DNA of 64,000 nucleotides from positions 1 to 64,000 of the forward strand of contig JAKFVD010000018.1 in the NCBI GenBank assembly GCA_021732365.1, read 5' to 3'. Both the position numbers and the translations under genes were made by a program. This stretch comes from Methylotenera sp. GTDB lineage: Bacteria > Pseudomonadota > Gammaproteobacteria > Burkholderiales > Methylophilaceae. Shown in pieces: positions 1-64,000 of this stretch. Within the stretch, counting starts at the first letter, position 1, and each line of letters begins with the position of its first letter. The notes under the pieces are model-generated. The model was not told where the DNA came from. It saw only the letters and a program-made list of their open reading frames with translations, and ran no database searches.

Positions 1-2
1 CG

Positions 3-1934
3 CAAGATTTAATTAAAGATCAATCTATTCAGAGCATTTCGCAAGCGGTGCAATATGTGCCAGGCGTGCAATCAGCACAAGGTGAAGGCAACCGCGATCA
101 AATTATTTTGCGTGGCAACAACACAACAGGCGATTTCTTTTTAGATGGCTTGCGTGATGATGTGCAAACTTATCGCGATTTATATAATACCGACCGTTTA
201 GAAGTGTTAAAAGGCCCAAATGGTATGGCGTTTGGTCGTGGTGGTGCAGGTGGCGCAATTAATCGCGTAACCAAACAAGCTGGCTGGGATCCTGTTGGTG
301 AATTTATCGCCAGCTATGGCGCATATGATTACAAACGTGTTTCTGGTGATTATGGCCAAGCCTTAAACGATGAAATCGCTTTCCGTATTAATGCCGTTTA
401 TGAAGATTCTGGATCGTACCGCGATGGCGTCGATATTGAACGCTTTGGTATTACCCCAACTGTCACTATTAAGCCATCTGACAAAACAAAAATTGTACTC
501 AGTACCGAATATTTTAAAGACAAACGTATTGCAGACCGTGGTGTACCATCTCAAACCAGTCGAGCAGGTGCGACCGCAAACTTGGGTAACCGCCCTTTCC
601 GCATTGGCGATTACGACCAGTTCTTTGGCAATGCTCGCTTAAGCCCAACAGAAACAGAAACAGTGGCGTTTAATGCTGTGATCGAACATGCTTTCGACAA
701 CGGTATTGGTGTTAAAAACAGTACGCGCTATGCTAATTATGATAAATTTTATCAAAACGTCTTTGCTAACGGCCCGGTTACTCTCGCAGGCACTGTTCAG
801 CTAGGTGCATATCTTGATGAAACTGAACGTGAAAATTTAATCAACCAAACCGATGTGACATACACAGCAAAATTTGGTGGCGTTGAACATAAATTGCTTG
901 CGGGTGTGGAGCTTTCTAAGCAAGACACCACCAACGCACGTTTTACCCCTACAGGGTCTGCTTCCGATAATGGTAACTTTGCAGTGGTATCTTCAGCATC
1001 ACCATTTGCAGCCCCAGCCAACTTTAATAATTTAGTGCGCAATCAAAAAAGTGATATCAGCGTCGTGGCGTTTTACTTACAAGATCAGATTAAGTTCAAT
1101 GAACACTGGCAAGCGATTGTGGGCTTGCGTCATGACAAATTTGATACTGACTACACCAATATTAGAGCCAATCAAAATATTGATGTAACCGACACTTTTT
1201 TATCACCACGCGCAGGTTTAATTTATAAACCGATTGAGCCAGTTTCAATTTATGCCAATTACAGTGTTTCTTATGTGCCACGCGCTGGCGATCAACTTAT
1301 TGGGCTAACAGTGACTAATCAATCATTCAACCCTGAAAAATTTATTAATTATGAAATTGGCGCCAAGTGGGACGTTAACCCTAGCCTTGCATTAACGGCT
1401 GCGGTTTATCAGCTTGATCGTGAAAACGTTCAAGTGACTGACCCTAACAATGCTGCTTTGCAAATTTTGGTTGATGGTCAAGAAACCAAAGGTATTGAGT
1501 TGGGTATTGCTGGTGACATCACGGGTAAATGGAGTATTTTCGGCGGCGTTGCTTTCCAAGATGGCGAAGTGACTGAGCAACAAGGTTCTGGCGCAGGTGC
1601 AATTTTAAGAGGCGCTGAGTTAGGCCTAACACCCGATCGCACTTTGTCACTTTGGAACAAATACGAAATTAATGATACTTGGGCAGTGGCATTAGGTATT
1701 GTCAGCACATCTGACCGTTTTGCCTTATCACCAACGGCAACGCAAAGCACATTATTGCCAGGCTACACCCGTTATGATGCGGCTATATATGGCAAATTCA
1801 GTGATAAGTTACGTTTACAAGTGAACTTGGAAAACTTAACCAATAAAGAATATGCATTATTTGCGCATAATAATCAAAACATCACACCTGGTTCGCCATT
1901 AAGTGGCCGCGCCACATTGATTTATAACTTTTAA
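3..1934 (+). CDS. TonB-dependent siderophore receptor (5' partial)
   Basis: Outer-membrane, TonB-energised importer of ferric siderophores. The open frame runs in from the left edge, so the signal peptide, TonB box and first part of the plug domain are outside the window. The visible plug part has the usual receptor motifs: an LRG stretch, DGLRDD, then a LEVLKGPNG and GGAGGAINRVTK run. This is followed by a beta-barrel of alternating short strands ending in a C-terminal Phe (TLIYNF), the outer-membrane barrel signature. The plug wording resembles catecholate receptors of the Fiu/BfrA type, but the substrate cannot be decided from sequence alone. A GTG at 48 is only an internal codon and should not be taken as the start. 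A strong hairpin terminator follows at once, so this is the last gene of its unit. Confidence 0.9.
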   Translation, partial: QDLIKDQSIQSISQAVQYVPGVQSAQGEGNRDQIILRGNNTTGDFFLDGLRDDVQTYRDLYNTDRLEVLKGPNGMAFGRGGAGGAINRVTKQAGWDPVGEFIASYGAYDYKRVSGDYGQALNDEIAFRINAVYEDSGSYRDGVDIERFGITPTVTIKPSDKTKIVLSTEYFKDKRIADRGVPSQTSRAGATANLGNRPFRIGDYDQFFGNARLSPTETETVAFNAVIEHAFDNGIGVKNSTRYANYDKFYQNVFANGPVTLAGTVQLGAYLDETERENLINQTDVTYTAKFGGVEHKLLAGVELSKQDTTNARFTPTGSASDNGNFAVVSSASPFAAPANFNNLVRNQKSDISVVAFYLQDQIKFNEHWQAIVGLRHDKFDTDYTNIRANQNIDVTDTFLSPRAGLIYKPIEPVSIYANYSVSYVPRAGDQLIGLTVTNQSFNPEKFINYEIGAKWDVNPSLALTAAVYQLDRENVQVTDPNNAALQILVDGQETKGIELGIAGDITGKWSIFGGVAFQDGEVTEQQGSGAGAILRGAELGLTPDRTLSLWNKYEINDTWAVALGIVSTSDRFALSPTATQSTLLPGYTRYDAAIYGKFSDKLRLQVNLENLTNKEYALFAHNNQNITPGSPLSGRATLIYNF

Positions 1935-1952
1935 ACAACAATCAGCATGACC

Positions 1953-1984
1953 AAAGCCCATGCAATTGCGTGGGCTTTTTTTAT
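1953..1984 (+). terminator. Rho-independent terminator after the TonB receptor
   Basis: A near-palindromic stem, AAAGCCCA followed by TGCAATTGCG and TGGGCTTT, runs straight into a run of seven T. It lies about 20 bases after the receptor stop and before hslO, so hslO should have its own promoter. Confidence 0.85.
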
Positions 1985-2027
1985 TTTCAACGGCTTTTCA
2001 ATGGCCACATTTGCTAAAATACAGGCT

Positions 2028-2960
2028 ATGAAAAACTTAACCGATACCCTGCAACACTTTTTATTTGAAGATAAATTCAATAACGCCATGCCGATTCGCG
2101 GCAATTTGGTATATTTAAACGACACTTACCATCAAGTATTACAGCATCAAACACTGCCACCTGTTTTAAAGCATGCGCTAGGCGAGTTAATGGCGGCTAG
2201 CGCATTATTATCCGCCACACTAAAAATGGATGGTGCAATGGTTTTGCAGATTCAAAGTAAAGGCGCGCTTAAATTATTGGTGGTGGAATGCAACTCCGAT
2301 TTAAACATACGCGCCACTGCCAAGTGGGACGAAACGCAAACCAGCAGAATTGCTGAAACTAACTTTATTGATTTAGTCAGAAACGGCCAGTTTGTGATTA
2401 CGCTAGATCCAAAAGAAGGTGAAGCGTATCAAGGTATTGTGCCGATTGAGGGCGAAACAATTGCTGAAATGCTGCAAAACTATATGCTGCGCAGCCAGCA
2501 GATTGACACCTCACTTTGGCTGACTTGCGATGACACAAGCGCTTGCGGCATGTTATTACAAAAATTGCCTGATATTGGCGGTACGGCAGCGCTAAACAAA
2601 AAAGTAATCGACCAAGACTTAGATGCGTGGAATCGCATGAATTATTTAGCCAATACGGTGACTGCCGATGAGTTACAAAATTTACCTGCCGAAATACTGT
2701 TAAGTCGATTATTTGCTGAAGAAAATGTACGCTTATTTGAGCCAAAACCAACACAATTTTACTGTAGTTGTAATCAAACCAGCGTGGCAAGCATGTTGCG
2801 CATGCTGGGCGAAGAAGAGCTAAATAGCATTTTGGCAGAGCTGGGTAAAATTGAAGTGAATTGCGATTTTTGCAATAAACACTATTTATTTGATGCGGTA
2901 GATACGGCGGCTTTATTGGCGACTGAAGCAAGTGTCAATATCAGTACCGCCAAACATTAA
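2028..2960 (+). CDS. hslO: Hsp33 redox-regulated holdase chaperone
   Basis: Cytoplasmic chaperone that is activated when its zinc is released on oxidation and then holds unfolding proteins during oxidative or heat stress. The 310-residue product is close to the usual 290-300. The N-terminal domain begins MKNLTDTLQHFLFED, matching the family. The C-terminal zinc switch is visible as CSC (FYCSCNQ) and, about 30 residues later, CDFC, giving the CxC...CxxC set. The frame is open back to 1947, but that upstream part is the translated terminator, so ATG 2028 is preferred (ATG 2001 is an alternative). It stands alone between a terminator and a convergent methyltransferase gene. Confidence 0.93.
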   Translation: MKNLTDTLQHFLFEDKFNNAMPIRGNLVYLNDTYHQVLQHQTLPPVLKHALGELMAASALLSATLKMDGAMVLQIQSKGALKLLVVECNSDLNIRATAKWDETQTSRIAETNFIDLVRNGQFVITLDPKEGEAYQGIVPIEGETIAEMLQNYMLRSQQIDTSLWLTCDDTSACGMLLQKLPDIGGTAALNKKVIDQDLDAWNRMNYLANTVTADELQNLPAEILLSRLFAEENVRLFEPKPTQFYCSCNQTSVASMLRMLGEEELNSILAELGKIEVNCDFCNKHYLFDAVDTAALLATEASVNISTAKH

Positions 2961-2986
2961 TACTTATTTTCAGTCAAAAAAATGTG

Positions 2987-3769
2987 TTAACTATTTTGCC
3001 GCTTGCGTTCAAACAAGCAAATTGCGGCGGCGGCGGCGGCATTCAGCGACTCTACTGCCAAGTTACTCTGGCTCATAGGAATGCTGATTTTATGCGTACA
3101 ATTTGCGATGGTTTTTTCACGCAAACCTGCGCCCTCATTGCCCATTACAAAAGCCGTTGCTTGGCTTAAATCTTGGCTATACAAAGACTCACCATCCATC
3201 GTTGTTGCATAGCTATTACCGTTAAAGTTTTGTAATTCGGCAACCAAATCAGCGTTTTCAATAATCGGCAGCACAAACTGTGCGCCCTGCCCACCGCGTA
3301 AAGCTTTGGGTGACCATGCATCTGTGCAGCCTTTGCTTAAATAAACCGCCTGCACGCCCGCCGCCGCCGCGGTGCGCAACATGCTGCCCAAATTACCGGG
3401 GTCTTGAATATCTTCTAGCATTAATACAAATTGTGGCGTATCGGGTAACTCTATCACTGGCGTTTTCACCACCGCTAAAATACCTGTGCTGCTAGCCACT
3501 GGCGTTAGCTCTGCAAACATTAGCGTGGGGAACATAATCGTGCTCACATGCTCAAGCTGCTGCATCAAATTACTGGCTTCCAGCGTGCTTTTTCCCTCTG
3601 GAATAATGATTAAGTCTGGCTCGCCAAAAGTTTGCAAATAGGCCTCAATCAGATGTACGCCATCTAACAGTGTTTTGCCTTCTGCTTTTCTTTCGCGTGA
3701 GTTATCGGCCAATTTCTTTTGATACTTAAAAATCGGGTTATCGCGCGAGGTAATGTGTTTAAAGCTCAT
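2987..3769 (-). CDS. TrmH/SpoU-family RNA methyltransferase
   Basis: AdoMet-dependent 2'-O-ribose methyltransferase of the SPOUT (knotted) class acting on rRNA or tRNA. The 260-residue protein has an N-terminal substrate-binding part (begins MSFKHITSRDNPIF) and a C-terminal catalytic domain with the three SpoU motifs: LMLEDIQDPGNLGSMLRTA, then FVMGNEGAGLRE, then a motif 3 containing NLAVESLNAAAAAA. Organisation is like RlmB and its relatives, but which nucleotide is modified cannot be told. It converges with hslO across a 26-base gap. Confidence 0.88.
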   Translation of the reverse strand: MSFKHITSRDNPIFKYQKKLADNSRERKAEGKTLLDGVHLIEAYLQTFGEPDLIIIPEGKSTLEASNLMQQLEHVSTIMFPTLMFAELTPVASSTGILAVVKTPVIELPDTPQFVLMLEDIQDPGNLGSMLRTAAAAGVQAVYLSKGCTDAWSPKALRGGQGAQFVLPIIENADLVAELQNFNGNSYATTMDGESLYSQDLSQATAFVMGNEGAGLREKTIANCTHKISIPMSQSNLAVESLNAAAAAAICLFERKRQNS

Positions 3770-3836
3770 AGGAATAAATACTTAAAAAGTTGACATTATC
3801 GTTTACAAAACTTAATGCATTTTAACCCAAAGCATC

Positions 3837-3865
3837 TTGTTAACTCGGTTTATTAAGCGTAAATT
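3837..3865 (+). promoter_or_regulatory. Possible sigma70 promoter of aqpZ
   Basis: TTGTTA at 3837-3842, a 17-base spacer and TAAATT at 3860-3865, ending 46 bases before the aqpZ ATG. This was identified by eye only. Confidence 0.4.
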
Positions 3866-3911
3866 ATTTTTGCGCTATATCCCTTTAAAAATCAACAGTG
3901 AGGAGATTAAT

Positions 3912-4604
3912 ATGTCATTAACAAAACGTTCGGTAGCAGAATTAATTGGTACTTTTTGGCTAGTGTTAGGTGGTTGCGGTAGCGCAGTATTAGCCGCGCA
4001 TTTTCACGATGTTGGCATTGGATTATTAGGCGTTTCTCTCGCTTTTGGTTTTACAGTTGTCACTATGGCGTATGCAATTGGGCATATTTTGGGTTGCCAT
4101 CTCAACCCAGCGGTTTCAATCGGTTTAGTGGTAGGCAAGCGATTCAGCAGTGCCGATTTACCTGCCTACATTGCCGCGCAAGTAGTAGGCGCAACGTTGG
4201 CAGCCGCGCTTATTTATTTTATTGCAACAGGCCATGCAGGCTTTGAAATTAGTAGCGGATTAGCGGCAAATGGCTATGGCGAACGCTCACCTGGCGCCTA
4301 CACTTTATTAACCTGCTTTACTATCGAAGTGGTGATGACAGCAATATTCTTGTTCATCATTATGGGCGCAACCGATAAACGCGCGCCAGCAGGCTTAGCG
4401 CCGTTAGCAATCGGCTTAACACTTACCTTAATTCACCTGATTAGCATCCCCGTTACCAACACCTCAGTTAACCCAGCACGTAGCAGCGGCCCTGCGCTTA
4501 TTCAAGGTGGCTGGGCGCTAGATCAACTTTGGTTATTTTGGTTAGCCCCTATTATTGGCGCGGTAATTGGTGCCTTGCTGTACAACTTTGTGAATGAAGA
4601 TTAA
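3912..4604 (+). CDS. aqpZ: Aquaporin Z
   Basis: Inner-membrane water channel of the MIP family, 230 residues (E. coli AqpZ is 231). Six membrane segments and two half-helices are recognisable. The two NPA motifs are at residues 65-67 (HLNPAVS) and 187-189 ([10 protein letters not shown]). Arg190 directly after the second NPA is the selectivity-filter arginine. Water rather than glycerol selectivity is inferred from similarity to AqpZ. ATG 3912 is chosen because AGGAG lies six bases upstream. The frame continues back to 3837 but would add an unlikely basic leader. Confidence 0.93.
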
Positions 4605-4631
4605 TTAAACGTTATTACTATCAAAGCTACA

Positions 4632-4857
4632 CCGTCATTCTGAGCATAGCGAAGAATCTATAGACTGTGGCAAAAAAACTGGATTCTGCGCAAAGTAGAA
4701 AATCTCCCGTCATTCCCGCGCAGGCGGGAATCCAGTCAATTAGCAGACACATCCTAATTCTGAAACTATTAGCAACGTAATTTAGGTCGCATAGAGAAGA
4801 GAATAAAGTTTCAGAAGTTTCACCTTAACTGGATTCCCGCCTGCGCGGGAATGACGG
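4632..4857. repeat. Composite repeat spacer with an exact 30-bp inverted pair (dRS3-like)
   Basis: Positions 4707-4736 and 4828-4857 are exact reverse complements over 30 bases. Each contains the inner palindrome ATTCCCGC...GCGGGAAT, the form of the widespread dRS3-type repeat. A degenerate relative (GTCATTCTGAGC...GAAGAATC) begins at 4633. A further 10-base inverted pair (TTCTGAAACT / AGTTTCAGAA) lies at about 4758-4767 and 4807-4816. The block fills almost the whole spacer between aqpZ and rsuA. The right copy is followed by CTTTTTG and could also act as a terminator. Confidence 0.8.
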
Positions 4858-4887
4858 CTTTTTGTGTTTTATTTGTATAATCCCTGT

Positions 4888-5604
4888 ATGGCTAAAAAAC
4901 TCGATATAGAACGTATTCTCAGCAAGCAAGGTTTCGGCACCCGCAAACAATGCCGCATCATGATTATCAATGAAGAAATTACGGTGAATGGCGCATTATG
5001 TGATGACCCCGATGCGGAATTTGAGCTGGAAAATTTAAGTTTCACAGTCAAAGGCGAGGCATGGCATTACCGCGAAAAATCCTACCTAATGTTGCATAAG
5101 CCCAGCAATTACGAATGCTCACACAAAACCCAGCATCACCCGACGATTTATAGTTTATTGCCGCATCCATTGGTTGTTCGCGATGTGCAGTGTATCGGCA
5201 GATTAGATGAAGACACTACTGGCTTAATACTCATTTCAGATGACGGCCAATTTATCCACCGCATGAGTTCACCCAAACACAAAGTACCAAAAATATACGA
5301 AGTCACCTGCAAATACGCCGTCAGCGATGAACAAATCGCGCATATTTTAAAAGGCGTACAGTTAATCGATGAAAATGCGCCAATCGCTGCACTAGCCTGC
5401 GAAAGAATCACCGAAAATGTGATTCATATGACCTTGGCAGAAGGTAAGTACCATCAGGTCAAACGCATGGTTGCCGCAATTAGTAACCGTGTAGAAGACT
5501 TAAAACGTATTCAGATTGGGGAATTAAAGTTGCCTGAGGATTTAAAAGTGGGGGAATGGAAGTGGTTAAGTGAAGCTGATATGATGATGCTTAGTGCAAA
5601 GTAG
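4888..5604 (+). CDS. rsuA: 16S rRNA pseudouridine synthase, RsuA family
   Basis: Converts a uridine in 16S rRNA (U516 in E. coli) to pseudouridine. The 238-residue protein has an N-terminal S4-type RNA-binding domain (from about residue 3, DIERILSKQGFGTRKQC). The catalytic domain follows, with the GRLDEDTTGL motif at 104-113 in which Asp107 is the expected nucleophile. A late EGKYHQVKRMVAA motif is typical of the RsuA/RluE subfamily. ATG 4888 starts at MAKKLD. The open frame begins at 4864, but that part runs into the repeat. RluE or another small-subunit specificity cannot be excluded. Confidence 0.87.
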   Translation: MAKKLDIERILSKQGFGTRKQCRIMIINEEITVNGALCDDPDAEFELENLSFTVKGEAWHYREKSYLMLHKPSNYECSHKTQHHPTIYSLLPHPLVVRDVQCIGRLDEDTTGLILISDDGQFIHRMSSPKHKVPKIYEVTCKYAVSDEQIAHILKGVQLIDENAPIAALACERITENVIHMTLAEGKYHQVKRMVAAISNRVEDLKRIQIGELKLPEDLKVGEWKWLSEADMMMLSAK

Positions 5605-5636
5605 TGTTTGTTTAATTAATTTTGTGCTTCTAAGTT

Positions 5637-5658
5637 CTAATTTAGTGACTTAAATTAG
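5637..5658 (+). other. AT-rich hairpin downstream of rsuA
   Basis: Perfect 8-base arms CTAATTTA / TAAATTAG around GTGACT. No T-run follows, so it is at best a weak terminator or an mRNA 3' stabiliser. Confidence 0.35.
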
Positions 5659-5784
5659 GTCTGCTAAAAATTATTTAACATTTATTTGATTTGGATTATG
5701 CCATTTATTTAAATATTACAACATGTCAAAATAAAAAGTTAAGTTCGTATTTGGGGTGTACTTTACTTTAAGGTTTAAAGTTGA

Positions 5785-6366
5785 ATGAAAGTTAAATTTA
5801 TAAAATGTAGTTTGTATATCTCAGTGTTTGTTGCTTTTTGGTGTGGGGTTTTGTTAGTAGTTGAACAGCCCGTTCCTCAAGCAAGTGAACTCAGGCCTGC
5901 AACTGGCAAACTAATTTCTCAAATCATAGAGGTTCATCAATACAAAGCACTACCCTACGCAAAAGTTGAAATTGAACTACCGAATGGTTCGATTGAAATT
6001 GCCAAAATTGCTTACATTTGCTTTCTCTGGAAACACTGTGAAATTCCCACAAGCATCTCTAATCTTGAACCTGGAGCAACTCTCTCCGTGCTGTTGAATA
6101 AACCCGCAATGTTTCATGGAGAAGATGTTTACGTTTGGAGTTTAAGTAATGCTCAGTCAAACTTATTATCATTTGAAGATATTTTGGCATCAAATATGGC
6201 CCAACGTAAACAATACATTCTGATGTTCGGAGGTATAGCTGCTGGAATTATTGTTATTCAGCTTATATTTACTGTTGTTGGCAGTTTTCGTAAAAGCAGG
6301 TATCGCGACCCTAACCCATCCATCGAGCTGGACAGGCTAAAGCGCGCCCCTCATGTCAAACGTTAA
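5785..6366 (+). CDS. Small two-TM membrane protein, DUF3592-like (hypothetical)
   Basis: Function not recognised. The 193-residue protein has a hydrophobic segment at about residues 9-27, a beta-rich middle of about 100 residues that includes VEIELPNGS, and a second hydrophobic segment at about 150-167. It ends in a basic tail (KSRYRDP...KRAPHVKR). The arrangement of two helices flanking a soluble domain resembles DUF3592 proteins, but this is a resemblance of layout only. The region upstream is noticeably AT-rich. No operon partner is evident. Confidence 0.6.
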   Translation: MKVKFIKCSLYISVFVAFWCGVLLVVEQPVPQASELRPATGKLISQIIEVHQYKALPYAKVEIELPNGSIEIAKIAYICFLWKHCEIPTSISNLEPGATLSVLLNKPAMFHGEDVYVWSLSNAQSNLLSFEDILASNMAQRKQYILMFGGIAAGIIVIQLIFTVVGSFRKSRYRDPNPSIELDRLKRAPHVKR

Positions 6367-6487
6367 ATTAACTTTAAACCCTTTTTCGCTTTCCTAGCTT
6401 TACCCCGTATAATACCTCCACCCTGCAAAAACCAATCTGTGCAGCGGCCACTTTTTATTTCCCCTATATTTGTTTGTCTTGATTGGT

Positions 6488-6505
6488 GTTGTTAACAATA
6501 ACAAC
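6488..6505 (+). promoter_or_regulatory. Hairpin in the rhlE leader
   Basis: Perfect 7-base arms GTTGTTA / TAACAAC with the 4-base loop ACAA, 31 bases ahead of the TTG start of rhlE. It may influence translation or transcript stability; no known regulator site is recognised. Confidence 0.35.
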
Positions 6506-6536
6506 AGACCAACTTTAGTTTTTTGAAAGTTTTACT

Positions 6537-7898
6537 TTGTCTATTGAAACAACCCCTACACTTAACTTTAACCAGTTAGGCTTAGCCGAACCTATTCTGC
6601 GTGCGATTGCGGATGCAGGTTATACCATTCCAACGCCGATTCAAGCCAAAGCCATACCTGTTGTATTAGACGGCGGCGATTTGCTGGCTGGTGCGCAAAC
6701 GGGTACTGGTAAAACTGCTGGTTTTACGTTGCCTTTGCTGCATTTATTAAACGCTAAACCCAAACAAAATAAGGCTGGGCAGCCACGCTGTTTGATGCTG
6801 ACGCCAACGCGCGAATTGGCTGCGCAGATTGAAGAATCTGTTAAAACCTATGGCAAATATCTGCAATTAAAATCGTTTGTTGTGTTTGGTGGCGTCAATA
6901 TAAGCCCACAAATTAATCGCCTTTCTAAACCAATCGATATTTTGGTAGCTACACCTGGCCGCTTATTGGATTTAGCCAATCAGCGCAAAGTGGATTTATC
7001 AGCCGTTGAGTTTTTGGTGTTAGATGAAGCGGATCGTATGTTGGATATGGGCTTTATTCGCGATATTAAAAAGCTATTGGCAATGCTGCCAAAACAGCGC
7101 CAGAATTTGCTGTTCTCAGCTACGTTCTCTGACGAAATTAAGCAATTAGCAGATGGCTTGTTGCATAAGCCTGGCTTTATTGAAGTGGCGCGCCGCAATA
7201 CCGCATCTGAAATGGTTGAGCAAACGGTGCATTTGGTGAAGCAGGCGCATAAATCTAGCCTATTGAGCTATTTGATTAAAACCAATAACTGGCAACAAGT
7301 GCTGGTGTTTACCCGCACCAAACATGGCGCGAACCGTTTGGCTGAAAAGTTGATTAAAGATGGTATTCCTGCTGCGGCGATTCATGGCAATAAAAGCCAG
7401 GGCGCGCGTACTAGGGCTTTGGCGGAATTTAAAAATGGTGATATTCCCGTTTTAGTGGCAACAGATATTGCCGCACGTGGCTTAGATATCGACCAGTTGC
7501 CGCAAGTGGTGAATTTTGAATTACCAAACGTGCCAGAAGATTATGTGCACCGTATTGGCCGTACTGGCCGCGCGGGCAGCAGCGGCGCTGCGATTTCATT
7601 GGTGGATTTTGAAGAAGCGAAATACTTAAAAGACATTGAAAAGCTGATTAAGCGTGAGATTCCAAAAGTGTCTGTTGAGGGTTTTGTGCCGCCGACAAAG
7701 ATAGAGCCAGAAGCACTGCGTGGTCCTAGAAATACGCCGCCTAAAGCAAAACAAGGCAATCGCTCGCAAGGTAATGGTCAAAAGCCTGCACAAGCCAAAC
7801 CACAAGCGAAAAAGCCAGCACCGCAAAAGCCTTTTCAGAACATGAATCAGCCGAATACAAACAAACCAGTGCATCATAGTGGTAATCGCGGGCGCTAA
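6537..7898 (+). CDS. rhlE: DEAD-box ATP-dependent RNA helicase RhlE
   Basis: Cytoplasmic RNA helicase involved in ribosome assembly and RNA turnover. The 453-residue protein contains the Q motif region (GYTIPTPIQ), Walker A AQTGTGKT at about 53-60, [18 protein letters not shown] ([14 protein letters not shown]), SAT (FSATFS) and the C-terminal [10 protein letters not shown] motif. The tail after about residue 395 is a low-complexity stretch rich in Lys, Gln, Pro and Asn, typical of RhlE RNA-binding tails. The start is TTG at 6537, giving [16 protein letters not shown], the expected beginning; no in-frame ATG fits better. Confidence 0.92.
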
Positions 7899-7972
7899 AC
7901 TTAACACGTTAAAAGTGCCGAAAATTATTGGATGCGTGACGCCTAATGATGAAGAAAGATGTATTTTAAAAA

Positions 7973-8428
7973 ATGAAAATCTGGGTGGACGCGGACGCTT
8001 GTCCAGTCGTGATTAAAGAGATTCTTTATCGTGCAGCCATGCGCACAGGCATTAACACCACTTTAGTTGCGAATGCATTTTTGCGTGTGCCGCCCTCAGC
8101 GCATATTCGCGCGGTGCATGTAGATAAAAGCTTTGATGTGGCTGACAATTACATTGTACAAGCTTTGCAGGCTGGCGATTTAGTCATTACGGCAGATATT
8201 CCATTAGCGTCTCTTGTGATTGCAAAAGGTGCGCATGCGCTTAATCCGCGCGGTGAACTCTATTCTAGCGCCAATATTGCAGAGCGCTTAGCCATGCGCG
8301 ATATGATGGATGAGTTACGCAGCCAAGGTGCAGAAATTGGTGGGCCTGCCACTTTTAATCAGGCAGACAGGCAAGCATTTGCAGCGGAACTAGACCGATT
8401 TATCGCACGTCATACTAAGAATAAATAG
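7973..8428 (+). CDS. YaiI/YqxD family (DUF188) protein
   Basis: A 151-residue conserved bacterial protein of unknown biochemical role. It starts [18 protein letters not shown], which is diagnostic for the family. Acidic residues ([16 protein letters not shown]) suggest a PIN-like nuclease-type fold, as proposed for the family. It sits 74 bases after rhlE and only 10 bases before the lipocalin gene, so it probably shares a transcript with the latter. Confidence 0.88.
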
Positions 8429-8438
8429 GATTTGATAC

Positions 8439-9005
8439 ATGCAAAAATGGTTATGGATTATTTTATGTTTTAGTCTACTTAGCTGCGCTGAGCAACAAGA
8501 CAATGTGAAAGTCGTGCAAAATATTGATGCTAATCAATATTTGGGAACATGGTATGAAATCGTGCGGCTGGATCACAGCTTTGAGCGTGATTTACAAAAC
8601 GTGACTGCACAATATATCAAAAATGAAGATGGCACGATTAAGGTGATTAACCGCGGCTTTAACCGCAAAAAAAATGAATGGAAAGAAGCCGAAGGCAAAG
8701 CACGTTTTGTTGATGCGGCCAATCCAGATGGCACTTACAGCGGCAAATTAGAAGTATCGTTTTTTGGCCCGTTTTACGCACCGTATAACATTATTGAGCT
8801 AGATAAGCCCTATTACAATTACGTAATGGTAACCAGTGGCAAGGATTATTTATGGATATTATCGCGCACACCACAATTGGGCTACCCGATTAAACAACAC
8901 CTAATTGCGCGCGCTAAAGAGCTGGGCTTTGCAACCGATGATTTGATTTACGTGCCGCAAACCACTGAAATCATCAACTATAAAGCTGGGCCGCATGTTG
9001 AATAA
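8439..9005 (+). CDS. blc: Outer-membrane lipoprotein lipocalin (Blc type)
   Basis: Bacterial lipocalin, an eight-stranded barrel that binds hydrophobic ligands such as lysophospholipids during envelope stress. The 188-residue precursor has a lipoprotein signal with lipobox LLSC (Cys16). This is followed by the lipocalin motif LGTWYEIVRLDHSFERDL and later YVMVTSGKDYLWILSRTP, both characteristic of Blc. Anchoring in the outer membrane is inferred from the family; residues after the Cys (AEQQ) do not show an Asp retention signal. A bidirectional terminator follows. Confidence 0.92.
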   Translation: MQKWLWIILCFSLLSCAEQQDNVKVVQNIDANQYLGTWYEIVRLDHSFERDLQNVTAQYIKNEDGTIKVINRGFNRKKNEWKEAEGKARFVDAANPDGTYSGKLEVSFFGPFYAPYNIIELDKPYYNYVMVTSGKDYLWILSRTPQLGYPIKQHLIARAKELGFATDDLIYVPQTTEIINYKAGPHVE

Positions 9006-9030
9006 ATTGGTTTAAAGATTGCGTGAATAA

Positions 9031-9062
9031 AAAAGCCGTTTAGTTTGCACTAAACGGCTTTT
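9031..9062. terminator. Bidirectional terminator between blc and the BON gene
   Basis: Perfect 13-base arms AAAAGCCGTTTAG / CTAAACGGCTTTT around a 6-base loop. A-rich and T-rich ends on both sides let it serve the converging genes on both strands. Confidence 0.85.
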
Positions 9063-9084
9063 GAATGGTCATGCGTTTGAATGG

Positions 9085-9753
9085 TTAACTTCTCACTTCT
9101 AAACCATTTTTAACAGATTTAACACCCTCTACTTTAGAAACCACCTCTTCGGCTTTCATTTTAGCGGCAGCGTTATCCACAAAACCACTTAAAATCACTT
9201 CGCCATCACGCGTTTCAACGCTTATTTGCAGGCTTTTTAAATCAGTTGTGCCTAAAATTTCAGCCTTAGCCTTTGCCGTAATAATGCTGTCATCAATCAC
9301 GTCACCGACTGTTCTTTTTTCAGTTTCAGGCGCTTCAGCAACAACCATTGCGTCGCCCTCATTAGTAGGAACTGCCTGGGCAGAATCAGCTGAGCTTGCT
9401 TCATTCACATCGACATTCGATTTAGCAACTACTGGCCAAGCGCCTGTTTTAAAGTAAACATATTCATCTTGGTCAATATAGCCATCGCGGTTTGCGTCGG
9501 CCTTTGCAAAAGTAGTTTTATTAAACGCTTTGCCTTTTGATGCCTCGTTTGGCAGCAATAAACCGTTACCTGTACTATCCAAAGCCGCAAACTCAACCGC
9601 TAGCGGTGATTGCCATCTGGCGTTGTTATAAATATCTGTGGTGACTTCTGCAAAAACAGTGTTTGCTGCTGTGCCCAATGTAACCGAGCCAAGCGCAAAA
9701 GTGATTGCAATAGCTAGAGGTTTAAACGTATTTTTCATGTTGGTTTTCATCAT
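9085..9753 (-). CDS. Periplasmic EF-hand + BON domain protein (paralogue 1)
   Basis: Predicted exported 222-residue protein. A Sec signal peptide covers about residues 1-36 (hydrophobic LAIAITFALGSVTLG, cleavage near VFA-EV). Two EF-hand-like calcium loops follow, DSTGNGLLLPNE (degenerate) and DANRDGYIDQDE (good). A linker of about 40 residues is next, then a C-terminal BON domain with the GEVILSGFVDNAAAK pattern. BON domains bind phospholipid and are found in OsmY-like envelope-stress proteins. It is a clear paralogue of the next gene. AGGAG precedes a doubled ATG, so the start is at 9753 or 9750. Calcium dependence is an inference. Confidence 0.85.
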   Translation of the reverse strand: MMKTNMKNTFKPLAIAITFALGSVTLGTAANTVFAEVTTDIYNNARWQSPLAVEFAALDSTGNGLLLPNEASKGKAFNKTTFAKADANRDGYIDQDEYVYFKTGAWPVVAKSNVDVNEASSADSAQAVPTNEGDAMVVAEAPETEKRTVGDVIDDSIITAKAKAEILGTTDLKSLQISVETRDGEVILSGFVDNAAAKMKAEEVVSKVEGVKSVKNGLEVRS

Positions 9754-9786
9754 ATTGCTCCTATTAAGTTGTGCAAAAATTCAATA

Positions 9787-10305
9787 TTAACTTTTAACAA
9801 CTAAGCTATTTTTAACTGATTTAACGCCCTCAATTTTTGAAACAATTGTTTCAGCTTTTACTCTTGAAAGTTCATCATCCACAAAGCCGCTTAAAATCAC
9901 ATCGCCTTTGTAAGTTTTAACACTAATTTGCAAACTTTTTAGATTTTTTTCAGCCAACAACTCTGCCTTGGCTTTAGATGTAATCACACTATCAGAGGCT
10001 ACTCTTTTCACCACTTTTTGCTGTGATGCCGATTTGTAATTAGCGTATTCTTCTTGATTCAGCGTATCGTTACGGTCGATGTCAGCACTTTCAAAATGTT
10101 TTGCAGTGAATAATTTATCTTTTGCTGCTTCAATACGTGTTAAGTTTTGGTTACTGTTAGTATCTAATTTATTAAATTCTGCTGCTAACGGCGCTTGATT
10201 TTCTTGCACTGTCTCAGCATCGTATGCAAGTGCTTGCATGTTGGTGGCGCCAAAAGCCAGTGCAATTGCGAATGTTGCAGATTTTAAAGGTGTAGTGATG
10301 TTCAT
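9787..10305 (-). CDS. Periplasmic EF-hand + BON domain protein (paralogue 2)
   Basis: A 172-residue exported protein with signal peptide, two EF-hand-like loops (DTNSNQNLTRIE and DIDRNDTLNQEE) and a C-terminal BON domain ending in VEGVKSVKN. It shares the layout and much of the C-terminal sequence with its neighbour but has a shorter linker. The start is ATG 10305, preceded by GAGGAG at a 7-base distance. The longer frame beginning at 10320 would place that ribosome-binding site inside the coding region. The two paralogues lie 33 bases apart and are probably co-transcribed. Confidence 0.85.
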   Translation of the reverse strand: MNITTPLKSATFAIALAFGATNMQALAYDAETVQENQAPLAAEFNKLDTNSNQNLTRIEAAKDKLFTAKHFESADIDRNDTLNQEEYANYKSASQQKVVKRVASDSVITSKAKAELLAEKNLKSLQISVKTYKGDVILSGFVDDELSRVKAETIVSKIEGVKSVKNSLVVKS

Positions 10306-10397
10306 GGTAAAGCTCCTCATAAGTTAAGTTAAGAGGCAATACCAAACATTGATTGAATGATTTTGCCATGAGTGCATGTTACGCATTTGGCAAAACC

Positions 10398-10448
10398 AAA
10401 AAAGCCCAGCTTTGACTGATTATGCTGTCAGAAACAGACTACAGCTGG
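10398..10448 (-). terminator. Terminator of the histidine kinase gene
   Basis: Read on the minus strand, CCAGCT (10448-10443) pairs with AGCTGG (10411-10406), with an inner CTGA/TCAG pairing. It is followed by TTTTTT at 10403-10398. Confidence 0.6.
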
Positions 10449-10484
10449 ACTAAGATAGCTGGACTAAGATAGCTGGACTAAAAT
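10443..10484 (+). repeat. Three tandem 14-bp repeats
   Basis: AGCTGGACTAAGAT occurs at 10443-10456 and 10457-10470, with a third copy ending AAAT at 10471-10484. The block lies just beyond the 3' end of the histidine kinase gene, and the first copy supplies one arm of its terminator. Confidence 0.9.
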
Positions 10485-10500
10485 TTTGAAGTAAAAGCAA

Positions 10501-11973
10501 TTAAACGGCCGCAACATCCAATGGAATTAAAGCACGAATAAGCACGCCTTTTTCTGGCTCGCTCATCATTTCAAAATGCCCGCCAATTGCCAACACGCGG
10601 TGACGCATGCCAGATAAGCCATGGGTATTGCCGTCTAGCGCATTCAGATCTACGCCAACGCCGTTATCTTCTATTTCCAGTTTTAAATAATGGCTATCAA
10701 CCATAATATCCACTGCGATAGTGGTTGCTTTTGCATACTTGTTTGCATTATTCAAGGTCTCTTGCACAATGCGATACGCCACTAGGCTAATTGTTTCGTT
10801 GAGTTTAGTATTTTCATCAGGCAGATTTAACCTTAATTGCCACTGGTTACGCTCAGCCGCATCGTTAATCAGCGATTGCAACGCAGGCCAAAAACCAAAT
10901 GTAGACAACATCGATGGATGCAGTTCTTGCACGATATGACGCTGATATTGAATGCCCTGATCGACATAACTGCTGGTTTTGCGCAATTTATCCACCACTT
11001 CAGTCGACACATCGGGGGCAACAGCTTTCATCTTTTTCATCACCCAAGCAATATCCATTTTGGTTGCAGTAAAAATTGAGCCTAACTCATCATGCAACTC
11101 GCGTGATAACTTTTGTCGTTCTCTTTCTACGTCTGCCTGGTAATCTAATGCCAGACTGCGCAGTAATTTAGTTTGCTGCTGTAGTTTTTCTTCATAGACT
11201 GCATTTTCTCTTTGTACGCGCAACTGCAGATCGCTCTTAATGGCAATCTCTGCCAGTAATTGTTTAATGACCAATACAACTAACCATATCAATATTAAAG
11301 CGCCAGCAAAAATCGAAATGCGTGCAATTAAAATGGTGTCTAAACGCGCCTTAATTTTTGCGTTCAAACTATCGTTTTGTTTTTTAATCAGAGAGTTGGT
11401 GTGATCCATGAATTTCTTCATTTCAACCAAACCCTCATCCAGATTCACCACCTGCCTTGCCTCTTGCTCATTGCCCGATTTAACTAAGTTAATAGTAACT
11501 TTCATTTCTGCTGCTTTGGATTCTAAACTGGCATAAATAATTTTCACCCATTCGCGGCCTCTTATTTCTTCTTCGCCCACCGATGTGCGAATCACCAAGT
11601 TTTCAATTTGTCTGATATTTTCTCTGGCCTCATTTAATGCATCATTAAATGGTTCAATATAACCTGATCTGCCAGTATAGAGATAGCCACGCTGCGCGCT
11701 TTCGGCTTTGTATAAATTGGTTTTTAAATCATGTAACAGAACAATGTTTGATCTGACTTGGCCAATCACGACATCTTGCCGACCAATCGATAGTATCCAG
11801 TTGTCGCTGTATAAAACCGATATCATCGTAATAAGCAAAGCCACTGCAAGCATGGCTATTGTGTGGCCGCCCAGCAAAGTGATCAGCCGCTCAAAACCAC
11901 GCCAGCAACGGTCAATCATCTTCTTGGTTTTTTCTACTACTATGTGGGTAAACTTTTGTAGATTTTCATTCAA
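10501..11973 (-). CDS. CHASE3-type sensor histidine kinase (NarX/HisKA_3 class)
   Basis: Membrane sensor kinase of 490 residues. TM1 is at about 37-57. A periplasmic helical CHASE3-like sensor with the ESAQRGYLYTG motif (91-101) follows, then TM2 at about 215-237 and a coiled coil. The HisKA_3 dimerisation domain has phospho-acceptor His294 (SRELHDELGS). The HATPase domain has an N-box (QETLNNA, 404-410), G1 DNGVG (436-440) and G2 HGLSGM (451-456). HisKA_3 kinases pair with NarL/LuxR regulators; the one at 13.6 kb is the likely partner. The start used here is TTG 11973; ATG 11919 is an alternative. Confidence 0.88.
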   Translation of the reverse strand: MNENLQKFTHIVVEKTKKMIDRCWRGFERLITLLGGHTIAMLAVALLITMISVLYSDNWILSIGRQDVVIGQVRSNIVLLHDLKTNLYKAESAQRGYLYTGRSGYIEPFNDALNEARENIRQIENLVIRTSVGEEEIRGREWVKIIYASLESKAAEMKVTINLVKSGNEQEARQVVNLDEGLVEMKKFMDHTNSLIKKQNDSLNAKIKARLDTILIARISIFAGALILIWLVVLVIKQLLAEIAIKSDLQLRVQRENAVYEEKLQQQTKLLRSLALDYQADVERERQKLSRELHDELGSIFTATKMDIAWVMKKMKAVAPDVSTEVVDKLRKTSSYVDQGIQYQRHIVQELHPSMLSTFGFWPALQSLINDAAERNQWQLRLNLPDENTKLNETISLVAYRIVQETLNNANKYAKATTIAVDIMVDSHYLKLEIEDNGVGVDLNALDGNTHGLSGMRHRVLAIGGHFEMMSEPEKGVLIRALIPLDVAAV

Positions 11974-12098
11974 AACGTGTAATCACTTTCTGACATCAAA
12001 ATCAGATTATAGCTTCTAAAACAGTTGCCTGCGGCTGGGTTATGGTACGAGTTGCTATTATTTTACATTTATTATTACATTTCCATTAAGGACTAATC

Positions 12099-12272
12099 AT
12101 GCTGTATTACGCACTCGTTTTTTTCGTTATCGCCATTGTTGCAGGTTTATTAGGATTTAAAGGTGTGGAATCTGGCGCGACCAAAATCGCAAAATTTTTC
12201 TTCTTTATATTTATTGTATTGGCCTTATTGGTTGTAGGCGCCGCAGTGCTTGGCATTAAGTTGATATTTTAA
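12099..12272 (+). CDS. DUF1328 small membrane protein (copy 1)
   Basis: A 57-residue protein starting MLYYALVFFVIAIVAGLLGF, with two hydrophobic helices separated by KGVESGATKIAK. This is the DUF1328 (YtjA) signature. Function is unknown; the family is common in stress-induced loci. ATG 12099 follows AAGGA at a 7-base distance. It is the first of two tandem copies. Confidence 0.85.
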   Translation: MLYYALVFFVIAIVAGLLGFKGVESGATKIAKFFFFIFIVLALLVVGAAVLGIKLIF

Positions 12273-12407
12273 AAATTAAAATGCTCTGTCAGCGCATTCT
12301 GACAAGAGTTTCAGAAAAAAGCCGCTGATTGTAAGCAAGCCGCCTGCGTATAGTTGCAACTGTGCATTTGCATTTGTTATTACACGTACTTAATTAGGAG
12401 GTTCAAG

Positions 12408-12566
12408 ATGCTGCATTACACCGTTGTATTTTTTGTTATCGCAATTATTGCCGCTGTGTTTGGTTTTGGCGGCATCTCTGCTGGCGCAACTGAAATTGCA
12501 AAAATCTTATTTTTTGTGTTTTTAATTGTGACCATCATTTCGTTCTTAATGGGTAGAAAACGTTAA
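12408..12566 (+). CDS. DUF1328 small membrane protein (copy 2)
   Basis: A 52-residue protein starting [20 protein letters not shown], with two helices around a [12 protein letters not shown] loop and a basic end (MGRKRR-like, ...LMGRKR). It is a paralogue of the preceding gene. ATG 12408 is preceded by a perfect AGGAGG at 12396-12401 with a 6-base gap; the longer frame from 12354 is rejected on this ground. Confidence 0.88.
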
Positions 12567-12621
12567 TTTTTTCGACCATTTTAATGGTTAACTATTTTTA
12601 ATTGATATAAAGGAATTCACC

Positions 12622-13044
12622 ATGTTTAGCTCAAACAAACAAGAAGATTTAAAAGATAAAGTGACACATTTAGCTGATAACGTTAAAGACAATGTTGGCG
12701 ATGTTGCCAACGATGTAAGACATAGTGCCGAAAAAATTGGCCAAAACTTACAACAAAAAACCACAGAAACCAAACACGAAGCGATGAACGTGATTGACAG
12801 TTTAAAATCGTTAATTAATCAATACACAAGCTCTAGCAATGTGTCTGATATTAAAAATCAGATTTTAGACAAAGCCTATGAATTAAAAGGCACGGTTCAA
12901 GATGAAGTTTCGCACGCTTACAGCACTGGCAAAGAGCGCACCGTGCAAACAGTGCAAGAAAAACCATTGCTTAGCCTAGGTTTAGCGATTGGTGCTGGCG
13001 TGTTGTTAGGTTATATTTTAGGTTCTAAGCAATCTTCTAAATAA
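12622..13044 (+). CDS. YqjD/ElaB-like (DUF883) membrane-anchored protein
   Basis: A 140-residue protein made of a long amphipathic, charged helical region (about 1-110, with repeats of the form LADNVKDNVGDVAND). One C-terminal membrane segment follows at about 116-135 (LGLAIGAGVLLGYILG). This is the DUF883 layout; E. coli relatives YqjD/ElaB/YgaM are tail-anchored, stationary-phase proteins reported to bind ribosomes. It lies upstream of a YqjE-like gene, as in E. coli. Confidence 0.85.
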   Translation: MFSSNKQEDLKDKVTHLADNVKDNVGDVANDVRHSAEKIGQNLQQKTTETKHEAMNVIDSLKSLINQYTSSSNVSDIKNQILDKAYELKGTVQDEVSHAYSTGKERTVQTVQEKPLLSLGLAIGAGVLLGYILGSKQSSK

Positions 13045-13067
13045 TCTACACAACCCGAGACTTAACC

Positions 13068-13550
13068 ATGTTAAAAACTGCGCTTAAATTGATTGCTCAA
13101 TTACTCATCACCAAATTTATACGTAATCGTGTAGAGGAGCACATGAGTCAAAATAGTGAGAATCATTTTGGCGCAGTCAAAAAGAGTATGGCGGCGTTGC
13201 TAGAAAGCCACGCCGTCCTCTTTAAAAGCCAGTTTCATCATGATGTAAAACGTATGGTGAATAGCTTTTTAGGGTTTATGTTTATTTTGCTGGCCACTAT
13301 TTGTACTGGCTTAACAGGCTTAATGTGGTTATTCGCAACCGCTTGGAACAGCGAAAATCGCGATATTATTTTAGGAACCACCATGATTTTACCCATTATT
13401 TTAAGCATTATTGTGTATCTCGTTATACGTCAATCTTGGAAAAAACAACCGCTGTTACAGCAATCTATGGTACAAATTGAACAAGATTGGCAAGTGTTCA
13501 AAAACGGCTTAGATGGAACAGCCGATATATCAGATGAGGCCAATCAATAA
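13068..13550 (+). CDS. YqjE-like / phage-holin-superfamily membrane protein
   Basis: A 160-residue inner-membrane protein with a basic amphipathic N-terminal part and two membrane segments at about 66-90 and 104-123. A soluble C-terminal tail follows. The position 23 bases after the YqjD-like gene and the layout match the yqjD-yqjE pair. No catalytic motif is present. Confidence 0.75.
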   Translation: MLKTALKLIAQLLITKFIRNRVEEHMSQNSENHFGAVKKSMAALLESHAVLFKSQFHHDVKRMVNSFLGFMFILLATICTGLTGLMWLFATAWNSENRDIILGTTMILPIILSIIVYLVIRQSWKKQPLLQQSMVQIEQDWQVFKNGLDGTADISDEANQ

Positions 13551-13574
13551 TCTTTTCTTAACGAGTTTAATCAC

Positions 13575-14207
13575 ATGAAAAACGTTTTATTGGTCGATGA
13601 TCACAGCATTGTGCGTCAGGGCTTAAAAAATTTAATCGCACTAGAATCTGATTTAACCGTCACAGGTGAAGCGGGTTCTGGCTTAGAAGCGATTAATTTA
13701 GTGCGTAAAAATCAATATGATATTGTGGTGCTAGATATTTCGATGCCTGATAAAAATGGTGTTGATACCTTACATGATTTAAAACATGTATCCCCAGATT
13801 TGCCGGTGCTGATATTGAGCGGCTATGCCGAAGCCCAATATGCACTGAATTTGATTCGTAACGGTTGTAAGGGCTATTTGTCGAAAGATGCCGATTCAGA
13901 TGAAATCATCAAGGCCATCAGAACAATTGCCAATGGCAAACGCTATATATCGGCTGAATTAGCTGAATTAATGAGCGAGCAGCTTAGCCACCCTACCGAA
14001 AAACAATTGCACGAAACCTTAAGCGATCGCGAATTTCAGGTATTTTTTAAGCTGGCAGGTGGTTTAAGTGCCACGGAAATTGGCACCGAGCTCAATATTA
14101 GCGTTAAAACGGTTAGCACTTATCGCTCGCGTATTTTAGAAAAAATGAGCCTTAAAACCAATGCGGACTTAACCTATTATGCGATTAAAAATGGGTTAAT
14201 CACTTAA
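13575..14207 (+). CDS. NarL/LuxR-type response regulator
   Basis: A 210-residue DNA-binding response regulator. The receiver domain begins NVLLVDDHSIVRQGL, the phospho-acceptor is Asp54 (VVLDISMPD) and the conserved Lys lies in GYLSKDAD. The C-terminal LuxR helix-turn-helix contains LSDREFQVFFKLAGG and EIGTELNISVKTVSTYRSRILEK. It is probably phosphorylated by the HisKA_3 kinase encoded on the other strand at 10.5-12.0 kb. It lies 24 bases after the YqjE-like gene and overlaps the next gene by one base. Confidence 0.92.
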   Translation: MKNVLLVDDHSIVRQGLKNLIALESDLTVTGEAGSGLEAINLVRKNQYDIVVLDISMPDKNGVDTLHDLKHVSPDLPVLILSGYAEAQYALNLIRNGCKGYLSKDADSDEIIKAIRTIANGKRYISAELAELMSEQLSHPTEKQLHETLSDREFQVFFKLAGGLSATEIGTELNISVKTVSTYRSRILEKMSLKTNADLTYYAIKNGLIT

Positions 14208-14782
14208 TGCATTCAAATCAACCATCTGTAGCCGCTTGTCAGACAAATCCCGATATTTTAAATATTGACAGTCGCTTACAATATGGTTTACATAAACAAT
14301 CTTTGTCAGTAATGCATAAAATGTCCGTTTTTGAAAACAATGTTTCGAATAAATCTGCTTCTAGCAAAAGCAGAGTATTGCAACCAGAACCCATGAAAAT
14401 GCTGCTGGTAGAAGACTCGACTTTACTGCGCGAGGTGTTGTTTGAAACGATTAATAACCTGAGCAACGTGAGTGTGACTGGCACTGCCGCCACGCGCCGT
14501 AAAGCGATTCATTTATTAGATGAAACACAGTTTGATATTTTGCTACTAGACATTGAATTGGCAGAGGGCAACGGTTTTGAAGTGATTCAGCATATTCAAA
14601 AACAAGATTATCCGTTTAAACAACCCATCCTCATCATGCTCACCAATCATGCTCACCCGCACTATCGTAGCTTGGCCAAAAGCTTGGGCGTGCATTACTT
14701 TTTTGATAAATCGATGGATTTTGACTTGGCGATTGAAGCCATAGAGTTAGAGGCCAATCGCTTTTCAAACGCTCAACATTAA
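14207..14782 (+). CDS. Receiver-only response regulator with N-terminal extension
   Basis: A 191-residue protein. Residues 1-62 show no recognised domain and are polar. Residues 63-185 form a CheY-like receiver (MKMLLVEDSTLLREV) with Asp115 (ILLLDIELAE), Thr146 and Lys168 as the conserved set. There is no output domain. TAATG couples it to the preceding regulator. ATG 14393 (Met63) would give a plain single-domain receiver and is a real alternative start. It may act as a phosphate sink or bind a partner protein. Confidence 0.8.
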   Translation: MHSNQPSVAACQTNPDILNIDSRLQYGLHKQSLSVMHKMSVFENNVSNKSASSKSRVLQPEPMKMLLVEDSTLLREVLFETINNLSNVSVTGTAATRRKAIHLLDETQFDILLLDIELAEGNGFEVIQHIQKQDYPFKQPILIMLTNHAHPHYRSLAKSLGVHYFFDKSMDFDLAIEAIELEANRFSNAQH

Positions 14783-14796
14783 TGCCGTATTAACGC

Positions 14797-15270
14797 ATGT
14801 TTACACTTCAAACATGGGAACTCACTAGCTATATTGTCACCGCCTTTGGTTTGCCACTGGGTATATTTGCTTTTATTTGGCAGCAACGCAAAGAGCGCGA
14901 AAACGAAGAGGAAGCGGTTTACCAGCTTTTATCTGACGCCTACACCGATTTTTTAATGCTGGTGATGCAAAACGCCGATCTTAAATTACGTTCGCAATGT
15001 GAAATTAGCGATTTAACCGAAGAACAGCGCGAGCGCATTCAAGTCATGTTTGAAATATTAATATCTTTGTTTGAACGCGCATATTTATTGGCTTACGAAG
15101 ACAATATGTCTGGCAAGCAACTGCGTAGATGGGCATCTTGGGACGACTATATGCGCGAATGGTGTCAGCGCGATGACTTTAGATTGACCTTGCCGCGTTT
15201 ATTGCAGGGTGAAGACGCAGATTTTGCCAGCTACATACAAAAAATCGCAAGTGAAAAGCATATTAAGTAA
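14797..15270 (+). CDS. Single-TM hypothetical protein
   Basis: Function not recognised. The 157-residue protein has one N-terminal membrane segment (about 9-27, TSYIVTAFGLPLGIFAFIW), a charged coiled segment (QQRKERENEEEA) and then a helical cytoplasmic domain. That domain is rich in aromatic and acidic residues and includes WASWDDYMREWCQRDDF. Its place 14 bases after a receiver gene suggests the same transcript. Confidence 0.65.
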   Translation: MFTLQTWELTSYIVTAFGLPLGIFAFIWQQRKERENEEEAVYQLLSDAYTDFLMLVMQNADLKLRSQCEISDLTEEQRERIQVMFEILISLFERAYLLAYEDNMSGKQLRRWASWDDYMREWCQRDDFRLTLPRLLQGEDADFASYIQKIASEKHIK

Positions 15271-15339
15271 AAAAATATCAAGTGAGGAAATATTAAGTGA
15301 AGTGCTCACCAAACCCAAATAACAACGATTGGAAACTGC

Positions 15340-15789
15340 ATGAATATTTATGAAGCATTAAGAGAAAGCCACGACGAGCAAAGAAAACTTTGCGCAGAAC
15401 TACTAGCCAGCGAACCCAACGCACAACTGCGCAAGCAAATGTTTAAATCGTTAAAAGTAGAGCTAGAAGCCCACGCCGCCGCAGAAGAACGTTTTTTGTA
15501 CTGCCCCATTATGATGGAAGATGCTGGCTTATCGATATCGCGCCACGCCTTGTCAGAACATCATGAAATGGAAGAATTGATGGAAGAACTCACCACCAAC
15601 GACCCCACCGTGCAAGACTGGCTAACCCGCGCTAAAGCCCTATGCGACAAAGTAAATCACCATTTAGATGAAGAAGAAAAAGCGTTTTTTCAATTGTCTG
15701 GCAAATTGCTCAGCGATAAACAAAAAAATAGTTTAGCGACCGATTATTTAGCCGATTTTGAACGCATGAAAATCAAATATAGCAGCTAG
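15340..15789 (+). CDS. Hemerythrin-like HHE domain protein
   Basis: A 149-residue four-helix cytoplasmic protein expected to bind a di-iron centre. Candidate ligands follow the HHE pattern: His11 (ESHDEQ), His45 and Glu49/50 (EAHAAAEERF), His74/75 (SEHHEMEE), His107/108 (VNHHLDEEE) and Glu111/112. HHE proteins sense or store oxygen, NO or iron, or repair iron-sulfur centres; which applies here is unknown. Confidence 0.87.
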   Translation: MNIYEALRESHDEQRKLCAELLASEPNAQLRKQMFKSLKVELEAHAAAEERFLYCPIMMEDAGLSISRHALSEHHEMEELMEELTTNDPTVQDWLTRAKALCDKVNHHLDEEEKAFFQLSGKLLSDKQKNSLATDYLADFERMKIKYSS

Positions 15790-15827
15790 ACTTAACACAT
15801 TTTTTGGGTGAAATTTTTGGTTAAGTC

Positions 15828-16262
15828 ATGATTAAAAACGTCTTTCAATCTTCCAGTGATCGCTGGAAAACAGCAGCCAGATTATTTGTAACTACTTGGT
15901 TTGTGATTGGCGGTGTGATGCACTTTGCTAATCCCGAACCTTTTTTGCGCATTATGCCGCCGTATATTCCTTACCATTTAGCCTGTGTTTATATCAGCGG
16001 CGCGTTTGAATTACTAGGCGCGATTGGCTTATGGGTTAAGCCTGTGAGAAATTTGGCGGGTTATGGATTAATGTTGCTCACCACTATCGTCACGTTGGCA
16101 AATGTGCACATGTACCAACATCCCGATTTATTTCCCAGCATTCCAGAGTGGCTATTAGTTGTGCGTTTCCCTGTACAAGTGGCTTTAATCTGGCTTATTT
16201 GGTGGTGCTCAAGGCCAAACAAGCCAAGCGGTTATGTCAATATCAAATTACCTATCAATTAA
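15828..16262 (+). CDS. DoxX-like membrane protein
   Basis: A 144-residue inner-membrane protein with four hydrophobic segments. It has the family motif VIGGVMHFANPEPFLRIMPPYIP followed by the GAFELLGAIGLW helix, characteristic of DoxX/DoxD-like proteins. The substrate is unknown. It converges with the TraB/GumN gene after only four bases. Confidence 0.82.
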   Translation: MIKNVFQSSSDRWKTAARLFVTTWFVIGGVMHFANPEPFLRIMPPYIPYHLACVYISGAFELLGAIGLWVKPVRNLAGYGLMLLTTIVTLANVHMYQHPDLFPSIPEWLLVVRFPVQVALIWLIWWCSRPNKPSGYVNIKLPIN

Positions 16263-16266
16263 GTTT

Positions 16267-17127
16267 TTACTTAGCAACCTTAGTTAATTTAAAGCCTGCT
16301 TTTTTAAACGCTTCAATCAATCCTGTTTTGCCTGCCAAATGCGATGCGCCAACCGCGATAAATACTGGCTTTTCATTCGCCACCTTAATGCTACCCTCTG
16401 CCATCACCACATTGCGCTCATCTAATAATTTAGTCTTCATTTTTGCCCAAATTGGTTTAGGCAACATGCCGCCTGTGATTTTTTCATCTAATGCACTAAT
16501 TTTGTCAGAGTCACCTTCTAAATAAGCAGCAATTAATCTCTCAAAATCCGCTTCTTTTTGTTCTTGCGTGCGTTTCAACACGGCGCGCAACATCACTAAT
16601 TGCTCTTCACGACTAAAATCATCCATCACGCCAAAATGCGTTTTGGCACTTTCTAAACCCTCAACATCTTTTAACAAATCTTCAGAAGTTGTCATCAAAA
16701 TATTATCCTGCGCAAACGGTGTTTGCGGCTTGGGCAAATCAAACACCACCGCCAGCAGCCAAGGCTTCATCTGCATCGCCGCATCTAAATGCATCACATG
16801 AAAATCCGCTAATTCACGCACTTGTTCAAGCTCTTGCTCAGTTAGCATTTCGCGCAAAGTAGCGTCTTTCATCAACAGTACAGTCGGGTCATTGTTATCC
16901 TGCTTAGTCTCCATCACAAACGTATCCACGCTTTTGATCGCATTAATCACATTCGGCGAAAAACTGGTGATGCGATTATCATCGGTATGCATCGTACCAA
17001 ATAGATAACTGACAATACCAGTAGGTGACTCCATTTTCCAAAACAAGCCTTTTTCGGTAGCTTGCACTTGTGATGTGACAAAAAAACTAAGCAATATCAG
17101 AAACTTAAATATTATAGGCAAACGCAT
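16267..17127 (-). CDS. TraB/GumN family protein
   Basis: A 286-residue exported protein with a signal peptide at about 1-23 (cleavage near VQA-TE). The mature part starts GLFWKMESPTGIVSYLFGTMHTDD, with the GT.H motif of the Tiki/TraB/GumN metalloprotease-like superfamily. It ends with VGASHLAGKTGLIEAFKKAGF, containing the second conserved His (GASHL). Peptidase activity is inferred from the superfamily only. Confidence 0.86.
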   Translation of the reverse strand: MRLPIIFKFLILLSFFVTSQVQATEKGLFWKMESPTGIVSYLFGTMHTDDNRITSFSPNVINAIKSVDTFVMETKQDNNDPTVLLMKDATLREMLTEQELEQVRELADFHVMHLDAAMQMKPWLLAVVFDLPKPQTPFAQDNILMTTSEDLLKDVEGLESAKTHFGVMDDFSREEQLVMLRAVLKRTQEQKEADFERLIAAYLEGDSDKISALDEKITGGMLPKPIWAKMKTKLLDERNVVMAEGSIKVANEKPVFIAVGASHLAGKTGLIEAFKKAGFKLTKVAK

Positions 17128-17255
17128 TTATATTTTTTCCTGTTGGTTAATGGTTAAGTATGCATTATGAACCGCAAACACAAAGGCAAGTTCAATCATG
17201 CATACTTTTATGTACTTCACCAGCTTAAACGAAACTTATTCGTTAAGTTGTAATC

Positions 17256-17274
17256 TGTAAACTATCAGTTTACA
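17256..17274 (+). promoter_or_regulatory. Palindromic operator of higBA
   Basis: TGTAAACT-ATC-AGTTTACA, a perfect 8+3+8 palindrome ending 7 bases before the higB ATG. Its position and symmetry fit autoregulation by the HigA helix-turn-helix dimer. Confidence 0.65.
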
Positions 17275-17281
17275 ATCAATA

Positions 17282-17560
17282 ATGATAAAAAGTTTTAAGC
17301 ATAAAGGGTTAAAAGATTTTTTTGAAACTGGCAATAAGGCAGGAATCCAATCGCATCATGCAGAAAAACTAAAACTGCAATTAGCTTTGCTAGATAGTGC
17401 AACATCAAAAGACGATGTAAATGTGCCCGCATGGCGATTGCACGCACTAAAAGGTCATTTAAAAGATCATTTATCCATTACAGTAAATGGAAACTGGCGT
17501 TTGACTTTTAAGTTTATAAATCAAGATGTTGAACTAGTCGATTATCAAGATTATCACTAA
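17282..17560 (+). CDS. higB: HigB-type toxin (RelE/ParE superfamily)
   Basis: A 92-residue type II toxin, a ribosome-dependent mRNA endonuclease in the HigB family. It begins MIKSFKHKGLKDFFETG and ends with WRLTFKFINQDVELVDYQDYH. Basic residues (Lys/Arg in NWRLTF) and the terminal DYH pattern are typical. The toxin precedes its antitoxin, the reversed order characteristic of higBA. The antitoxin gene follows after 11 bases. Confidence 0.9.
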   Translation: MIKSFKHKGLKDFFETGNKAGIQSHHAEKLKLQLALLDSATSKDDVNVPAWRLHALKGHLKDHLSITVNGNWRLTFKFINQDVELVDYQDYH

Positions 17561-17571
17561 AGGAATAAATA

Positions 17572-17850
17572 ATGAGCAACATGCACAATCCGCCACATCC
17601 TGGCCACGTATTGCGTGAATGGATACCTGAAAATATGAGCGTAACAGCTGCTGCAAAAGCGCTGAAAATTTCTCGTGTAAGCTTATCTAAAATACTGAAT
17701 GCAAATACCAACATTAGCGCAGAAATGGCCATTCGATTATCACAATGGCTTGGCACCTCATCTGAGGTATGGCTTAGTATGCAAGTAAAATACGATTTGT
17801 GGCAAGCCGAACAAAAAACTACTGTTCATATAGAAAGATTAGCGGCTTAA
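17572..17850 (+). CDS. higA: HigA-type antitoxin (XRE helix-turn-helix)
   Basis: A 92-residue antitoxin and autorepressor that neutralises HigB. It has the family start PPHPGHVLREW followed by an HTH of the form VTAAAKALKISRVSLSKILN, then MAIRLSQWLGTSSEVWLSMQ. It is expected to bind the palindrome upstream of higB. Confidence 0.92.
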   Translation: MSNMHNPPHPGHVLREWIPENMSVTAAAKALKISRVSLSKILNANTNISAEMAIRLSQWLGTSSEVWLSMQVKYDLWQAEQKTTVHIERLAA

Positions 17851-17888
17851 CTTAAGCAATTAAAATCTCCACACCCATCCCATCGCGT

Positions 17889-19019
17889 TCAGCGATACAC
17901 CTTCAACACCAAATTAACTGTTGAGCTCACGCCAAAATGCTTAAATATCGCCTGAATATGTTCAGCCACCGTGTCTTCTTTTATCTCTAATAACTTAGCA
18001 ATCTCTTTGCGCACGCTGCCTTTAAGCAGCAGCCATGTAATCATTAATCTTGCAGGGCTTAAATCTTCTTGGCTGAGCTTAATGGCAATATGGCATGGGT
18101 AAGGTTGCATTTGCTGTAAGTTAATCGCAACAGTTTCCAGTTCTTGGTCGTAGCTATATTTCACAATAAACTCGCCCCAATAGCAGTTGCGTGTTTCGGT
18201 AAAGTGTTGATTTTGAATCGCTTGTTTAATGCCGAGTTTGCAGGTTTGTTTAATCAAATTATCTAAGCAATCATCAGCATCAAACTGCATAGGCGTTTCA
18301 GAGCTTCTTGTCATCATCCATAAAATTTGGTGTGCCGTTAAATTACAGAATTTTCGATTTAACTTTTTATCAACTATAACTATGCCTAAATCATAAGTTC
18401 GCTTTGTTGGAATGTCGCTTTGAATAGGTGTTTTAAAAGCATTAGGAAGCAAGGTCGAGACTGCTCTTAATATCTCAACCTCTTTGGCAGCAAATGCCCC
18501 TTTGTCGTAAGAACGCATCAGCAGGAATGCGCCATAAGGTCTAGTACCATCATGCACTACAAAATCCACCAAATGGCGCATATTGATGCGGCCATAGTGA
18601 TTCATAAAGTGATCGGAATCGTAAAAGGTATCGTTTTGAAAACGCTGAATATTGCCAGCACTAGCGCCCGCCATCACATTCTCTTTAAATGACAGCCAAT
18701 TGCCTTTAGATTCATTCTGAAAACGAATGCTAGATTGCAATATATCCGCAGATAAGAAATATGGCGTTTCCGCATACGCATCAATCATATCGCCTGTAGC
18801 GTTAGACCAACAAAACCCTGCAATATCAATCGGCATAATTTTGCGTAACAGCATAGGCACAATGCGTACCACATGGTGGCTATTAATACCACTGCTGGCC
18901 AACATACCAATGTTAGTTAATACATTGCGCTGAATAGGGTTAGCCAAGCGCACAATATCGCGAATGGTTTTTAGTTGGGCGACCGATTGATAGTCGCTAA
19001 GCCTTACCTCTGCATCCAT
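17889..19019 (-). CDS. LuxR-type transcriptional regulator with GAF-like N-terminus
   Basis: A 376-residue regulator. The C-terminal part (about 316-376) is a LuxR helix-turn-helix: LSPARLMITWLLLKGSVRKEIAKLLEIKEDTVAEHIQAIFKHFG. The N-terminal ~200 residues look like a GAF-type sensor, with VHDGTRPYGAFLLMRSYDKGAFAAKE near 150-175. No phospho-acceptor receiver is present. It is divergent from the accessory cassette that starts at 19.2 kb and is a candidate regulator of it, on position only. Confidence 0.75.
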   Translation of the reverse strand: MDAEVRLSDYQSVAQLKTIRDIVRLANPIQRNVLTNIGMLASSGINSHHVVRIVPMLLRKIMPIDIAGFCWSNATGDMIDAYAETPYFLSADILQSSIRFQNESKGNWLSFKENVMAGASAGNIQRFQNDTFYDSDHFMNHYGRINMRHLVDFVVHDGTRPYGAFLLMRSYDKGAFAAKEVEILRAVSTLLPNAFKTPIQSDIPTKRTYDLGIVIVDKKLNRKFCNLTAHQILWMMTRSSETPMQFDADDCLDNLIKQTCKLGIKQAIQNQHFTETRNCYWGEFIVKYSYDQELETVAINLQQMQPYPCHIAIKLSQEDLSPARLMITWLLLKGSVRKEIAKLLEIKEDTVAEHIQAIFKHFGVSSTVNLVLKVYR

Positions 19020-19101
19020 ACAACACCTTTTTTATTGTTGTTGCACTGCATTCATTTAAGTAAGTTTACTAACTAAATATTACTACACAAATCATTTAAA
19101 G

Positions 19102-19129
19102 ATACCCCCCAACAGTGGGGTATTTTTAT
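19102..19129 (+). terminator. Terminator-like hairpin ahead of the accessory cassette
   Basis: Arms ATACCCC (19102-19108) and GGGGTAT (19117-19123) followed by TTTTTA. Its orientation fits termination on the plus strand, yet the nearest upstream gene is on the minus strand. It could be a leader attenuator or an insulator for the cassette. Confidence 0.6.
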
Positions 19130-19225
19130 TTCTAAATATCAATAGAATAACTATACATACATTAAAGGCAAAATCGTGTGTTAATCGCTGAAATAATGAA
19201 CTGCATAAAATTTTTGAATGAGTTA

Positions 19226-20290
19226 ATGATGAAAAATGGACGAAGTGTGAAACTAAATAAAAAATACTTTTTTGCAATCTTAACCGCATTTGCAGTTCAG
19301 ATAATAATCGGTGTGAATTTGGCAAACGCAATGCCATGTGAAGAGTTCTTAAAGGAAACCTGGGACAAAACTGAATTTACGACAAACAAAGCAGGCAAAA
19401 AAGTAAAGGAAATATACTTCGACTCATATGCTGGTTATTGGCAGGTAGAAACATTTGACGAATTTAAGAAGATTGCACCAGAAGTTCCAACTAAATATGC
19501 AAGAACTTGGTTGGATTATGAAGATGGTATCCCTTTGTCTGAAAGCCAGAAAGTAAAACAATGTGTATCGATTGCAGACACCCGTAGAAATCAAGAGGGA
19601 CGCTCAAGGTTTCAACACTGCGCTCTCAATTATCTATATTCAAATAGATGTGATGCATCGGCATTTGCTAGTGGTGTTTCAGGACAGAGTGCTTCTTCAA
19701 ACCAATCCTCAAACTCTAGCACATCTAGCCAATCCAATAAAAAGACTAATCGGCAGTCTGCTAATAATCAGTCTTCATCATCAGCTACAAGTGACCTGAG
19801 CAACAAAAGTAGGGATCAACTTATTGATATTGCCAGCAGTGCTCGTGAGCGTGGGGATTACGCTAAATCTTATGCTGCATCACTACAGCTGGCTAAAGAC
19901 CCTGATCCTGAAATATCACGCCAAGCATTGCGTAATGCAGGCTTCCATCTCAAAGAAGGACAGGGGGTGAAGCAAAATTTATTTGAGGCACACCGTCTTT
20001 TCCAGCAAGCAGCCAGCATGGGAGACCTTAGTGCACACTCTCACTTATGTTCAAATTTTATGGATGGCACTGGAGTTGCCGAGAATCACAGAACAGCACT
20101 TGAATATTGTTTGTTCGCAGCTGAAAGAGGCCATATGACCGCTCAAGCCAATCTTGCTTGGCTGTATGAAAATGGCAACGGCATTCAGCGGAGTCAAAAG
20201 TTATCAGACCAATGGACATGTAAAGCCGCCGCACAAGGAGAAGAAGCCGCTGTAGGTAATTTGAAAAAACAAAATATTAGTTGTAATTAG
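19226..20290 (+). CDS. Secreted Sel1-repeat protein
   Basis: A 354-residue predicted exported protein and first gene of a five-gene cassette. A signal peptide is visible (KLNKKYFFAILTAFAVQIII, cleavage near ANA-MP). The N-terminal ~110-residue domain containing cysteines is of unknown type. A Ser/Asn/Gln-rich linker of about 60 residues follows, then about three Sel1/TPR-like repeats at the C-terminus (KQNLFEAHRLFQQAASMGDL..., RTALEYCLFAAERGHMTAQ..., ending with AAAQGEEAAVGNLK). Sel1 repeats mediate protein binding. The frame is open from GTG 19178, but starts at 19226/19229 give a normal signal peptide. Confidence 0.75.
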   Translation: MMKNGRSVKLNKKYFFAILTAFAVQIIIGVNLANAMPCEEFLKETWDKTEFTTNKAGKKVKEIYFDSYAGYWQVETFDEFKKIAPEVPTKYARTWLDYEDGIPLSESQKVKQCVSIADTRRNQEGRSRFQHCALNYLYSNRCDASAFASGVSGQSASSNQSSNSSTSSQSNKKTNRQSANNQSSSSATSDLSNKSRDQLIDIASSARERGDYAKSYAASLQLAKDPDPEISRQALRNAGFHLKEGQGVKQNLFEAHRLFQQAASMGDLSAHSHLCSNFMDGTGVAENHRTALEYCLFAAERGHMTAQANLAWLYENGNGIQRSQKLSDQWTCKAAAQGEEAAVGNLKKQNISCN

Positions 20291-20314
20291 CAAGATTTTT
20301 TAAAAGAACAATAT

Positions 20315-21094
20315 ATGCAAATATTAAAACTAGGGTCAACTGGTCACATAGTTGTGCAATGGCAGCAGTTTCTTCGTGGTCAAAAGTTTATGTTGCAAGA
20401 AACTGCTGTTTTTGACAATGCTACACATGCCGCAACCGCTGGATTCCAGAAAAAATACAAGCTAGATATAGATGGCGTTGTTGGCAACCAAACACTAGGT
20501 AAGGCTGCTATGCTAGGTTTTGAGCTTGTCGATTACTCCACCACACAATCATCATTTCCACTATTACCAAGCTTTCCACCGCTAATTGGTAACAATGCAA
20601 GACAAAGTATGTTTGGCCCACTTGTCGCTACACCAAGCCCAACAACCAAAAACCCAGAAAAAATTAAAATCACGAATGGCTGGGAGAGTCAAAATTTAAT
20701 TAGAACAGTTATTCCACAGTTACACGGTATTAAAGGCGCACCTGCTAATGGTGCTATTTGGTTTAACCGTGAAGTTGCGCATCAATTAATTGGTCTGTGG
20801 GCTGCTTGGGAACAAGCAGGGTTGCTTTCTAAAATATTGACGTTTGATGGTGCTTATAACCCAAGATATATTAGAGGTGGAGCAAAAAATCAGACACTTT
20901 CAAATCATGCTTTTGCAACGGCTTTTGATATTAACTATGCGTGGAACAAACTAGGTGCTGAACCAGCCACTTTTGGTCAAAAAGGCTGTGTTTATGAGTT
21001 GGTTCCAATTGCGCATAACTTTGGGTTTTATTGGGGTGGACATTTTAGTACCAGAAAAGATGGTATGCATTTTGAAGTGGCAAGAATAATTTAA
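20315..21094 (+). CDS. Peptidoglycan-binding M15-family D,D-carboxypeptidase/endopeptidase
   Basis: A 259-residue predicted cell-wall hydrolase. Residues 1-66 are a PG_binding_1 domain (LKLGSTGHIVVQWQQFL ... LDIDGVVGNQTLG). After a Pro-rich linker, residues ~120-259 are an M15 (VanY/phage L-Ala-D-Glu peptidase-like) domain. Its zinc ligands are His198 and Asp205 (SNHAFATAFDIN) and His252 (GMHFEV). No signal peptide is seen, which is like phage endolysins and unlike housekeeping carboxypeptidases. It lies 24 bases after the Sel1 gene. Confidence 0.83.
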   Translation: MQILKLGSTGHIVVQWQQFLRGQKFMLQETAVFDNATHAATAGFQKKYKLDIDGVVGNQTLGKAAMLGFELVDYSTTQSSFPLLPSFPPLIGNNARQSMFGPLVATPSPTTKNPEKIKITNGWESQNLIRTVIPQLHGIKGAPANGAIWFNREVAHQLIGLWAAWEQAGLLSKILTFDGAYNPRYIRGGAKNQTLSNHAFATAFDINYAWNKLGAEPATFGQKGCVYELVPIAHNFGFYWGGHFSTRKDGMHFEVARII

Positions 21095-21127
21095 CTGGTT
21101 TGTATTTTAATAAAAGTTAGGTTAATA

Positions 21128-22042
21128 ATGACTGATTCCAATGACTTAAAACCTACGTTCTCGCTAACCTTAATCGAAAAATCGGTTGGTATATTGATAA
21201 TGATTATTACAGGATGGACTGCGTTTCAGTCGAGTACTGTAAAAGATACGATTGCCCTTCAAGGGTCATCTATTGAAAGCCTTAAAGCAGAAATTGCCAA
21301 AAGTGCCAATGAGCGTGAAACCAGAAAGCTTAATCATGAAATAACAATAAAAATATTTGAAGAGGTTTCAAATATATACAAAACTCCTAATCAGACGCCA
21401 GATATACTACTTAATCGACTGTTTGCTGTAGCAGCTCTAATTGAGGCTGTGCCAGATATTGAAGTTCGTAAATCGTTAGCCTCAGCAGTAAAAGCAGCTG
21501 CAGATAACGCTTCTGCAACAGTAATAAAACCAACAGACGCCGTAATATTAAAAACAGAAGCGGTTAAAAATAAAGTAGACCTTACAATATTTAGAGCAGA
21601 TCAAAATGATTCCGAATCCTCTAGATTAAGAGATGAAAAATCATTATCAGTAGCAGCACAATCTTCAAATATTAATGACCCGAAATGGTCAAACTACGAT
21701 TTTGATTTTTTTTGGTGTGAAACGGCAGACAATCCAGAGGCTGCTAAAAACGCTGCTGAATCAGCTTTTAATCTTAAAAACTTAGATCAATCTGCTACTG
21801 GTCGTTGGCGGGTAAGAAAGCTACCTGCAGAAATAAATATTAAGCCTGGATATAGAAAAGAGGGATATTTAATCAATGTGAGTTCTGACGATGAGCAGAA
21901 AATAGCAAATGTATTAAGCAGTCTTTTGAAGCAACAAGAGATTCCCTCGAAAGACTTTAACTTTGTGATAAAAAAAGTCTCAAACTCTACTCCATGGTAC
22001 ATAAGTGTTTTTATGTGCCCGTCTGCGCTGAACGAACACTAA
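21128..22042 (+). CDS. Single-TM hypothetical protein of the cassette
   Basis: Function not recognised. The 304-residue protein has one N-terminal membrane helix at about 19-37 (SVGILIMIITGWTAF). A charged helical, probably coiled-coil region (ESLKAEIAKSANERETRKLNHE) is followed by a helical segment to about residue 145 and a separate C-terminal alpha/beta region of about 110 residues. That region contains WCETADNPEAAKNAAESAF and ends in WYISVFMCP. The C-terminal part has the look of a SPOR-like or ferredoxin-like binding fold, which is an impression only. It sits 19 bases before the patatin gene. Confidence 0.65.
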   Translation: MTDSNDLKPTFSLTLIEKSVGILIMIITGWTAFQSSTVKDTIALQGSSIESLKAEIAKSANERETRKLNHEITIKIFEEVSNIYKTPNQTPDILLNRLFAVAALIEAVPDIEVRKSLASAVKAAADNASATVIKPTDAVILKTEAVKNKVDLTIFRADQNDSESSRLRDEKSLSVAAQSSNINDPKWSNYDFDFFWCETADNPEAAKNAAESAFNLKNLDQSATGRWRVRKLPAEINIKPGYRKEGYLINVSSDDEQKIANVLSSLLKQQEIPSKDFNFVIKKVSNSTPWYISVFMCPSALNEH

Positions 22043-22061
22043 TTCCTAAGGGTAGATCAAG

Positions 22062-24620
22062 ATGTTTTGCGATACAGACAATGTGGAGAAATCATTTAGT
22101 TTTAAAGAGATATGGGATAAAGAAAAGAAACTTATCGACACGAAAAAGGAAAAGGTACATTCTGTAGATGATAAACAAGCTAATGCAAAAAGCGAACAAC
22201 AGCTTATCGGACTAGCATTTTCTGGTGGTGGTATACGCAGTGCTACTATTAATTTGGGTATTTTACAGTCGCTAGCTAAGCACGATCTAATTAATTGTTT
22301 TGATTACTTGTCCACTGTATCTGGTGGCGGTTATATCGGAGCATATCTTTCCGCAATGTTAAGCAAAAACAAGTGGGATGCGCAGGCTATTACTAGAGGT
22401 CTCGATCCGTCTGCAACAAATAGTAAACTAAATGCAAATGAAGATAAGTTAACTCCTAGTGAGATGATTAAACAGGATATTAACTGGCTTCGCAGTTACA
22501 GCAACTACCTCACACCTAAGGCAGGCATATTTAGCACAGATACCTTGGCGGCATTTTCACAGTGGTTGTGTAATAGCCTTGTCAATCAAGTGCTGCTTGC
22601 ATCAAGTCTGTTGATAATATTTATTTTGGTGAACTGGTTTAGCTACTCTGCAGATTTTTTTGCTTTTAGCTATGCCTTAACATTTTTAGAACACATACGT
22701 AATTTTTTGATGAACCTGTCATTGCCAAACACGCATACTGCATCTACATTTATAAATTACATAATTAATTGTTCAGAGTGTTATTCACCGCAAAAAATTC
22801 AACTATTTGTTGGCGCACTATTACTTACGTTTGGTTTGTTGGGGGCTTATAAACTATCAATTAAGCACCCTAAAACTTGTCCTTTCAAAATAAATTGGAA
22901 ATGGATTTGCGCTGCTGGCGGGCTAGGGTCAGTCTTATTAGTTTTGTATTCACCCATTAATGCTTGTGAAACTTTATGTTTTTTAAAAAGCTTAGTCGCT
23001 CCACCCTCTCAGCCATCAGGGGAAAGCATTGCCAAACTAAATCTTGCGCTTGGTTTAGGTGTGCCATTATTTATAGGTTTTATCTATCTCGCAATAATGA
23101 CAATAATGGGGTTTGGCGGGCGTAGCATTCCCTCTCCAATACGTGAGTGGTGGCATCGTATGGGTGGCGTGACTATTGCTGTAACACTTACTTGGTTTGC
23201 AGTATTTTTCTTCGCGGTATACTTTCCTTTATTGATTAGTTATTTGGACTTGAGCAGTCTAGACATTACTGTCACTAGTGTTGCAAGCTACTTATTTGCT
23301 TTTGCAAGCGCAAAGATAGGACAAAGCAAGGTTTCAAGCGCCACCGATGCCTCTGCCCCTGCTAATAGATTATTAAAATTTCTACCATATTTTATAATTG
23401 TGCTTATTTTTACTGGCTTTGGATATGCCAGCCACCAGATTTATCACTCAAACTACACACGATTTTGGTTTATTAGCCTGTTAATTATTTTTTTAGTTGG
23501 TAATCGCCGATTTGACATCAATATATTCTCACTACACAATTTTTATCGTAACCGTCTTACCCGCTGCTACTTGGGCGCAACTAACAACGAACGCCTACCG
23601 AATTCATTTACAGGTTTTGATGATAAAGATGATCTAAGATTCGCTGAGTTAAAAAACCAAAGACCTATCCATATCATCAATACTGCACTCAACATCAGTG
23701 ATGGTTCAGAACTGGCTTGGCAACAACGTAAAGCAGCCTCATTTACATTTACGCCCTGCTATTCTGGTTTTCAGCTACCCGACGGAAGTGGCGGCTATCG
23801 CAAAACAGATCAATATGCTGACAAAAAAGGTGGTCCTATGTTAGGCAGCCTAATCGCTGTTAGTGGTGCTGCAGTTAGCCCTAACATGGGTTACCACACT
23901 AACCCTGTAATGGCTTTCATCATGACTCTATTTAACGCAAGGCTTGGTCGCTGGTTTGGTAATCCAAGCAAAGATAGCAAAACTTGGCAACATATTAGTC
24001 CTAAAAATAACTTTGCACATCTACTTAATGAGTTGTTTATAAATACCAACGCTAAATCACCTTACCTATATTTATCGGATGGCGGCCACTTTGAGAACTT
24101 AGGCATATATGAATTAATAAGACGAAAATGCAAACTGATTGTAGCGATTGATGCTGGCGAAGATGGGAATTACCAATTTGATGACCTGGGCAATGCGATA
24201 CGTAAATGCGAAACAGACCTTGATGTGCGTATCAAGTTTGATGACTTAAATAACTTACACCCCAGCAAACAAAGTGTGTATGGCAGCTTTAAACATTCAG
24301 AAAAGCATTATGCAATTGGTGAAATTTTGTATAGCAAAAAAGACCCAAAACAAGAAAATGGAATTCTGCTGTATATCAAAAGCTCACTCACTGGTACAGA
24401 ACCAGCAGACTTAATTAATTACAAGCTGCAAGAACCTACTTTCCCGCACCACTCTACTGTAGATCAGTTTTTTGATGAGTCTCAATTTGAGAGCTACAGG
24501 CGATTAGGGGAGCATATTGCTAAAGCTGTAATGTTTGATATTGAAAAAAGTAAAAACTCAAAAGCGAAAAAAAACTTAGCAAGAGACACATACCACATTA
24601 TAGAAACAGCAAAAAAATAA
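22062..24620 (+). CDS. Polytopic membrane patatin-like phospholipase
   Basis: An 852-residue lipase-like protein. A soluble N-terminal part carries the oxyanion-hole motif SGGGIRS (54-60) and a nucleophile elbow TVSGGGYIG with Ser87 as the likely nucleophile; the usual first Gly of GxSxG is replaced by Thr85. Several hydrophobic segments between about residues 175 and 490 form a multi-pass membrane domain. The catalytic fold then resumes, with the dyad motif SDGGHFENLGIYE containing Asp673. The predicted activity is hydrolysis of membrane phospholipid; substrate and trigger are unknown. It is the largest gene of the cassette. Confidence 0.82.
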   Translation: MFCDTDNVEKSFSFKEIWDKEKKLIDTKKEKVHSVDDKQANAKSEQQLIGLAFSGGGIRSATINLGILQSLAKHDLINCFDYLSTVSGGGYIGAYLSAMLSKNKWDAQAITRGLDPSATNSKLNANEDKLTPSEMIKQDINWLRSYSNYLTPKAGIFSTDTLAAFSQWLCNSLVNQVLLASSLLIIFILVNWFSYSADFFAFSYALTFLEHIRNFLMNLSLPNTHTASTFINYIINCSECYSPQKIQLFVGALLLTFGLLGAYKLSIKHPKTCPFKINWKWICAAGGLGSVLLVLYSPINACETLCFLKSLVAPPSQPSGESIAKLNLALGLGVPLFIGFIYLAIMTIMGFGGRSIPSPIREWWHRMGGVTIAVTLTWFAVFFFAVYFPLLISYLDLSSLDITVTSVASYLFAFASAKIGQSKVSSATDASAPANRLLKFLPYFIIVLIFTGFGYASHQIYHSNYTRFWFISLLIIFLVGNRRFDINIFSLHNFYRNRLTRCYLGATNNERLPNSFTGFDDKDDLRFAELKNQRPIHIINTALNISDGSELAWQQRKAASFTFTPCYSGFQLPDGSGGYRKTDQYADKKGGPMLGSLIAVSGAAVSPNMGYHTNPVMAFIMTLFNARLGRWFGNPSKDSKTWQHISPKNNFAHLLNELFINTNAKSPYLYLSDGGHFENLGIYELIRRKCKLIVAIDAGEDGNYQFDDLGNAIRKCETDLDVRIKFDDLNNLHPSKQSVYGSFKHSEKHYAIGEILYSKKDPKQENGILLYIKSSLTGTEPADLINYKLQEPTFPHHSTVDQFFDESQFESYRRLGEHIAKAVMFDIEKSKNSKAKKNLARDTYHIIETAKK

Positions 24621-24682
24621 GCCAGTTTTTATTCTGTACTTATATGAATTAACAAGCTTAATAATTCAAAAAAGGATTCAAC

Positions 24683-25843
24683 ATGAAAAATAATATTAAC
24701 CTATTAATTATTATCTCTTGCGCTATTAGCTTATCTGCTTGTGGCACATATGGGCCTGAAAAAACATTATTTGGTGAAAATCGTGTTAACACAGCCTCAG
24801 CTAACCAGATTTTAGATAAAAATTTTGAAAGTTTCAGTGATATAGGGCTTATTCAACTACTTGATCCCGAACGTGCAGTGATTACACACAACAGTTTTAA
24901 TGAAAATTATTACGACAAACTCTCATCTGTTCAAAAAACAGAACTACTAAACCTAGCTTTTTTAAAAGCAAATAACTCTACCAAGAGCTCAGCTCGTCGC
25001 TCCCAAATTCAAGATCGCTTAATTGCCGCCTCAAACCAACGCTGTAACCTTTATAGCACTTACCTAACTCGCCTCAGCAATTTCAATAATAGTATTTTCG
25101 GAACGGCCACAACGATACTTGGCGGTGCAGGTGCAATTGTCACAGGAGAAAAAGCTGCTAGAGTATTGTCTGGATTAGCTGGCATTACAAGTGGCACCCG
25201 TGCTGAGCTTAATCAAGCAATCTTTGATAATGTTGCAAGTAGCATTATTATTCCAGGCATTGAAAAAAATCGTTCAGTTATACTTAAAAGTATTTTGGTT
25301 AAACGCTCTGAAGACATATCAACCTATACTGTTGAAGCTGCAATTGCAGATGCTATTCACTATCACGGGGCATGTAACATTAACGCTGGGATTGATTATG
25401 CACATAAAAGCTTACAAACAACTGATGATGTCAGCATTAAAAAATTCAATGAAACACTTGCTAATTTAGGGGTTGCAAGAAGTCTATCTTTATCAAGTGA
25501 TTTTGCATCTATCTCATCCTTGGTTATTGCTAAGGATGTACTTAATGAATACTCACAGAAACTTGAAAAACTCAAAAATCTTAGTACAAGCTATCCAGTG
25601 TTATTATCAACAATATCTAAGCTAGAAAGTGACATTAAAGGTGATTTATCGGAGGAGGCAACAAACATTGATGACGCACTAAAGCCTATTCTATTTAGTT
25701 ATTCATCAACCAAAAGTGTGGATAAACTGTATTACTTCAATCAGCTACAGGCACAGCAGGGTACTGCACTTACTTTTGAGAGTAAAACAAAAAAACTACT
25801 TCAATCAGTTCAATTAGAACTTGACAAATTAACGAAAAGTTAA
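24683..25843 (+). CDS. Lipoprotein of the cassette (hypothetical)
   Basis: Function not recognised. The 386-residue precursor has a lipoprotein signal with lipobox LSAC (Cys20). A Gly-rich hydrophobic stretch (ATTILGGAGAIVTGEKAARVLSGLAGI) lies near residues 140-170 and could insert in a membrane. The remainder is mainly helical with coiled-coil propensity. It closes the cassette, 62 bases after the patatin gene, and converges with ygiQ with no obvious terminator between them. Confidence 0.7.
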   Translation: MKNNINLLIIISCAISLSACGTYGPEKTLFGENRVNTASANQILDKNFESFSDIGLIQLLDPERAVITHNSFNENYYDKLSSVQKTELLNLAFLKANNSTKSSARRSQIQDRLIAASNQRCNLYSTYLTRLSNFNNSIFGTATTILGGAGAIVTGEKAARVLSGLAGITSGTRAELNQAIFDNVASSIIIPGIEKNRSVILKSILVKRSEDISTYTVEAAIADAIHYHGACNINAGIDYAHKSLQTTDDVSIKKFNETLANLGVARSLSLSSDFASISSLVIAKDVLNEYSQKLEKLKNLSTSYPVLLSTISKLESDIKGDLSEEATNIDDALKPILFSYSSTKSVDKLYYFNQLQAQQGTALTFESKTKKLLQSVQLELDKLTKS

Positions 25844-25864
25844 AGTTGAGTCGATATTAATAGC

Positions 25865-28063
25865 TTACTTATTACGCGCTGGCCTTGCCGCATTTTTCAT
25901 ATTGTTAAACGATTTAGGCAAGCCACCATATTTCTTAGCAGGCAAAGGCTGTTTCGATTTAAACGTACTGCCATCGGATTGGCGAATAGCGCCCATCACT
26001 GCAGGTTGGAACGCGGGCACTAAATGCTTTTTGCTATTGCCGATCAAATCCTCGCGTCCCATTTTTTTCAACGCTTCACGCAACATCGGCCAGTTGGCAG
26101 GGTCGTGATAGCGAATAAACGCTTTATGTAATTTACGTTGCAAACCATTTTTTGGAATCGGCACATCATCAGAATCAGCCGTTACTTTGCGCAGCGGATT
26201 TTTGCCACTATGGTACATAGCAGTCGCCATTGCCATTGGCGTAGGCGTAAAGTTTTGCACTTGGTCTAGCCTAAACTCGTATTTTTTAAGCCATAACGCC
26301 AAGTTAAGCATATCTTCATCCGTTGTGCCTGGATGCGCCGCAATAAAGTAAGGAATCAGGTATTGTTTTTTGCCTGCTTCCGCACTGAACTTCTCAAACA
26401 TGGCTTTAAATTCATCGTAAGCGCCCATGCCTGGCTTCATCATCTTGCTTAACACGTTTACTTCACTGTGCTCTGGCGCGATTTTTAAATAACCGCCAAC
26501 GTGATGCTGCACCAGCTCTTTGACGTATTCTGGCGACTTAACTGCCAAATCATAGCGCAAACCACTGCTGACCAATATCTTTTTAACACCTTTAATGGCA
26601 CGCGCTTTGCGGTATAGCTGAATCAGCGCGCTATGGTCTGTATTCAAGTTTTCACAAATGCCTGGATAAACGCATGATAGTTTTCGGCACGATTGCTCAA
26701 TCTTTTCAGACTTGCAGGCGATGCGGTACATATTGGCAGTCGGCCCGCCAAGGTCAGAAATCACGCCTGTAAAGCCGTCCACTTTATCGCGAATCTCTTC
26801 AACTTCTTTCAGAATCGATTCTTCACTGCGGCTTTGAATAATGCGGCCTTCATGTTCGGTAATTGAACAGAAAGTACAGCCACCAAAACAGCCGCGCATG
26901 ATATTGACTGAGAAACGAATCATTTCCCACGCAGGGATTTTGGCATTTTTATAGATGGGATGCGGCGCGCGCGCATACGGCATATCGTACACGTAATCCA
27001 TTTCCTTGGTGGTCAGTGGAATCGGCGGCGGATTCAGCCACACTTCCCTGTCCCCATGTTTTTGCACCAGTGCGCGCGCATTGCCCGGGTTGGCTTCTAA
27101 GTGCAACACGCGTGAGGCATGCGCATACAAAATCGGGTCTTTCGATACCGCTTCATAATCAGGCAAACGCACGACTTGCTTGCTTCTATCGGCTTTTGGT
27201 TTACGCACAACAGTGATGATATTAGTGCCTGTTGGCAATACTGGTTTTGCGCTACTCTCTTCTGTTGCGCAACTGGCGTCCGCTTTGCCCATCTTCATTT
27301 CATATGGGTCAATCGGCTTATCTATCGTGCCAGGGCGGTCTAGCTTGGTACTTTCAATTTCATCCCAACCTTCTGGAATTTGCTTACGCAAAAAAGCCGT
27401 ACCGCGAATATCTTGGATATCCGCGACTTTTTCGCCTTTTGCGATGCGATGCGTCAACTCAACCAGTGCGCGTTCGGCGTTACCATAAAGCAAAATATCC
27501 GCTTTAGAATCCACCAGAATACTGCGGCGCACTTTGTCAGACCAGTAATCATAATGCGCAATGCGGCGCAAACTGGCCTCAATGCTGCCGACTACTAGCG
27601 GCACTTGGCTATACGCCTCGCGACAACGTTGTGAGTAAACCAAAACCGCCCTATCTGGCCGTTTATTGGGTGCAGCATCTGGCGTGTAAGCATCGTCTGA
27701 GCGAATTTTTTTATCCGCTGTGTAGCGATTGACCATGCTATCCATATTGCCGGCGGTAATGCCGAAATATAGATTAGGCTTGCCTAAAGCTTTAAATGCT
27801 TTGGCGTCCGTCCAATCGGGCTGCGCGATAATCCCCACGCGAAAGCCCTGCGCCTCAAGCAAACGGCCAACTAAAGCCATGCCGAAACTGGGGTGGTCGA
27901 TGTAAGCATCGCCTGTCACCAAAATAATATCGCAGCTATCCCAACCCAAATCATCCATTTCGACGCGCGTCATCGGCAACATTTTGGCCGTGCCAAAGCG
28001 CTTCGCCCAATAGGGGCGGTAGGTGTGAATCGGTTTGGCTAAATTATTGGTGTAAATTTCCAT
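25865..28063 (-). CDS. ygiQ: YgiQ family radical SAM protein
   Basis: A 732-residue radical-SAM enzyme of unknown substrate. It has the N-terminal UPF0313 domain (begins [22 protein letters not shown]). The iron-sulfur cluster motif CxxxCxxC is Cys392, Cys396 and Cys399 in [13 protein letters not shown]. The C-terminal extension is basic. Length and motifs match the YgiQ family closely. Intensely conserved but functionally unassigned. Confidence 0.93.
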
Positions 28064-28216
28064 GCAGTACTTTGGTTAAATCAAACTAAATTAAGTTGCG
28101 CATTTTACGCTCTAATTGCTTGATTAAAAAGCTTATATTTGTAAGATTGATGTAATTTTTTAAATGGTTGACTAAAGCATACCCTTACATCATGATAAAA
28201 CTATGGACATTAAAAA

Positions 28217-28966
28217 ATGAAAACAGTTTATTCAGTAACAGGCATGACCTGCGGCGGTTGTGTAAATCGCGTTAAAACCACTTTGGCGCCCTTGGCAGAA
28301 TCGGTTGAAATCACGCTTGATCCGCCACAGGCTGTGTTAAAAAGCCTTAAGGTAGATTTACCCGCACTAAATGCGGCTTTGGCAAAAGTCGGCCATTATG
28401 AGTTGCATACTATTGTTGAGTCTCTTGCTGAGCCCATTGTTGAATCAGCAACCAATCTGACATCTGCACCTCAAATTGCCGCTGAAAAAATGAATTGGTT
28501 AAGCACTTACAAACCATTATTACTGGTTTTTTTCTACATTTTGTTAGTCGCCTTAGCGGTGGAATTTACCTATGGTGAATTTGTACTGCACCGTTTTATG
28601 CCCAATTTTATGGCTGGCTTCTTTCTAGTTTTTTCGTTTTTTAAATTACTCGATTTAGCTGGCTTTGCTAGCAGCTATGCCATGTACGATTTACTGGCTA
28701 AGCGTGTATATAACTATGGCTTTGTTTACCCTTTTATTGAGCTTGGTCTTGGTATTGCTTACCTAGTTAATTTCAAACCAATGGTAACCAATGCCATCAC
28801 TTTAGTTGTGATGCTGTTTTCTAGCATTGGCGTCATTTTGGCTGTGATGAATAAGCAACAAATTAAGTGCGCCTGTTTAGGTACAGGCTTTAATCTGCCC
28901 ATGACTACTGTCACCATTATTGAAGATTTATTAATGGTAGCGATGGCGGCTTGGATGTTACTTTAA
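28217..28966 (+). CDS. HMA domain - MauE/DoxX-like fusion membrane protein
   Basis: A 249-residue fusion. Residues 1-70 are a heavy-metal-associated domain with metal-binding GMTCGGC (Cys12 and Cys15). After a linker, residues ~95-249 form a four-helix MauE-like membrane domain (FVYPFIELGLGIAYL) with a CACLG cysteine pair near residue 218. MauE proteins support disulfide or quinone-linked redox maturation, for example of methylamine dehydrogenase. The HMA domain suggests copper or another thiophilic metal. The product is probably an inner-membrane redox or metal-handling protein; the exact role is unknown. Confidence 0.82.
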   Translation: MKTVYSVTGMTCGGCVNRVKTTLAPLAESVEITLDPPQAVLKSLKVDLPALNAALAKVGHYELHTIVESLAEPIVESATNLTSAPQIAAEKMNWLSTYKPLLLVFFYILLVALAVEFTYGEFVLHRFMPNFMAGFFLVFSFFKLLDLAGFASSYAMYDLLAKRVYNYGFVYPFIELGLGIAYLVNFKPMVTNAITLVVMLFSSIGVILAVMNKQQIKCACLGTGFNLPMTTVTIIEDLLMVAMAAWMLL

Positions 28967-28981
28967 GCAAGCTAGTTTAAT

Positions 28982-29671
28982 TTGAGCATAGGCTATTATC
29001 AATTAGAAACAGGCAGAGTGGCGGCAATTGAAAATGACTGCCCTTTTCCACCTTTAAGCCAAGCTTTAATAGAGCCTAATGGCTTAATCGCCATTGGTGG
29101 CGATTTAAACGCTGAGCGTTTACTCAACGCTTACAGTCAGGGCATATTCCCTTGGTTTAATGAAGGTGAGCCAGTTATGTGGTGGAGCCCGAATCCACGC
29201 ATGGTGCTATTCTCAAATGAACTAAAAATTTCCAACTCACTTAAAAAAACGCTTAAAAAATCCCTATTTGAAATACGCTTTAATACCTCTTTTCGCGATG
29301 TGATGACAGCCTGTAGTGAATCGAAACGTCTTGGTCAAGCAGGCACTTGGATTTCACCAGAAATGATTAACACCTATTGTGATTTACATCAATTAGGTCA
29401 TGCCATTTGCATGGAAAGCTGGCTAAATAACCAATTAGTTGGGGGCTGTTATGGCGTCATTATCAACAAAATGTTTTACGGCGAAAGTATGTTTCACACC
29501 CAAACCGACGCCTCAAAAGTAGCTTTTGCGAACTTAGTCAATCATTTGCAAAATCAAGGCATTGGCATGATTGATTGCCAAATGCATACACCGCTTTTGG
29601 CAAGCTTTGGCGGCCGCGAAATCGAACGTGAAGAATTCATGCAAAATTTGACCAAACTGGTAAACTTTTGA
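28982..29671 (+). CDS. aat: Leucyl/phenylalanyl-tRNA--protein transferase
   Basis: Transfers Leu or Phe from tRNA to N-terminal Arg/Lys of proteins, creating N-degrons for ClpAP. The 229-residue protein has the family motifs FPPLSQALIEPNGLIAIGGDL, YSQGIFPWFNEGEPVMWWSPNPRMV and FYGESMFH. The start is TTG 28982 (MSIGYYQL). It is followed by bpt after one base, the usual betaproteobacterial pair. Confidence 0.94.
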   Translation: MSIGYYQLETGRVAAIENDCPFPPLSQALIEPNGLIAIGGDLNAERLLNAYSQGIFPWFNEGEPVMWWSPNPRMVLFSNELKISNSLKKTLKKSLFEIRFNTSFRDVMTACSESKRLGQAGTWISPEMINTYCDLHQLGHAICMESWLNNQLVGGCYGVIINKMFYGESMFHTQTDASKVAFANLVNHLQNQGIGMIDCQMHTPLLASFGGREIEREEFMQNLTKLVNF

Positions 29672-29672
29672 C

Positions 29673-30407
29673 ATGAGCTTACCGAATGAAAAGCCGCTGC
29701 ACAAATTACAATTTTATGTGACCACACCATATAAATGTGGCTACCTACCTAATAAATTAGCGCAAAGCTTAATTGCATCGCCGCAGCATTTAATTGATGC
29801 CAATATTTACAATGGGCTGATTACTCAAGGCTTTAGACGTAGCGGAAAATTTGCCTACAGACCGCATTGCGAAAACTGCCGTGCCTGCATTGCCGTGAGA
29901 TTAGTATTAAGCGAATTTACACCAACCCGCAGCCAAAAACGCGCCTATAAGCAACATAGCGATTTAACCGCGCAAATTTTACCGCTGCACTTTAATCAGC
30001 AACATTATGCGCTTTACGAAAGCTATCAATCGCTGCGCCATCAAGATGAAACCGCCAGCGAAACAAGTACAGCACCAAAAGACGATGCTGAGCAGTACCG
30101 CCAATTTTTGTGCCAAAGCAACGTAGAATCTTTAATCATTGAATTTAAAGACGCCAACAACCAAGTCAAAATTGTCAGCGTAGTAGATATTGTGAACGAT
30201 GGGGTTTCTGCCGTTTACACCTTTTATAATGCGCTTGAGCCAAAAGCAAGCTATGGAACGTACTCAATTATGTGGCTAGCTGAATGGACAAAAAGCTTGG
30301 ACTTACCGTATTTGTATTTGGGCTACTGGATAAAAGATAGTCAAAAAATGGCTTATAAACAACAATTTAAACCACAACAAAAGTTGATTGATGGTGAGTG
30401 GATTTAA
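29673..30407 (+). CDS. bpt: Aspartate/glutamate leucyltransferase
   Basis: Bacterial ATE1-like enzyme that adds Leu to N-terminal Asp or Glu. The 244-residue protein has the N-terminal YKCGYLPNK cysteine motif, the GFRRSGKFAYRPHC...C core and LYLGYWIKDSQKMAYK near the C-terminus, all diagnostic for Bpt. It works with Aat in the bacterial N-end rule pathway. Confidence 0.94.
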   Translation: MSLPNEKPLHKLQFYVTTPYKCGYLPNKLAQSLIASPQHLIDANIYNGLITQGFRRSGKFAYRPHCENCRACIAVRLVLSEFTPTRSQKRAYKQHSDLTAQILPLHFNQQHYALYESYQSLRHQDETASETSTAPKDDAEQYRQFLCQSNVESLIIEFKDANNQVKIVSVVDIVNDGVSAVYTFYNALEPKASYGTYSIMWLAEWTKSLDLPYLYLGYWIKDSQKMAYKQQFKPQQKLIDGEWI

Positions 30408-30443
30408 TTAGCCTACTCAAACTATTTTCACAGTATCAATAAG

Positions 30444-31334
30444 TTAGGTAGTGCAGATATCAATAAATGACTTGTTAGCAATATTGACAGTTAAACCAAC
30501 TAACTGTGGTTCGCGCCCCAGTAAAAATGAAAGCTTATTTATTGCAGGTACGTTATAGCCTTGCATCAACTCAAAGTGACCAAACGATAATGGTGTCAAA
30601 GCATACATGTCAAAAACATGGCTCGCTAAGCGAACTAATGACTTAGGCACATTTATCTGAATCGCTCTGTCTTTACCCATTCTTAAGCGAAGTAATTGCA
30701 AATAGTTAGGAATGCTCATTGTTTCAACACCACCTAATTCAATAATATTTGGTGTTTTTATTTTGTTCACCACTAAGTTTGCGACTGCATCTGCTAAATC
30801 AGTCACTTGTAATGGTGCAATTAATCCTTCACTTTGCATTACAAACTGTATAGGCCAGCAAGCCACGCGCCTGAACCATCTGGCGCCATAACCACCCTGC
30901 CCATCCAATAATGATGCGCGAACAATAACCACATTAGCATCATTACGGATAATAGATTGCTCACCTAAATATTTGCTAATTATGAAACCACTCTTAGCCT
31001 GTGCGCTTAAACCAATCGCAGAAATATGGACAAGTCTAATATCAAGCTTGGCACAGGCCTTTGCTAAAGCCGAAGGCGCTTTGGCATGTATGTCGTTATA
31101 ACTCTCGCCTTTTCTTTCACGCAAAATCCCTACTGCATTAATCACCACATCAAACTCATTCAAGAGTGGAATCCACTTATTAGCTTTACCCATGTTTTCC
31201 ATTCTTACTGTGATAACGCTTGATTTATTTATTAGGTTTCTGCCGCCCACAAATACTTCAGCACCCAATTTGTTTAAGCTATTAACGATATTGCTACCAA
31301 TAAAACCGTTACCGCCCAACACCAAAACTCGCAT
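30444..31334 (-). CDS. NAD(P)-binding Rossmann epimerase-like protein
   Basis: A 296-residue atypical short-chain dehydrogenase/NDUFA9-like protein with N-terminal GGNGFIGSNI (GxxGxxG, about 7-13), VVINAVGIL and VHISAIG. It is probably cytoplasmic or loosely attached to the membrane, and its substrate is unknown. It is transcribed divergently from the GbsR-type regulator gene and may be one of its targets. Confidence 0.8.
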   Translation of the reverse strand: MRVLVLGGNGFIGSNIVNSLNKLGAEVFVGGRNLINKSSVITVRMENMGKANKWIPLLNEFDVVINAVGILRERKGESYNDIHAKAPSALAKACAKLDIRLVHISAIGLSAQAKSGFIISKYLGEQSIIRNDANVVIVRASLLDGQGGYGARWFRRVACWPIQFVMQSEGLIAPLQVTDLADAVANLVVNKIKTPNIIELGGVETMSIPNYLQLLRLRMGKDRAIQINVPKSLVRLASHVFDMYALTPLSFGHFELMQGYNVPAINKLSFLLGREPQLVGLTVNIANKSFIDICTT

Positions 31335-31368
31335 CGCTTCCCCTGTTCAACCATCATTTAATTCTTTA

Positions 31369-31388
31369 ATTTCTGTATTGACAGAAAT
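31369..31388 (+). promoter_or_regulatory. Palindromic operator in the divergent promoter region
   Basis: ATTTCTGT-ATTG-ACAGAAAT, perfect 8-base arms. The right half covers the -35 element of the promoter that reads into the GbsR-type gene, an arrangement expected for autorepression. Confidence 0.6.
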
Positions 31389-31406
31389 ATACGATAAATG
31401 TGATAA
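31378..31406 (+). promoter_or_regulatory. Sigma70 promoter for the GbsR-type regulator
   Basis: A consensus TTGACA at 31378-31383, a 17-base spacer and TGATAA at 31401-31406, 31 bases before the ATG at 31438. The adjacent TAATT-rich sequence supports it. Confidence 0.65.
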
Positions 31407-31437
31407 TTGGTCAACTTAATTTTTAAAGGGCGTTAAA

Positions 31438-31983
31438 ATGCAAACTCTCACAGATGAGAAAATTCAACTAAGTGAACTAGGAAATCAATTTATATTGCAC
31501 TGGGGTGAGATGGGCACTCGCTGGGGCATTAATCGCACGGTTTCGCAGATCCATGCGTTTTTATACTTTATTGGCAAACCTGCAAACGCAGAACAAATTG
31601 CAGACACGTTGCAAGTTGCCCGATCCAATGTGAGTAATAGCTTAAAAGAGTTACAAAATTGGAATTTAATTAGAGTAACGCACATGATGGGCGATAGACG
31701 CGACTACTTTGAAACCTCCTTAGATATTTGGGAGCTTTTCAGAACTGTTATTACTGAACGCAAAGCGCGCGAATTTGATCCAACAGTCAAGTTTTTACAA
31801 CAATACCTAGAAAGTAATACATTTAACCAAAATGAGATAGCGGCGAGAAAACGCGTAGAAGAAATGCTAGCACTCATGCAAACCTTGTCTATTTGGGGTG
31901 ATGAAATGATAAAACTTAAGCCCGAAACATTAACCAAAATAATGAAATATGGCGCAAAGATAAAAACTTTACTGGGAAACTAA
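31438..31983 (+). CDS. GbsR/MarR-family transcriptional regulator
   Basis: A 181-residue winged-helix regulator. The DNA-binding domain is at about 20-105 (INRTVSQIHAFLYFIGKPANAEQIADTLQVARSNVSNSLKELQNW), with a wing DRRDYFE. A helical C-terminal dimerisation domain follows. The layout matches the GbsR subfamily. It probably binds the palindrome at 31369-31388 and is followed by the DCC-family gene after 9 bases. Confidence 0.87.
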   Translation: MQTLTDEKIQLSELGNQFILHWGEMGTRWGINRTVSQIHAFLYFIGKPANAEQIADTLQVARSNVSNSLKELQNWNLIRVTHMMGDRRDYFETSLDIWELFRTVITERKAREFDPTVKFLQQYLESNTFNQNEIAARKRVEEMLALMQTLSIWGDEMIKLKPETLTKIMKYGAKIKTLLGN

Positions 31984-31992
31984 CTTAATCAC

Positions 31993-32412
31993 ATGAAAGA
32001 TTATATGGAAATCCAATATCCACTCACCATTTACTATGATGCCTCTTGCCCTTTGTGTGCGGCCGAAATGCACACGATTAAAGAAACAGATTTTGAGAAT
32101 AAATTAGTTTTGGTTGATTGTTCTAACGACAGCTTTAACGAACCCGCATTCTGTCCCAGCACAAAATCAGAAATGATGAATCGCATTCACGCTGTTGATG
32201 CTGGAGGTCTTTGGCTGACTGGTGTGGATGTATTTGCTCTTGCGTATAAAGCTGGTGGCTTTAATAAACTAGGGCTATTTTGGGAAAGCAAAACGCTAAG
32301 ACCGCTTTTAACACGTGCTTACCCCCTAATTGCTGATAACCGTCACTGGCTGAGTAAAACACCGTTGCCATATTTTTTTAATAAGTTATTAAGAATGTGC
32401 GCACCTAGCTAA
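31993..32412 (+). CDS. DCC-family (DUF393) thiol-disulfide protein
   Basis: A 139-residue thioredoxin-fold-like protein carrying the DCC motif YYDASCPLCAAEM (Asp16, Cys19, Cys22) near its start. Family members are predicted thiol-disulfide oxidoreductases of unknown partner. It is probably translated from the GbsR transcript. ATG 32005 (MEIQYP) is an alternative start. Confidence 0.85.
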   Translation: MKDYMEIQYPLTIYYDASCPLCAAEMHTIKETDFENKLVLVDCSNDSFNEPAFCPSTKSEMMNRIHAVDAGGLWLTGVDVFALAYKAGGFNKLGLFWESKTLRPLLTRAYPLIADNRHWLSKTPLPYFFNKLLRMCAPS

Positions 32413-32432
32413 GCCAACTTAAAGGGATTTAA

Positions 32433-32455
32433 TGGCAAAAATGCTATAATTGCCA
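32433..32455 (+). promoter_or_regulatory. Extended -10 promoter of tyrA inside a dyad
   Basis: TGCTATAAT (32442-32450) is an extended -10 element with a perfect TATAAT. It is bracketed by TGGCAA (32433-32438) and TTGCCA (32450-32455), a 6-11-6 dyad that could be a repressor or LysR-type site. No good -35 is seen. It lies about 77 bases before tyrA. Confidence 0.55.
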
Positions 32456-32526
32456 CTTTGATTTTCGGCACTTTTCTTTAAGAATTTTTATTCTCAAGTA
32501 ACGGCTGTCTTTAGAAAACTATAACT

Positions 32527-33393
32527 TTGAAAAAACTCGTTATCTTTGGTGTAGGCCTTATTGGCGGCTCTGTTGCATTGGCTTTAAAAAAAGCGGGTTT
32601 GGCTACGCATATTGTTGGCGTTGGTCGCACCGAAAAAAGCTTGAAAGAAGCACTAGATTTAGGGGTGATTGACAGCGCTGAGACTAATGTTAATGTGGCT
32701 ATTCGAGATGCTGATTTGATACTCATCGCCGCGCCAGTTGCGCAAACTACCGCTATATTACAAAGCATTAAACCGCATTTAAATAAGCAAACCGTGATTA
32801 CCGATGCAGGGAGTACCAAAGCAGATGTATTGGCGTGTGCTAAAACCGTTTTAGGTGCGCAATTTAATCAGTTTGTGGGTGGCCACCCTATTGCTGGCGC
32901 CGAAAAAAGTGGTGTTTCTGCCGCAAAGTCTGATTTATTTTTGGGTAAAAATGTGGTGTTAACACCCACGCCTGCAACTAACACTGATGCAGTGACTAGC
33001 GTTACAAAGTTTTGGCAGGCAACTGGCGCCAATGTTTCCGAAATGTCTGCCGAAATACATGATGGTATTTTCGCAGCAGTCAGCCATTTGCCGCACTTAT
33101 TGGCATTTGCTTTGGTAGATGACATTGCGTCCCGCCCAAATGCTGCGCAATTATTCAGCTTTGCTGCCAGCGGTTTTAGAGATTTCACGCGAATTGCAGG
33201 CAGCCACCCAGAGATGTGGCGCGATATTAGCTTAGCCAACAAAGCGGCTTTATTGAGCGAATTAACCGCTTACCAACTTGAGTTAAGTCAATTAAAACAG
33301 CTGCTTGAGCATGAAGATGGCGCTGGACTGCAAGCTTTATTTGAACGCGCCAGTGTGGCGCGCAATAATTGGGCGAATAGCAAAGTAAAGTAA
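32527..33393 (+). CDS. tyrA: Prephenate dehydrogenase
   Basis: Oxidative decarboxylation of prephenate (or of arogenate) on the tyrosine pathway. The 288-residue protein has an N-terminal NAD(P) Rossmann motif [17 protein letters not shown], then [22 protein letters not shown] and [19 protein letters not shown]. These are the TyrA hallmarks, without a chorismate mutase or ACT domain. The start is TTG 32527. It is followed by aroA after 17 bases. Confidence 0.93.
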
Positions 33394-33410
33394 AATACAG
33401 AAAACCGTCA

Positions 33411-34709
33411 ATGGAACAACTACACTTACCCGCTGCCAGCCAAGCGCAAGGCAATATCACTTTACCAGGCTCTAAAAGTATTTCAAATCGCACTTTATTG
33501 CTGGCGGCATTGGCTGATGGTATTACCGAAATTCATGATTTATTAGACTCTGACGATACCAGCCGCATGCTGGAATCTTTGGCAATATTAGGCGTTAATT
33601 GCGAAAATATTGGCAAAAATACGTGGCGCGTTACTGGCTGTAATGGCAATTTTCCTAATAAAAAAGCGGCGTTATTTTTGGGTAATGCGGGTACTGCTTT
33701 TAGGCCTTTGACTGCCGCATTGGCTTTTTCAGGTGGTCACTACCAACTAAGCGGTGTGGCGCGCATGCATGAAAGACCGATTGGCGATTTGGTGGATGCA
33801 CTGCGTCAAGCAGGCGCACATATTGAATATGCCGCCAATGATGGTTTTCCGCCTCTCAATATTTCATCTGCTAAATTAGATTTAAGCAAACCGCTTCAAA
33901 TTCGTGGTGATGTTTCTAGCCAGTTTTTAACGGCATTATTGATGGCTTTGCCTTTAAGTGGCCAAGAGGCAAAAATTGAAGTCATTGGCGAGTTAATCTC
34001 AAAGCCTTATATTGAAATCACGCTTAACTTAATGGCCAAATTTGGCGTAAAAGTTAACCGAAATAAATGGTTAAGTTTTAGTATTCCTGCCAACAGTAAG
34101 TACCAATCGCCCAAGTCGATTTATGTAGAAGGCGATGCTTCTAGCGCTTCTTATTTTTTGGCGGCTGGCGCAATTGCTGGTGATGTACAGGTAAAAGGGT
34201 TGAGCAAAAATAGCATTCAGGGGGATGTGCGTTTTGCAGAGGCGATTGAACTAATGGGCGGCAAAATTAGCTTTGGCGAAAATCATATTCAATCGCAGAA
34301 GGCTCATCAAATTAAAGCCATTGATTTGGATTGTAACCATATTCCCGATGCCGCGATGACATTGGCGATTATGGCTTTGTTTGCCCAAGGTAATTCAGAC
34401 CAAGAGCGCACAACTACGCTTAGAAACATTGCCAGTTGGCGCGTTAAAGAAACAGACCGCTTGACTGCAATGGCAACCGAATTGCGCAAAGTGGGTGCTA
34501 CCGTTGTTGAGGGTGCAGATTATTTAACGATTACACCACCAGCACAGTTAACGCCAAATGCCGTGATTGACACATACGACGATCACCGCATGGCGATGTG
34601 CTTTTCATTAGTTAGTTTGGGCGGCGTGCCGATTACCATTAACGACCCTAAATGTGTGAATAAAACATTTCCTAATTATTTTGATGAGTTTAAAAAGCTG
34701 GTTAGCTAA
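33411..34709 (+). CDS. aroA: 5-enolpyruvylshikimate-3-phosphate synthase
   Basis: Sixth step of the shikimate pathway, joining PEP and shikimate-3-phosphate. The 432-residue length is normal. The motifs [37 protein letters not shown], and [15 protein letters not shown] are present. The LGNAGTA stretch with Gly-Ala and no substitution is typical of class I enzymes. It is the second gene of the tyrA-aroA unit. Confidence 0.95.
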
Positions 34710-34731
34710 TTAGTACTGATAGTTCTAATAA

Positions 34732-34956
34732 TTAATGCAAATGCAACCAGCCAAGGTTAACTGCTTTGGCATACTTTTCTGGGTTATTTTGCTCAAAGTT
34801 TTTCCACGCTTTTTCGTGAAAATAAAATACAACGGTATTGCAAGCTGGCTCAATTACAGCCAACAAGCCGCCTACCAAAGCGCTGCCCGTTAACAAATAA
34901 CCCACCGTAAAAGCAACGCTAAAGTGTAAAATTGCAAATGAAATTGTTTTAGCCAT
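34732..34956 (-). CDS. DUF2061 small membrane protein
   Basis: A 74-residue protein with two hydrophobic segments (KTISFAILHFSVAFTVGYLLTG and ALVGGLLAVIEPACNTVVFYFHE) and the FHEKAW motif of DUF2061. Function is unknown. It is encoded on the opposite strand and interrupts the aroA-cmk pair. Confidence 0.85.
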   Translation of the reverse strand: MAKTISFAILHFSVAFTVGYLLTGSALVGGLLAVIEPACNTVVFYFHEKAWKNFEQNNPEKYAKAVNLGWLHLH

Positions 34957-35046
34957 TTTGGATTCCTTATGTTTATAGGGCTATTATTGGCCCATTAGTT
35001 TTTTTAATCCAATTCATTATTAAAATCCATTTGATAAGTTTTACTT

Positions 35047-35724
35047 ATGACCAACAACTCCTCACTTTCGGTTATCCCAGTTATTGCTATTGATGGCCCG
35101 TCTGCCAGCGGCAAGGGTACAGTTGCCCAGCTAGTGGCTGAAAAATTAAACTTTCACTATCTAGATTCTGGCGCTTTGTATCGAATCGTTGCATTTGCCG
35201 CTTATAAAAATAATATTCAATGGAATGCCGCAGATAAGCTTGGCGAATTGGCAAAAAGCTTGAAAATTCAGTTTAACCAAAATGAAATCTATTTAGATGG
35301 CGACCGCATTACAGAAGCCGTGAGAAGCGAAGAAATGAGCCGCGGCGCATCTGAGGTGGCAATTCATCAGCCTGTACGTAGCGCCTTACTGGATTTACAA
35401 CACTCTTTTCGCCAAGCGCCTGGCTTGGTGGGTGACGGCCGCGATATGGGTTCAGTCATTTTTAAAGATGCCATGCTTAAAATATTTTTAACCGCCAGCG
35501 TACAAATTCGGGCAGAGCGTCGTTATAAACAGCTCATGAATAAAGGCCTAAGCGCCAATTACGAGAAAATTTTAGCAGATTTGCAAAGTCGCGATGAGCG
35601 CGATAGCCAACGTAGCGCCGCACCGCTCATCCAAACCGCCGATGCGCTACTGCTAGAGACCTCTGAATGCAGTATTGAGCAAGCGGTGCAATTCGTTTTA
35701 AACGCTTATCAAAAACATCAGTAA
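35047..35724 (+). CDS. cmk: Cytidylate kinase
   Basis: Phosphorylates CMP and dCMP. The 225-residue protein has the P-loop DGPSASGKGTVAQLVAEKL, YLDSGALYR, GDGRDMGSVIF and RDERDSQRSAAPL motifs of the Cmk family. It precedes rpsA, as in most proteobacteria. Confidence 0.95.
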   Translation: MTNNSSLSVIPVIAIDGPSASGKGTVAQLVAEKLNFHYLDSGALYRIVAFAAYKNNIQWNAADKLGELAKSLKIQFNQNEIYLDGDRITEAVRSEEMSRGASEVAIHQPVRSALLDLQHSFRQAPGLVGDGRDMGSVIFKDAMLKIFLTASVQIRAERRYKQLMNKGLSANYEKILADLQSRDERDSQRSAAPLIQTADALLLETSECSIEQAVQFVLNAYQKHQ

Positions 35725-35939
35725 AAAGCCATGAAAAAATAGTATTAATTAAACGTAAAAATGCATTAAGTCATTGAACACAAGCTATTTTTTGTGTAAC
35801 ATGCACGATTCGTGTTAAGTTAAAAACAATATTATTGTTAGCTTAACGTTTAATAACTGCCCCACTGCTAGGTGGGAACGCTTAATTAGTTTTTTTATTC
35901 AAAATATTGGTTAAGTAATTTTTTAGGTATCTCAATTTA
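35725..35939 (+). promoter_or_regulatory. Structured rpsA leader
   Basis: The 215-base spacer is AT-rich and holds three hairpins: ACACAA/TTGTGT (35778-35799), AACAATA/TATTGTT (35825-35839) and CCCAC/GTGGG (35861-35876). Only a weak AGG lies about 14 bases before the rpsA ATG, with no proper Shine-Dalgarno. Structured SD-poor leaders are known for autoregulated rpsA in gammaproteobacteria; that it works so here is inference. Confidence 0.45.
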
Positions 35940-37460
35940 ATGGCTTCTACTTCTAACTCTACCCCATCTTCGATGGAATCTTTCGCCGCGCTTTTTGAAG
36001 AAAGCTTGGCACGTCAGGAAATGCGTTCTGGTGAAGTAATCACCGCCGAGGTTGTATCGATTGATAACGACCACGTGATTGTTAACGCTGGCTTAAAATC
36101 TGAAAGCGTCATTGATGCTGCAGAATTCAAAAATGCTCAAGGTGAGCTTGAAGTGGCCGTTGGCGACTTTGTAAAAGTATGTATCGAAAAATTGGAAGAT
36201 GGCTTTGGCTCTACACAACTTTCTCGCGAAAAAGCGAAGAAAATGGAAGCTTGGCTTGATTTAGAAGATGCCATGAACGAAGGCCGTGTAGTGAAAGGCT
36301 TTGTAAGCGGTAAAGTAAAAGGCGGCTTGCGCGTTTCTGTAAACGGCATTATGGCTTTCTTACCAGGTTCATTGGTTGATGTACGTCCTGTAAAAGACAC
36401 CACACCATTCGAAAACAAAGAGTGGGATTTCAAAGTTATTAAACTAGACCGCAAACGTAACAATATCGTGGTTTCTCGCCGTGCTGTAATGGAAGTCAGC
36501 ATGGGTGCAGACCGCGAAGCGTTAATGGGCACATTGCAAGAAGGCGCAATCATTAAAGGTATTGTTAAAAACATTACTGATTACGGCGCATTCGTTGATT
36601 TAGGCGGCATTGATGGCTTGTTGCATATTACGGATTTAGCATGGCGTCGCGTGAAGCACCCATCAGAAGTACTAACAGTTGGTGAAGAAGTTGAAGCGAA
36701 AATCTTGAAATTCGATCAAGAGAAAAACCGTGTTTCATTAGGTATTAAACAATTAGGCGATGACCCATGGGTTGCATTAACTCGCCGTTACCCAGTAAGC
36801 ACACGCTTATTCGGTAAAGTTTCAAACATTACTGACTACGGCGCATTCGTTGAAGTAGAGCCAGGTATCGAAGGTTTGGTACACGTCTCAGAAATGGATT
36901 GGACTAACAAAAATATTCACCCAGGTAAAATCGCTCAATTAGGCGACGAAGTTGAAGTGATGATTCTTGAGATTGACGAGGATCGTCGTCGTTTATCATT
37001 AGGGATGAAACAGTGTAAAGCCAACCCTTGGGATGACTTCTCTGCAACACACGCTAAAAACGATAAAGTTTCTGGTCAAATCAAATCCATCACAGACTTC
37101 GGCGTGTTTATCGGCCTAGCTGGCGGTATTGATGGTTTAGTACATTTATCTGATTTATCTTGGACTCAAACTGGCGAAGAAGCGATTCGCAACTTCAAAA
37201 AAGGTGACGAGTTACAAGCCATTATTTTAGCAATCGATGTTGAGAAAGAGCGTATTTCTCTAGGTGTTAAACAACTGACAGAAGATCCATCAGGTGCAAC
37301 ACCTTCATCATCTAGCGATGACAAAGCAGCAAAACCTAAAGCAAAACCTGCTAAAACTAAAGCTGAAGATAGCTCAACTAAAGCAGCAGATGACGCAGCA
37401 ACAGCGGGTACAACTAACCTTGGCGCTTTATTAAAAGCAAAAATGGATAGCAAGAAATAA
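35940..37460 (+). CDS. rpsA: 30S ribosomal protein S1 (five-S1-domain form)
   Basis: RNA-binding ribosomal protein needed to recruit mRNAs. The 506-residue product contains five S1 domains: about 20-88, 104-172, 192-260, 277-347 and 364-434. Domains 3-5 show the ITDYGAFV / ITDFGVFI pattern. The typical proteobacterial protein has six domains and about 557-570 residues. Here, directly after the fifth domain (VKQLTEDP), a Lys/Ala/Ser-rich tail begins and ends [13 protein letters not shown], so domain 6 is absent. The frame is intact, with no sign of a frameshift. Confidence 0.93.
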
Positions 37461-37556
37461 ACAGCAGCAAAAAGCTAGTTTGATGTTAATCGATATTAAT
37501 TTTAAGACGTTTTTACGTTAGATAATTACAAGCTAAATTAAAGGCAACTATAAGCC

Positions 37557-37841
37557 ATGACAAAATCAGAATTAATTAATTTATTAGCAGAGCGTTTTCC
37601 ACAACTGGTTGTGAAAGACGCTGAGTTATCTGTTAAAGCCATCTTAGATGCAATGACAGATAACTTATCAACTGGCGAGCGCATCGAAATTCGTGGCTTC
37701 GGTAGTTTTAGTTTAAATTACCGTCCGCCACGTTTGGGTCGCAACCCTAAAACTGGCAGCAAAGTACAAGTACCTGCAAAGCATGTACCGCACTTTAAAG
37801 CAGGTAAAGAGTTGCGCGATCGCGTTGATTCAGCAACATAA
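37557..37841 (+). CDS. ihfB: Integration host factor subunit beta
   Basis: DNA-bending architectural protein, partner of IhfA. The 94-residue protein starts [15 protein letters not shown] and has [28 protein letters not shown] with the intercalating Pro region. It follows rpsA, the standard order, and is closed by a strong terminator. Confidence 0.95.
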
Positions 37842-37865
37842 AATAGATTTTTGCTAGCAAATATA

Positions 37866-37901
37866 AAAAACGGCGCTTACATTTTTAAGTGCCGTTTTTT
37901 T
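37866..37901 (+). terminator. Terminator after ihfB
   Basis: Stem AAAACGGC-G-CTTA / TAAG-T-GCCGTTTT with a CATTTT loop, followed by a T-run. It separates ihfB from lapB. Confidence 0.85.
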
Positions 37902-37983
37902 ACGCCCTTAACTATTAGTCATTGCGCACAAGCTTAGGTAAAATACGTTTAGATAAAATTTTGAATAAAATAGTTAAATAATC

Positions 37984-39186
37984 ATGATGATTGAATTTGA
38001 ATATTGGTGGCTTTTAGTGCTCCCACTTTTTTTTACGCTGGGCTGGATTGCTGCACGCGTAGATATTAGACAGCTGCTATCAGAATCAACCACCCTGCCT
38101 GCCGCCTATTTTAAAGGGCTTAACTTTTTAATTGGCGATCAGCATGACAAAGCGGTAGAAGCGTTCAGCGAAGCGGTGCAAGCCAATAGCGATTCACTAG
38201 AACTACATTTTGCTTTAGGTAGTTTGTTTAGACGAACAGGTGAGACCGACCGCGCGATTAATCTGCATGTGAATTTGTTGGATAAAAAAGAACTGACTGA
38301 GCCACAACGCAACGCGGTAAAAGCAGAGCTGGCGCAAGATTATTTAAAAGCAGGTTTATTTGACCGCGCAGAAGAGTTATTTAAAGGCTTAGAAGATCAG
38401 CGCTATAAGCAGCCTGCTCTGTGCGCTTTATTAGAAATCTATGTACGTGAGCGCGAATGGGCGCAAGCCATTACTACCGCAACCGAGCTAGAGCGCTTAT
38501 CTGGCGTGCCTTTTAGAGTAGAAGTTGCGCAGTATTATTGCGAATTGGCTATGAATTTTATCATCGCACAAAATGCAGATGCCGCGCATAGTCAGCTGGC
38601 ATTGGCATTAGATGCCAATAAAAATTGTATTCGCGCGAATGTATTATTGGGCGATATTGAAGCCAGCGCAGGCCAGCATCAAACGGCCATTTCTTATTGG
38701 AAACGCATTGAGTTTCAACAGCCAGAGTACTTAGGATTAGTCGCAGGCAAAATGCTCAAAAGTTATCGCGCGGCCAACTTATTGAAAGAAGGCTTAGCGC
38801 AACTTAACACCTATATTGAAACCTATAAATTACCTTCTTTAATGTCTGTTCTATATGAAGCGACTTTAACTGAAGAAGGCGCCGAAAGTGCAGCCAAACT
38901 GGCGCGTAATGAACTCATCCGCCAACCTAGCTTAAACACGCTAGACCAGCTACTACAAGCGCGCGCCATGGCAGATGATGTCAATAATCAAGACGTGCAG
39001 CTGATACAGCAAACTGTACGTAATGCCATTGGTAATCGCGCGGCTTATCATTGTAATCAGTGCGGGTTTCGCGCTAAACAATATCACTGGCAATGCCCTG
39101 CTTGCAATGCATGGGAATCGTTGCCTGCAGAGCCATCAGAAACCATTAGCCGTGAAATGACGGTAAAAAAATCTAACCAAAAATAA
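37984..39186 (+). CDS. lapB: LapB lipopolysaccharide assembly protein (YciM)
   Basis: Inner-membrane anchored TPR protein that regulates LpxC turnover and LPS assembly. The 400-residue protein has one N-terminal TM (about 6-24), TPR repeats through about residue 340 and a C-terminal rubredoxin-like zinc knuckle with Cys357, Cys360, Cys371 and Cys374. The usual partner gene lapA, normally just upstream, is not present. Start at ATG 37984 or the adjacent ATG 37987. Confidence 0.93.
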   Translation: MMIEFEYWWLLVLPLFFTLGWIAARVDIRQLLSESTTLPAAYFKGLNFLIGDQHDKAVEAFSEAVQANSDSLELHFALGSLFRRTGETDRAINLHVNLLDKKELTEPQRNAVKAELAQDYLKAGLFDRAEELFKGLEDQRYKQPALCALLEIYVREREWAQAITTATELERLSGVPFRVEVAQYYCELAMNFIIAQNADAAHSQLALALDANKNCIRANVLLGDIEASAGQHQTAISYWKRIEFQQPEYLGLVAGKMLKSYRAANLLKEGLAQLNTYIETYKLPSLMSVLYEATLTEEGAESAAKLARNELIRQPSLNTLDQLLQARAMADDVNNQDVQLIQQTVRNAIGNRAAYHCNQCGFRAKQYHWQCPACNAWESLPAEPSETISREMTVKKSNQK

Positions 39187-39205
39187 ATAATTAAAAGTTA
39201 AATAA

Positions 39206-39907
39206 ATGAATGATTCTAAAGTCATCGTCGCGCTAGATTATGCCGACGCGTCCAGTGCGCTGAGTCTGGTTAATCAACTTGACCCAAGCTTATGTAAGCT
39301 TAAAGTAGGCAAAGAATTATTCACTGCCGCAGGCCCACAATTAATAGAAAAGTTAACGTCCAAAAACTTCCAAATTTTTTTAGATTTAAAATTTCATGAT
39401 ATTCCCAATACCGTAGCAAAGGCCTGCGAAGCAGCCAGCAACTTAGGTGTGTGGATGCTGAATGTGCATGCCAGCGGTGGCAAAACCATGATGCAAGCGG
39501 CACTAGAAGGTGTTGATAAAAGTAAACATTCACCCTACCTCATTGCTGTAACCGTTCTCACCAGTATGAGCCAAGCCAATTTAGATGAAATTGGTATTGA
39601 AAACAGCATTGAAAATCAAGTGCTTAAATTAGCACAACTCACTCAACTTGCAGGCTTGCATGGCGTCGTATGTTCAGCGCTTGAGGCACAGCTATTGAGA
39701 AAGCAGCTTGCGCAGGATTTTCTATTGATTACGCCAGGCATACGCCCTGCAACTGCCAGCAAAGATGATCAAACACGTATTTTAACGCCAACACAAGCCT
39801 TGGCCGCTGGCGCAAGTTACTTAGTGGTCGGTCGCCCTATCACGCAGGCTAATCGGCCAATTGAAGCGCTAATTGCGATTAATGAAGAAATACAATCAAT
39901 AAATTAA
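39206..39907 (+). CDS. pyrF: Orotidine 5'-phosphate decarboxylase
   Basis: Last step of UMP synthesis. The 233-residue protein has VALDYADASSALSLV, CKLKVGKELF and the catalytic FLDLKFHDIPNTV motif (Lys and Asp), with a C-terminal TPGIRPA and VVGRPIT phosphate site. It follows lapB after 19 bases, the usual order. Confidence 0.95.
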   Translation: MNDSKVIVALDYADASSALSLVNQLDPSLCKLKVGKELFTAAGPQLIEKLTSKNFQIFLDLKFHDIPNTVAKACEAASNLGVWMLNVHASGGKTMMQAALEGVDKSKHSPYLIAVTVLTSMSQANLDEIGIENSIENQVLKLAQLTQLAGLHGVVCSALEAQLLRKQLAQDFLLITPGIRPATASKDDQTRILTPTQALAAGASYLVVGRPITQANRPIEALIAINEEIQSIN

Positions 39908-39993
39908 CGTTAAAACTAGTTCAAATTCAACTAAAACAGTACACTTACGTTGATAACTTTGTTATCACAAACACTTACATTAGGAGAAAATAA

Positions 39994-40455
39994 ATGAAAA
40001 AAATACTAATCGCATTATTCGCCAGCTTCATACTTAGTTTTAGCGCGTTTGCAGCCGTTAACTTAAACACTGCAACACAAGCAGAACTAGAGTCTTTAGA
40101 GGGTATTGGCCCAGTAAAAGCGCAGGCCATTATTGATTATCGCAAAAAAAATGGTGGCTTTAAGTCTGTTGATGAGCTTGAAAAGGTAGATGGTATAGGC
40201 GAAGTCACACTAAAAAATGTGCGAAAAAACGTATCTATCAGTGGTAAATCCACAGCTGTTGCACCTACCGCAAGCAAAGAGGCTAAACCCACTAAAGAAA
40301 CCAAAGCTGTTGATAAAAAGAAAGACAGCAAAGCCGTAAAAGCTGAAGAAGCTGCTAAGGCAGAGAAAAAAGCTGCCGCAGATGCAAAAAAAGCTGAGAA
40401 AAAAGCCGTTGCCGATAAAAAATCAGCAGCTAAATCCGACGTAAAAGCAAAGTAA
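39994..40455 (+). CDS. ComEA-like helix-hairpin-helix protein
   Basis: A 153-residue exported protein with a signal peptide (cleavage near FAA-VN). A double helix-hairpin-helix DNA-binding domain at about 21-86 carries [21 protein letters not shown] and [13 protein letters not shown] low-complexity Lys/Ala tail of about 65 residues follows. ComEA proteins bind incoming DNA in the periplasm. The highly basic tail is unusual and may add unspecific DNA or envelope binding. A terminator follows. Confidence 0.85.
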
Positions 40456-40483
40456 TACTAATCTTTAATGTCGGTTGATTAGC

Positions 40484-40512
40484 AAAAAAGCCCTCTACTT
40501 GAGGGCTTTTTT
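40484..40512 (+). terminator. Terminator after the ComEA-like gene
   Basis: Stem AAAAAAGCCCTC / GAGGGCTTTTTT with a TACTT loop. It can serve both strands, since the glycine-zipper gene converges. Confidence 0.88.
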
Positions 40513-40535
40513 ATATCGTAGCGTTCTAATTCAAA

Positions 40536-40982
40536 TTAATCGTTATGTTTGTCATGGCCTTTGCCGTGCTTATGTTTTTTATGATGATGCTTTCTGTGGC
40601 TACCGCTGCTTGATTTACTTGGCTCATCAATCACTTTGCCAACTACCGCACCACCAGCGCCACCCAAACCTGCACCAACCACAGCACCTGTGCCACTACC
40701 ACTTACTTTACGGCCTACGTAAGCACCACCTGCACCACCCGCTGCGCCGCCAATAACCGCACCAGCTTGACCTTCACCTTTGGTCGTAACCGCACCACCT
40801 AGGCCGCCACCCACTGCGCCGCCTAATACTTCACCTGTGCTACCGCCTACGACACCACCCAGAGCTGTACCTGCTGCGGCTCCCAAGCCACCACCTACTG
40901 CGGTTTTAGCGTTGCTGTCTGCAGCCAATGCATGTCCAGATAATAATAAAATTGCTAATAATGGGGCATGAATATATTTCAT
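40536..40982 (-). CDS. Glycine-zipper surface/envelope protein with His-Lys tail
   Basis: A 148-residue exported protein. A signal peptide (about 1-20, cleavage near ALA-AD) is followed by several Gly-rich zipper segments of the form GGGLGAAAGTALGG and GGAVGGGLGGA, typical of 2TM glycine-zipper proteins that sit in the outer envelope. The last ~25 residues are rich in His and Lys (HRKHHHKKHKHGKGHDK) and could bind metal ions or DNA. Function is not known. The plus-strand frames here that look coding are shadows. Confidence 0.8.
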   Translation of the reverse strand: MKYIHAPLLAILLLSGHALAADSNAKTAVGGGLGAAAGTALGGVVGGSTGEVLGGAVGGGLGGAVTTKGEGQAGAVIGGAAGGAGGAYVGRKVSGSGTGAVVGAGLGGAGGAVVGKVIDEPSKSSSGSHRKHHHKKHKHGKGHDKHND

Positions 40983-41121
40983 TACGACTTCCTTTTTTAA
41001 TCATTTTAATCGTTGCAACAAAGCTACTGCTTTATTAGTAGCACGAGTTTACAAGGTTTGATAGATTCGCCAATAAGCTAAAGCTGAAATATCTGTAGGT
41101 GTTTTCCTACAGATATATGGA

Positions 41122-43182
41122 TTATTTAACGCGCATACCAGGCTGTGCGCCTACATCAGGCGTTAATATAAATGGCCCACCGCGCTCATCGCTAGCCGCT
41201 AGAACCATACCTTCACTCATGCCGAATTTCATTTTACGCGGCGCTAAATTAGCCACCATCACCGTATTGCGGCCGACCAATGTCGCAGGATCATAAGCAG
41301 ATTTAATACCCGCAAACACTTGGCGTGTCTTATCTTCGCCTATATCCAAAGTCAGTTTTAGTAACTTTTCTGCACCTTCAACATGTTCGGCATTAACGAT
41401 AGTTGCAATGCGTAAATCCACTTTGGTGAAGTCATCAATACTGATATATTCGCCTTCAGGTAAGATAGCTTCAGGCTCTGCTTTTGTCTTGGCTGGCGCA
41501 CTCACTTGTGCTGTTGCAGTCAGGTTCTCTTTGTTAGCTTCTGTCATGGCTTCAATTAATTTAGGGTCAATACGGGTAATCAAATGGCTGTACTCATTAA
41601 TTGCATGACCTGCATTTAAGCTAGCATTAACGCTTGCCCAATTAAGTGGCTCAATGTTTAAAAACTGTTCGATTTCTGCCGCTAGCTTTGGCAAAACTGG
41701 TTTTAAATATAAGGTGAGTAATCTAAACATTTCTATTGCATCAGAACAGACTTGCTGTAATGCCGCATCTTGACCCTCTTGTTTTGCCATGACCCAAGGT
41801 GCACGCTCGGCTACAAACCCGTTTGCGATATCACTTAAACGCATAATTTCGCGCAAGGCACGTCCATACTCACGCCCAGCATAAGCATCAGCAATAATTT
41901 GTGCCGCTGCTTTTAACTCTGCAATGACCGTATTACTGCTGCTTGGGCTTAATTTTCCGGCAAAACGTTTATTGATAAAACCAGCGGTACGGCTGGCAAT
42001 ATTGATATATTTACCCACCAGGTCACTGTTCACGCGCGCCACAAAGTCATCCAAACTAAGGTCGATATCTTCCATCGTGCTGTTGAGCTTTGCTGCATAG
42101 TAATAACGCAAATATTCAGGATTCTTAATATGGTCTAAATAGCTGCGCGCCGTGATAAACGTGCCGCGCGATTTACTCATTTTTTCGCCATTGACGGTTA
42201 AAAAACCATGCGCGAAAATTTGTGTGGGCGTGCGGTAACCGCTGAATTCAAGCGTCGCAGGCCAAAACAAGGCATGAAAATACAGAATATCTTTGCCAAT
42301 AAAATGGTACAACTCTGTGCTGGAGTCTTTATTCCAATATTCGTCAAAATCCAGGCCTTTATCTGCACACAGTTTTTTAAAACTAGCCATATAGCCAATC
42401 GGCGCATCCAGCCATACATAAAAATATTTACCAGGCGCATCTGGAATCTCAAAGCCAAAGTAAGGCGCATCGCGTGAAATATCCCAGTCATTCAGGCCAT
42501 TCTCAAACCATTCACCCATTTTGTTGGCGGCTTCGCCTTGCAAGGTGGGCTTACCTTTTATGGCTTCGCTGCGCGTCCAGTCTTTTAAAAACGCTTCACA
42601 TTCGCTTAATTTAAAAAAGTAATGTTCCGTTTCCTTGCGCACTGGGGCGGCGCCAGATACCGCTGAATAGGCATTAATCAGTTCAGTTGGATTGTAGGTT
42701 GCGCCACAGACCTCACAGTTATCGCCATATTGATCTTTGGCGTGACATTTCGGGCATTCGCCTTTAATAAAGCGGTCAGGCAGGAACATGTTTTTAACAG
42801 GGTCGTAAAACTGCTCAATGGTTTTAGTCGCAATTTTGCCGTTGGCTTTTAATTTGCGATAAATGGTTTGCGATAGTTCTTTATTTTCAGGCGCATTGGT
42901 TGAGTAATAATTGTCAAACTCTACCAAAAACTCTTTAAAGTCTGCGCTATGTTCTTTATGCACATTAGCAATCAAGGCCTCTGGCGTAATGCCCTCTTTC
43001 TCTGCACGCAACATAATTGGCGTGCCATGCGTGTCATCCGCACACACATAATGCACCGTATGACCCTGCATTTTTTGAAAGCGCACCCAAATATCGGTTT
43101 GAATATATTCCACCAAGTGGCCAAGGTGAATACTGCCATTGGCGTAGGGTAAGGCGGAAGTTACCAGGATTTTACGTGCCAT
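41122..43182 (-). CDS. metG: Methionyl-tRNA synthetase
   Basis: Charges tRNA-Met. The 686-residue protein has the HIGH-type signature ([14 protein letters not shown]), a zinc knuckle with [18 protein letters not shown], the KMSKS motif ([12 protein letters not shown]) and a C-terminal OB-fold dimerisation/tRNA-binding domain ([23 protein letters not shown]). Full length. It is divergent from apbC, a common betaproteobacterial arrangement. Confidence 0.96.
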
Positions 43183-43309
43183 AAATTGCTTTAAATTGAG
43201 GTAAAACGCTATTTTAGCAAATTAAGCAGGCTTTCGCTTTAAGCATTCACGCCTAAAACATGCGCTTGCGCTAAAATAGTACTTTTAAGATTAAGTAAAA
43301 TTCACAATC

Positions 43310-44398
43310 ATGGCAATCACAGAATCAGATATCCAAAACGCGCTAAAAACGCTTGTAGACCCAAACACTGGCAAAGATTTTATTACCAGCAAATCGGCTA
43401 AAAATATTCAAATTAATGCAGACAAAGTGAGCCTAGATATTGTATTAGGCTACCCAGCTAAAAGCGTGATGGCAGATGTGCAAGCGCTGGTGGTTGAGCA
43501 TTTAAAATCGCTTGCTGATGTGAGTGAAGTGACTGTGAATATTGGCAGCCGCATCGTTGCGCATAAAGTGCAGCAAGGCGTAAATTTATTGCCGAATGTA
43601 AAAAATATTATCGCAGTAGCTTCAGGCAAAGGCGGCGTAGGCAAATCCACTACCTCAGTGAATTTGGCTTTAGCACTGGCTGCAGAAGGCGCGACAGTAG
43701 GCTTATTGGATGCCGATATTTACGGCCCTAGCCAACCGCAAATGTTAGGCATTAGCGGTCGCCCAGAAAGCACGGATGGCAAAAGCATGCAGCCAATGCT
43801 GGCGCACGGCATTCAAGCCATGAGCATTGGCTTTTTAGTGGATATTGATACGCCCATGGTGTGGCGCGGCCCAATGGTGACCGGTGCGCTAGAGCAATTG
43901 TTGCGCGATACCAAATGGAATGATTTAGATTATCTGGTGATTGATTTACCGCCTGGCACTGGCGATATTCAGCTGACTTTAGCGCAAAAAATCCCAGTGA
44001 CAGGCGCGATTATCGTGACGACACCGCAAGATATTGCCCTGCTGGATGCAAGACGTGGCTTGAAAATGTTTGAAAAAGTGAATATTCCTATTTTGGGCAT
44101 TGTAGAAAATATGAGCACGCATATTTGCAGCAATTGCGGTCATGAGGAGCATATTTTTGGCGCAGGTGGCGGCGCCCAAATGTGTAATGATTATAAAGTT
44201 GATTTACTAGGCTCACTGCCCTTAGATATCAGCATCCGTGAACAAACTGACAGCGGAAAACCCACTGTTATAAACACGCCAGATTCCAAAATCGCCAATA
44301 TCTACAAAGAAATCGCCCGCAAAGCTGCCATTAAAATCGCTAATGCCAGCTTAGATCACAGTAGCAAGTTTCCGAATATTGTGATTCAGAATACTTAA
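43310..44398 (+). CDS. apbC: ApbC/Mrp iron-sulfur cluster carrier
   Basis: P-loop ATPase that carries and transfers Fe-S clusters. The 362-residue protein has an N-terminal DUF59/MIP18 domain (about 1-85), the deviant Walker A VASGKGGVGKSTTSVNLALA, DLPPGTGDIQL and the CSNCGHEEH pair that binds the cluster. It is divergent from metG. The peroxiredoxin gene follows after 3 bases. Confidence 0.95.
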   Translation: MAITESDIQNALKTLVDPNTGKDFITSKSAKNIQINADKVSLDIVLGYPAKSVMADVQALVVEHLKSLADVSEVTVNIGSRIVAHKVQQGVNLLPNVKNIIAVASGKGGVGKSTTSVNLALALAAEGATVGLLDADIYGPSQPQMLGISGRPESTDGKSMQPMLAHGIQAMSIGFLVDIDTPMVWRGPMVTGALEQLLRDTKWNDLDYLVIDLPPGTGDIQLTLAQKIPVTGAIIVTTPQDIALLDARRGLKMFEKVNIPILGIVENMSTHICSNCGHEEHIFGAGGGAQMCNDYKVDLLGSLPLDISIREQTDSGKPTVINTPDSKIANIYKEIARKAAIKIANASLDHSSKFPNIVIQNT

Positions 44399-44401
44399 TT
44401 T

Positions 44402-44959
44402 TTGAATTTATCTCAGCTACCGAATAATTTACCAGCGCCAACTGATGATGGCGCTGCCAATCATTTGAATGGGCTTTATTTACCAGATATTCAACTTAGC
44501 GCAACCAATGGTGAGCTTGTTTCATTAAATAAGTTAATGGGTAAATATGTTATTTATATTTACCCAATGACGGGGCAACCCAATATTGCACTACCGCCAG
44601 ATTGGGATAATATCCCCGGCGCGCGCGGATGCACTCCGCAATCTTGCAGTTTTAGAGATCATGCAGATGAACTGGAAAAATTAAACACTAAAATATTTGG
44701 TCTGAGTTCGCAGACCACAGATTACCAACTAGAAGCTAGAAATCGCCTGCATTTACCGTTTGAATTATTAAGCGATGAGTCATTTGGGCTTAAAAAAATA
44801 ATTGGATTACCTACTTTTTATATAGATAGTCTTGAGTTATACAAACGCTTAACAATCATTGTAGAAAACAGCCAAATCATCAAGACCTTTTATCCAGTGT
44901 TTCCACCAGATAAAAATGTTCAGGATGTCATCGAATGGTTAAAAACAAGCGCTAATTAA
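44402..44959 (+). CDS. Peroxiredoxin (AhpC/TSA family, BCP-like)
   Basis: Thiol peroxidase of 185 residues. The active-site loop is ARGCTPQSCSFRDH, in which the first Cys is the peroxidatic one and the second, five residues later, a resolving Cys as in PrxQ/BCP. It starts with TTG 44402, and its 3' end overlaps the convergent pgl gene by 8 bases. Confidence 0.85.
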   Translation: MNLSQLPNNLPAPTDDGAANHLNGLYLPDIQLSATNGELVSLNKLMGKYVIYIYPMTGQPNIALPPDWDNIPGARGCTPQSCSFRDHADELEKLNTKIFGLSSQTTDYQLEARNRLHLPFELLSDESFGLKKIIGLPTFYIDSLELYKRLTIIVENSQIIKTFYPVFPPDKNVQDVIEWLKTSAN

Positions 44960-45647
44960 GTTTTACACCATAACAGTACACATCTACACCATTTTTAGGT
45001 GCGATTAAAGTCGCAGGAATTTTGACGCCATTACGCCAATTGTCCACAGCCTCTTGTTTACCTGCGCCAGTCACTAAAAACAACACTTCATGCGTGTTAT
45101 TTAAACGATTTTGCGACATGGTCACGCGGTCAGCGGGTGGTTTTGGTGCATCAAAAACTGGCACTACATCGGCGCTATTATCTACAGCTTGATTCGGGAA
45201 AAGGCTGGCCGTATGACCATCTTCACCTAAACCTAAAATAACCAGATCAAACGCACGTACGCCATTTAAGGTTTTTGCATAGGCTTTCGCGCCTTCTAGA
45301 TTGCCCAATTCAGTGGGAATATCATGAATTTGATTTTGCGGAATCGCCACATGATTCAACCAGACATCGCGTGCCATTTTGCTATTACGGTCTACATGGT
45401 CTACTGGCAAGCAACGGTCATCATTGTGATATACATGCCAATTGGCCCAATCAGCTTTTTGTTGGCTTAATAATTGATACACACTTTTTGGTGTACTACC
45501 GCCGGCCAATACCACTAAAAAACTGCCGTGCTGCTGAATTGCTTCTTCTGCGGCAGCTAAAATGCGCTTAACAGCGGCTTGGTTAATGGCATCCTGCGAT
45601 TGAAAAGTATGCCAGCGAGTGTGATCAAGTGAAGTGTTTTGCGTCAT
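44952..45647 (-). CDS. pgl: 6-phosphogluconolactonase
   Basis: Hydrolyses 6-phosphogluconolactone between Zwf and Gnd. The 231-residue protein has the DevB/Pgl motifs VVLAGGSTPKSVYQLL, NDDRCLPVDHVDRNSKMARD and LGLGEDGHTASLFP. It is transcribed away from gnd-zwf, so the three steps are split between two divergent units. Confidence 0.93.
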   Translation of the reverse strand: MTQNTSLDHTRWHTFQSQDAINQAAVKRILAAAEEAIQQHGSFLVVLAGGSTPKSVYQLLSQQKADWANWHVYHNDDRCLPVDHVDRNSKMARDVWLNHVAIPQNQIHDIPTELGNLEGAKAYAKTLNGVRAFDLVILGLGEDGHTASLFPNQAVDNSADVVPVFDAPKPPADRVTMSQNRLNNTHEVLFLVTGAGKQEAVDNWRNGVKIPATLIAPKNGVDVYCYGVKLN

Positions 45648-45678
45648 AAAAACCTAATGGAAACTTTAAAAAAATAAA

Positions 45679-45705
45679 AAAAGCAGCTTTAAATTCTCTG
45701 CTTTT
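45679..45705 (+). other. Hairpin in the pgl-gnd divergent region
   Basis: AAAAGCAG (45679-45686) and CTGCTTTT (45698-45705) form an 8-base stem between the pgl start and the gnd promoter. Its role is undetermined. Confidence 0.35.
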
Positions 45706-45744
45706 AAAAATCTATACCTAATATTGTGTTTAGCAGTGCCGCAT

Positions 45745-45773
45745 TTGAGAACTGCTACTGCATTTGCTATAAT
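45745..45773 (+). promoter_or_regulatory. Near-consensus sigma70 promoter of gnd-zwf
   Basis: TTGAGA at 45745-45750, exactly 17 bases, then TATAAT at 45768-45773. This predicts an mRNA start near 45780 and a leader of about 100 bases. Confidence 0.7.
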
Positions 45774-45791
45774 TATACTTAACTCAATTAG

Positions 45792-45818
45792 ATAATTCTT
45801 CAAGAATTATTATTTTTT
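45792..45818 (+). promoter_or_regulatory. Hairpin plus T-run in the gnd leader
   Basis: ATAATTCTT and AAGAATTAT face each other around a single C (7-base stem with a 5-base loop in practice), followed by TATTTTTT. It could be a weak attenuator or an operator just after the predicted start site. Confidence 0.4.
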
Positions 45819-45879
45819 GTTTTCACCACATCCACAAGATGGGTGCTTTTTATTATCCTCACACCATAGGAAAAACAGC

Positions 45880-46785
45880 ATGAAATTAGCAATGATCGGC
45901 TTAGGCAAAATGGGCGGCAATATGGCTGCGCGTTTATTACGTCACAAAATTGAAGTCGTAGGCTTCGATTTCAACACAGAATTCGTCAACACTCTAGTTA
46001 AAACTGAAGGCATGATTGCAGCTAGCTCTGTAGTAGATGCCGTTAGCAAATTAGAAGGACAAAAAATTGTTTGGTTAATGTTGCCAGCAGGCGAAATTAC
46101 CGAAAATCAAATCAAAGACTTAATTCCGTTATTAAACAAAGGCGATATTATCGTCGACGGCGGCAACTCAAACTACAAGCACAGTCAACGTCGTGGCGCG
46201 ATGTTAGCAGAACAAGGCATCGGCTTTATTGACTGCGGTACTTCTGGCGGCGTTTGGGGCCTGGATAACGGTTACTGCCTGATGTACGGTGGCGATAAAC
46301 AATACGCAGACGTATTGGCGCCTTATGCGCAAGCATTGACACACGCAGACCGCGGTTGGGCACACGTAGGTCCAGTAGGCTCTGGTCACTTCACTAAAAT
46401 GCTACACAATGGTATTGAATACGGCATGATGCAAGCCTTTGCTGAAGGTTTAGACTTGTTAAAAGGCAAAGAAGAGTTCGATTTAGATTTAGCACAAATT
46501 ACTGAATTATGGCGTCATGGCTCTGTTGTGCGTAGTTGGTTACTGGACTTGACAGCCGAAGCACTCAAAAACGATCAGGATTTAGACTCAATCGCACCGT
46601 ATGTTGCAGATTCTGGTGAAGGTCGCTGGACGGTGGTTGAAGCGGTTGAGCAAGGTGTTGCGGCGCCAGTGTTAACAGTGGCATTGCAAGCGCGTTTCAG
46701 AAGCCAAGATAAACATGGTTACAGCTACAAACTGTTATCGTTAATGCGCAATGCTTTTGGCGGTCATGCAGTCAAGAAAAACTAA
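45880..46785 (+). CDS. gnd: 6-phosphogluconate dehydrogenase, short (NAD-type) form
   Basis: Oxidatively decarboxylates 6-phosphogluconate to ribulose-5-phosphate. The 301-residue length marks the short class (GndA-like, often NAD-dependent) instead of the ~470-residue NADP class. Rossmann motif GLGKMGGNMAARL, then VDGGNSNYK, FIDCGTSGGVWGLDNGYCLM and HNGIEYGMMQAFAEGLDLL are present. ATG 45880 (MKLAMIGL, preceded by AGGA) is chosen over the longer frame from 45817. First gene of the gnd-zwf unit. Confidence 0.93.
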   Translation: MKLAMIGLGKMGGNMAARLLRHKIEVVGFDFNTEFVNTLVKTEGMIAASSVVDAVSKLEGQKIVWLMLPAGEITENQIKDLIPLLNKGDIIVDGGNSNYKHSQRRGAMLAEQGIGFIDCGTSGGVWGLDNGYCLMYGGDKQYADVLAPYAQALTHADRGWAHVGPVGSGHFTKMLHNGIEYGMMQAFAEGLDLLKGKEEFDLDLAQITELWRHGSVVRSWLLDLTAEALKNDQDLDSIAPYVADSGEGRWTVVEAVEQGVAAPVLTVALQARFRSQDKHGYSYKLLSLMRNAFGGHAVKKN

Positions 46786-46804
46786 ATAGTTAAAAAATTA
46801 AGCG

Positions 46805-46832
46805 TTTATTGAGGGGTTTTCCCCTCAATAAA
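46805..46832 (+). other. Intercistronic hairpin between gnd and zwf
   Basis: Perfect 12-base arms TTTATTGAGGGG / CCCCTCAATAAA with a TTTT loop. No T-run follows, so it is more likely a stabilising or processing element than a terminator. Confidence 0.7.
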
Positions 46833-46902
46833 TATAGCGACTTAACCCTTTTATTTAACCAAATTTTATATTTTTCAAATTTCATATTTTTAAGGTTACG
46901 CA

Positions 46903-48393
46903 ATGACTCAAACAATCGACCCCTGTACTCTGGTTTTATTTGGGGCAAGTGGTAATTTAGCGCGTGTAAAGCTTTATCCTGGATTATTCAGACTAGATTC
47001 AATTGGTCGCTTACCTGCTGAATTGAAAATTTTAGCGGTTGGCCGTCAAGAAGTGACTTTAGAAGCATGGCGTGCTGATATTAAAAGCATGTTGGATGCT
47101 AAGTTTAAAAAAGGCTACGACGCAGCGGCATTTGAGCGTTTTATCGCACGTAATTTCTACCATGCTAATCCGCCAACAGATCCTGATGCGTTTAGCAAGC
47201 TTAAAAATACATTAAGTGATACATCAATATTCCCACAAAACTTGGCTTACTTTTTATCCGTTCGCCCAGTAGATTTCGCGCCTGTGGTGGAATCGTTAGC
47301 AAAAGTGGGCTTAACGCAAGAAGATAAATTTTGGCGCCGTGTTGTGGTTGAGAAACCATTTGGTACCGATTTGGCCTCTGCAAAAGAATTGCAATCTGCG
47401 TTAACTAAAAACCTGAAAGAAAGCCAGATCTATCGCATCGACCATTATCTGGGTAAGTCTGCGTTACAAAACATCCTGCTACAACGTTTTACCAATACGA
47501 TATTAGAGCCGATTTGGAATAATCAATATATCGATCATGTACAAATCACCAATACTGAAATGCTGGGCGTTGGCGACCGCACCCAGTTCTACGATAGTAC
47601 CGGTGCGCTACGCGACATGATTCAAAGCCATATCCTGCAAACTTTGGCTTTAACCGCGATGGAATTGCCGAAAGACTTGACGCCTGATGGTGTGCGCGAT
47701 GCAAAAATCAAGGTTCTAGAGCAAATTCGCCCGATTCCTGTAAACGAATTGAGCAAACATGCTTTCCGTGCACAATATGCGGCTGGTGAAGTCCGTACTT
47801 CTGAGGGCAAGGGCGAAAAAGTACCGGGCTATTTGGAAGAGTTAGGAAATCCTGACAGCGTAGTAGAAACTTATGCAGCGCTTAAATTGTTTATTGATAA
47901 CCCACGCTGGAAAGGTGTGCCGTTCTATATCCGCACCGCAAAACGCTTGCATGAAGCGGATACCCGCATTTCTATCCGCTTTAAAAAAGCACCGTTACAA
48001 GTGAATGAGCAAGATCAAAACTGGCTGATTATCGGCATTCAGCCGCGTGAATGTATCAAAATGGAGATTCAAGCCAAAGTACCAGGCTTAGATATCAATA
48101 CCCGCACCATTCAGTTAGACGCTGCAAACCGTTTGCCTGAAGATGACACGGTTGATGCCTATGAGGCTTTATTGCTTAACTTAATGCAAGGTGATAATTC
48201 AAATTATCTGCATATTAATGAAGCGGAAGCGCAATGGCGTTTGGTTGATCCAGTGGTTAAAGCTTGGGCAGCGGATAAATCGCCAGTGCATCAATACACT
48301 GCTGGATCTTGCGATCCTGAAGCTTCAAAAGTGATTTTTGAAGCAGAAGATCAGTTCTGGCGATATAGCATTGAGTTAGGCGGCGATCAGTAA
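46903..48393 (+). CDS. zwf: Glucose-6-phosphate 1-dehydrogenase
   Basis: First step of the oxidative pentose phosphate / oxidative RuMP branch. The 496-residue protein has the N-terminal coenzyme motif LFGASGNLARVKLYPGLF, the catalytic RIDHYLGKSALQNILLQRF (His in DHYLGK) and a complete C-terminal domain. It is co-directional with gnd and ends before a terminator. Confidence 0.95.
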   Translation: MTQTIDPCTLVLFGASGNLARVKLYPGLFRLDSIGRLPAELKILAVGRQEVTLEAWRADIKSMLDAKFKKGYDAAAFERFIARNFYHANPPTDPDAFSKLKNTLSDTSIFPQNLAYFLSVRPVDFAPVVESLAKVGLTQEDKFWRRVVVEKPFGTDLASAKELQSALTKNLKESQIYRIDHYLGKSALQNILLQRFTNTILEPIWNNQYIDHVQITNTEMLGVGDRTQFYDSTGALRDMIQSHILQTLALTAMELPKDLTPDGVRDAKIKVLEQIRPIPVNELSKHAFRAQYAAGEVRTSEGKGEKVPGYLEELGNPDSVVETYAALKLFIDNPRWKGVPFYIRTAKRLHEADTRISIRFKKAPLQVNEQDQNWLIIGIQPRECIKMEIQAKVPGLDINTRTIQLDAANRLPEDDTVDAYEALLLNLMQGDNSNYLHINEAEAQWRLVDPVVKAWAADKSPVHQYTAGSCDPEASKVIFEAEDQFWRYSIELGGDQ

Positions 48394-48449
48394 TCGTTAA
48401 AAATAATTTGCAATCAAAGTGTGATTTATTGTTATTATTTGCACTCATT

Positions 48450-48476
48450 AAAAGCGGGGTTAATACTCCGCTTTTT
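48450..48476 (+). terminator. Terminator after zwf
   Basis: AAAGCGGGGT-TAAT-ACTCCGCTTT stem with one G-T pair, followed by TTTTTA. Confidence 0.75.
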
Positions 48477-48509
48477 ACCTTTTAATAGATTAGTGAATGA
48501 GCCTTAAGC

Positions 48510-49085
48510 ATGAGTATAAAATCTGATAAATGGATACGCCAAATGGCTGAACAACACGGCATGATAGAGCCGTTTGAGCCGAATCAAGTCAAGATGAATG
48601 CCGAAGGCCAGCGCATGGTTTCTTATGGCACCTCTAGCTATGGATACGATATTCGTTGCAGTAAAGAATTTAAACTGTTTACCAATTTAAACAGCACCAT
48701 TGTTGACCCCAAAAATTTCGACCCGAATTCGTTTGTGGAAGTGAATGCTGACTATTGCATTATTCCGCCGAATTCATTCGCATTAGCCCGCACTGTTGAG
48801 TACTTCCGTATACCACGTAATGTGTTGACGATATGTTTAGGCAAATCAACCTATGCGCGTTGCGGCATCATTGTAAATGTCACCCCATTTGAACCTGAAT
48901 GGGAAGGTTATGTGACATTGGAATTCAGCAACACGACACCACTACCAGCCAAAATCTACGCCAACGAAGGCTGCGCGCAGGTATTGTTTTTTGAAGCCGA
49001 TGCAGATGACGTTTGCGAAACCAGTTATAAAGACCGTGGTGGTAAATACCAAGGTCAAGTGGGCGTTACACTGCCTAAAATCTAG
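48510..49085 (+). CDS. dcd: dCTP deaminase
   Basis: Deaminates dCTP to dUTP for dTMP synthesis. The 191-residue protein has [36 protein letters not shown] and the C-terminal [17 protein letters not shown] motif. It pairs with thyA and folA later in the window in the dTMP pathway. Confidence 0.95.
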
Positions 49086-49127
49086 CAAAAAATCTGTTAA
49101 TGCATAAGATTTAATTAAGGATATTGA

Positions 49128-51368
49128 ATGAAGTTTCGCTTTCCCGTTGTTATTATTGATGAAGACTTTCGCTCTGAGAACTCCTCTGGCTTGGGTATTC
49201 GTGTACTGGCAAAAGCCATTGAAGCTGAAGGTTTTGAGGTATTAGGTGTCACTAGTTATGGCGATTTGACCTCGTTTGCCCAGCAACAAAGCCGCGCTTC
49301 AGCCTTTATTTTATCGATTGATGACAATGAGTTTGTTGAAGGTAACCACGACGCACTAGACAACTTACGTAAGTTTGTTGATGAAATTCGTTATCGTAAC
49401 GAAGAAATCCCAATCTTCTTGCATGGTGAAACGCGCACTTCACGCCATATTCCAAATGAGATTCTGCGCGAACTCAACGGCTTCATTCATATGTATGAAG
49501 ATACGCCTGAATTTGTGGCGCGCTATATTTTGCGTGAAGCACGTACTTATTTAGATAGCCTGGCTCCGCCGTTTTTTAAAGCATTGACAGAATACGCAGC
49601 AGATGGCTCTTATTCGTGGCATTGCCCTGGCCATTCTGGTGGCGTGGCATTTTTAAAATCCCCAGTCGGCCAGATGTTTCACCAATTCTTTGGCGAAAAT
49701 ATGTTACGTGCCGATGTGTGTAATGCGGTAGATGAACTTGGTCAGCTTTTAGACCATACAGGCCCTGTAGCCGCTTCTGAACGCAATGCGGCACGCATTT
49801 ACAACTGTGATCACTTGTATTTTGTGACTAACGGTACCTCAACCAGCAATAAAATGGTGTGGAATAGTACAGTCGCGCCGGGCGACGTAGTGGTGGTAGA
49901 CCGCAACTGCCATAAATCGATTTTACATGCAATCATCATGACAGGTGCGGTACCGGTATTTTTAATGCCAACACGTAACCATTTTGGTATTATCGGGCCG
50001 ATTCCAAAAAGCGAATTTGAATGGGAAAACATTCAAAAGAAAATCGACCGCAACCCTTTTATTTTAGATAAATCAGCTAAACCACGCGTTTTAACCATTA
50101 CGCAATCGACATACGATGGTGTTTTGTACAACGTAGAAGAAATCAAAGACATGTTGGATGGCAAGATTGACACCCTGCATTTTGATGAGGCTTGGCTACC
50201 ACATGCCACATTCCACGATTTCTATGGTGATTATCATGCGATTGGAGAAGGCCGTCCGCGTTGTAAAGAGAGCATGGTGTTTTCAACACAATCTACGCAT
50301 AAATTGTTAGCGGGCTTATCTCAGGCCAGCCAAATTTTGGTGCAAGATGCCGAAAACAATAAACTAGACCGCGATATTTTCAATGAAGCGTACCTAATGC
50401 ACACCTCTACCAGTCCACAATATTCGATTGTGGCCAGTATTGATGTTGCGGCGGCCATGATGGAAGCGCCTGGTGGCACGGCATTGGTTGAAGAAAGCTT
50501 GATGGAAGCTTTAGACTTCCGCCGCGCCATGCGCAAAGTGGACGAAGATTGGGGCACCGATTGGTGGTTTAAAGTGTGGGGGCCTGACGACTTAAGTGAA
50601 GAAGGTATTGAAGAGCGCGACGCATGGATGTTAAAAGCCAATGACGCTTGGCACGATTTTGGTAATCTGGCAGAAGGTTTTAATATGCTGGACCCAATCA
50701 AGGCGACCATTATTACACCTGGTTTGGATATTAAAGGTAATTTCTCGGATAAATTCGGCATACCTGCAGCGATTGTGACTAAATACTTAGCTGAGCATGG
50801 TGTAATCGTTGAAAAAACTGGCTTATATTCATTCTTTATCATGTTCACTATCGGCATTACAAAAGGCCGCTGGAACACGATGGTAGCCGCCTTACAACAA
50901 TTTAAAGACGACTACGATAAGAACCAACCTTTGTGGAAAGTACTACCTGAATTTGTACAGAAACAACCGCGCTACGAAAAAGTAGGCCTGCGTGATTTGT
51001 GCGAAAAAATTCACGCCGTTTACAAGGCCAATGATGTGGCGAAATTAACCACAGAAATGTATTTATCAGACATGGTGCCAGCGATGAAACCGACTGACGC
51101 TTTCGCCAAAATGGCGCATCGAAAAATTGACCGTGTAGCGATTGATGATTTGGAAGGCCGAATCACCGCAGTGCTGCTAACACCCTATCCACCTGGTATT
51201 CCGCTATTAATTCCAGGCGAACGATTCAATAAAATCATTGTGAATTACTTAAAATTTGCGCGTGAATTTAACGAAAAATTCCCTGGATTTGAAGCAGATA
51301 ATCACGGTTTGGTGAAAGAAATCGTAGATGGTAAAGCCGTTTATTTTGTAGATTGTGTAGAACAATAA
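49128..51368 (+). CDS. Arg/Lys/Orn decarboxylase (PLP, class I)
   Basis: A 746-residue fold-type I decarboxylase with the N-terminal receiver-like wing domain (VVIIDEDFRSENSSGLGIRVL), the PLP domain with the Schiff-base lysine Lys392 (STQSTHKLLAGLSQ) and the C-terminal OKR domain. In betaproteobacteria this gene commonly follows dcd. Substrate (Arg, Lys or Orn) cannot be fixed from sequence; the product is a polyamine or its precursor. Confidence 0.9.
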   Translation: MKFRFPVVIIDEDFRSENSSGLGIRVLAKAIEAEGFEVLGVTSYGDLTSFAQQQSRASAFILSIDDNEFVEGNHDALDNLRKFVDEIRYRNEEIPIFLHGETRTSRHIPNEILRELNGFIHMYEDTPEFVARYILREARTYLDSLAPPFFKALTEYAADGSYSWHCPGHSGGVAFLKSPVGQMFHQFFGENMLRADVCNAVDELGQLLDHTGPVAASERNAARIYNCDHLYFVTNGTSTSNKMVWNSTVAPGDVVVVDRNCHKSILHAIIMTGAVPVFLMPTRNHFGIIGPIPKSEFEWENIQKKIDRNPFILDKSAKPRVLTITQSTYDGVLYNVEEIKDMLDGKIDTLHFDEAWLPHATFHDFYGDYHAIGEGRPRCKESMVFSTQSTHKLLAGLSQASQILVQDAENNKLDRDIFNEAYLMHTSTSPQYSIVASIDVAAAMMEAPGGTALVEESLMEALDFRRAMRKVDEDWGTDWWFKVWGPDDLSEEGIEERDAWMLKANDAWHDFGNLAEGFNMLDPIKATIITPGLDIKGNFSDKFGIPAAIVTKYLAEHGVIVEKTGLYSFFIMFTIGITKGRWNTMVAALQQFKDDYDKNQPLWKVLPEFVQKQPRYEKVGLRDLCEKIHAVYKANDVAKLTTEMYLSDMVPAMKPTDAFAKMAHRKIDRVAIDDLEGRITAVLLTPYPPGIPLLIPGERFNKIIVNYLKFAREFNEKFPGFEADNHGLVKEIVDGKAVYFVDCVEQ

Positions 51369-51413
51369 GTTGCTTAATTTATTCGTGCATTTTTAAGTGT
51401 TAAGTTTTGCAGA

Positions 51414-51896
51414 TTATTTTCTAATATAAACTAAATCACTATATTCAAGACCACTCGCTGCGATGTGGTCTTTTTTTTCACTTAAACTCCAGTCATTCAA
51501 ATCAATATCTGCAAAAAATGCATCACCTGCAACCGTAGTATTCACTTGAGTTAAATACAGTTTATTCGCCAGCGCGATACCGTCTTTATATAGTTCTGCA
51601 CCACCAATCAAAAACGGCTCGTTATCTGTTTTACACAATTCAATCGCCGATTTTAGTGAGTGTGCAATTAATGCACCTTCAACATGATAGTTTTTGTTGC
51701 GCGTTACAATCACAGTTGTGCGGTTAGGTAATAAACGCCCTAATGATTCATAGGTTTTGCGCCCCATAATAATGTGGTGACCTGTAGTTAATGCTCTAAA
51801 ACGCTTCAAATCTTCTGGCAAATGCCAAGGCAGCGTATTGTTGATGCCGATAACGTTATTGTCTGCAACCGCAACGATAATAGATAAGTTTGCCAT
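51414..51896 (-). CDS. folA: Dihydrofolate reductase
   Basis: Reduces dihydrofolate to tetrahydrofolate. The 160-residue protein has VAVADNNVIGINNTLPWHLPEDLKRF (the Asp/Glu site in PWHLPED), IIMGRKTYESLGRLLPNR and FLIGGAELYK. ATG 51896 (MANLSII) is chosen; the frame continues to 51920, but the added residues are not family-like. Confidence 0.93.
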   Translation of the reverse strand: MANLSIIVAVADNNVIGINNTLPWHLPEDLKRFRALTTGHHIIMGRKTYESLGRLLPNRTTVIVTRNKNYHVEGALIAHSLKSAIELCKTDNEPFLIGGAELYKDGIALANKLYLTQVNTTVAGDAFFADIDLNDWSLSEKKDHIAASGLEYSDLVYIRK

Positions 51897-52022
51897 ACCG
51901 CCATTATACTGAATCAGCATACCACTTAATATATGGACTTCACCCGTTTAGCCCACTTTGCAGTATATGAATATTTTTAACATAAATTATCGACAAGTTA
52001 ACGACTAAAGCCGGTTAACTTT

Positions 52023-52063
52023 TAAGCAATAAAAAGGCGCTAACCGCGCCTTTTTATTGCTTA
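52023..52063. terminator. Strong terminator below the PepSY gene
   Basis: Perfect 18-base arms (52023-52040 and 52046-52063) with core AAAAAGGCGC / GCGCCTTTTT and a 5-base loop. It serves the PepSY gene on the minus strand and insulates folA. Confidence 0.88.
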
Positions 52064-52078
52064 TATCAAACGCAAGAA

Positions 52079-52606
52079 TTACTCATGACCTACTTGATAA
52101 ACCTCATAGCTTTTTTCAACAATCTTGCCAGTTGTCGCATCCACTTCTACTTTAACCTCTTCTTTATCCGCTTCTAAAATATCAAACTCGTATGATGCTT
52201 TACCATCTGCCTCAAGTTCATATTCTGTTTCAACAACAGTGCCAGGATGTGCGGCTAATGCTGTTGCTTTAGCGTCCGCCTCTGATACTTTAGCCAAGGC
52301 TTTAAATTTCGCGTCATCTGCTTTTACTTCTTGCTCAACTTCAGTAATTTTACCTGTTTTTGCATCGCACTCGATATCCCAAGCAGCGCCATCAGCAGAC
52401 TCAACATCAAACTCATATGTTGGTTTTTTATTTTCTGATTTCATTTCTAATTTGACGATTTTGCCTTCATGCGCAGTTAAAGCTGCTTTTACGCATTTGC
52501 CTAAGCTATCTACTTTATTAGGCTTGATAGTTTGATGGTCAGCAAAAGCTGTATTTGCTAAAAATGCTGCGGCCACTAGTGTGGCACCAATTGCTAAACG
52601 AATCAT
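52079..52606 (-). CDS. Periplasmic PepSY-domain protein
   Basis: A 175-residue exported protein with a signal peptide (about 1-22, cleavage near AFA-DH). Two PepSY repeats follow: one ends in [19 protein letters not shown], the other in [19 protein letters not shown]. Each repeat begins with a helix of the form [11 protein letters not shown]. PepSY domains are proposed protease inhibitors or metal-responsive modules; the role here is unknown. Confidence 0.85.
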
Positions 52607-52731
52607 GGTTATCTCCAGAGTGAATTAAAAAATGTATCCCAAAATCATTACATCTTGAATTTGAGCAAGAATTGTACCTAAAAATTCGTAGGTCATTGAT
52701 TAATTACATCATTGTTACAATTACGGCTCCA

Positions 52732-52752
52732 TACAGCCAAATACTGGCTGTA
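52732..52752 (-). other. Hairpin downstream of thyA
   Basis: TACAGCCA-AATAC-TGGCTGTA, perfect 8-base arms, within the 173-base spacer between thyA and the PepSY gene. On the minus strand the T-run lies before, not after, the stem, so it is not a canonical terminator of thyA. Confidence 0.4.
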
Positions 52753-52779
52753 AAAAACCAAATGTATAAATGAGATGTG

Positions 52780-53574
52780 CTAAACAGCGACTTTTGCTTG
52801 AATAGCAGGATGTGGGTCATAGTTCTCTAGTGTGAAATCTTCAAATTTAAACGAAAAAATATCGTTAACTTGCGGGTTAATACGCATTTGCGGGAGCGAT
52901 TTTGGTGCACGTGATAATTGTTCGCGCACCTGCTCCATATGATTGCTGTAAATATGCGCATCGCCCAAAGTATGCACAAAATCACCCAGTTTTAATCCGC
53001 ATACTTGCGCCACCATCATAGTTAATAACGCATAAGATGCAATATTAAACGGCACACCCAAGAAAATATCTGCACTGCGCTGATAAAGCTGGCAACTCAA
53101 TTTACCATCAGCCACATAAAACTGAAAAAATGCATGACAAGGTGGCAATTTCATCTGGTCGACATCCGCCACATTCCAAGCCGAAACAATTAAGCGGCGC
53201 GAATCAGGTGTTTTTTTAATGGCATTAATGACTTGTGTAATCTGGTCGATATGCGTGCCATCCGGCTTGGGCCAATTACGCCATTGGTAACCATAAACCG
53301 GACCTAAATTTCCATTCTCATCGGCCCACTCATCCCAAATACGTACGCCATTTTCTTTTAAATAGGCAATGTTGGTACTGCCTTGTAAAAACCAAAGTAG
53401 CTCATGAATAATGGATTTTAAATGGACTTTTTTAGTCGTGAGAAGCGGAAAGCCTGCATTTAAATCAAAACGCATTTGGTAGCCAAACACAGAGGTTGTG
53501 CCTGTACCTGTGCGGTCTGTTTTAGCGTTGCCGTGTGCTAAAACGTGATTCAGTAAATCAGTATATTGATTCAT
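52780..53574 (-). CDS. thyA: Thymidylate synthase
   Basis: Makes dTMP from dUMP with methylene-tetrahydrofolate. The 264-residue product equals the E. coli length. The catalytic Cys is in [12 protein letters not shown], and [20 protein letters not shown] and GDAHIYSNH are present. ATG 53574 (MNQYTDLL) is chosen; the longer frame to 53595 would overlap thrC. It follows thrC after 4 bases and is probably co-transcribed. Confidence 0.95.
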
Positions 53575-53578
53575 AACG

Positions 53579-55000
53579 TTAAGTATTGTTGACAATAAAA
53601 TCTTTAATCGCTGTCACATCGACATCCATTACCGTGAATTTTTGCGGCAACTGCTCTATGCCTTTTAGGCTGTCTGGGCGAGGTGGCACTTCGCCTAATG
53701 CTTCTACTAACGCATCTTCAAATTTTGCTGGCAACGCCGTTTCTAGCACCACCATTGGCGTGTTTTCTTGTTTATATTCAAGCGCTACTTTAAGGCCGTC
53801 TGCAGTATGCGTGTCAATCACCACATTATATTTTGCTTGAGATTCGCGTATGGTTTGCATGCGATTAATATGATTACTGCTTCCAGAAAAAAAGCCATAA
53901 TCGGCTAATTTTGACATCAAATGTTTAATATCAAAGGCACCGCCTTTATCCACGCTAGCCCACAACTCGCGCACTTTGGCGCTATCGCGACCTACCAAAT
54001 CAAACACAAAGCGCTCAAAGTTGGATGCTTTGCTGATATCCATTGAAGGGCTAGACGTATGATAAGTATTAGCGGAACCGCGTGGGCGATAGATGCCTGT
54101 TTTAAAAAACTCATCCAACACATCGTTTTCGTTAGTAGCAACCACCAGCCTATCAATAGGCAGGCCCATCATGCGTGCAATGTGGCCAGCGCATACATTG
54201 CCAAAATTGCCGCTTGGAACAGAAAAATCTACTTTTTGCGAATTGTTTGAAGTTACTGCAAAGTAGCCTTTAAAGTAATACACCACTTGCGCAACGATAC
54301 GGCCCCAGTTAATCGAATTAACTGCGCCTATTTTGTATTGCGCTTTAAATGCCGCATCGTTTGAAACCGCTTTCACCATATCTTGGCAATCGTCAAACAC
54401 GCCATTTACTGCGATATTAAAAATGTTTTCATCTTGCAAGCTAAACATTTGCGCGGTTTGAAAGCGGCTCATTTTTTTGTGCGGTGATAGCATAAATACG
54501 CGCACACCTTTTTTACCGCGCATCGCATATTCCGCCGCAGAGCCAGTATCACCAGAAGTCGCACCTAAAATATTGGTTGTCGCACCGTTTTTAGTTAATA
54601 CATATTCAAACAGATTGCCTAACAACTGCATCGCCATATCTTTAAAAGCCAGCGTTGGGCCATTTGAGAGGCTTAATAAATACAAATTGTTTTCTAGCTG
54701 GATGGTTGGCGTAATATCTGTGGCGTTTTGCCCTGCACGTGTAAAACTGTACACATCCGCCCTGTAGGTTTTATCAATAATCGCTTTTAAATCAGCCGCT
54801 GGAATATCGTCAATCAGACGACTTAGAATCGCAAAAGCTAAATCGGCATAAGTCATACCACGCATTGCGCTTAAGTCGGCATCGTTAAATTGGGGATAGC
54901 TTTCTGGCAAATACAAGCCGCCATCTGGCGCTAAACCACCCAGTAAGATTTCGCTAAAATTTAAGGCGGGTGATTGCCCGCGAGTAGATATATATTTCAT
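53579..55000 (-). CDS. thrC: Threonine synthase
   Basis: Last step to threonine, from O-phosphohomoserine. The 473-residue protein is of the long class, with [32 protein letters not shown] and the PLP lysine in [17 protein letters not shown], and with [15 protein letters not shown]. In related genomes it normally follows hom directly; here a three-gene secretion unit lies between the two. Confidence 0.95.
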
Positions 55001-55047
55001 TGCAAAAACACGGTTAAAAAAATAAGTTGTTATTATAAATTGATTGC

Positions 55048-56928
55048 TTAGCGCGTAGGAGAATTAACATGGTCGAAATTAACGCGGTCGAAATTAACAC
55101 GGCTATATCCCAGCAAAGTACCAGTAGAAAAAGCTAAATCAACTTGTGAGGCTTGGTAATCGGTAATCGCTTTAATCTCTCGAACCTGCGCGTCACCTAG
55201 TCTGGTTAAAGCTTCCAAAACCTCTGTCATCGTGCGCAAGCCTTCTTTAAATTGTTTTAATTCAGCTTCGTAGTTGGTGCCAGCAATGGCTACTTGCTGT
55301 TTGTTGGCAACAATCCGTTGCCAGTTTTGCTCTAGCGTATCGAGAACATCGTAAATCTCGCGCTGAATGCTTAATTGCTGCAACTCTTTGGTCGATAAAC
55401 GCTGAAGTCGCTGCTGAACAGCGCGGCTGAGTCTGGCTTTTCGCGCATCATTGCTGACAGGCAGCTCAAAGCGCAGGCCTATGTACCATTCGTTAAAATC
55501 AAATTGTCCCAAACTACTGTAAGACCGACTAAATGACGACTCAGAGTCTGACAAAGAACCATACGCATAATCTAGCGAAAACAAAGGCAATGTTTGATTT
55601 TGCAACACGGCGACTCTCAGCGAATCTTCACTTAATCTGAGTTCAGTCTCTAGCAAATCCAGACGATTGGCTTGCGCATTCTTAACCAAATTTTGACGAT
55701 CAAACTGATAATTGTATAAATCTGGTGGGGTGGTGGTGATAAAATTGGTTTCGTCTGTAACGGCGTATTGTGGGTCATTCAAATAAAATTTTAATTGTCT
55801 TTGCGCCAGACTTAAGTTGGTTTTGGCGATAATTAATTGCTCTAACCTATCATTAACGCCAATTTCAGAGCGATTAATTTCAATAGAGGCAGTTAAGCCT
55901 TCTTGCACACGCTTGCGTACCATGATCAAATTTTGCACGGCAAACTCATACTGTTGCTGCCTAATTTCAAGCTCAGTCCACGCCTGATTCAAAGCCCAGT
56001 AAGCCTTATCTATCGTCGCAATAATACGTATAGACTGTAAGCGCGTGCTGGCTAGACTAGCCTGTTCATTTATACCCGCAATTTGGATAGAAGCCTCATT
56101 CACGCTAAAGCCTGCGTCGCGCAATAAAGGCTGGCTAATCGAAAACTTAAGGCCGGTTCGATACTGGTCAGAAGTAAAATCGCCTGTTTTATCTATATTC
56201 TCAAATGGCGCAGAAATAGTAACCGTGCCACCTGTTCGTAGTGGAATAGCAATGCCCACATCACCTAATATAGATTTGGTGCGAAGTGGTGTTTTATTCA
56301 GCTTAACCAGTTCGTCATCCAAGCTAGGATTATTTGAAGTGAACCGAATATTGTCGCTGCTGATTTCAGGCGTATCTTTATCGCCATATTTTAGATTAGC
56401 AAAAATAATCTGATCAAACTTAGCGCGCTCCTCATCTAACTGAGTGCGCGCAATTGCGGGGTTAAAATTAGCAATTTTTAGTGATAGATTTGCGCTTAAA
56501 GCCTTGGCACGAATTTCTGCCAAGCTTTGTTTAACGCCTTGTGTTTTTTGTTTAGAGAGCTGTTGATCAGAAGCTTGCTGATTATCGCTTGCTAAGCCAT
56601 TTAAAATCAGGCCCGAATCCAGCTTTAAATCTAATGCTTTACGCTGCGCATTGAGTTGCTCAGTTGCTTGCTCAATATCCATTCCTTTGGCTTGAGATGA
56701 AGCATCCAGATTCAAAAATTCATCTTGTTGAAGCCTATGTTTCGCTTTGGCATCTACATCTATTTGGATTGCGCTGTCTGTATTATCAGCATAAGTATTG
56801 ATGCTTGTACATAAGGGCACAATAGCCAGAAAACTTAACCACTTTAAAAGCGGTAAAAATCGCCTATTATGCAATGGCAATAGATGCAGTTTATTGGACA
56901 AACTAAGGATTCGGATTACTGGTTTCAT
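55048..56928 (-). CDS. TolC-family outer-membrane efflux protein
   Basis: Outer-membrane channel of a type I secretion-like system. The 626-residue protein has a signal sequence (about residues 25-50, WLSFLAIVPLCTSI), a long N-terminal preface of about 100 residues rich in Gln and Ala, and two outer-membrane efflux (OEP) repeats with long coiled helices. The preface is longer than in ordinary TolC. The start at 56928 (MKPVIR) overlaps the HlyD gene by 26 bases; an upstream frame to 56970 exists. Confidence 0.83.
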   Translation of the reverse strand: MKPVIRILSLSNKLHLLPLHNRRFLPLLKWLSFLAIVPLCTSINTYADNTDSAIQIDVDAKAKHRLQQDEFLNLDASSQAKGMDIEQATEQLNAQRKALDLKLDSGLILNGLASDNQQASDQQLSKQKTQGVKQSLAEIRAKALSANLSLKIANFNPAIARTQLDEERAKFDQIIFANLKYGDKDTPEISSDNIRFTSNNPSLDDELVKLNKTPLRTKSILGDVGIAIPLRTGGTVTISAPFENIDKTGDFTSDQYRTGLKFSISQPLLRDAGFSVNEASIQIAGINEQASLASTRLQSIRIIATIDKAYWALNQAWTELEIRQQQYEFAVQNLIMVRKRVQEGLTASIEINRSEIGVNDRLEQLIIAKTNLSLAQRQLKFYLNDPQYAVTDETNFITTTPPDLYNYQFDRQNLVKNAQANRLDLLETELRLSEDSLRVAVLQNQTLPLFSLDYAYGSLSDSESSFSRSYSSLGQFDFNEWYIGLRFELPVSNDARKARLSRAVQQRLQRLSTKELQQLSIQREIYDVLDTLEQNWQRIVANKQQVAIAGTNYEAELKQFKEGLRTMTEVLEALTRLGDAQVREIKAITDYQASQVDLAFSTGTLLGYSRVNFDRVNFDHVNSPTR

Positions 56929-58222
56929 CGGTAGTGGTAGTTGTGGCAACCAGATTTGGTGGAAAGCCATTTAAAATACGCCAGATTTCATAGCCAATTG
57001 AAACTTCGTTGAGTAAAACCCAGCCTTGTACCGCACTGCCCTGCCTTAAGAATCGACTGCTAGGCCATTTCTGCTCGGTTTCATCTGGCACGACCATCAC
57101 TCTAAAGCGCCCATCGCCAGAGTCGGCTGGGTCAACAAAGCTAACCTTACCTCCAAAAGTACCATAAGCCATCTTAGGCCAACCAGAAACCTGCACGACT
57201 GGCCAACCTTCAAATTGCAATCGCACTTTGCTACCAGGGGTGATGAGTGGTGCATTTAAGCCTTGTACTTGCAAAATCACTGCACGTGAATTGTTTTCTG
57301 GCACGATGGTGAGCAAGGCTTGGCCTCTACTAACTAATTGCGACGGTGAATTGACTGGCACGCGAAACACTACACCATCGGTGGGTGCAAACACTTTTTG
57401 TGCTGTTTGTCTGGCTACATTGGTTTTAGCCGTATTAATGTCATTCGAAATATCCGCATATTCGCTTTTTAGTTTATTAATTTGCGCCTTAGCTGCCTGA
57501 ATTGAACCTTGTGCATCCGCCCCGAATTGCGACACTTCGGCCAGCGCAGAACTTTCCTCTGCTTTTGCGGCATCCAGTATCGCTTTGCTGCTGGCTAAGT
57601 TACGGCTGGCAATCGTATTGTCGCGTTCCGCCAACTCTACATCGCGCTGTGATACCAAACCATCTTTCAGCAGTCTTTGCATACGCTCTAGCTGGAATCT
57701 GCTCGCCTCAAAAGTCGCCTCAGCCGCTGCAATTGCTTGTATTGCTGATACCACTTTTTGTCGTGCCATATCACGTTTAAAGCTAGCCGCGCTGATGCGG
57801 CTATCTCGCACTGTCTGATAGTTTTGCACTTGCAACTCATACGAAGCTAACTCATCTTGTTTTGCCTGCTGCTTTGCACGGTTATTGTCTAGTTGTTCCT
57901 GCAAGCGCTTACTAAAATTAGGGTCAACATCACGTATTTCCAGTAGTAAATCTCCTGTTTTTACCACTGCACCTTCTGTGATATGCCATTTAGACACCAA
58001 ACCATCAATTGGCGCGTTGATTGTCTGAATGCGATCTGTGGGCTGAAAGGCGGTAATAGTGCCAGTGCCTTGTATATTTTGCAGCCACGGCAAAAATAGC
58101 ATTAATAGTGGCAAAACAACGATTGACCAAGCCAGCAGATAAGTTAAATGCCGCACATAGGTGGGCGTTTTCAGTAATTTAAATTTTAAATTCGTTTGCT
58201 TAGGCTCGATTATCATGCTCAT
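56903..58222 (-). CDS. HlyD-family membrane fusion protein
   Basis: Periplasmic adaptor of the secretion unit. The 439-residue protein has one N-terminal membrane segment (about 26-47), a lipoyl/barrel-sandwich start (INAPIDGLVSKWHITEGAVVKTGDLLLEI), a long coiled-coil hairpin (about 85-270), and a C-terminal beta barrel with VFAPTDGVVFRVPV. Its ATG overlaps the stop of the ABC gene (ATGA), indicating translational coupling. Confidence 0.88.
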   Translation of the reverse strand: MSMIIEPKQTNLKFKLLKTPTYVRHLTYLLAWSIVVLPLLMLFLPWLQNIQGTGTITAFQPTDRIQTINAPIDGLVSKWHITEGAVVKTGDLLLEIRDVDPNFSKRLQEQLDNNRAKQQAKQDELASYELQVQNYQTVRDSRISAASFKRDMARQKVVSAIQAIAAAEATFEASRFQLERMQRLLKDGLVSQRDVELAERDNTIASRNLASSKAILDAAKAEESSALAEVSQFGADAQGSIQAAKAQINKLKSEYADISNDINTAKTNVARQTAQKVFAPTDGVVFRVPVNSPSQLVSRGQALLTIVPENNSRAVILQVQGLNAPLITPGSKVRLQFEGWPVVQVSGWPKMAYGTFGGKVSFVDPADSGDGRFRVMVVPDETEQKWPSSRFLRQGSAVQGWVLLNEVSIGYEIWRILNGFPPNLVATTTTTDETSNPNP

Positions 58223-59916
58223 TGGCTGCCACCTTGCATGCTTGAATCAGTCAACAGTGTGTGATGCACTTGTTTAGCATCAGCACCAAAATCATCCCAT
58301 TTAATGATGCGCGTGAAGTGCTGGGCTATGGCAGTTGAGCGTGTCATCACAACAACCGTGCAGTCGTTTTGCTCTGACAAAATGCGGCAGACTAATTGTG
58401 CCGATGTTGCGTCAATCTCATCAAGCAAGCCATCTAGTATCAATAACTTGGGGCTTTGTAATAGCGCACGCGCAATCATAATTAACTTCACTTGCACGGT
58501 AGAAAGTGGGGTACCCATCACGGTTAACTCGGTGTCTAAACCCTCTGGAAGATCCAGAATCACGTCCAGCAAATCGAGCCGCTTTAATAAAGCATTCACC
58601 TCTTCGAGTTTAATATTGGGATTATTTAACTGCAGGTTATTCAAGATACTGGTTTGCTGGATTTCAATTCTGCGTGACAGGTTCATTTTTTGACGCAGAT
58701 TAGGCAAATTGCACAGGCGCAAGTCTACATCGTTGATAATTATTTGGCCCTCAGTGGGTAGGCGAAGCCCTGTTATTAACTCAGCCAAAGTGGTTTTACC
58801 CATACCAGCGTCTGCCAAAATGGCCAACTTTTCATTTGCAGCAATCACCAGTGAAAAATTAGTAATAGGCTGATTATTCGCATTAAATTGATAACTGACA
58901 TTTTTTAAGCGCACAGCAAGCGCATGATTTTGATTAAACTCATGCTTACCACTGGGCTCAATATCGATGGTTTTAACAACTTCTAACTTATCCAAACCAG
59001 CCACTAATTCGTAGTAATTAGACAACTGTTTAACGAAATTAGAAAAAGACCCTAACACTGTAAAAATAATCAGCTCTGCCGCAACAAACTGACCCAGATT
59101 AATTTCTGCCCGCATGACTAACCAGCCACCGATTCCTAGCATCACCGTGCCAGCTAAAGCATAAACAATGACAGTAATGATATTCTGTTTAAGCAAGATG
59201 CTGAAATGCGACTGACGTCGATGTAAATATTCAACAATCAGCTTATCCGACCCTTTAATAGCGTAATTCTCTCCGTCTGAAAATTTAAACAGATTAGAAT
59301 TATTGGCAATATTTTCTAACCATGCGCCGGTATCATACTTAGCATAAGACTCTGCCACCGCGGTATTGATTGCCTGCCTGCCCAGCACGCGCACAATAAA
59401 CCACGTTGCAAGCAATACTAAAAACACAATCACCGCAAAATAAAAACTGTAAATTATCAGCACGATACTGCCGATAATTGCATGTAAAACAGCGGTTAAG
59501 CCTACGGTAATTAGGCTGTAAAAAGCGGTTTGAACATTGCCTAAATCAAAATAGCGGTTCATGAGCTCTGCTGGGTAATGTGTGTCGCTGACTTTTAAAT
59601 CAATTTTAAGAATGCGTTTCGTCATCTGCGTGACGTTGCTGGCATAAATACGGCGCTTGATATACTCAACAATAACTAGCTCAATCATGTAAATCAGACC
59701 TGACAGCACCAAGAGCACAAATAAAACAAAACTCACTACAATCAATGGCTTGATTACGCCACCCATGGTGACAATATTGACCAATGTCTGAACAGCAAGT
59801 GGCGTGGCCAGATTAAGAATACCAATTGCCAGCGTGAGCCATAAAATGACGATTAGATCTTTGCGTTCTAGCGTCAATAGGTGACTGATCGGCGCGAGTA
59901 TATTTTTGGTCTGCAT
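58219..59916 (-). CDS. ABC exporter with a degenerate nucleotide-binding domain
   Basis: A 565-residue half-transporter with about six TMs (to ~300) and a nucleotide-binding domain (about 335-540). Several catalytic motifs depart from consensus. Walker A reads ADAGMGKTT (368-376; first Gly is Ala). The signature LSGGQ is LSTVQ (471-475). The Walker B aspartate Asp495 is followed by Gly496 in place of the catalytic Glu. The H-loop His is replaced by Thr525 (MTRST). It may bind but hardly hydrolyse ATP. It heads the ABC-HlyD-TolC unit; no cargo gene is seen nearby. Confidence 0.85.
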   Translation of the reverse strand: MQTKNILAPISHLLTLERKDLIVILWLTLAIGILNLATPLAVQTLVNIVTMGGVIKPLIVVSFVLFVLLVLSGLIYMIELVIVEYIKRRIYASNVTQMTKRILKIDLKVSDTHYPAELMNRYFDLGNVQTAFYSLITVGLTAVLHAIIGSIVLIIYSFYFAVIVFLVLLATWFIVRVLGRQAINTAVAESYAKYDTGAWLENIANNSNLFKFSDGENYAIKGSDKLIVEYLHRRQSHFSILLKQNIITVIVYALAGTVMLGIGGWLVMRAEINLGQFVAAELIIFTVLGSFSNFVKQLSNYYELVAGLDKLEVVKTIDIEPSGKHEFNQNHALAVRLKNVSYQFNANNQPITNFSLVIAANEKLAILADAGMGKTTLAELITGLRLPTEGQIIINDVDLRLCNLPNLRQKMNLSRRIEIQQTSILNNLQLNNPNIKLEEVNALLKRLDLLDVILDLPEGLDTELTVMGTPLSTVQVKLIMIARALLQSPKLLILDGLLDEIDATSAQLVCRILSEQNDCTVVVMTRSTAIAQHFTRIIKWDDFGADAKQVHHTLLTDSSMQGGSQ

Positions 59917-60012
59917 ATATTAAACTTTGGTACTTTTTGTAAAACGATGCTGATTAATTGAAAAAGAATTTAATTGGCTGATTAATAAGCGCTGTGACTT
60001 AATTTGTTTGCG

Positions 60013-60042
60013 GCACTTATTTTTAAAGCACTTATTTTTAAA
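60013..60042 (+). repeat. Tandem 15-bp repeat upstream of the ABC gene
   Basis: Two perfect head-to-tail copies of GCACTTATTTTTAAA, in the 235-base spacer between hom and the ABC gene. A 10-base direct repeat GCTGATTAAT also occurs at 59949-59958 and 59977-59986, closer to the ABC start. Confidence 0.85.
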
Positions 60043-60085
60043 TCATATGCTTTTTAAGCAGATTTATAAAGCATATTTTCAACGT

Positions 60086-60123
60086 ACTTAACACTAAAAT
60101 TCACTCGAAATTGAGTGTTAAGT
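60086..60123 (-). terminator. Hairpin below hom with alternative folds
   Basis: Perfect 10-base arms ACTTAACACT / AGTGTTAAGT. An inner CACTC/GAGTG pairing competes with the outer stem. There is no proper T-run, so termination at this site is only likely, not certain. Confidence 0.45.
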
Positions 60124-60151
60124 CATGATTCACATTTTTACTTTGAATGGT

Positions 60152-61480
60152 CTAGCGTGCGAGTGACTCCATACGAATTTTAACTAATTGCCCAACAATC
60201 GCAGGCAGTGCTTCGATTTCAGCGATTCCTGCGTCCATATTTGCCTCTATTGTTTCATGCGTTAGAATCACAATATCCGCTTCGGTTTCGTTATCAGCAG
60301 GTTCTTTTTGCAACATCGCATCGATTGAAATATCGCGGTCAGCTAATATTTTAGTCACCCCAGCCAACACCCCTGGTTTGTCTGATGCGCGTAAACGCAA
60401 ATAATAAGCGCTGGTGATTTGCGCAATCGGCAAAATCGGCAAATCATTTAATTGCCCTGCCTGAAAGCCCAAATAAGGCACACGTTGCGCCGCGCTTGCA
60501 CTACTTAACCTTGCCACATCCATCAAATCAGAGACTACCGCACTGGCGGTTGGTTCGGCGCCAGCGCCCGCACCGTAATATAAAGTTGGGCCTACTGCAT
60601 CACCTTTTACAACCACCGCATTCATCGCGCCATTTACATTAGCCACTAAACGTTTTTCTGGAATCAAGGTTGGATGCACGCGAAGCTCTACGCCGTTTTC
60701 TGTTTGCTTGGTAATGCCTAATAATTTCACGCGATATCCGAGTTCTTCCGCATACTTAATATCGGTTTGCTGTAATTTGGTAATACCTTCGGTGTAAGCT
60801 TGCTCAAATTTCATCGGCATACCAAAAGCAATCGCCGCCATAATGGTTAATTTATGTGCAGCATCAATACCTTCTACGTCAAAAGTTGGGTCAGCCTCTG
60901 CATAACCCAAACGTTGCGCTTCGCCTAGCACATCAGCAAAAGCCAGTCCTTTTTCACGCATTTCAGTGAGAATAAAATTGGTGGTTCCGTTAATAATGCC
61001 CGCAACCCATTCAATGCGGTTTGCACCCAAGCCTTCGCGCAAAGCTTTGATAATTGGAATGCCGCCAGCAACAGCGGCTTCAAACGCGACAATGACGCCA
61101 GCCTGCTGCGCCGCTGCAAAAATCTCATTGCCGTGCAAAGCAATTAAGGCTTTGTTTGCTGTCACCACATGTTTACCGTTAGCAATCGCTTTTAACACCA
61201 ATTCTTTGCTTAAGGTATAACCACCAATCAACTCTACAACCACGTCAATATCTGGATTATTCACTATCGCAAACGCATCGGTGCTTAATAATGTATTGCC
61301 GCCTGTTACCTGCTTTGCGTGGTCAATATTTTTATCGGCCACTTGCAGCACATTAATCGCAACACCTGTGCGGCGTGTAATTTCTGCTGCGTTGCGCGTT
61401 AATACATTGTAAGTGCCGCCGCCAACTGTGCCTATGCCTAAAAGGCCTACGCGTAATTCTTTTAATTCAGATTGCTTCAA
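60152..61480 (-). CDS. hom: Homoserine dehydrogenase
   Basis: Reduces aspartate semialdehyde to homoserine for threonine and methionine. The 442-residue monofunctional enzyme has the NAD motif GLLGIGTVGGGTYNVL, VVTANKALIALHG, GINGTTN-type site (AGIINGTTNFILTEM) and a C-terminal ACT domain (YLRLRASDKPGVLAGV) for threonine feedback. It overlaps alaA by four bases (ATGA). Confidence 0.95.
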   Translation of the reverse strand: MKQSELKELRVGLLGIGTVGGGTYNVLTRNAAEITRRTGVAINVLQVADKNIDHAKQVTGGNTLLSTDAFAIVNNPDIDVVVELIGGYTLSKELVLKAIANGKHVVTANKALIALHGNEIFAAAQQAGVIVAFEAAVAGGIPIIKALREGLGANRIEWVAGIINGTTNFILTEMREKGLAFADVLGEAQRLGYAEADPTFDVEGIDAAHKLTIMAAIAFGMPMKFEQAYTEGITKLQQTDIKYAEELGYRVKLLGITKQTENGVELRVHPTLIPEKRLVANVNGAMNAVVVKGDAVGPTLYYGAGAGAEPTASAVVSDLMDVARLSSASAAQRVPYLGFQAGQLNDLPILPIAQITSAYYLRLRASDKPGVLAGVTKILADRDISIDAMLQKEPADNETEADIVILTHETIEANMDAGIAEIEALPAIVGQLVKIRMESLAR

Positions 61481-62724
61481 ACCGTTACTCCATCTAATTT
61501 TTTGCTATGTTTTTTTCTGTATCGGGCTAAAAAGCTGGCTATACGTTTAATCGCCTCGGTTAAATCATCCACATTAGGTAAAAACACCACGCGGAAATGA
61601 TCAGGCGTTTTCCAGTTAAAACCTGTGCCTTGCACCAGCAATACCTTTTCTTCTAATAGTAAATCTAAAATAAATTGCTGATCATCCTTGATCGGGTACA
61701 TTTTAGGATCAAGCTTAGGGAACAGATACATAGCCGCTTTTGGTTTAACGCAGGTCACACCAGGAATCGCTGTAATCAACTCATAAGCCAAATCGCGCTG
61801 TTTGCAAAGCCTGCCAGTGGGTGCTACTAAATCATCAATACTTTGATAGCCGCCCAGCGCGGTTTGAATAGCCAGCTGCCCTGGCACATTGGCACATAAA
61901 CGCATGGAGGCCAGCATATTCAGGCCTTCTACATAATCGGTTGCTGCGCTTTTATTGCCTGATACCACCATCCAACCAGCGCGGTAGCCACAAGTACGGT
62001 AATTTTTAGATAAGCCGTTAAACGTGACAAACAACACATCTTCCGCCAATGACGCCATTGAAATATGTTCAGCCTCATCGTATAAAACTTTATCGTAAAT
62101 CTCATCGGCAAACACCACCAAACCATGATGACGCGCGATTTCGATAATGCCTTGCAATGTTTCTTTTGGATATAGCGCGCCGGTTGGATTATTCGGATTA
62201 ATCACCACGATACCGCGCGTGTTGGCGGTAATCTTTGCTTCAATATCTTTTAAATCGGGTAACCAACCTGTGTTTTCATCACACAGGTAATGACGTGCGG
62301 TGCCGCCAGCTAAAGTTACAGCAGCAGTCCATAATGGATAATCTGGCATTGGCACCAACACTTGGTCGCCATTATTCACCAGCGCTTGCATCGCCATCAC
62401 AATCAGCTCAGAAACACCGTTGCCGATAATAATGTCGTCTACCGTTACATTGGCAATATGCTTGCTTTGCGTGTAATGCATAATGGCTTTGCGCGGCGCG
62501 AATAGGCCTTTTGAATCGGTATAACCGCCCGCGTCACCCATATTGCGAATCACATCCAGCTGAATTTCCTCTGGCACTTCAAAGCCAAATGCAGCAGGAT
62601 TACCAATATTCAGCTTAATAATGCGCTGACCTTCTTCTTCCATTTGACGCGCTCGCTGCAACACCGGGCCACGAATATCATAGCAAACGTTAGCGAGCTT
62701 ATTGGATTTGAGTAATGGTTGCAT
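61477..62724 (-). CDS. alaA: Alanine-synthesising PLP aminotransferase (AlaA-like)
   Basis: A 415-residue class I/II aminotransferase. The start MQPLLKSNKLANVCYDIRGP and the IIKLNIGNPAAFGF segment match AlaA (YfbQ) closely. The PLP lysine is in FNGLSKNYRTCGYRAGW, with NPNNPTGALYPKE and ADEIYDKVLYD motifs. It heads the hom unit. Glutamate-pyruvate transamination is expected. Confidence 0.9.
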   Translation of the reverse strand: MQPLLKSNKLANVCYDIRGPVLQRARQMEEEGQRIIKLNIGNPAAFGFEVPEEIQLDVIRNMGDAGGYTDSKGLFAPRKAIMHYTQSKHIANVTVDDIIIGNGVSELIVMAMQALVNNGDQVLVPMPDYPLWTAAVTLAGGTARHYLCDENTGWLPDLKDIEAKITANTRGIVVINPNNPTGALYPKETLQGIIEIARHHGLVVFADEIYDKVLYDEAEHISMASLAEDVLFVTFNGLSKNYRTCGYRAGWMVVSGNKSAATDYVEGLNMLASMRLCANVPGQLAIQTALGGYQSIDDLVAPTGRLCKQRDLAYELITAIPGVTCVKPKAAMYLFPKLDPKMYPIKDDQQFILDLLLEEKVLLVQGTGFNWKTPDHFRVVFLPNVDDLTEAIKRIASFLARYRKKHSKKLDGVTV

Positions 62725-62846
62725 AAAATGGCTAGTTAATCTGTGATTTTGGATAAAATTCGGGTTAAAAAAGGGGTTAAGTACAATCCATCAGTTTACC
62801 TTAGAAAAAGGTTTTTCTTCAATCAAAGCCACGCTAAAATAGAAGT

Positions 62847-63221
62847 ATGAAACTACATTTAACCACCGCAGAAAATCAACACTTAATCACTGGTTACGGC
62901 GAAGATTTTATTGAAATTAACAAAAAGCGATATGCACAAAATCTAATCGTGCTGGCGGATCAGTTAATTTTAGATTGGAACGCTACAAGTTTTGCTGAGT
63001 TATCAGCGGAAAATTTCATCGTTATTGCCGATATTAAACCTGAGGTTGTGCTGCTGGGCACTGGCTCAACGCATCGTTTTTTGCATCCCAAAATAACGCA
63101 AAGCCTAACAGAAAACGGCATTCCAATTGAGTGCATGACAACCGCGGCAGCTTGCCGAACCTATAATATTTTAATGAGTGAGGGCCGTAATGTGGCTGCA
63201 GCTTTGCTGGTGCAGGCTTAA
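62847..63221 (+). CDS. Mth938-like domain (DUF498) protein
   Basis: A 124-residue protein of the Mth938/NDUFAF3-like fold, with EVVLLGTGSTHRFLHP and the conserved MTTAAACRTYNILMSEGRNVAAALL end. Function in bacteria is unknown, although the family is linked to assembly and membrane roles. It converges with the DUF1439 gene, with one base between the stop codons. Confidence 0.88.
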   Translation: MKLHLTTAENQHLITGYGEDFIEINKKRYAQNLIVLADQLILDWNATSFAELSAENFIVIADIKPEVVLLGTGSTHRFLHPKITQSLTENGIPIECMTTAAACRTYNILMSEGRNVAAALLVQA

Positions 63222-63222
63222 G

Positions 63223-63768
63223 TTATTTTGCAGGCGTTAGTGTTAACTGCAAACCCTTATCGGTAATCTGAATATCTTTAGGGCTGTAGGTAGTGCCGCC
63301 AAATTTTAAGTCTTCTGGTTTAACCGTATACAAGGTAATGCCACTTAACACTTGTTTGCCAAGCGTTTTTGTTAATGCGTTAACAATTTCGTTATACTGA
63401 TTATCAGCGCCATCAACATTAAATTGATCAATTTGCGGCTCGTCTAACACAATTGACTGACTCGCCGCATCAAAACGTAATTTGCCCGAAATACCCAGCT
63501 TGCCTGCGACACTTTTACCCAATAACTGACTATTTAAAACCGTATCCAATGTGGTTTGCATGCGGCCTGTTTGTTGATCAAATTTAACAACCGAATTACT
63601 TAAACTCACATCAAACACTTTCAGCAATTGAATCGGCACTGCCAATTTCTCATTCAGCTTTTGCTGAATTTGTGCTTCGGTTACATTCACCGTACGGTCG
63701 CCTAATATTGCGCAACTTGATAAAAAAGCCATCATCAACAACAGACCAATCTGCAAATACATTTTCAT
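63223..63768 (-). CDS. DUF1439 (YceB-like) lipoprotein
   Basis: A 181-residue lipoprotein with lipobox LSSC (Cys19). The mature part begins with a helix (VTEAQIQQKLNEKLAVPI), followed by alternating strands and a TVKPEDLKFGGTTYSPKDIQI end. This is the DUF1439 layout of tubular lipid-binding proteins. It is located in the envelope; its ligand is unknown. Confidence 0.86.
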   Translation of the reverse strand: MKMYLQIGLLLMMAFLSSCAILGDRTVNVTEAQIQQKLNEKLAVPIQLLKVFDVSLSNSVVKFDQQTGRMQTTLDTVLNSQLLGKSVAGKLGISGKLRFDAASQSIVLDEPQIDQFNVDGADNQYNEIVNALTKTLGKQVLSGITLYTVKPEDLKFGGTTYSPKDIQITDKGLQLTLTPAK

Positions 63769-63797
63769 GATTAATCTTTTAAATGGCAGGTGAATGA

Positions 63798-64000
63798 CTA
63801 CAAATATTTAGTCGATAAAGTCAGCGTGGCGTTGGTACCGCCAAAACCAAAGCTATTCGATAACGCAGTTTCAATTTTCACATTGTCAATCCGCTCAGTG
63901 ACAATAGGCAAACCAGCGGCAGCGGGGTCCAGCGTTTCAATATTGGCTGACGCGGCGATGAAGTTATTTTCCATCATAATTAAGGTATAAATCGCTTCAT
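63798..64000 (-). CDS. fabB: Beta-ketoacyl-ACP synthase I (C-terminal part; 5' truncated by window)
   Basis: Only the last ~67 codons are inside the window. They read [18 protein letters not shown], then the [15 protein letters not shown] motif with the active-site region of the FabB/FabF family, then the stop at 63798-63800. The EAIY and [10 protein letters not shown] wording favours FabB over FabF. The overlapping plus-strand frame from 63790 is a shadow. Confidence 0.82.

Follow-up and report, generated by a model that had tools for sequence, protein, structure and literature searches.

Lysis cassettes of phages infecting Gram-negative bacteria are composed of an endolysin, a holin, an i-spanin and an o-spanin. 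Among published ideas, the one nearest to the locus described here is a patatin-based lytic cassette predicted in Wolbachia phage WO, where a patatin-type phospholipase is accompanied by a coiled-coil protein with one N-terminal transmembrane (TM) segment and by a repeat protein, homologues of the coiled-coil protein adjoining a GH108 lysozyme; in the available portion of that source the cassette, itself only predicted, was proposed for cell lysis (PMC9203015). A combination of patatin, endolysin and lipoprotein was not found described in the searched titles and abstract openings of the literature.

The locus is part of a stretch of 64,000 nucleotides of Methylotenera sp. DNA (the window), in which the open reading frames were judged by eye to be chromosomal genes. 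Five genes (P0001 to P0005), all on the + strand, follow one another with intergenic gaps of 24, 33, 19 and 62 bases, in agreement with the initial annotation of five same-strand genes with short gaps. The start of P0001 is uncertain (GTG 19178, ATG 19196 or later ATGs), and a terminator-like hairpin located 5' of it (19107..19120, + strand) is a possible leader or attenuator, the scans as a whole being not above chance (8 terminators compared with 7.3 in shuffles, and 27 promoters compared with 27.4). The cassette had also been said to be more AT-rich than its surroundings, and this was borne out by a GC of 0.378 for 19102-25860, lower than in any of 573 segments of the same length taken at 100-base steps (mean 0.414, sd 0.0135, minimum 0.3782), as well as by codon usage, GC3 being 0.25-0.34 in the five genes against 0.386-0.505 in 15 other listed genes, with HigB (0.237) and HigA (0.344) as the exceptions among the neighbours.

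Alignment with one congener (G475) placed the edges of an insertion at 17065..25856, missing at the homologous site of eight congeners, in which a TraB/GumN-like gene directly adjoins a YgiQ gene. Since the slot is empty in all eight congeners that could be judged, the insertion carrying the cassette is dispensable. No convincing repeats were detected near its edges, where the longest direct match, AT-rich, has 12 bases and the longest inverted one 8. The toxin-antitoxin pair and LuxR regulator noted earlier beside the cassette were confirmed as a HigB-like toxin with an HTH antitoxin (17282..17850, + strand), within the same insertion, and a LuxR/GerE-type regulator (17889..19019, - strand) divergent from the cassette and having a host-like GC3 of 0.414. 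Because neither the pair nor the regulator gene had a match at any other fetched locus, they were counted as neighbours and not as established components.

The fourth gene (P0004, 22062..24620, + strand) encodes a patatin/PLA2-type lipase (Pfam Patatin, 2.5e-08) in which a variable region separates the two catalytic halves and holds six TM segments predicted from hydropathy (residues 172-455). The motifs SGGGIRSA, STVSGGG and SDGGH were found at residues 54, 84 and 672, and S54-G57, R59, S87 and D673-G675 were invariant in an alignment of 21 sequences including P0004, which thus has the oxyanion-hole GGGxR, the Ser nucleophile and the Asp of DGG of the patatin family. A structure prediction made with one relative reached 32.5 pLDDT, too poor for use. 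As in the WO cassette, the patatin stands beside a TM coiled-coil protein, P0003 (21128..22042, + strand) being directly upstream across the 19-base gap with a marginal TM prediction, and a helical-repeat protein is present, here the Sel1 protein P0001 (19196..20290, + strand). In contrast, the WO cassette, as far as the available portion of its description goes (PMC9203015), sits in a phage by tail genes, has a holin-like protein of less than 150 aa, and lacks an endolysin and a lipoprotein, whereas the present patatin is TM-split and chromosomal, and a search of 50,697 phage records gave no match to it.

The other products were then compared with those of phage lysis cassettes. P0002 (20315..21094, + strand) combines PG_binding_1 (3.2e-07) and Peptidase_M15_4 (3e-13) in an endolysin-like architecture, with the zinc-ligand motifs SNHAFATAFD (residue 196) and MHFE (residue 251), and matches a PHROG lysis/endolysin family (1.5e-12). 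Its N-terminus is not hydrophobic in a simple hydropathy test, and with its wall-hydrolase domain it answers to the leaderless or SAR endolysin of phage lysis cassettes; eight phage records gave partial matches, none covering more than 80% of the query. P0001 contains a signal peptide (motif ANA-M at residue 43), a Ser/Asn/Gln-rich linker and three Sel1 repeats (Pfam, 2.2e-15). P0005 (24683..25843, + strand) is a lipoprotein with the lipobox LSACG at residue 17, nothing above the Pfam cut-off and no occurrence in viral contigs searched by peptide patterns; its family is marked by a Gly-rich central segment and nearly invariant Cys. The zinc ligands, patatin motifs, lipobox and signal peptide initially reported were all located by motif search. 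For P0003, which matched no Pfam family, the earlier description as a single-TM coiled-coil protein is plausible and not certain, as its two hydropathy segments only just exceed the 1.6 threshold (1.66 at residues 11-29 and 1.61 at 93-111). Its C-terminal domain, with the invariant pair C197 and C297, might adopt a SPOR-like fold; prediction from the sequence alone gave a mean pLDDT of 39.7, too weak to use.

The cassette resembles phage lysis cassettes in that a leaderless PG_binding and M15 architecture, a helical/coiled-coil protein with a marginal membrane anchor and a lipoprotein follow one another. It differs from them by its larger proteins, by the additional TM-patatin and Sel1 protein, and by the lack of recognised phage genes beside it; no holin family of Pfam or PHROGs was matched by P0003 or P0004, although a protein unrelated in sequence may still act as a holin, and no spanin homology was found for P0003 or P0005, both much larger than typical spanins. 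A prophage origin was rejected, the patatin being unmatched in phages, the phage matches of P0002 only partial and P0005 not found in viral contigs by peptide patterns; location in a phage or tailocin was likewise not indicated, Phage_sheath_1C (PF17482) having no match in the genome.

T6SS lipase effector-immunity loci (Tle1 and others; PMC13133936, PMC7108748) likewise bring together lipid hydrolases, wall hydrolases, Sel1 proteins and partners that are periplasmic or lipoproteins. The present locus, unlike those, has no VgrG, PAAR or Hcp among its Pfam matches and its patatin is a predicted integral membrane protein, and since the genome, given as 99.98% complete, has no VipB (PF05943) match, classification as a T6SS effector locus was rejected. 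Another likeness is with an extracellular contractile injection system (eCIS) cluster of a relative (G032, locus L048), where a P0005-family lipoprotein directly precedes a leaderless Amidase_3 gene and which also holds a papain and a C92-like protein. The eCIS link was found in this relative only. The genome studied here, by contrast, has neither a CIS_tube (PF19266) nor a Phage_sheath_1C match, and CIS_tube is no commoner in patatin-bearing genomes (2/32) than in others (5/48, of which 44 had been tested for patatin); an eCIS cargo module was consequently rejected as well.

It was of interest to establish whether the genes recur together, and the fetched loci gave a mixed answer. The complete set of five was seen only here, and P0002 had no relative in any of them at E 1e-3, so that what recurs is functions and folds more than one conserved gene set. 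Partial sets were recovered elsewhere: one run of G293 (L049) contains a distant P0005 relative, a TM-patatin, a weak VanY below cut-off and a Tle1-type lipase; in G681 (L105) a TM-patatin is followed by two tandem P0005 relatives; and in G340 (L063), in the same chromosomal slot, a leaderless M15/PG-binding gene of that genome ends 3 bases before the patatin. The five genes had been expected to prove chance neighbours if their homologues were never found together, and this is not the case, although the exact set was seen only here. They do not look like chance neighbours, and the coordinated envelope system put forward initially is supported in part, through the recurrence of mixed sets; at the fetched loci P0001 has a single weak relative. 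P0003 is rare (5 of 399 genomes of the order including this one, and 1 of 239 of the phylum, itself).

The patatin of this type, an unnamed family, was found in 22 of 200 genomes of the order. In a tree of 21 patatins, including three of six from the same chromosomal slot, P0004 was sister (support 100/99) to same-slot patatins of another genus. Besides G340, the patatin of G045 carries a fused PG_binding_1 domain (2.3e-11), as does, below cut-off, that of G030; a GH19+PG_binding gene lies beside a relative of these genes in G193, and a muramidase precedes a split patatin on a Hymenobacter plasmid (the plasmid loci come from 4 of the 43 records that matched a patatin). An HMM seeded with six PG-binding stretches (P0002, L073, L074, L084 (two) and L111) matched 3 of 71 genes adjoining a patatin and 1 of 426 farther off (Fisher p 0.010), the matches at L073, L074 and L084 being by construction as seed sequences, whereas L063 was not a seed; the far-gene sample covered 90 of 120 random genes and the neighbour scan 45 of 46, all but the leading gene of the Hymenobacter patatin that is split in two. 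At 30 of the 36 TM-patatin loci, neither a wall hydrolase nor a PG-binding domain was found next to the patatin or fused to it.

Regarding the lipoprotein, 23 of 33 matches outside the window were fetched, the ten others being weak and all of genus g247, and 10 of these 23 loci were recovered by pairwise tblastn at E 1e-3. An adjacent wall or lipid hydrolase or papain was present at 8, including an SLT+PG_binding gene after the P0005 relative in G043, while the remaining 15, by reading, had no hydrolase neighbour; much of the linkage, including that to the TM-patatin of G293, is carried by distant relatives (L047, L049, L050, L111). VanY/M15, papain and GDSL are partner families common to patatin loci and lipoprotein loci, and further partners are a Tle1-type lipase (L049 and L067; three members in the neighbour family scan), a permuted papain C92 (L044) and Lipase_3. 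No hydrophobic N-terminus was seen by the simple hydropathy test in 9 of 10 compared wall-hydrolase or PG-binding proteins, the exception being the Hymenobacter muramidase, and 4 of 5 scanned neighbour proteins matched PHROG endolysin families, the L049 VanY having no match.

These observations are best read as a modular envelope-breach cassette of the self-lysis type, to which a probability of about 0.38 is given, and the mix-and-match recurrence of its parts points to an envelope-breaking module that had not been described before. What is seen directly is that the genes are co-oriented, that the catalytic motifs are intact, that a leaderless wall hydrolase, a lipid hydrolase with a predicted membrane insertion and a lipoprotein are encoded, and that patatin, lipoprotein-family and endolysin-type genes recur together in mixed combinations. 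Once the operon is switched on, the inner-membrane patatin would strip acyl chains from phospholipids and render the membrane leaky, so that the cytoplasmic M15 endolysin could gain access to the wall although it has no Sec signal; P0003 and P0005 may link or weaken the inner and outer membranes in the manner of phage holins and spanins, and the periplasmic P0001 may regulate or guard the enzymes. Endolysin and second lipid hydrolase would be swappable parts, which would explain why M15, VanY, GH19, muramidase, SLT or amidase is found in relatives. In favour of the envelope-breach reading, wall hydrolases recur beside these genes in G340, G293, G193, the Hymenobacter plasmid, G043, G032 and G238, the last having a P0003 relative (L101) after a leaderless N-acetylmuramidase. 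The PHROG endolysin matches, the mostly non-hydrophobic N-termini, the PG_binding enrichment beside patatins and the WO precedent speak for it as well, as does the position of the G032 lipoprotein-amidase pair within a contractile-injection-system cluster, since such particles are usually released by lysis. Counting against it are the lack of holin or spanin homology, the large size of P0003 and P0005, the complete set being seen only here with no P0002 relative at the fetched loci, the distance of several lipoprotein relatives, the lack of phage matches to the patatin, PhoD_2 and papain partners without an obvious lysis role, and the many TM-patatin and lipoprotein loci without a wall-hydrolase or hydrolase partner respectively.

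The foremost alternative, itself unlikely, is an antibacterial effector-immunity bank in which the leaderless wall and lipid hydrolases would be exported toxins and P0001, P0003 and P0005 would guard the periplasm as immunity proteins. The toxin-type folds of the recurring partners (Tle1-type lipase, permuted papain C92, GDSL, Lipase_3) are consistent with it, as is partner turnover within one slot, which fits polymorphic toxins; among T6SS effectors a phospholipase of permuted NlpC/P60 type is reported (PMC12994826), and a Sel1 protein gave protection against a T6SS toxin (PMC7108748). It is opposed by the secretion-related matches already noted as absent or not enriched, by the six predicted TM segments of the patatin, unusual for an exported effector, and by a lipoprotein family common to loci with quite different enzymes, which is ill-suited to a specific immunity protein.

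Envelope maintenance or remodelling, in which a stress-induced set would turn over membrane lipid and peptidoglycan while the cell survives, perhaps to regain nutrients (phosphate), comes next and is likewise doubtful. It would account for the retention of the patatin in the same slot across two genera, for the PhoD_2 phosphatase after it in four same-slot genomes and for C-terminal extensions resembling, by eye, acyl/acetyltransferases in the patatins of L074, L081 and L084, and it agrees poorly with the dispensability deduced from the empty slots, with the low GC and with the patchy spread. Moreover, wall-maintenance enzymes that are exported are not usually of the leaderless endolysin type.

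A partly fortuitous neighbourhood, in which patatin, M15-type enzyme and lipoprotein belong together and the Sel1 and coiled-coil genes hitch-hike in a variable insertion site, is quite improbable. The only P0001 relative among the fetched loci (L088) is weak at E 1e-3 and lies on the strand opposite to the patatin; at the five P0003 loci outside the window tblastn detected none of the four other products (patatin, lipoprotein, Sel1 and M15 proteins), and a wall hydrolase adjoins in one of the five. Against this stand the tight same-strand spacing (19-33 bases), the low GC3 in common and the G238 locus, where the P0003 relative likewise follows a leaderless wall hydrolase. Abortive infection against phages, the patatin being the effector at the membrane, is very improbable and the defence role first proposed is unsupported. 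Patatins serve as CBASS effectors, and the cassette belongs to an accessory insertion that also carries a toxin-antitoxin pair. PADLOC-DB, however, gave no matches up to E 1 for the patatin, M15, Sel1 protein or lipoprotein and only Cas6 models (E 0.017 and 0.028) for P0003, and no sensor or nucleotide-signalling gene was recognised in the insertion.

The envelope-breach reading could tentatively be extended, with less confidence than for the cassette itself, to a widespread and undescribed class of host-encoded modules with interchangeable parts, namely a split patatin embedded in the membrane, a leaderless endolysin that can be swapped and a lipoprotein of the P0005 family, used for self-lysis, with the lipoprotein-endolysin pair serving a contractile injection system in at least one genome. 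If so, free-living bacteria would carry lysis modules of non-phage type, with a membrane phospholipase in place of the holin and an exchangeable endolysin, the orphan families of P0003 and P0005 would gain a testable role, the unnamed patatin family would become interpretable, and the release of cytoplasmic cargo and protein particles by cells without obvious phage genes would find an explanation.

The five genes of the cassette, all on the + strand (19196-25843), encode a Sel1-repeat protein (P0001), an M15 peptidase with a peptidoglycan-binding domain (P0002), a coiled-coil protein (P0003), a patatin (P0004) and a lipoprotein (P0005), and the genes, intergenic gaps and motifs listed in the initial annotation were all borne out by ORF calls, Pfam, hydropathy and a motif scan. 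The domain order of P0002, PG_binding_1 then M15_4, is that of phage endolysins (Pfam; PHROG lysis families), and a hydrophobic N-terminus is absent by simple hydropathy, so that it is likely to be a cytoplasmic product that lacks a Sec signal. P0004 is an unusual patatin: in an alignment of 21 sequences, strong conservation covers the oxyanion-hole motif and serine (residues 54-90) as well as the aspartate half (about 483-816), while the stretch between these catalytic halves, which bears the six predicted TM segments, differs greatly between sequences and also in length. The PLA2_B match of P0004 in Pfam (0.0015) is below the cut-off of that family. Nothing of note was returned for P0005 by Pfam, NCBIfam or PHROG searches, and a Gly-rich central segment is a feature of its family alignment. 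The P0003 family has an invariant Cys pair within the C-terminal domain (n=6 sequences), and its TM segment is marginal by hydropathy and absent from the relative in genome G238 as called (L101). The predicted strand and helix order of P0003 would be compatible with a SPOR-like fold, the model being too weak for a claim.

By DNA alignment, 8.7 kb lie in the window between a TraB/GumN-like gene and a YgiQ gene, and this interval holds a HigB/HTH pair, a LuxR-type gene and the five-gene cassette. Both flanking genes were located in 8 of the 14 other congeners searched, and in all eight they adjoin, with 52-273 bases separating the TraB/GumN-like and YgiQ-type protein matches. The cassette had been described as more AT-rich than its surroundings, and it is indeed the most AT-rich stretch of that length within the window. 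The HigB-like toxin and HTH antitoxin genes (17282-17850), part of the same insertion, have no match at E 1e-5 among the other loci fetched for comparison. A LuxR/GerE-type regulator gene (17889-19019), host-like in GC3 (0.414) despite its AT-rich neighbours, is divergent from the cassette and possibly controls it. Just 5' of the first cassette gene, with no + strand gene directly upstream, is a terminator-like hairpin followed by T-rich sequence (19107-19120), possibly an attenuator.

The same slot is occupied in genus g111 of the same family, where all six patatin-bearing genomes found carry the patatin between TraB (57-65% identity) and YgiQ (79-81%) matches (L063-L068), with other companions than in the window: PhoD_2 in four loci (L063-L066) and a Tle1-type lipase in L067 and L068. 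In one of them (G340, L063), only 3 bases separate the patatin from a leaderless M15+PG_binding gene on its 5' side. P0002 and this protein are not close relatives (29% over 59 residues, E 0.058), and none of the fetched loci matches P0002 at E 1e-3; the same function was therefore recruited twice, or the two have diverged beyond recognition. In a patatin tree whose bootstrap is not fully settled, the window's patatin and the three same-slot g111 patatins included group together with support of 100/99; the enclosing clade (96/99) comprises six patatins, all from the family. To judge from the shared slot and the tree placement, the patatin seems to be long established at this site and its partners to have been replaced. 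Congener G497 carries a patatin 40% identical to the window's, elsewhere in genome context (L069).

TM-patatins turned up in 22 of the 200 genomes searched at order level and in 9 of the 120 searched at family level, the window's genome counted in both. Among 36 loci outside the window, a wall hydrolase or PG-binding partner is adjacent or fused to the patatin in six (L063, L049, L073, L084, L074, L029), the VanY match of L049 and the fused PG_binding match of L084 being below Pfam cut-offs, and a second lipid hydrolase or PhoD_2 adjoins it in ten (L063-L068, L049, L074, L076, L090). As a control, 90 more distant genes in the same loci gave no partner family among the 25 commonest listed, a list that ends at families of two members and omits rarer ones. 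With the PG_binding HMM, 3/71 patatin-adjacent genes matched vs 1/426 two or more genes away (Fisher p 0.010). Several further features of these loci were observed. On a Hymenobacter plasmid (L029, 7113-10780), the TM-patatin is split over a pair of genes, immediately preceded by an N-acetylmuramidase gene. By eye, the patatin C-termini of L074, L081 and L084 carry extensions resembling acyl/acetyltransferase domains, and Pfam named no such domain in those of L074 and L084. RoxA-like cytochrome c matches were seen in 2/45 genes adjoining patatins, and in L072 (4750-7701) the gene pair upstream of the patatin resembles by eye two genes near the patatin of L087.

The P0005 family was found in 10/399 genomes of the order, and its profile in 24/398 genomes of the phylum, 13 of the 24 being weak and from one genus (own genome counted in both). 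A same-strand wall or lipid hydrolase or papain lies within three genes in 8 of the 23 fetched non-window loci: GDSL-like, below the Pfam cut-off (L043), C92 (L044), zinc phospholipase C, third gene upstream (L047), Amidase_3 (L048), patatin and below-cut-off VanY with Tle1 next after (L049), papain and below-cut-off VanY (L050), patatin (L105) and PG_binding+SLT (L111). By reading of translations, no such neighbour is seen in the other 15 (L041, L045, L046, L051, L106-L110, L112-L117). Pairwise tblastn at E 1e-3 finds the relative in ten of the 23 (L041, L043-L046, L048, L105, L107, L108, L115), of which L043, L044, L048 and L105 also have a neighbouring hydrolase gene; membership of L047, L049 and L050 rests on E 1.6e-11, 2.4e-8 and 5.9e-6 in the 399-genome order search, and that of L111 on a profile match (4.1e-21). 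At an assumed gene density, the probability of a patatin near a P0005-family gene in two loci by chance would be very low, 7e-6 to 1.5e-5 as the number of loci goes from 20 to 30. In L105 (140-2111), from another lineage of the phylum, a TM-patatin is directly followed by two tandem P0005-family lipoproteins.

Partner families are shared between the two sets of loci. The VanY proteins of a locus with a patatin (L049) and of one lacking a patatin match (L050) share 79% identity; papains share 62% between L070, a patatin locus, and L050, a lipoprotein locus, and 46% between L048 and L050; and GDSL proteins share 47% between L043 (lipoprotein locus) and L076 (patatin locus). Because the same families occur at both, patatin and lipoprotein loci may form one functional guild, of which this overlap is the strongest sign. 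For P0003, an N-acetylmuramidase precedes the relative in G238, such a neighbour being present in 1/5 non-window loci, and a patatin or lipoprotein match in 0/5.

In G032 (L048), a P0005-family lipoprotein gene lies directly 5' of a leaderless amidase within a contractile injection cluster (219-12499) of two sheath genes, a CIS_tube/LysM gene, the lipoprotein, the amidase, and papain-type and C92-like genes assigned by comparison, spike genes being recognized by eye. The region downstream of the L072 patatin contains, past one opposite-strand gene, genes for a transglutaminase-like protein and a Phage_base_V spike. Searches of the window's genome for VipB, CIS_tube and Phage_sheath_1C gave no match, and thus no injection machine was seen there for the cassette to serve. 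Nor is CIS_tube commoner with the patatin (2/32 patatin-bearing genomes vs 5/48 others, patatin status being established for 44 of the 48).

The anatomy and recurrence of the cassette are observations, from which we infer each step of its action. The favoured reading, held tentatively at a probability of nearly 0.4, is an envelope breach module in which the patatin would loosen the inner membrane, the cytoplasmic endolysin P0002 would gain access to the wall, and the outer layers would be where the lipoprotein P0005 and coiled-coil P0003 act, with the Sel1 protein as a putative regulator or guard. A bank of effectors and immunity proteins is a less likely alternative, for which two papers speak: elsewhere, a Sel1 protein was shown by test to confer immunity (PMC7108748), and a phospholipase toxin is of the permuted NlpC/P60 type (PMC12994826). 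Envelope remodelling appears slightly less probable still. The layout recalls a predicted phage WO cassette, as passages of PMC9203015 and PMC3173496 present it, and no description of the patatin-endolysin-lipoprotein combination was found in the titles, abstract openings and passages of the open-licence literature searched. The cassette is filed with the known phospholipase/endolysin envelope-attack modules, as a new variation on them.
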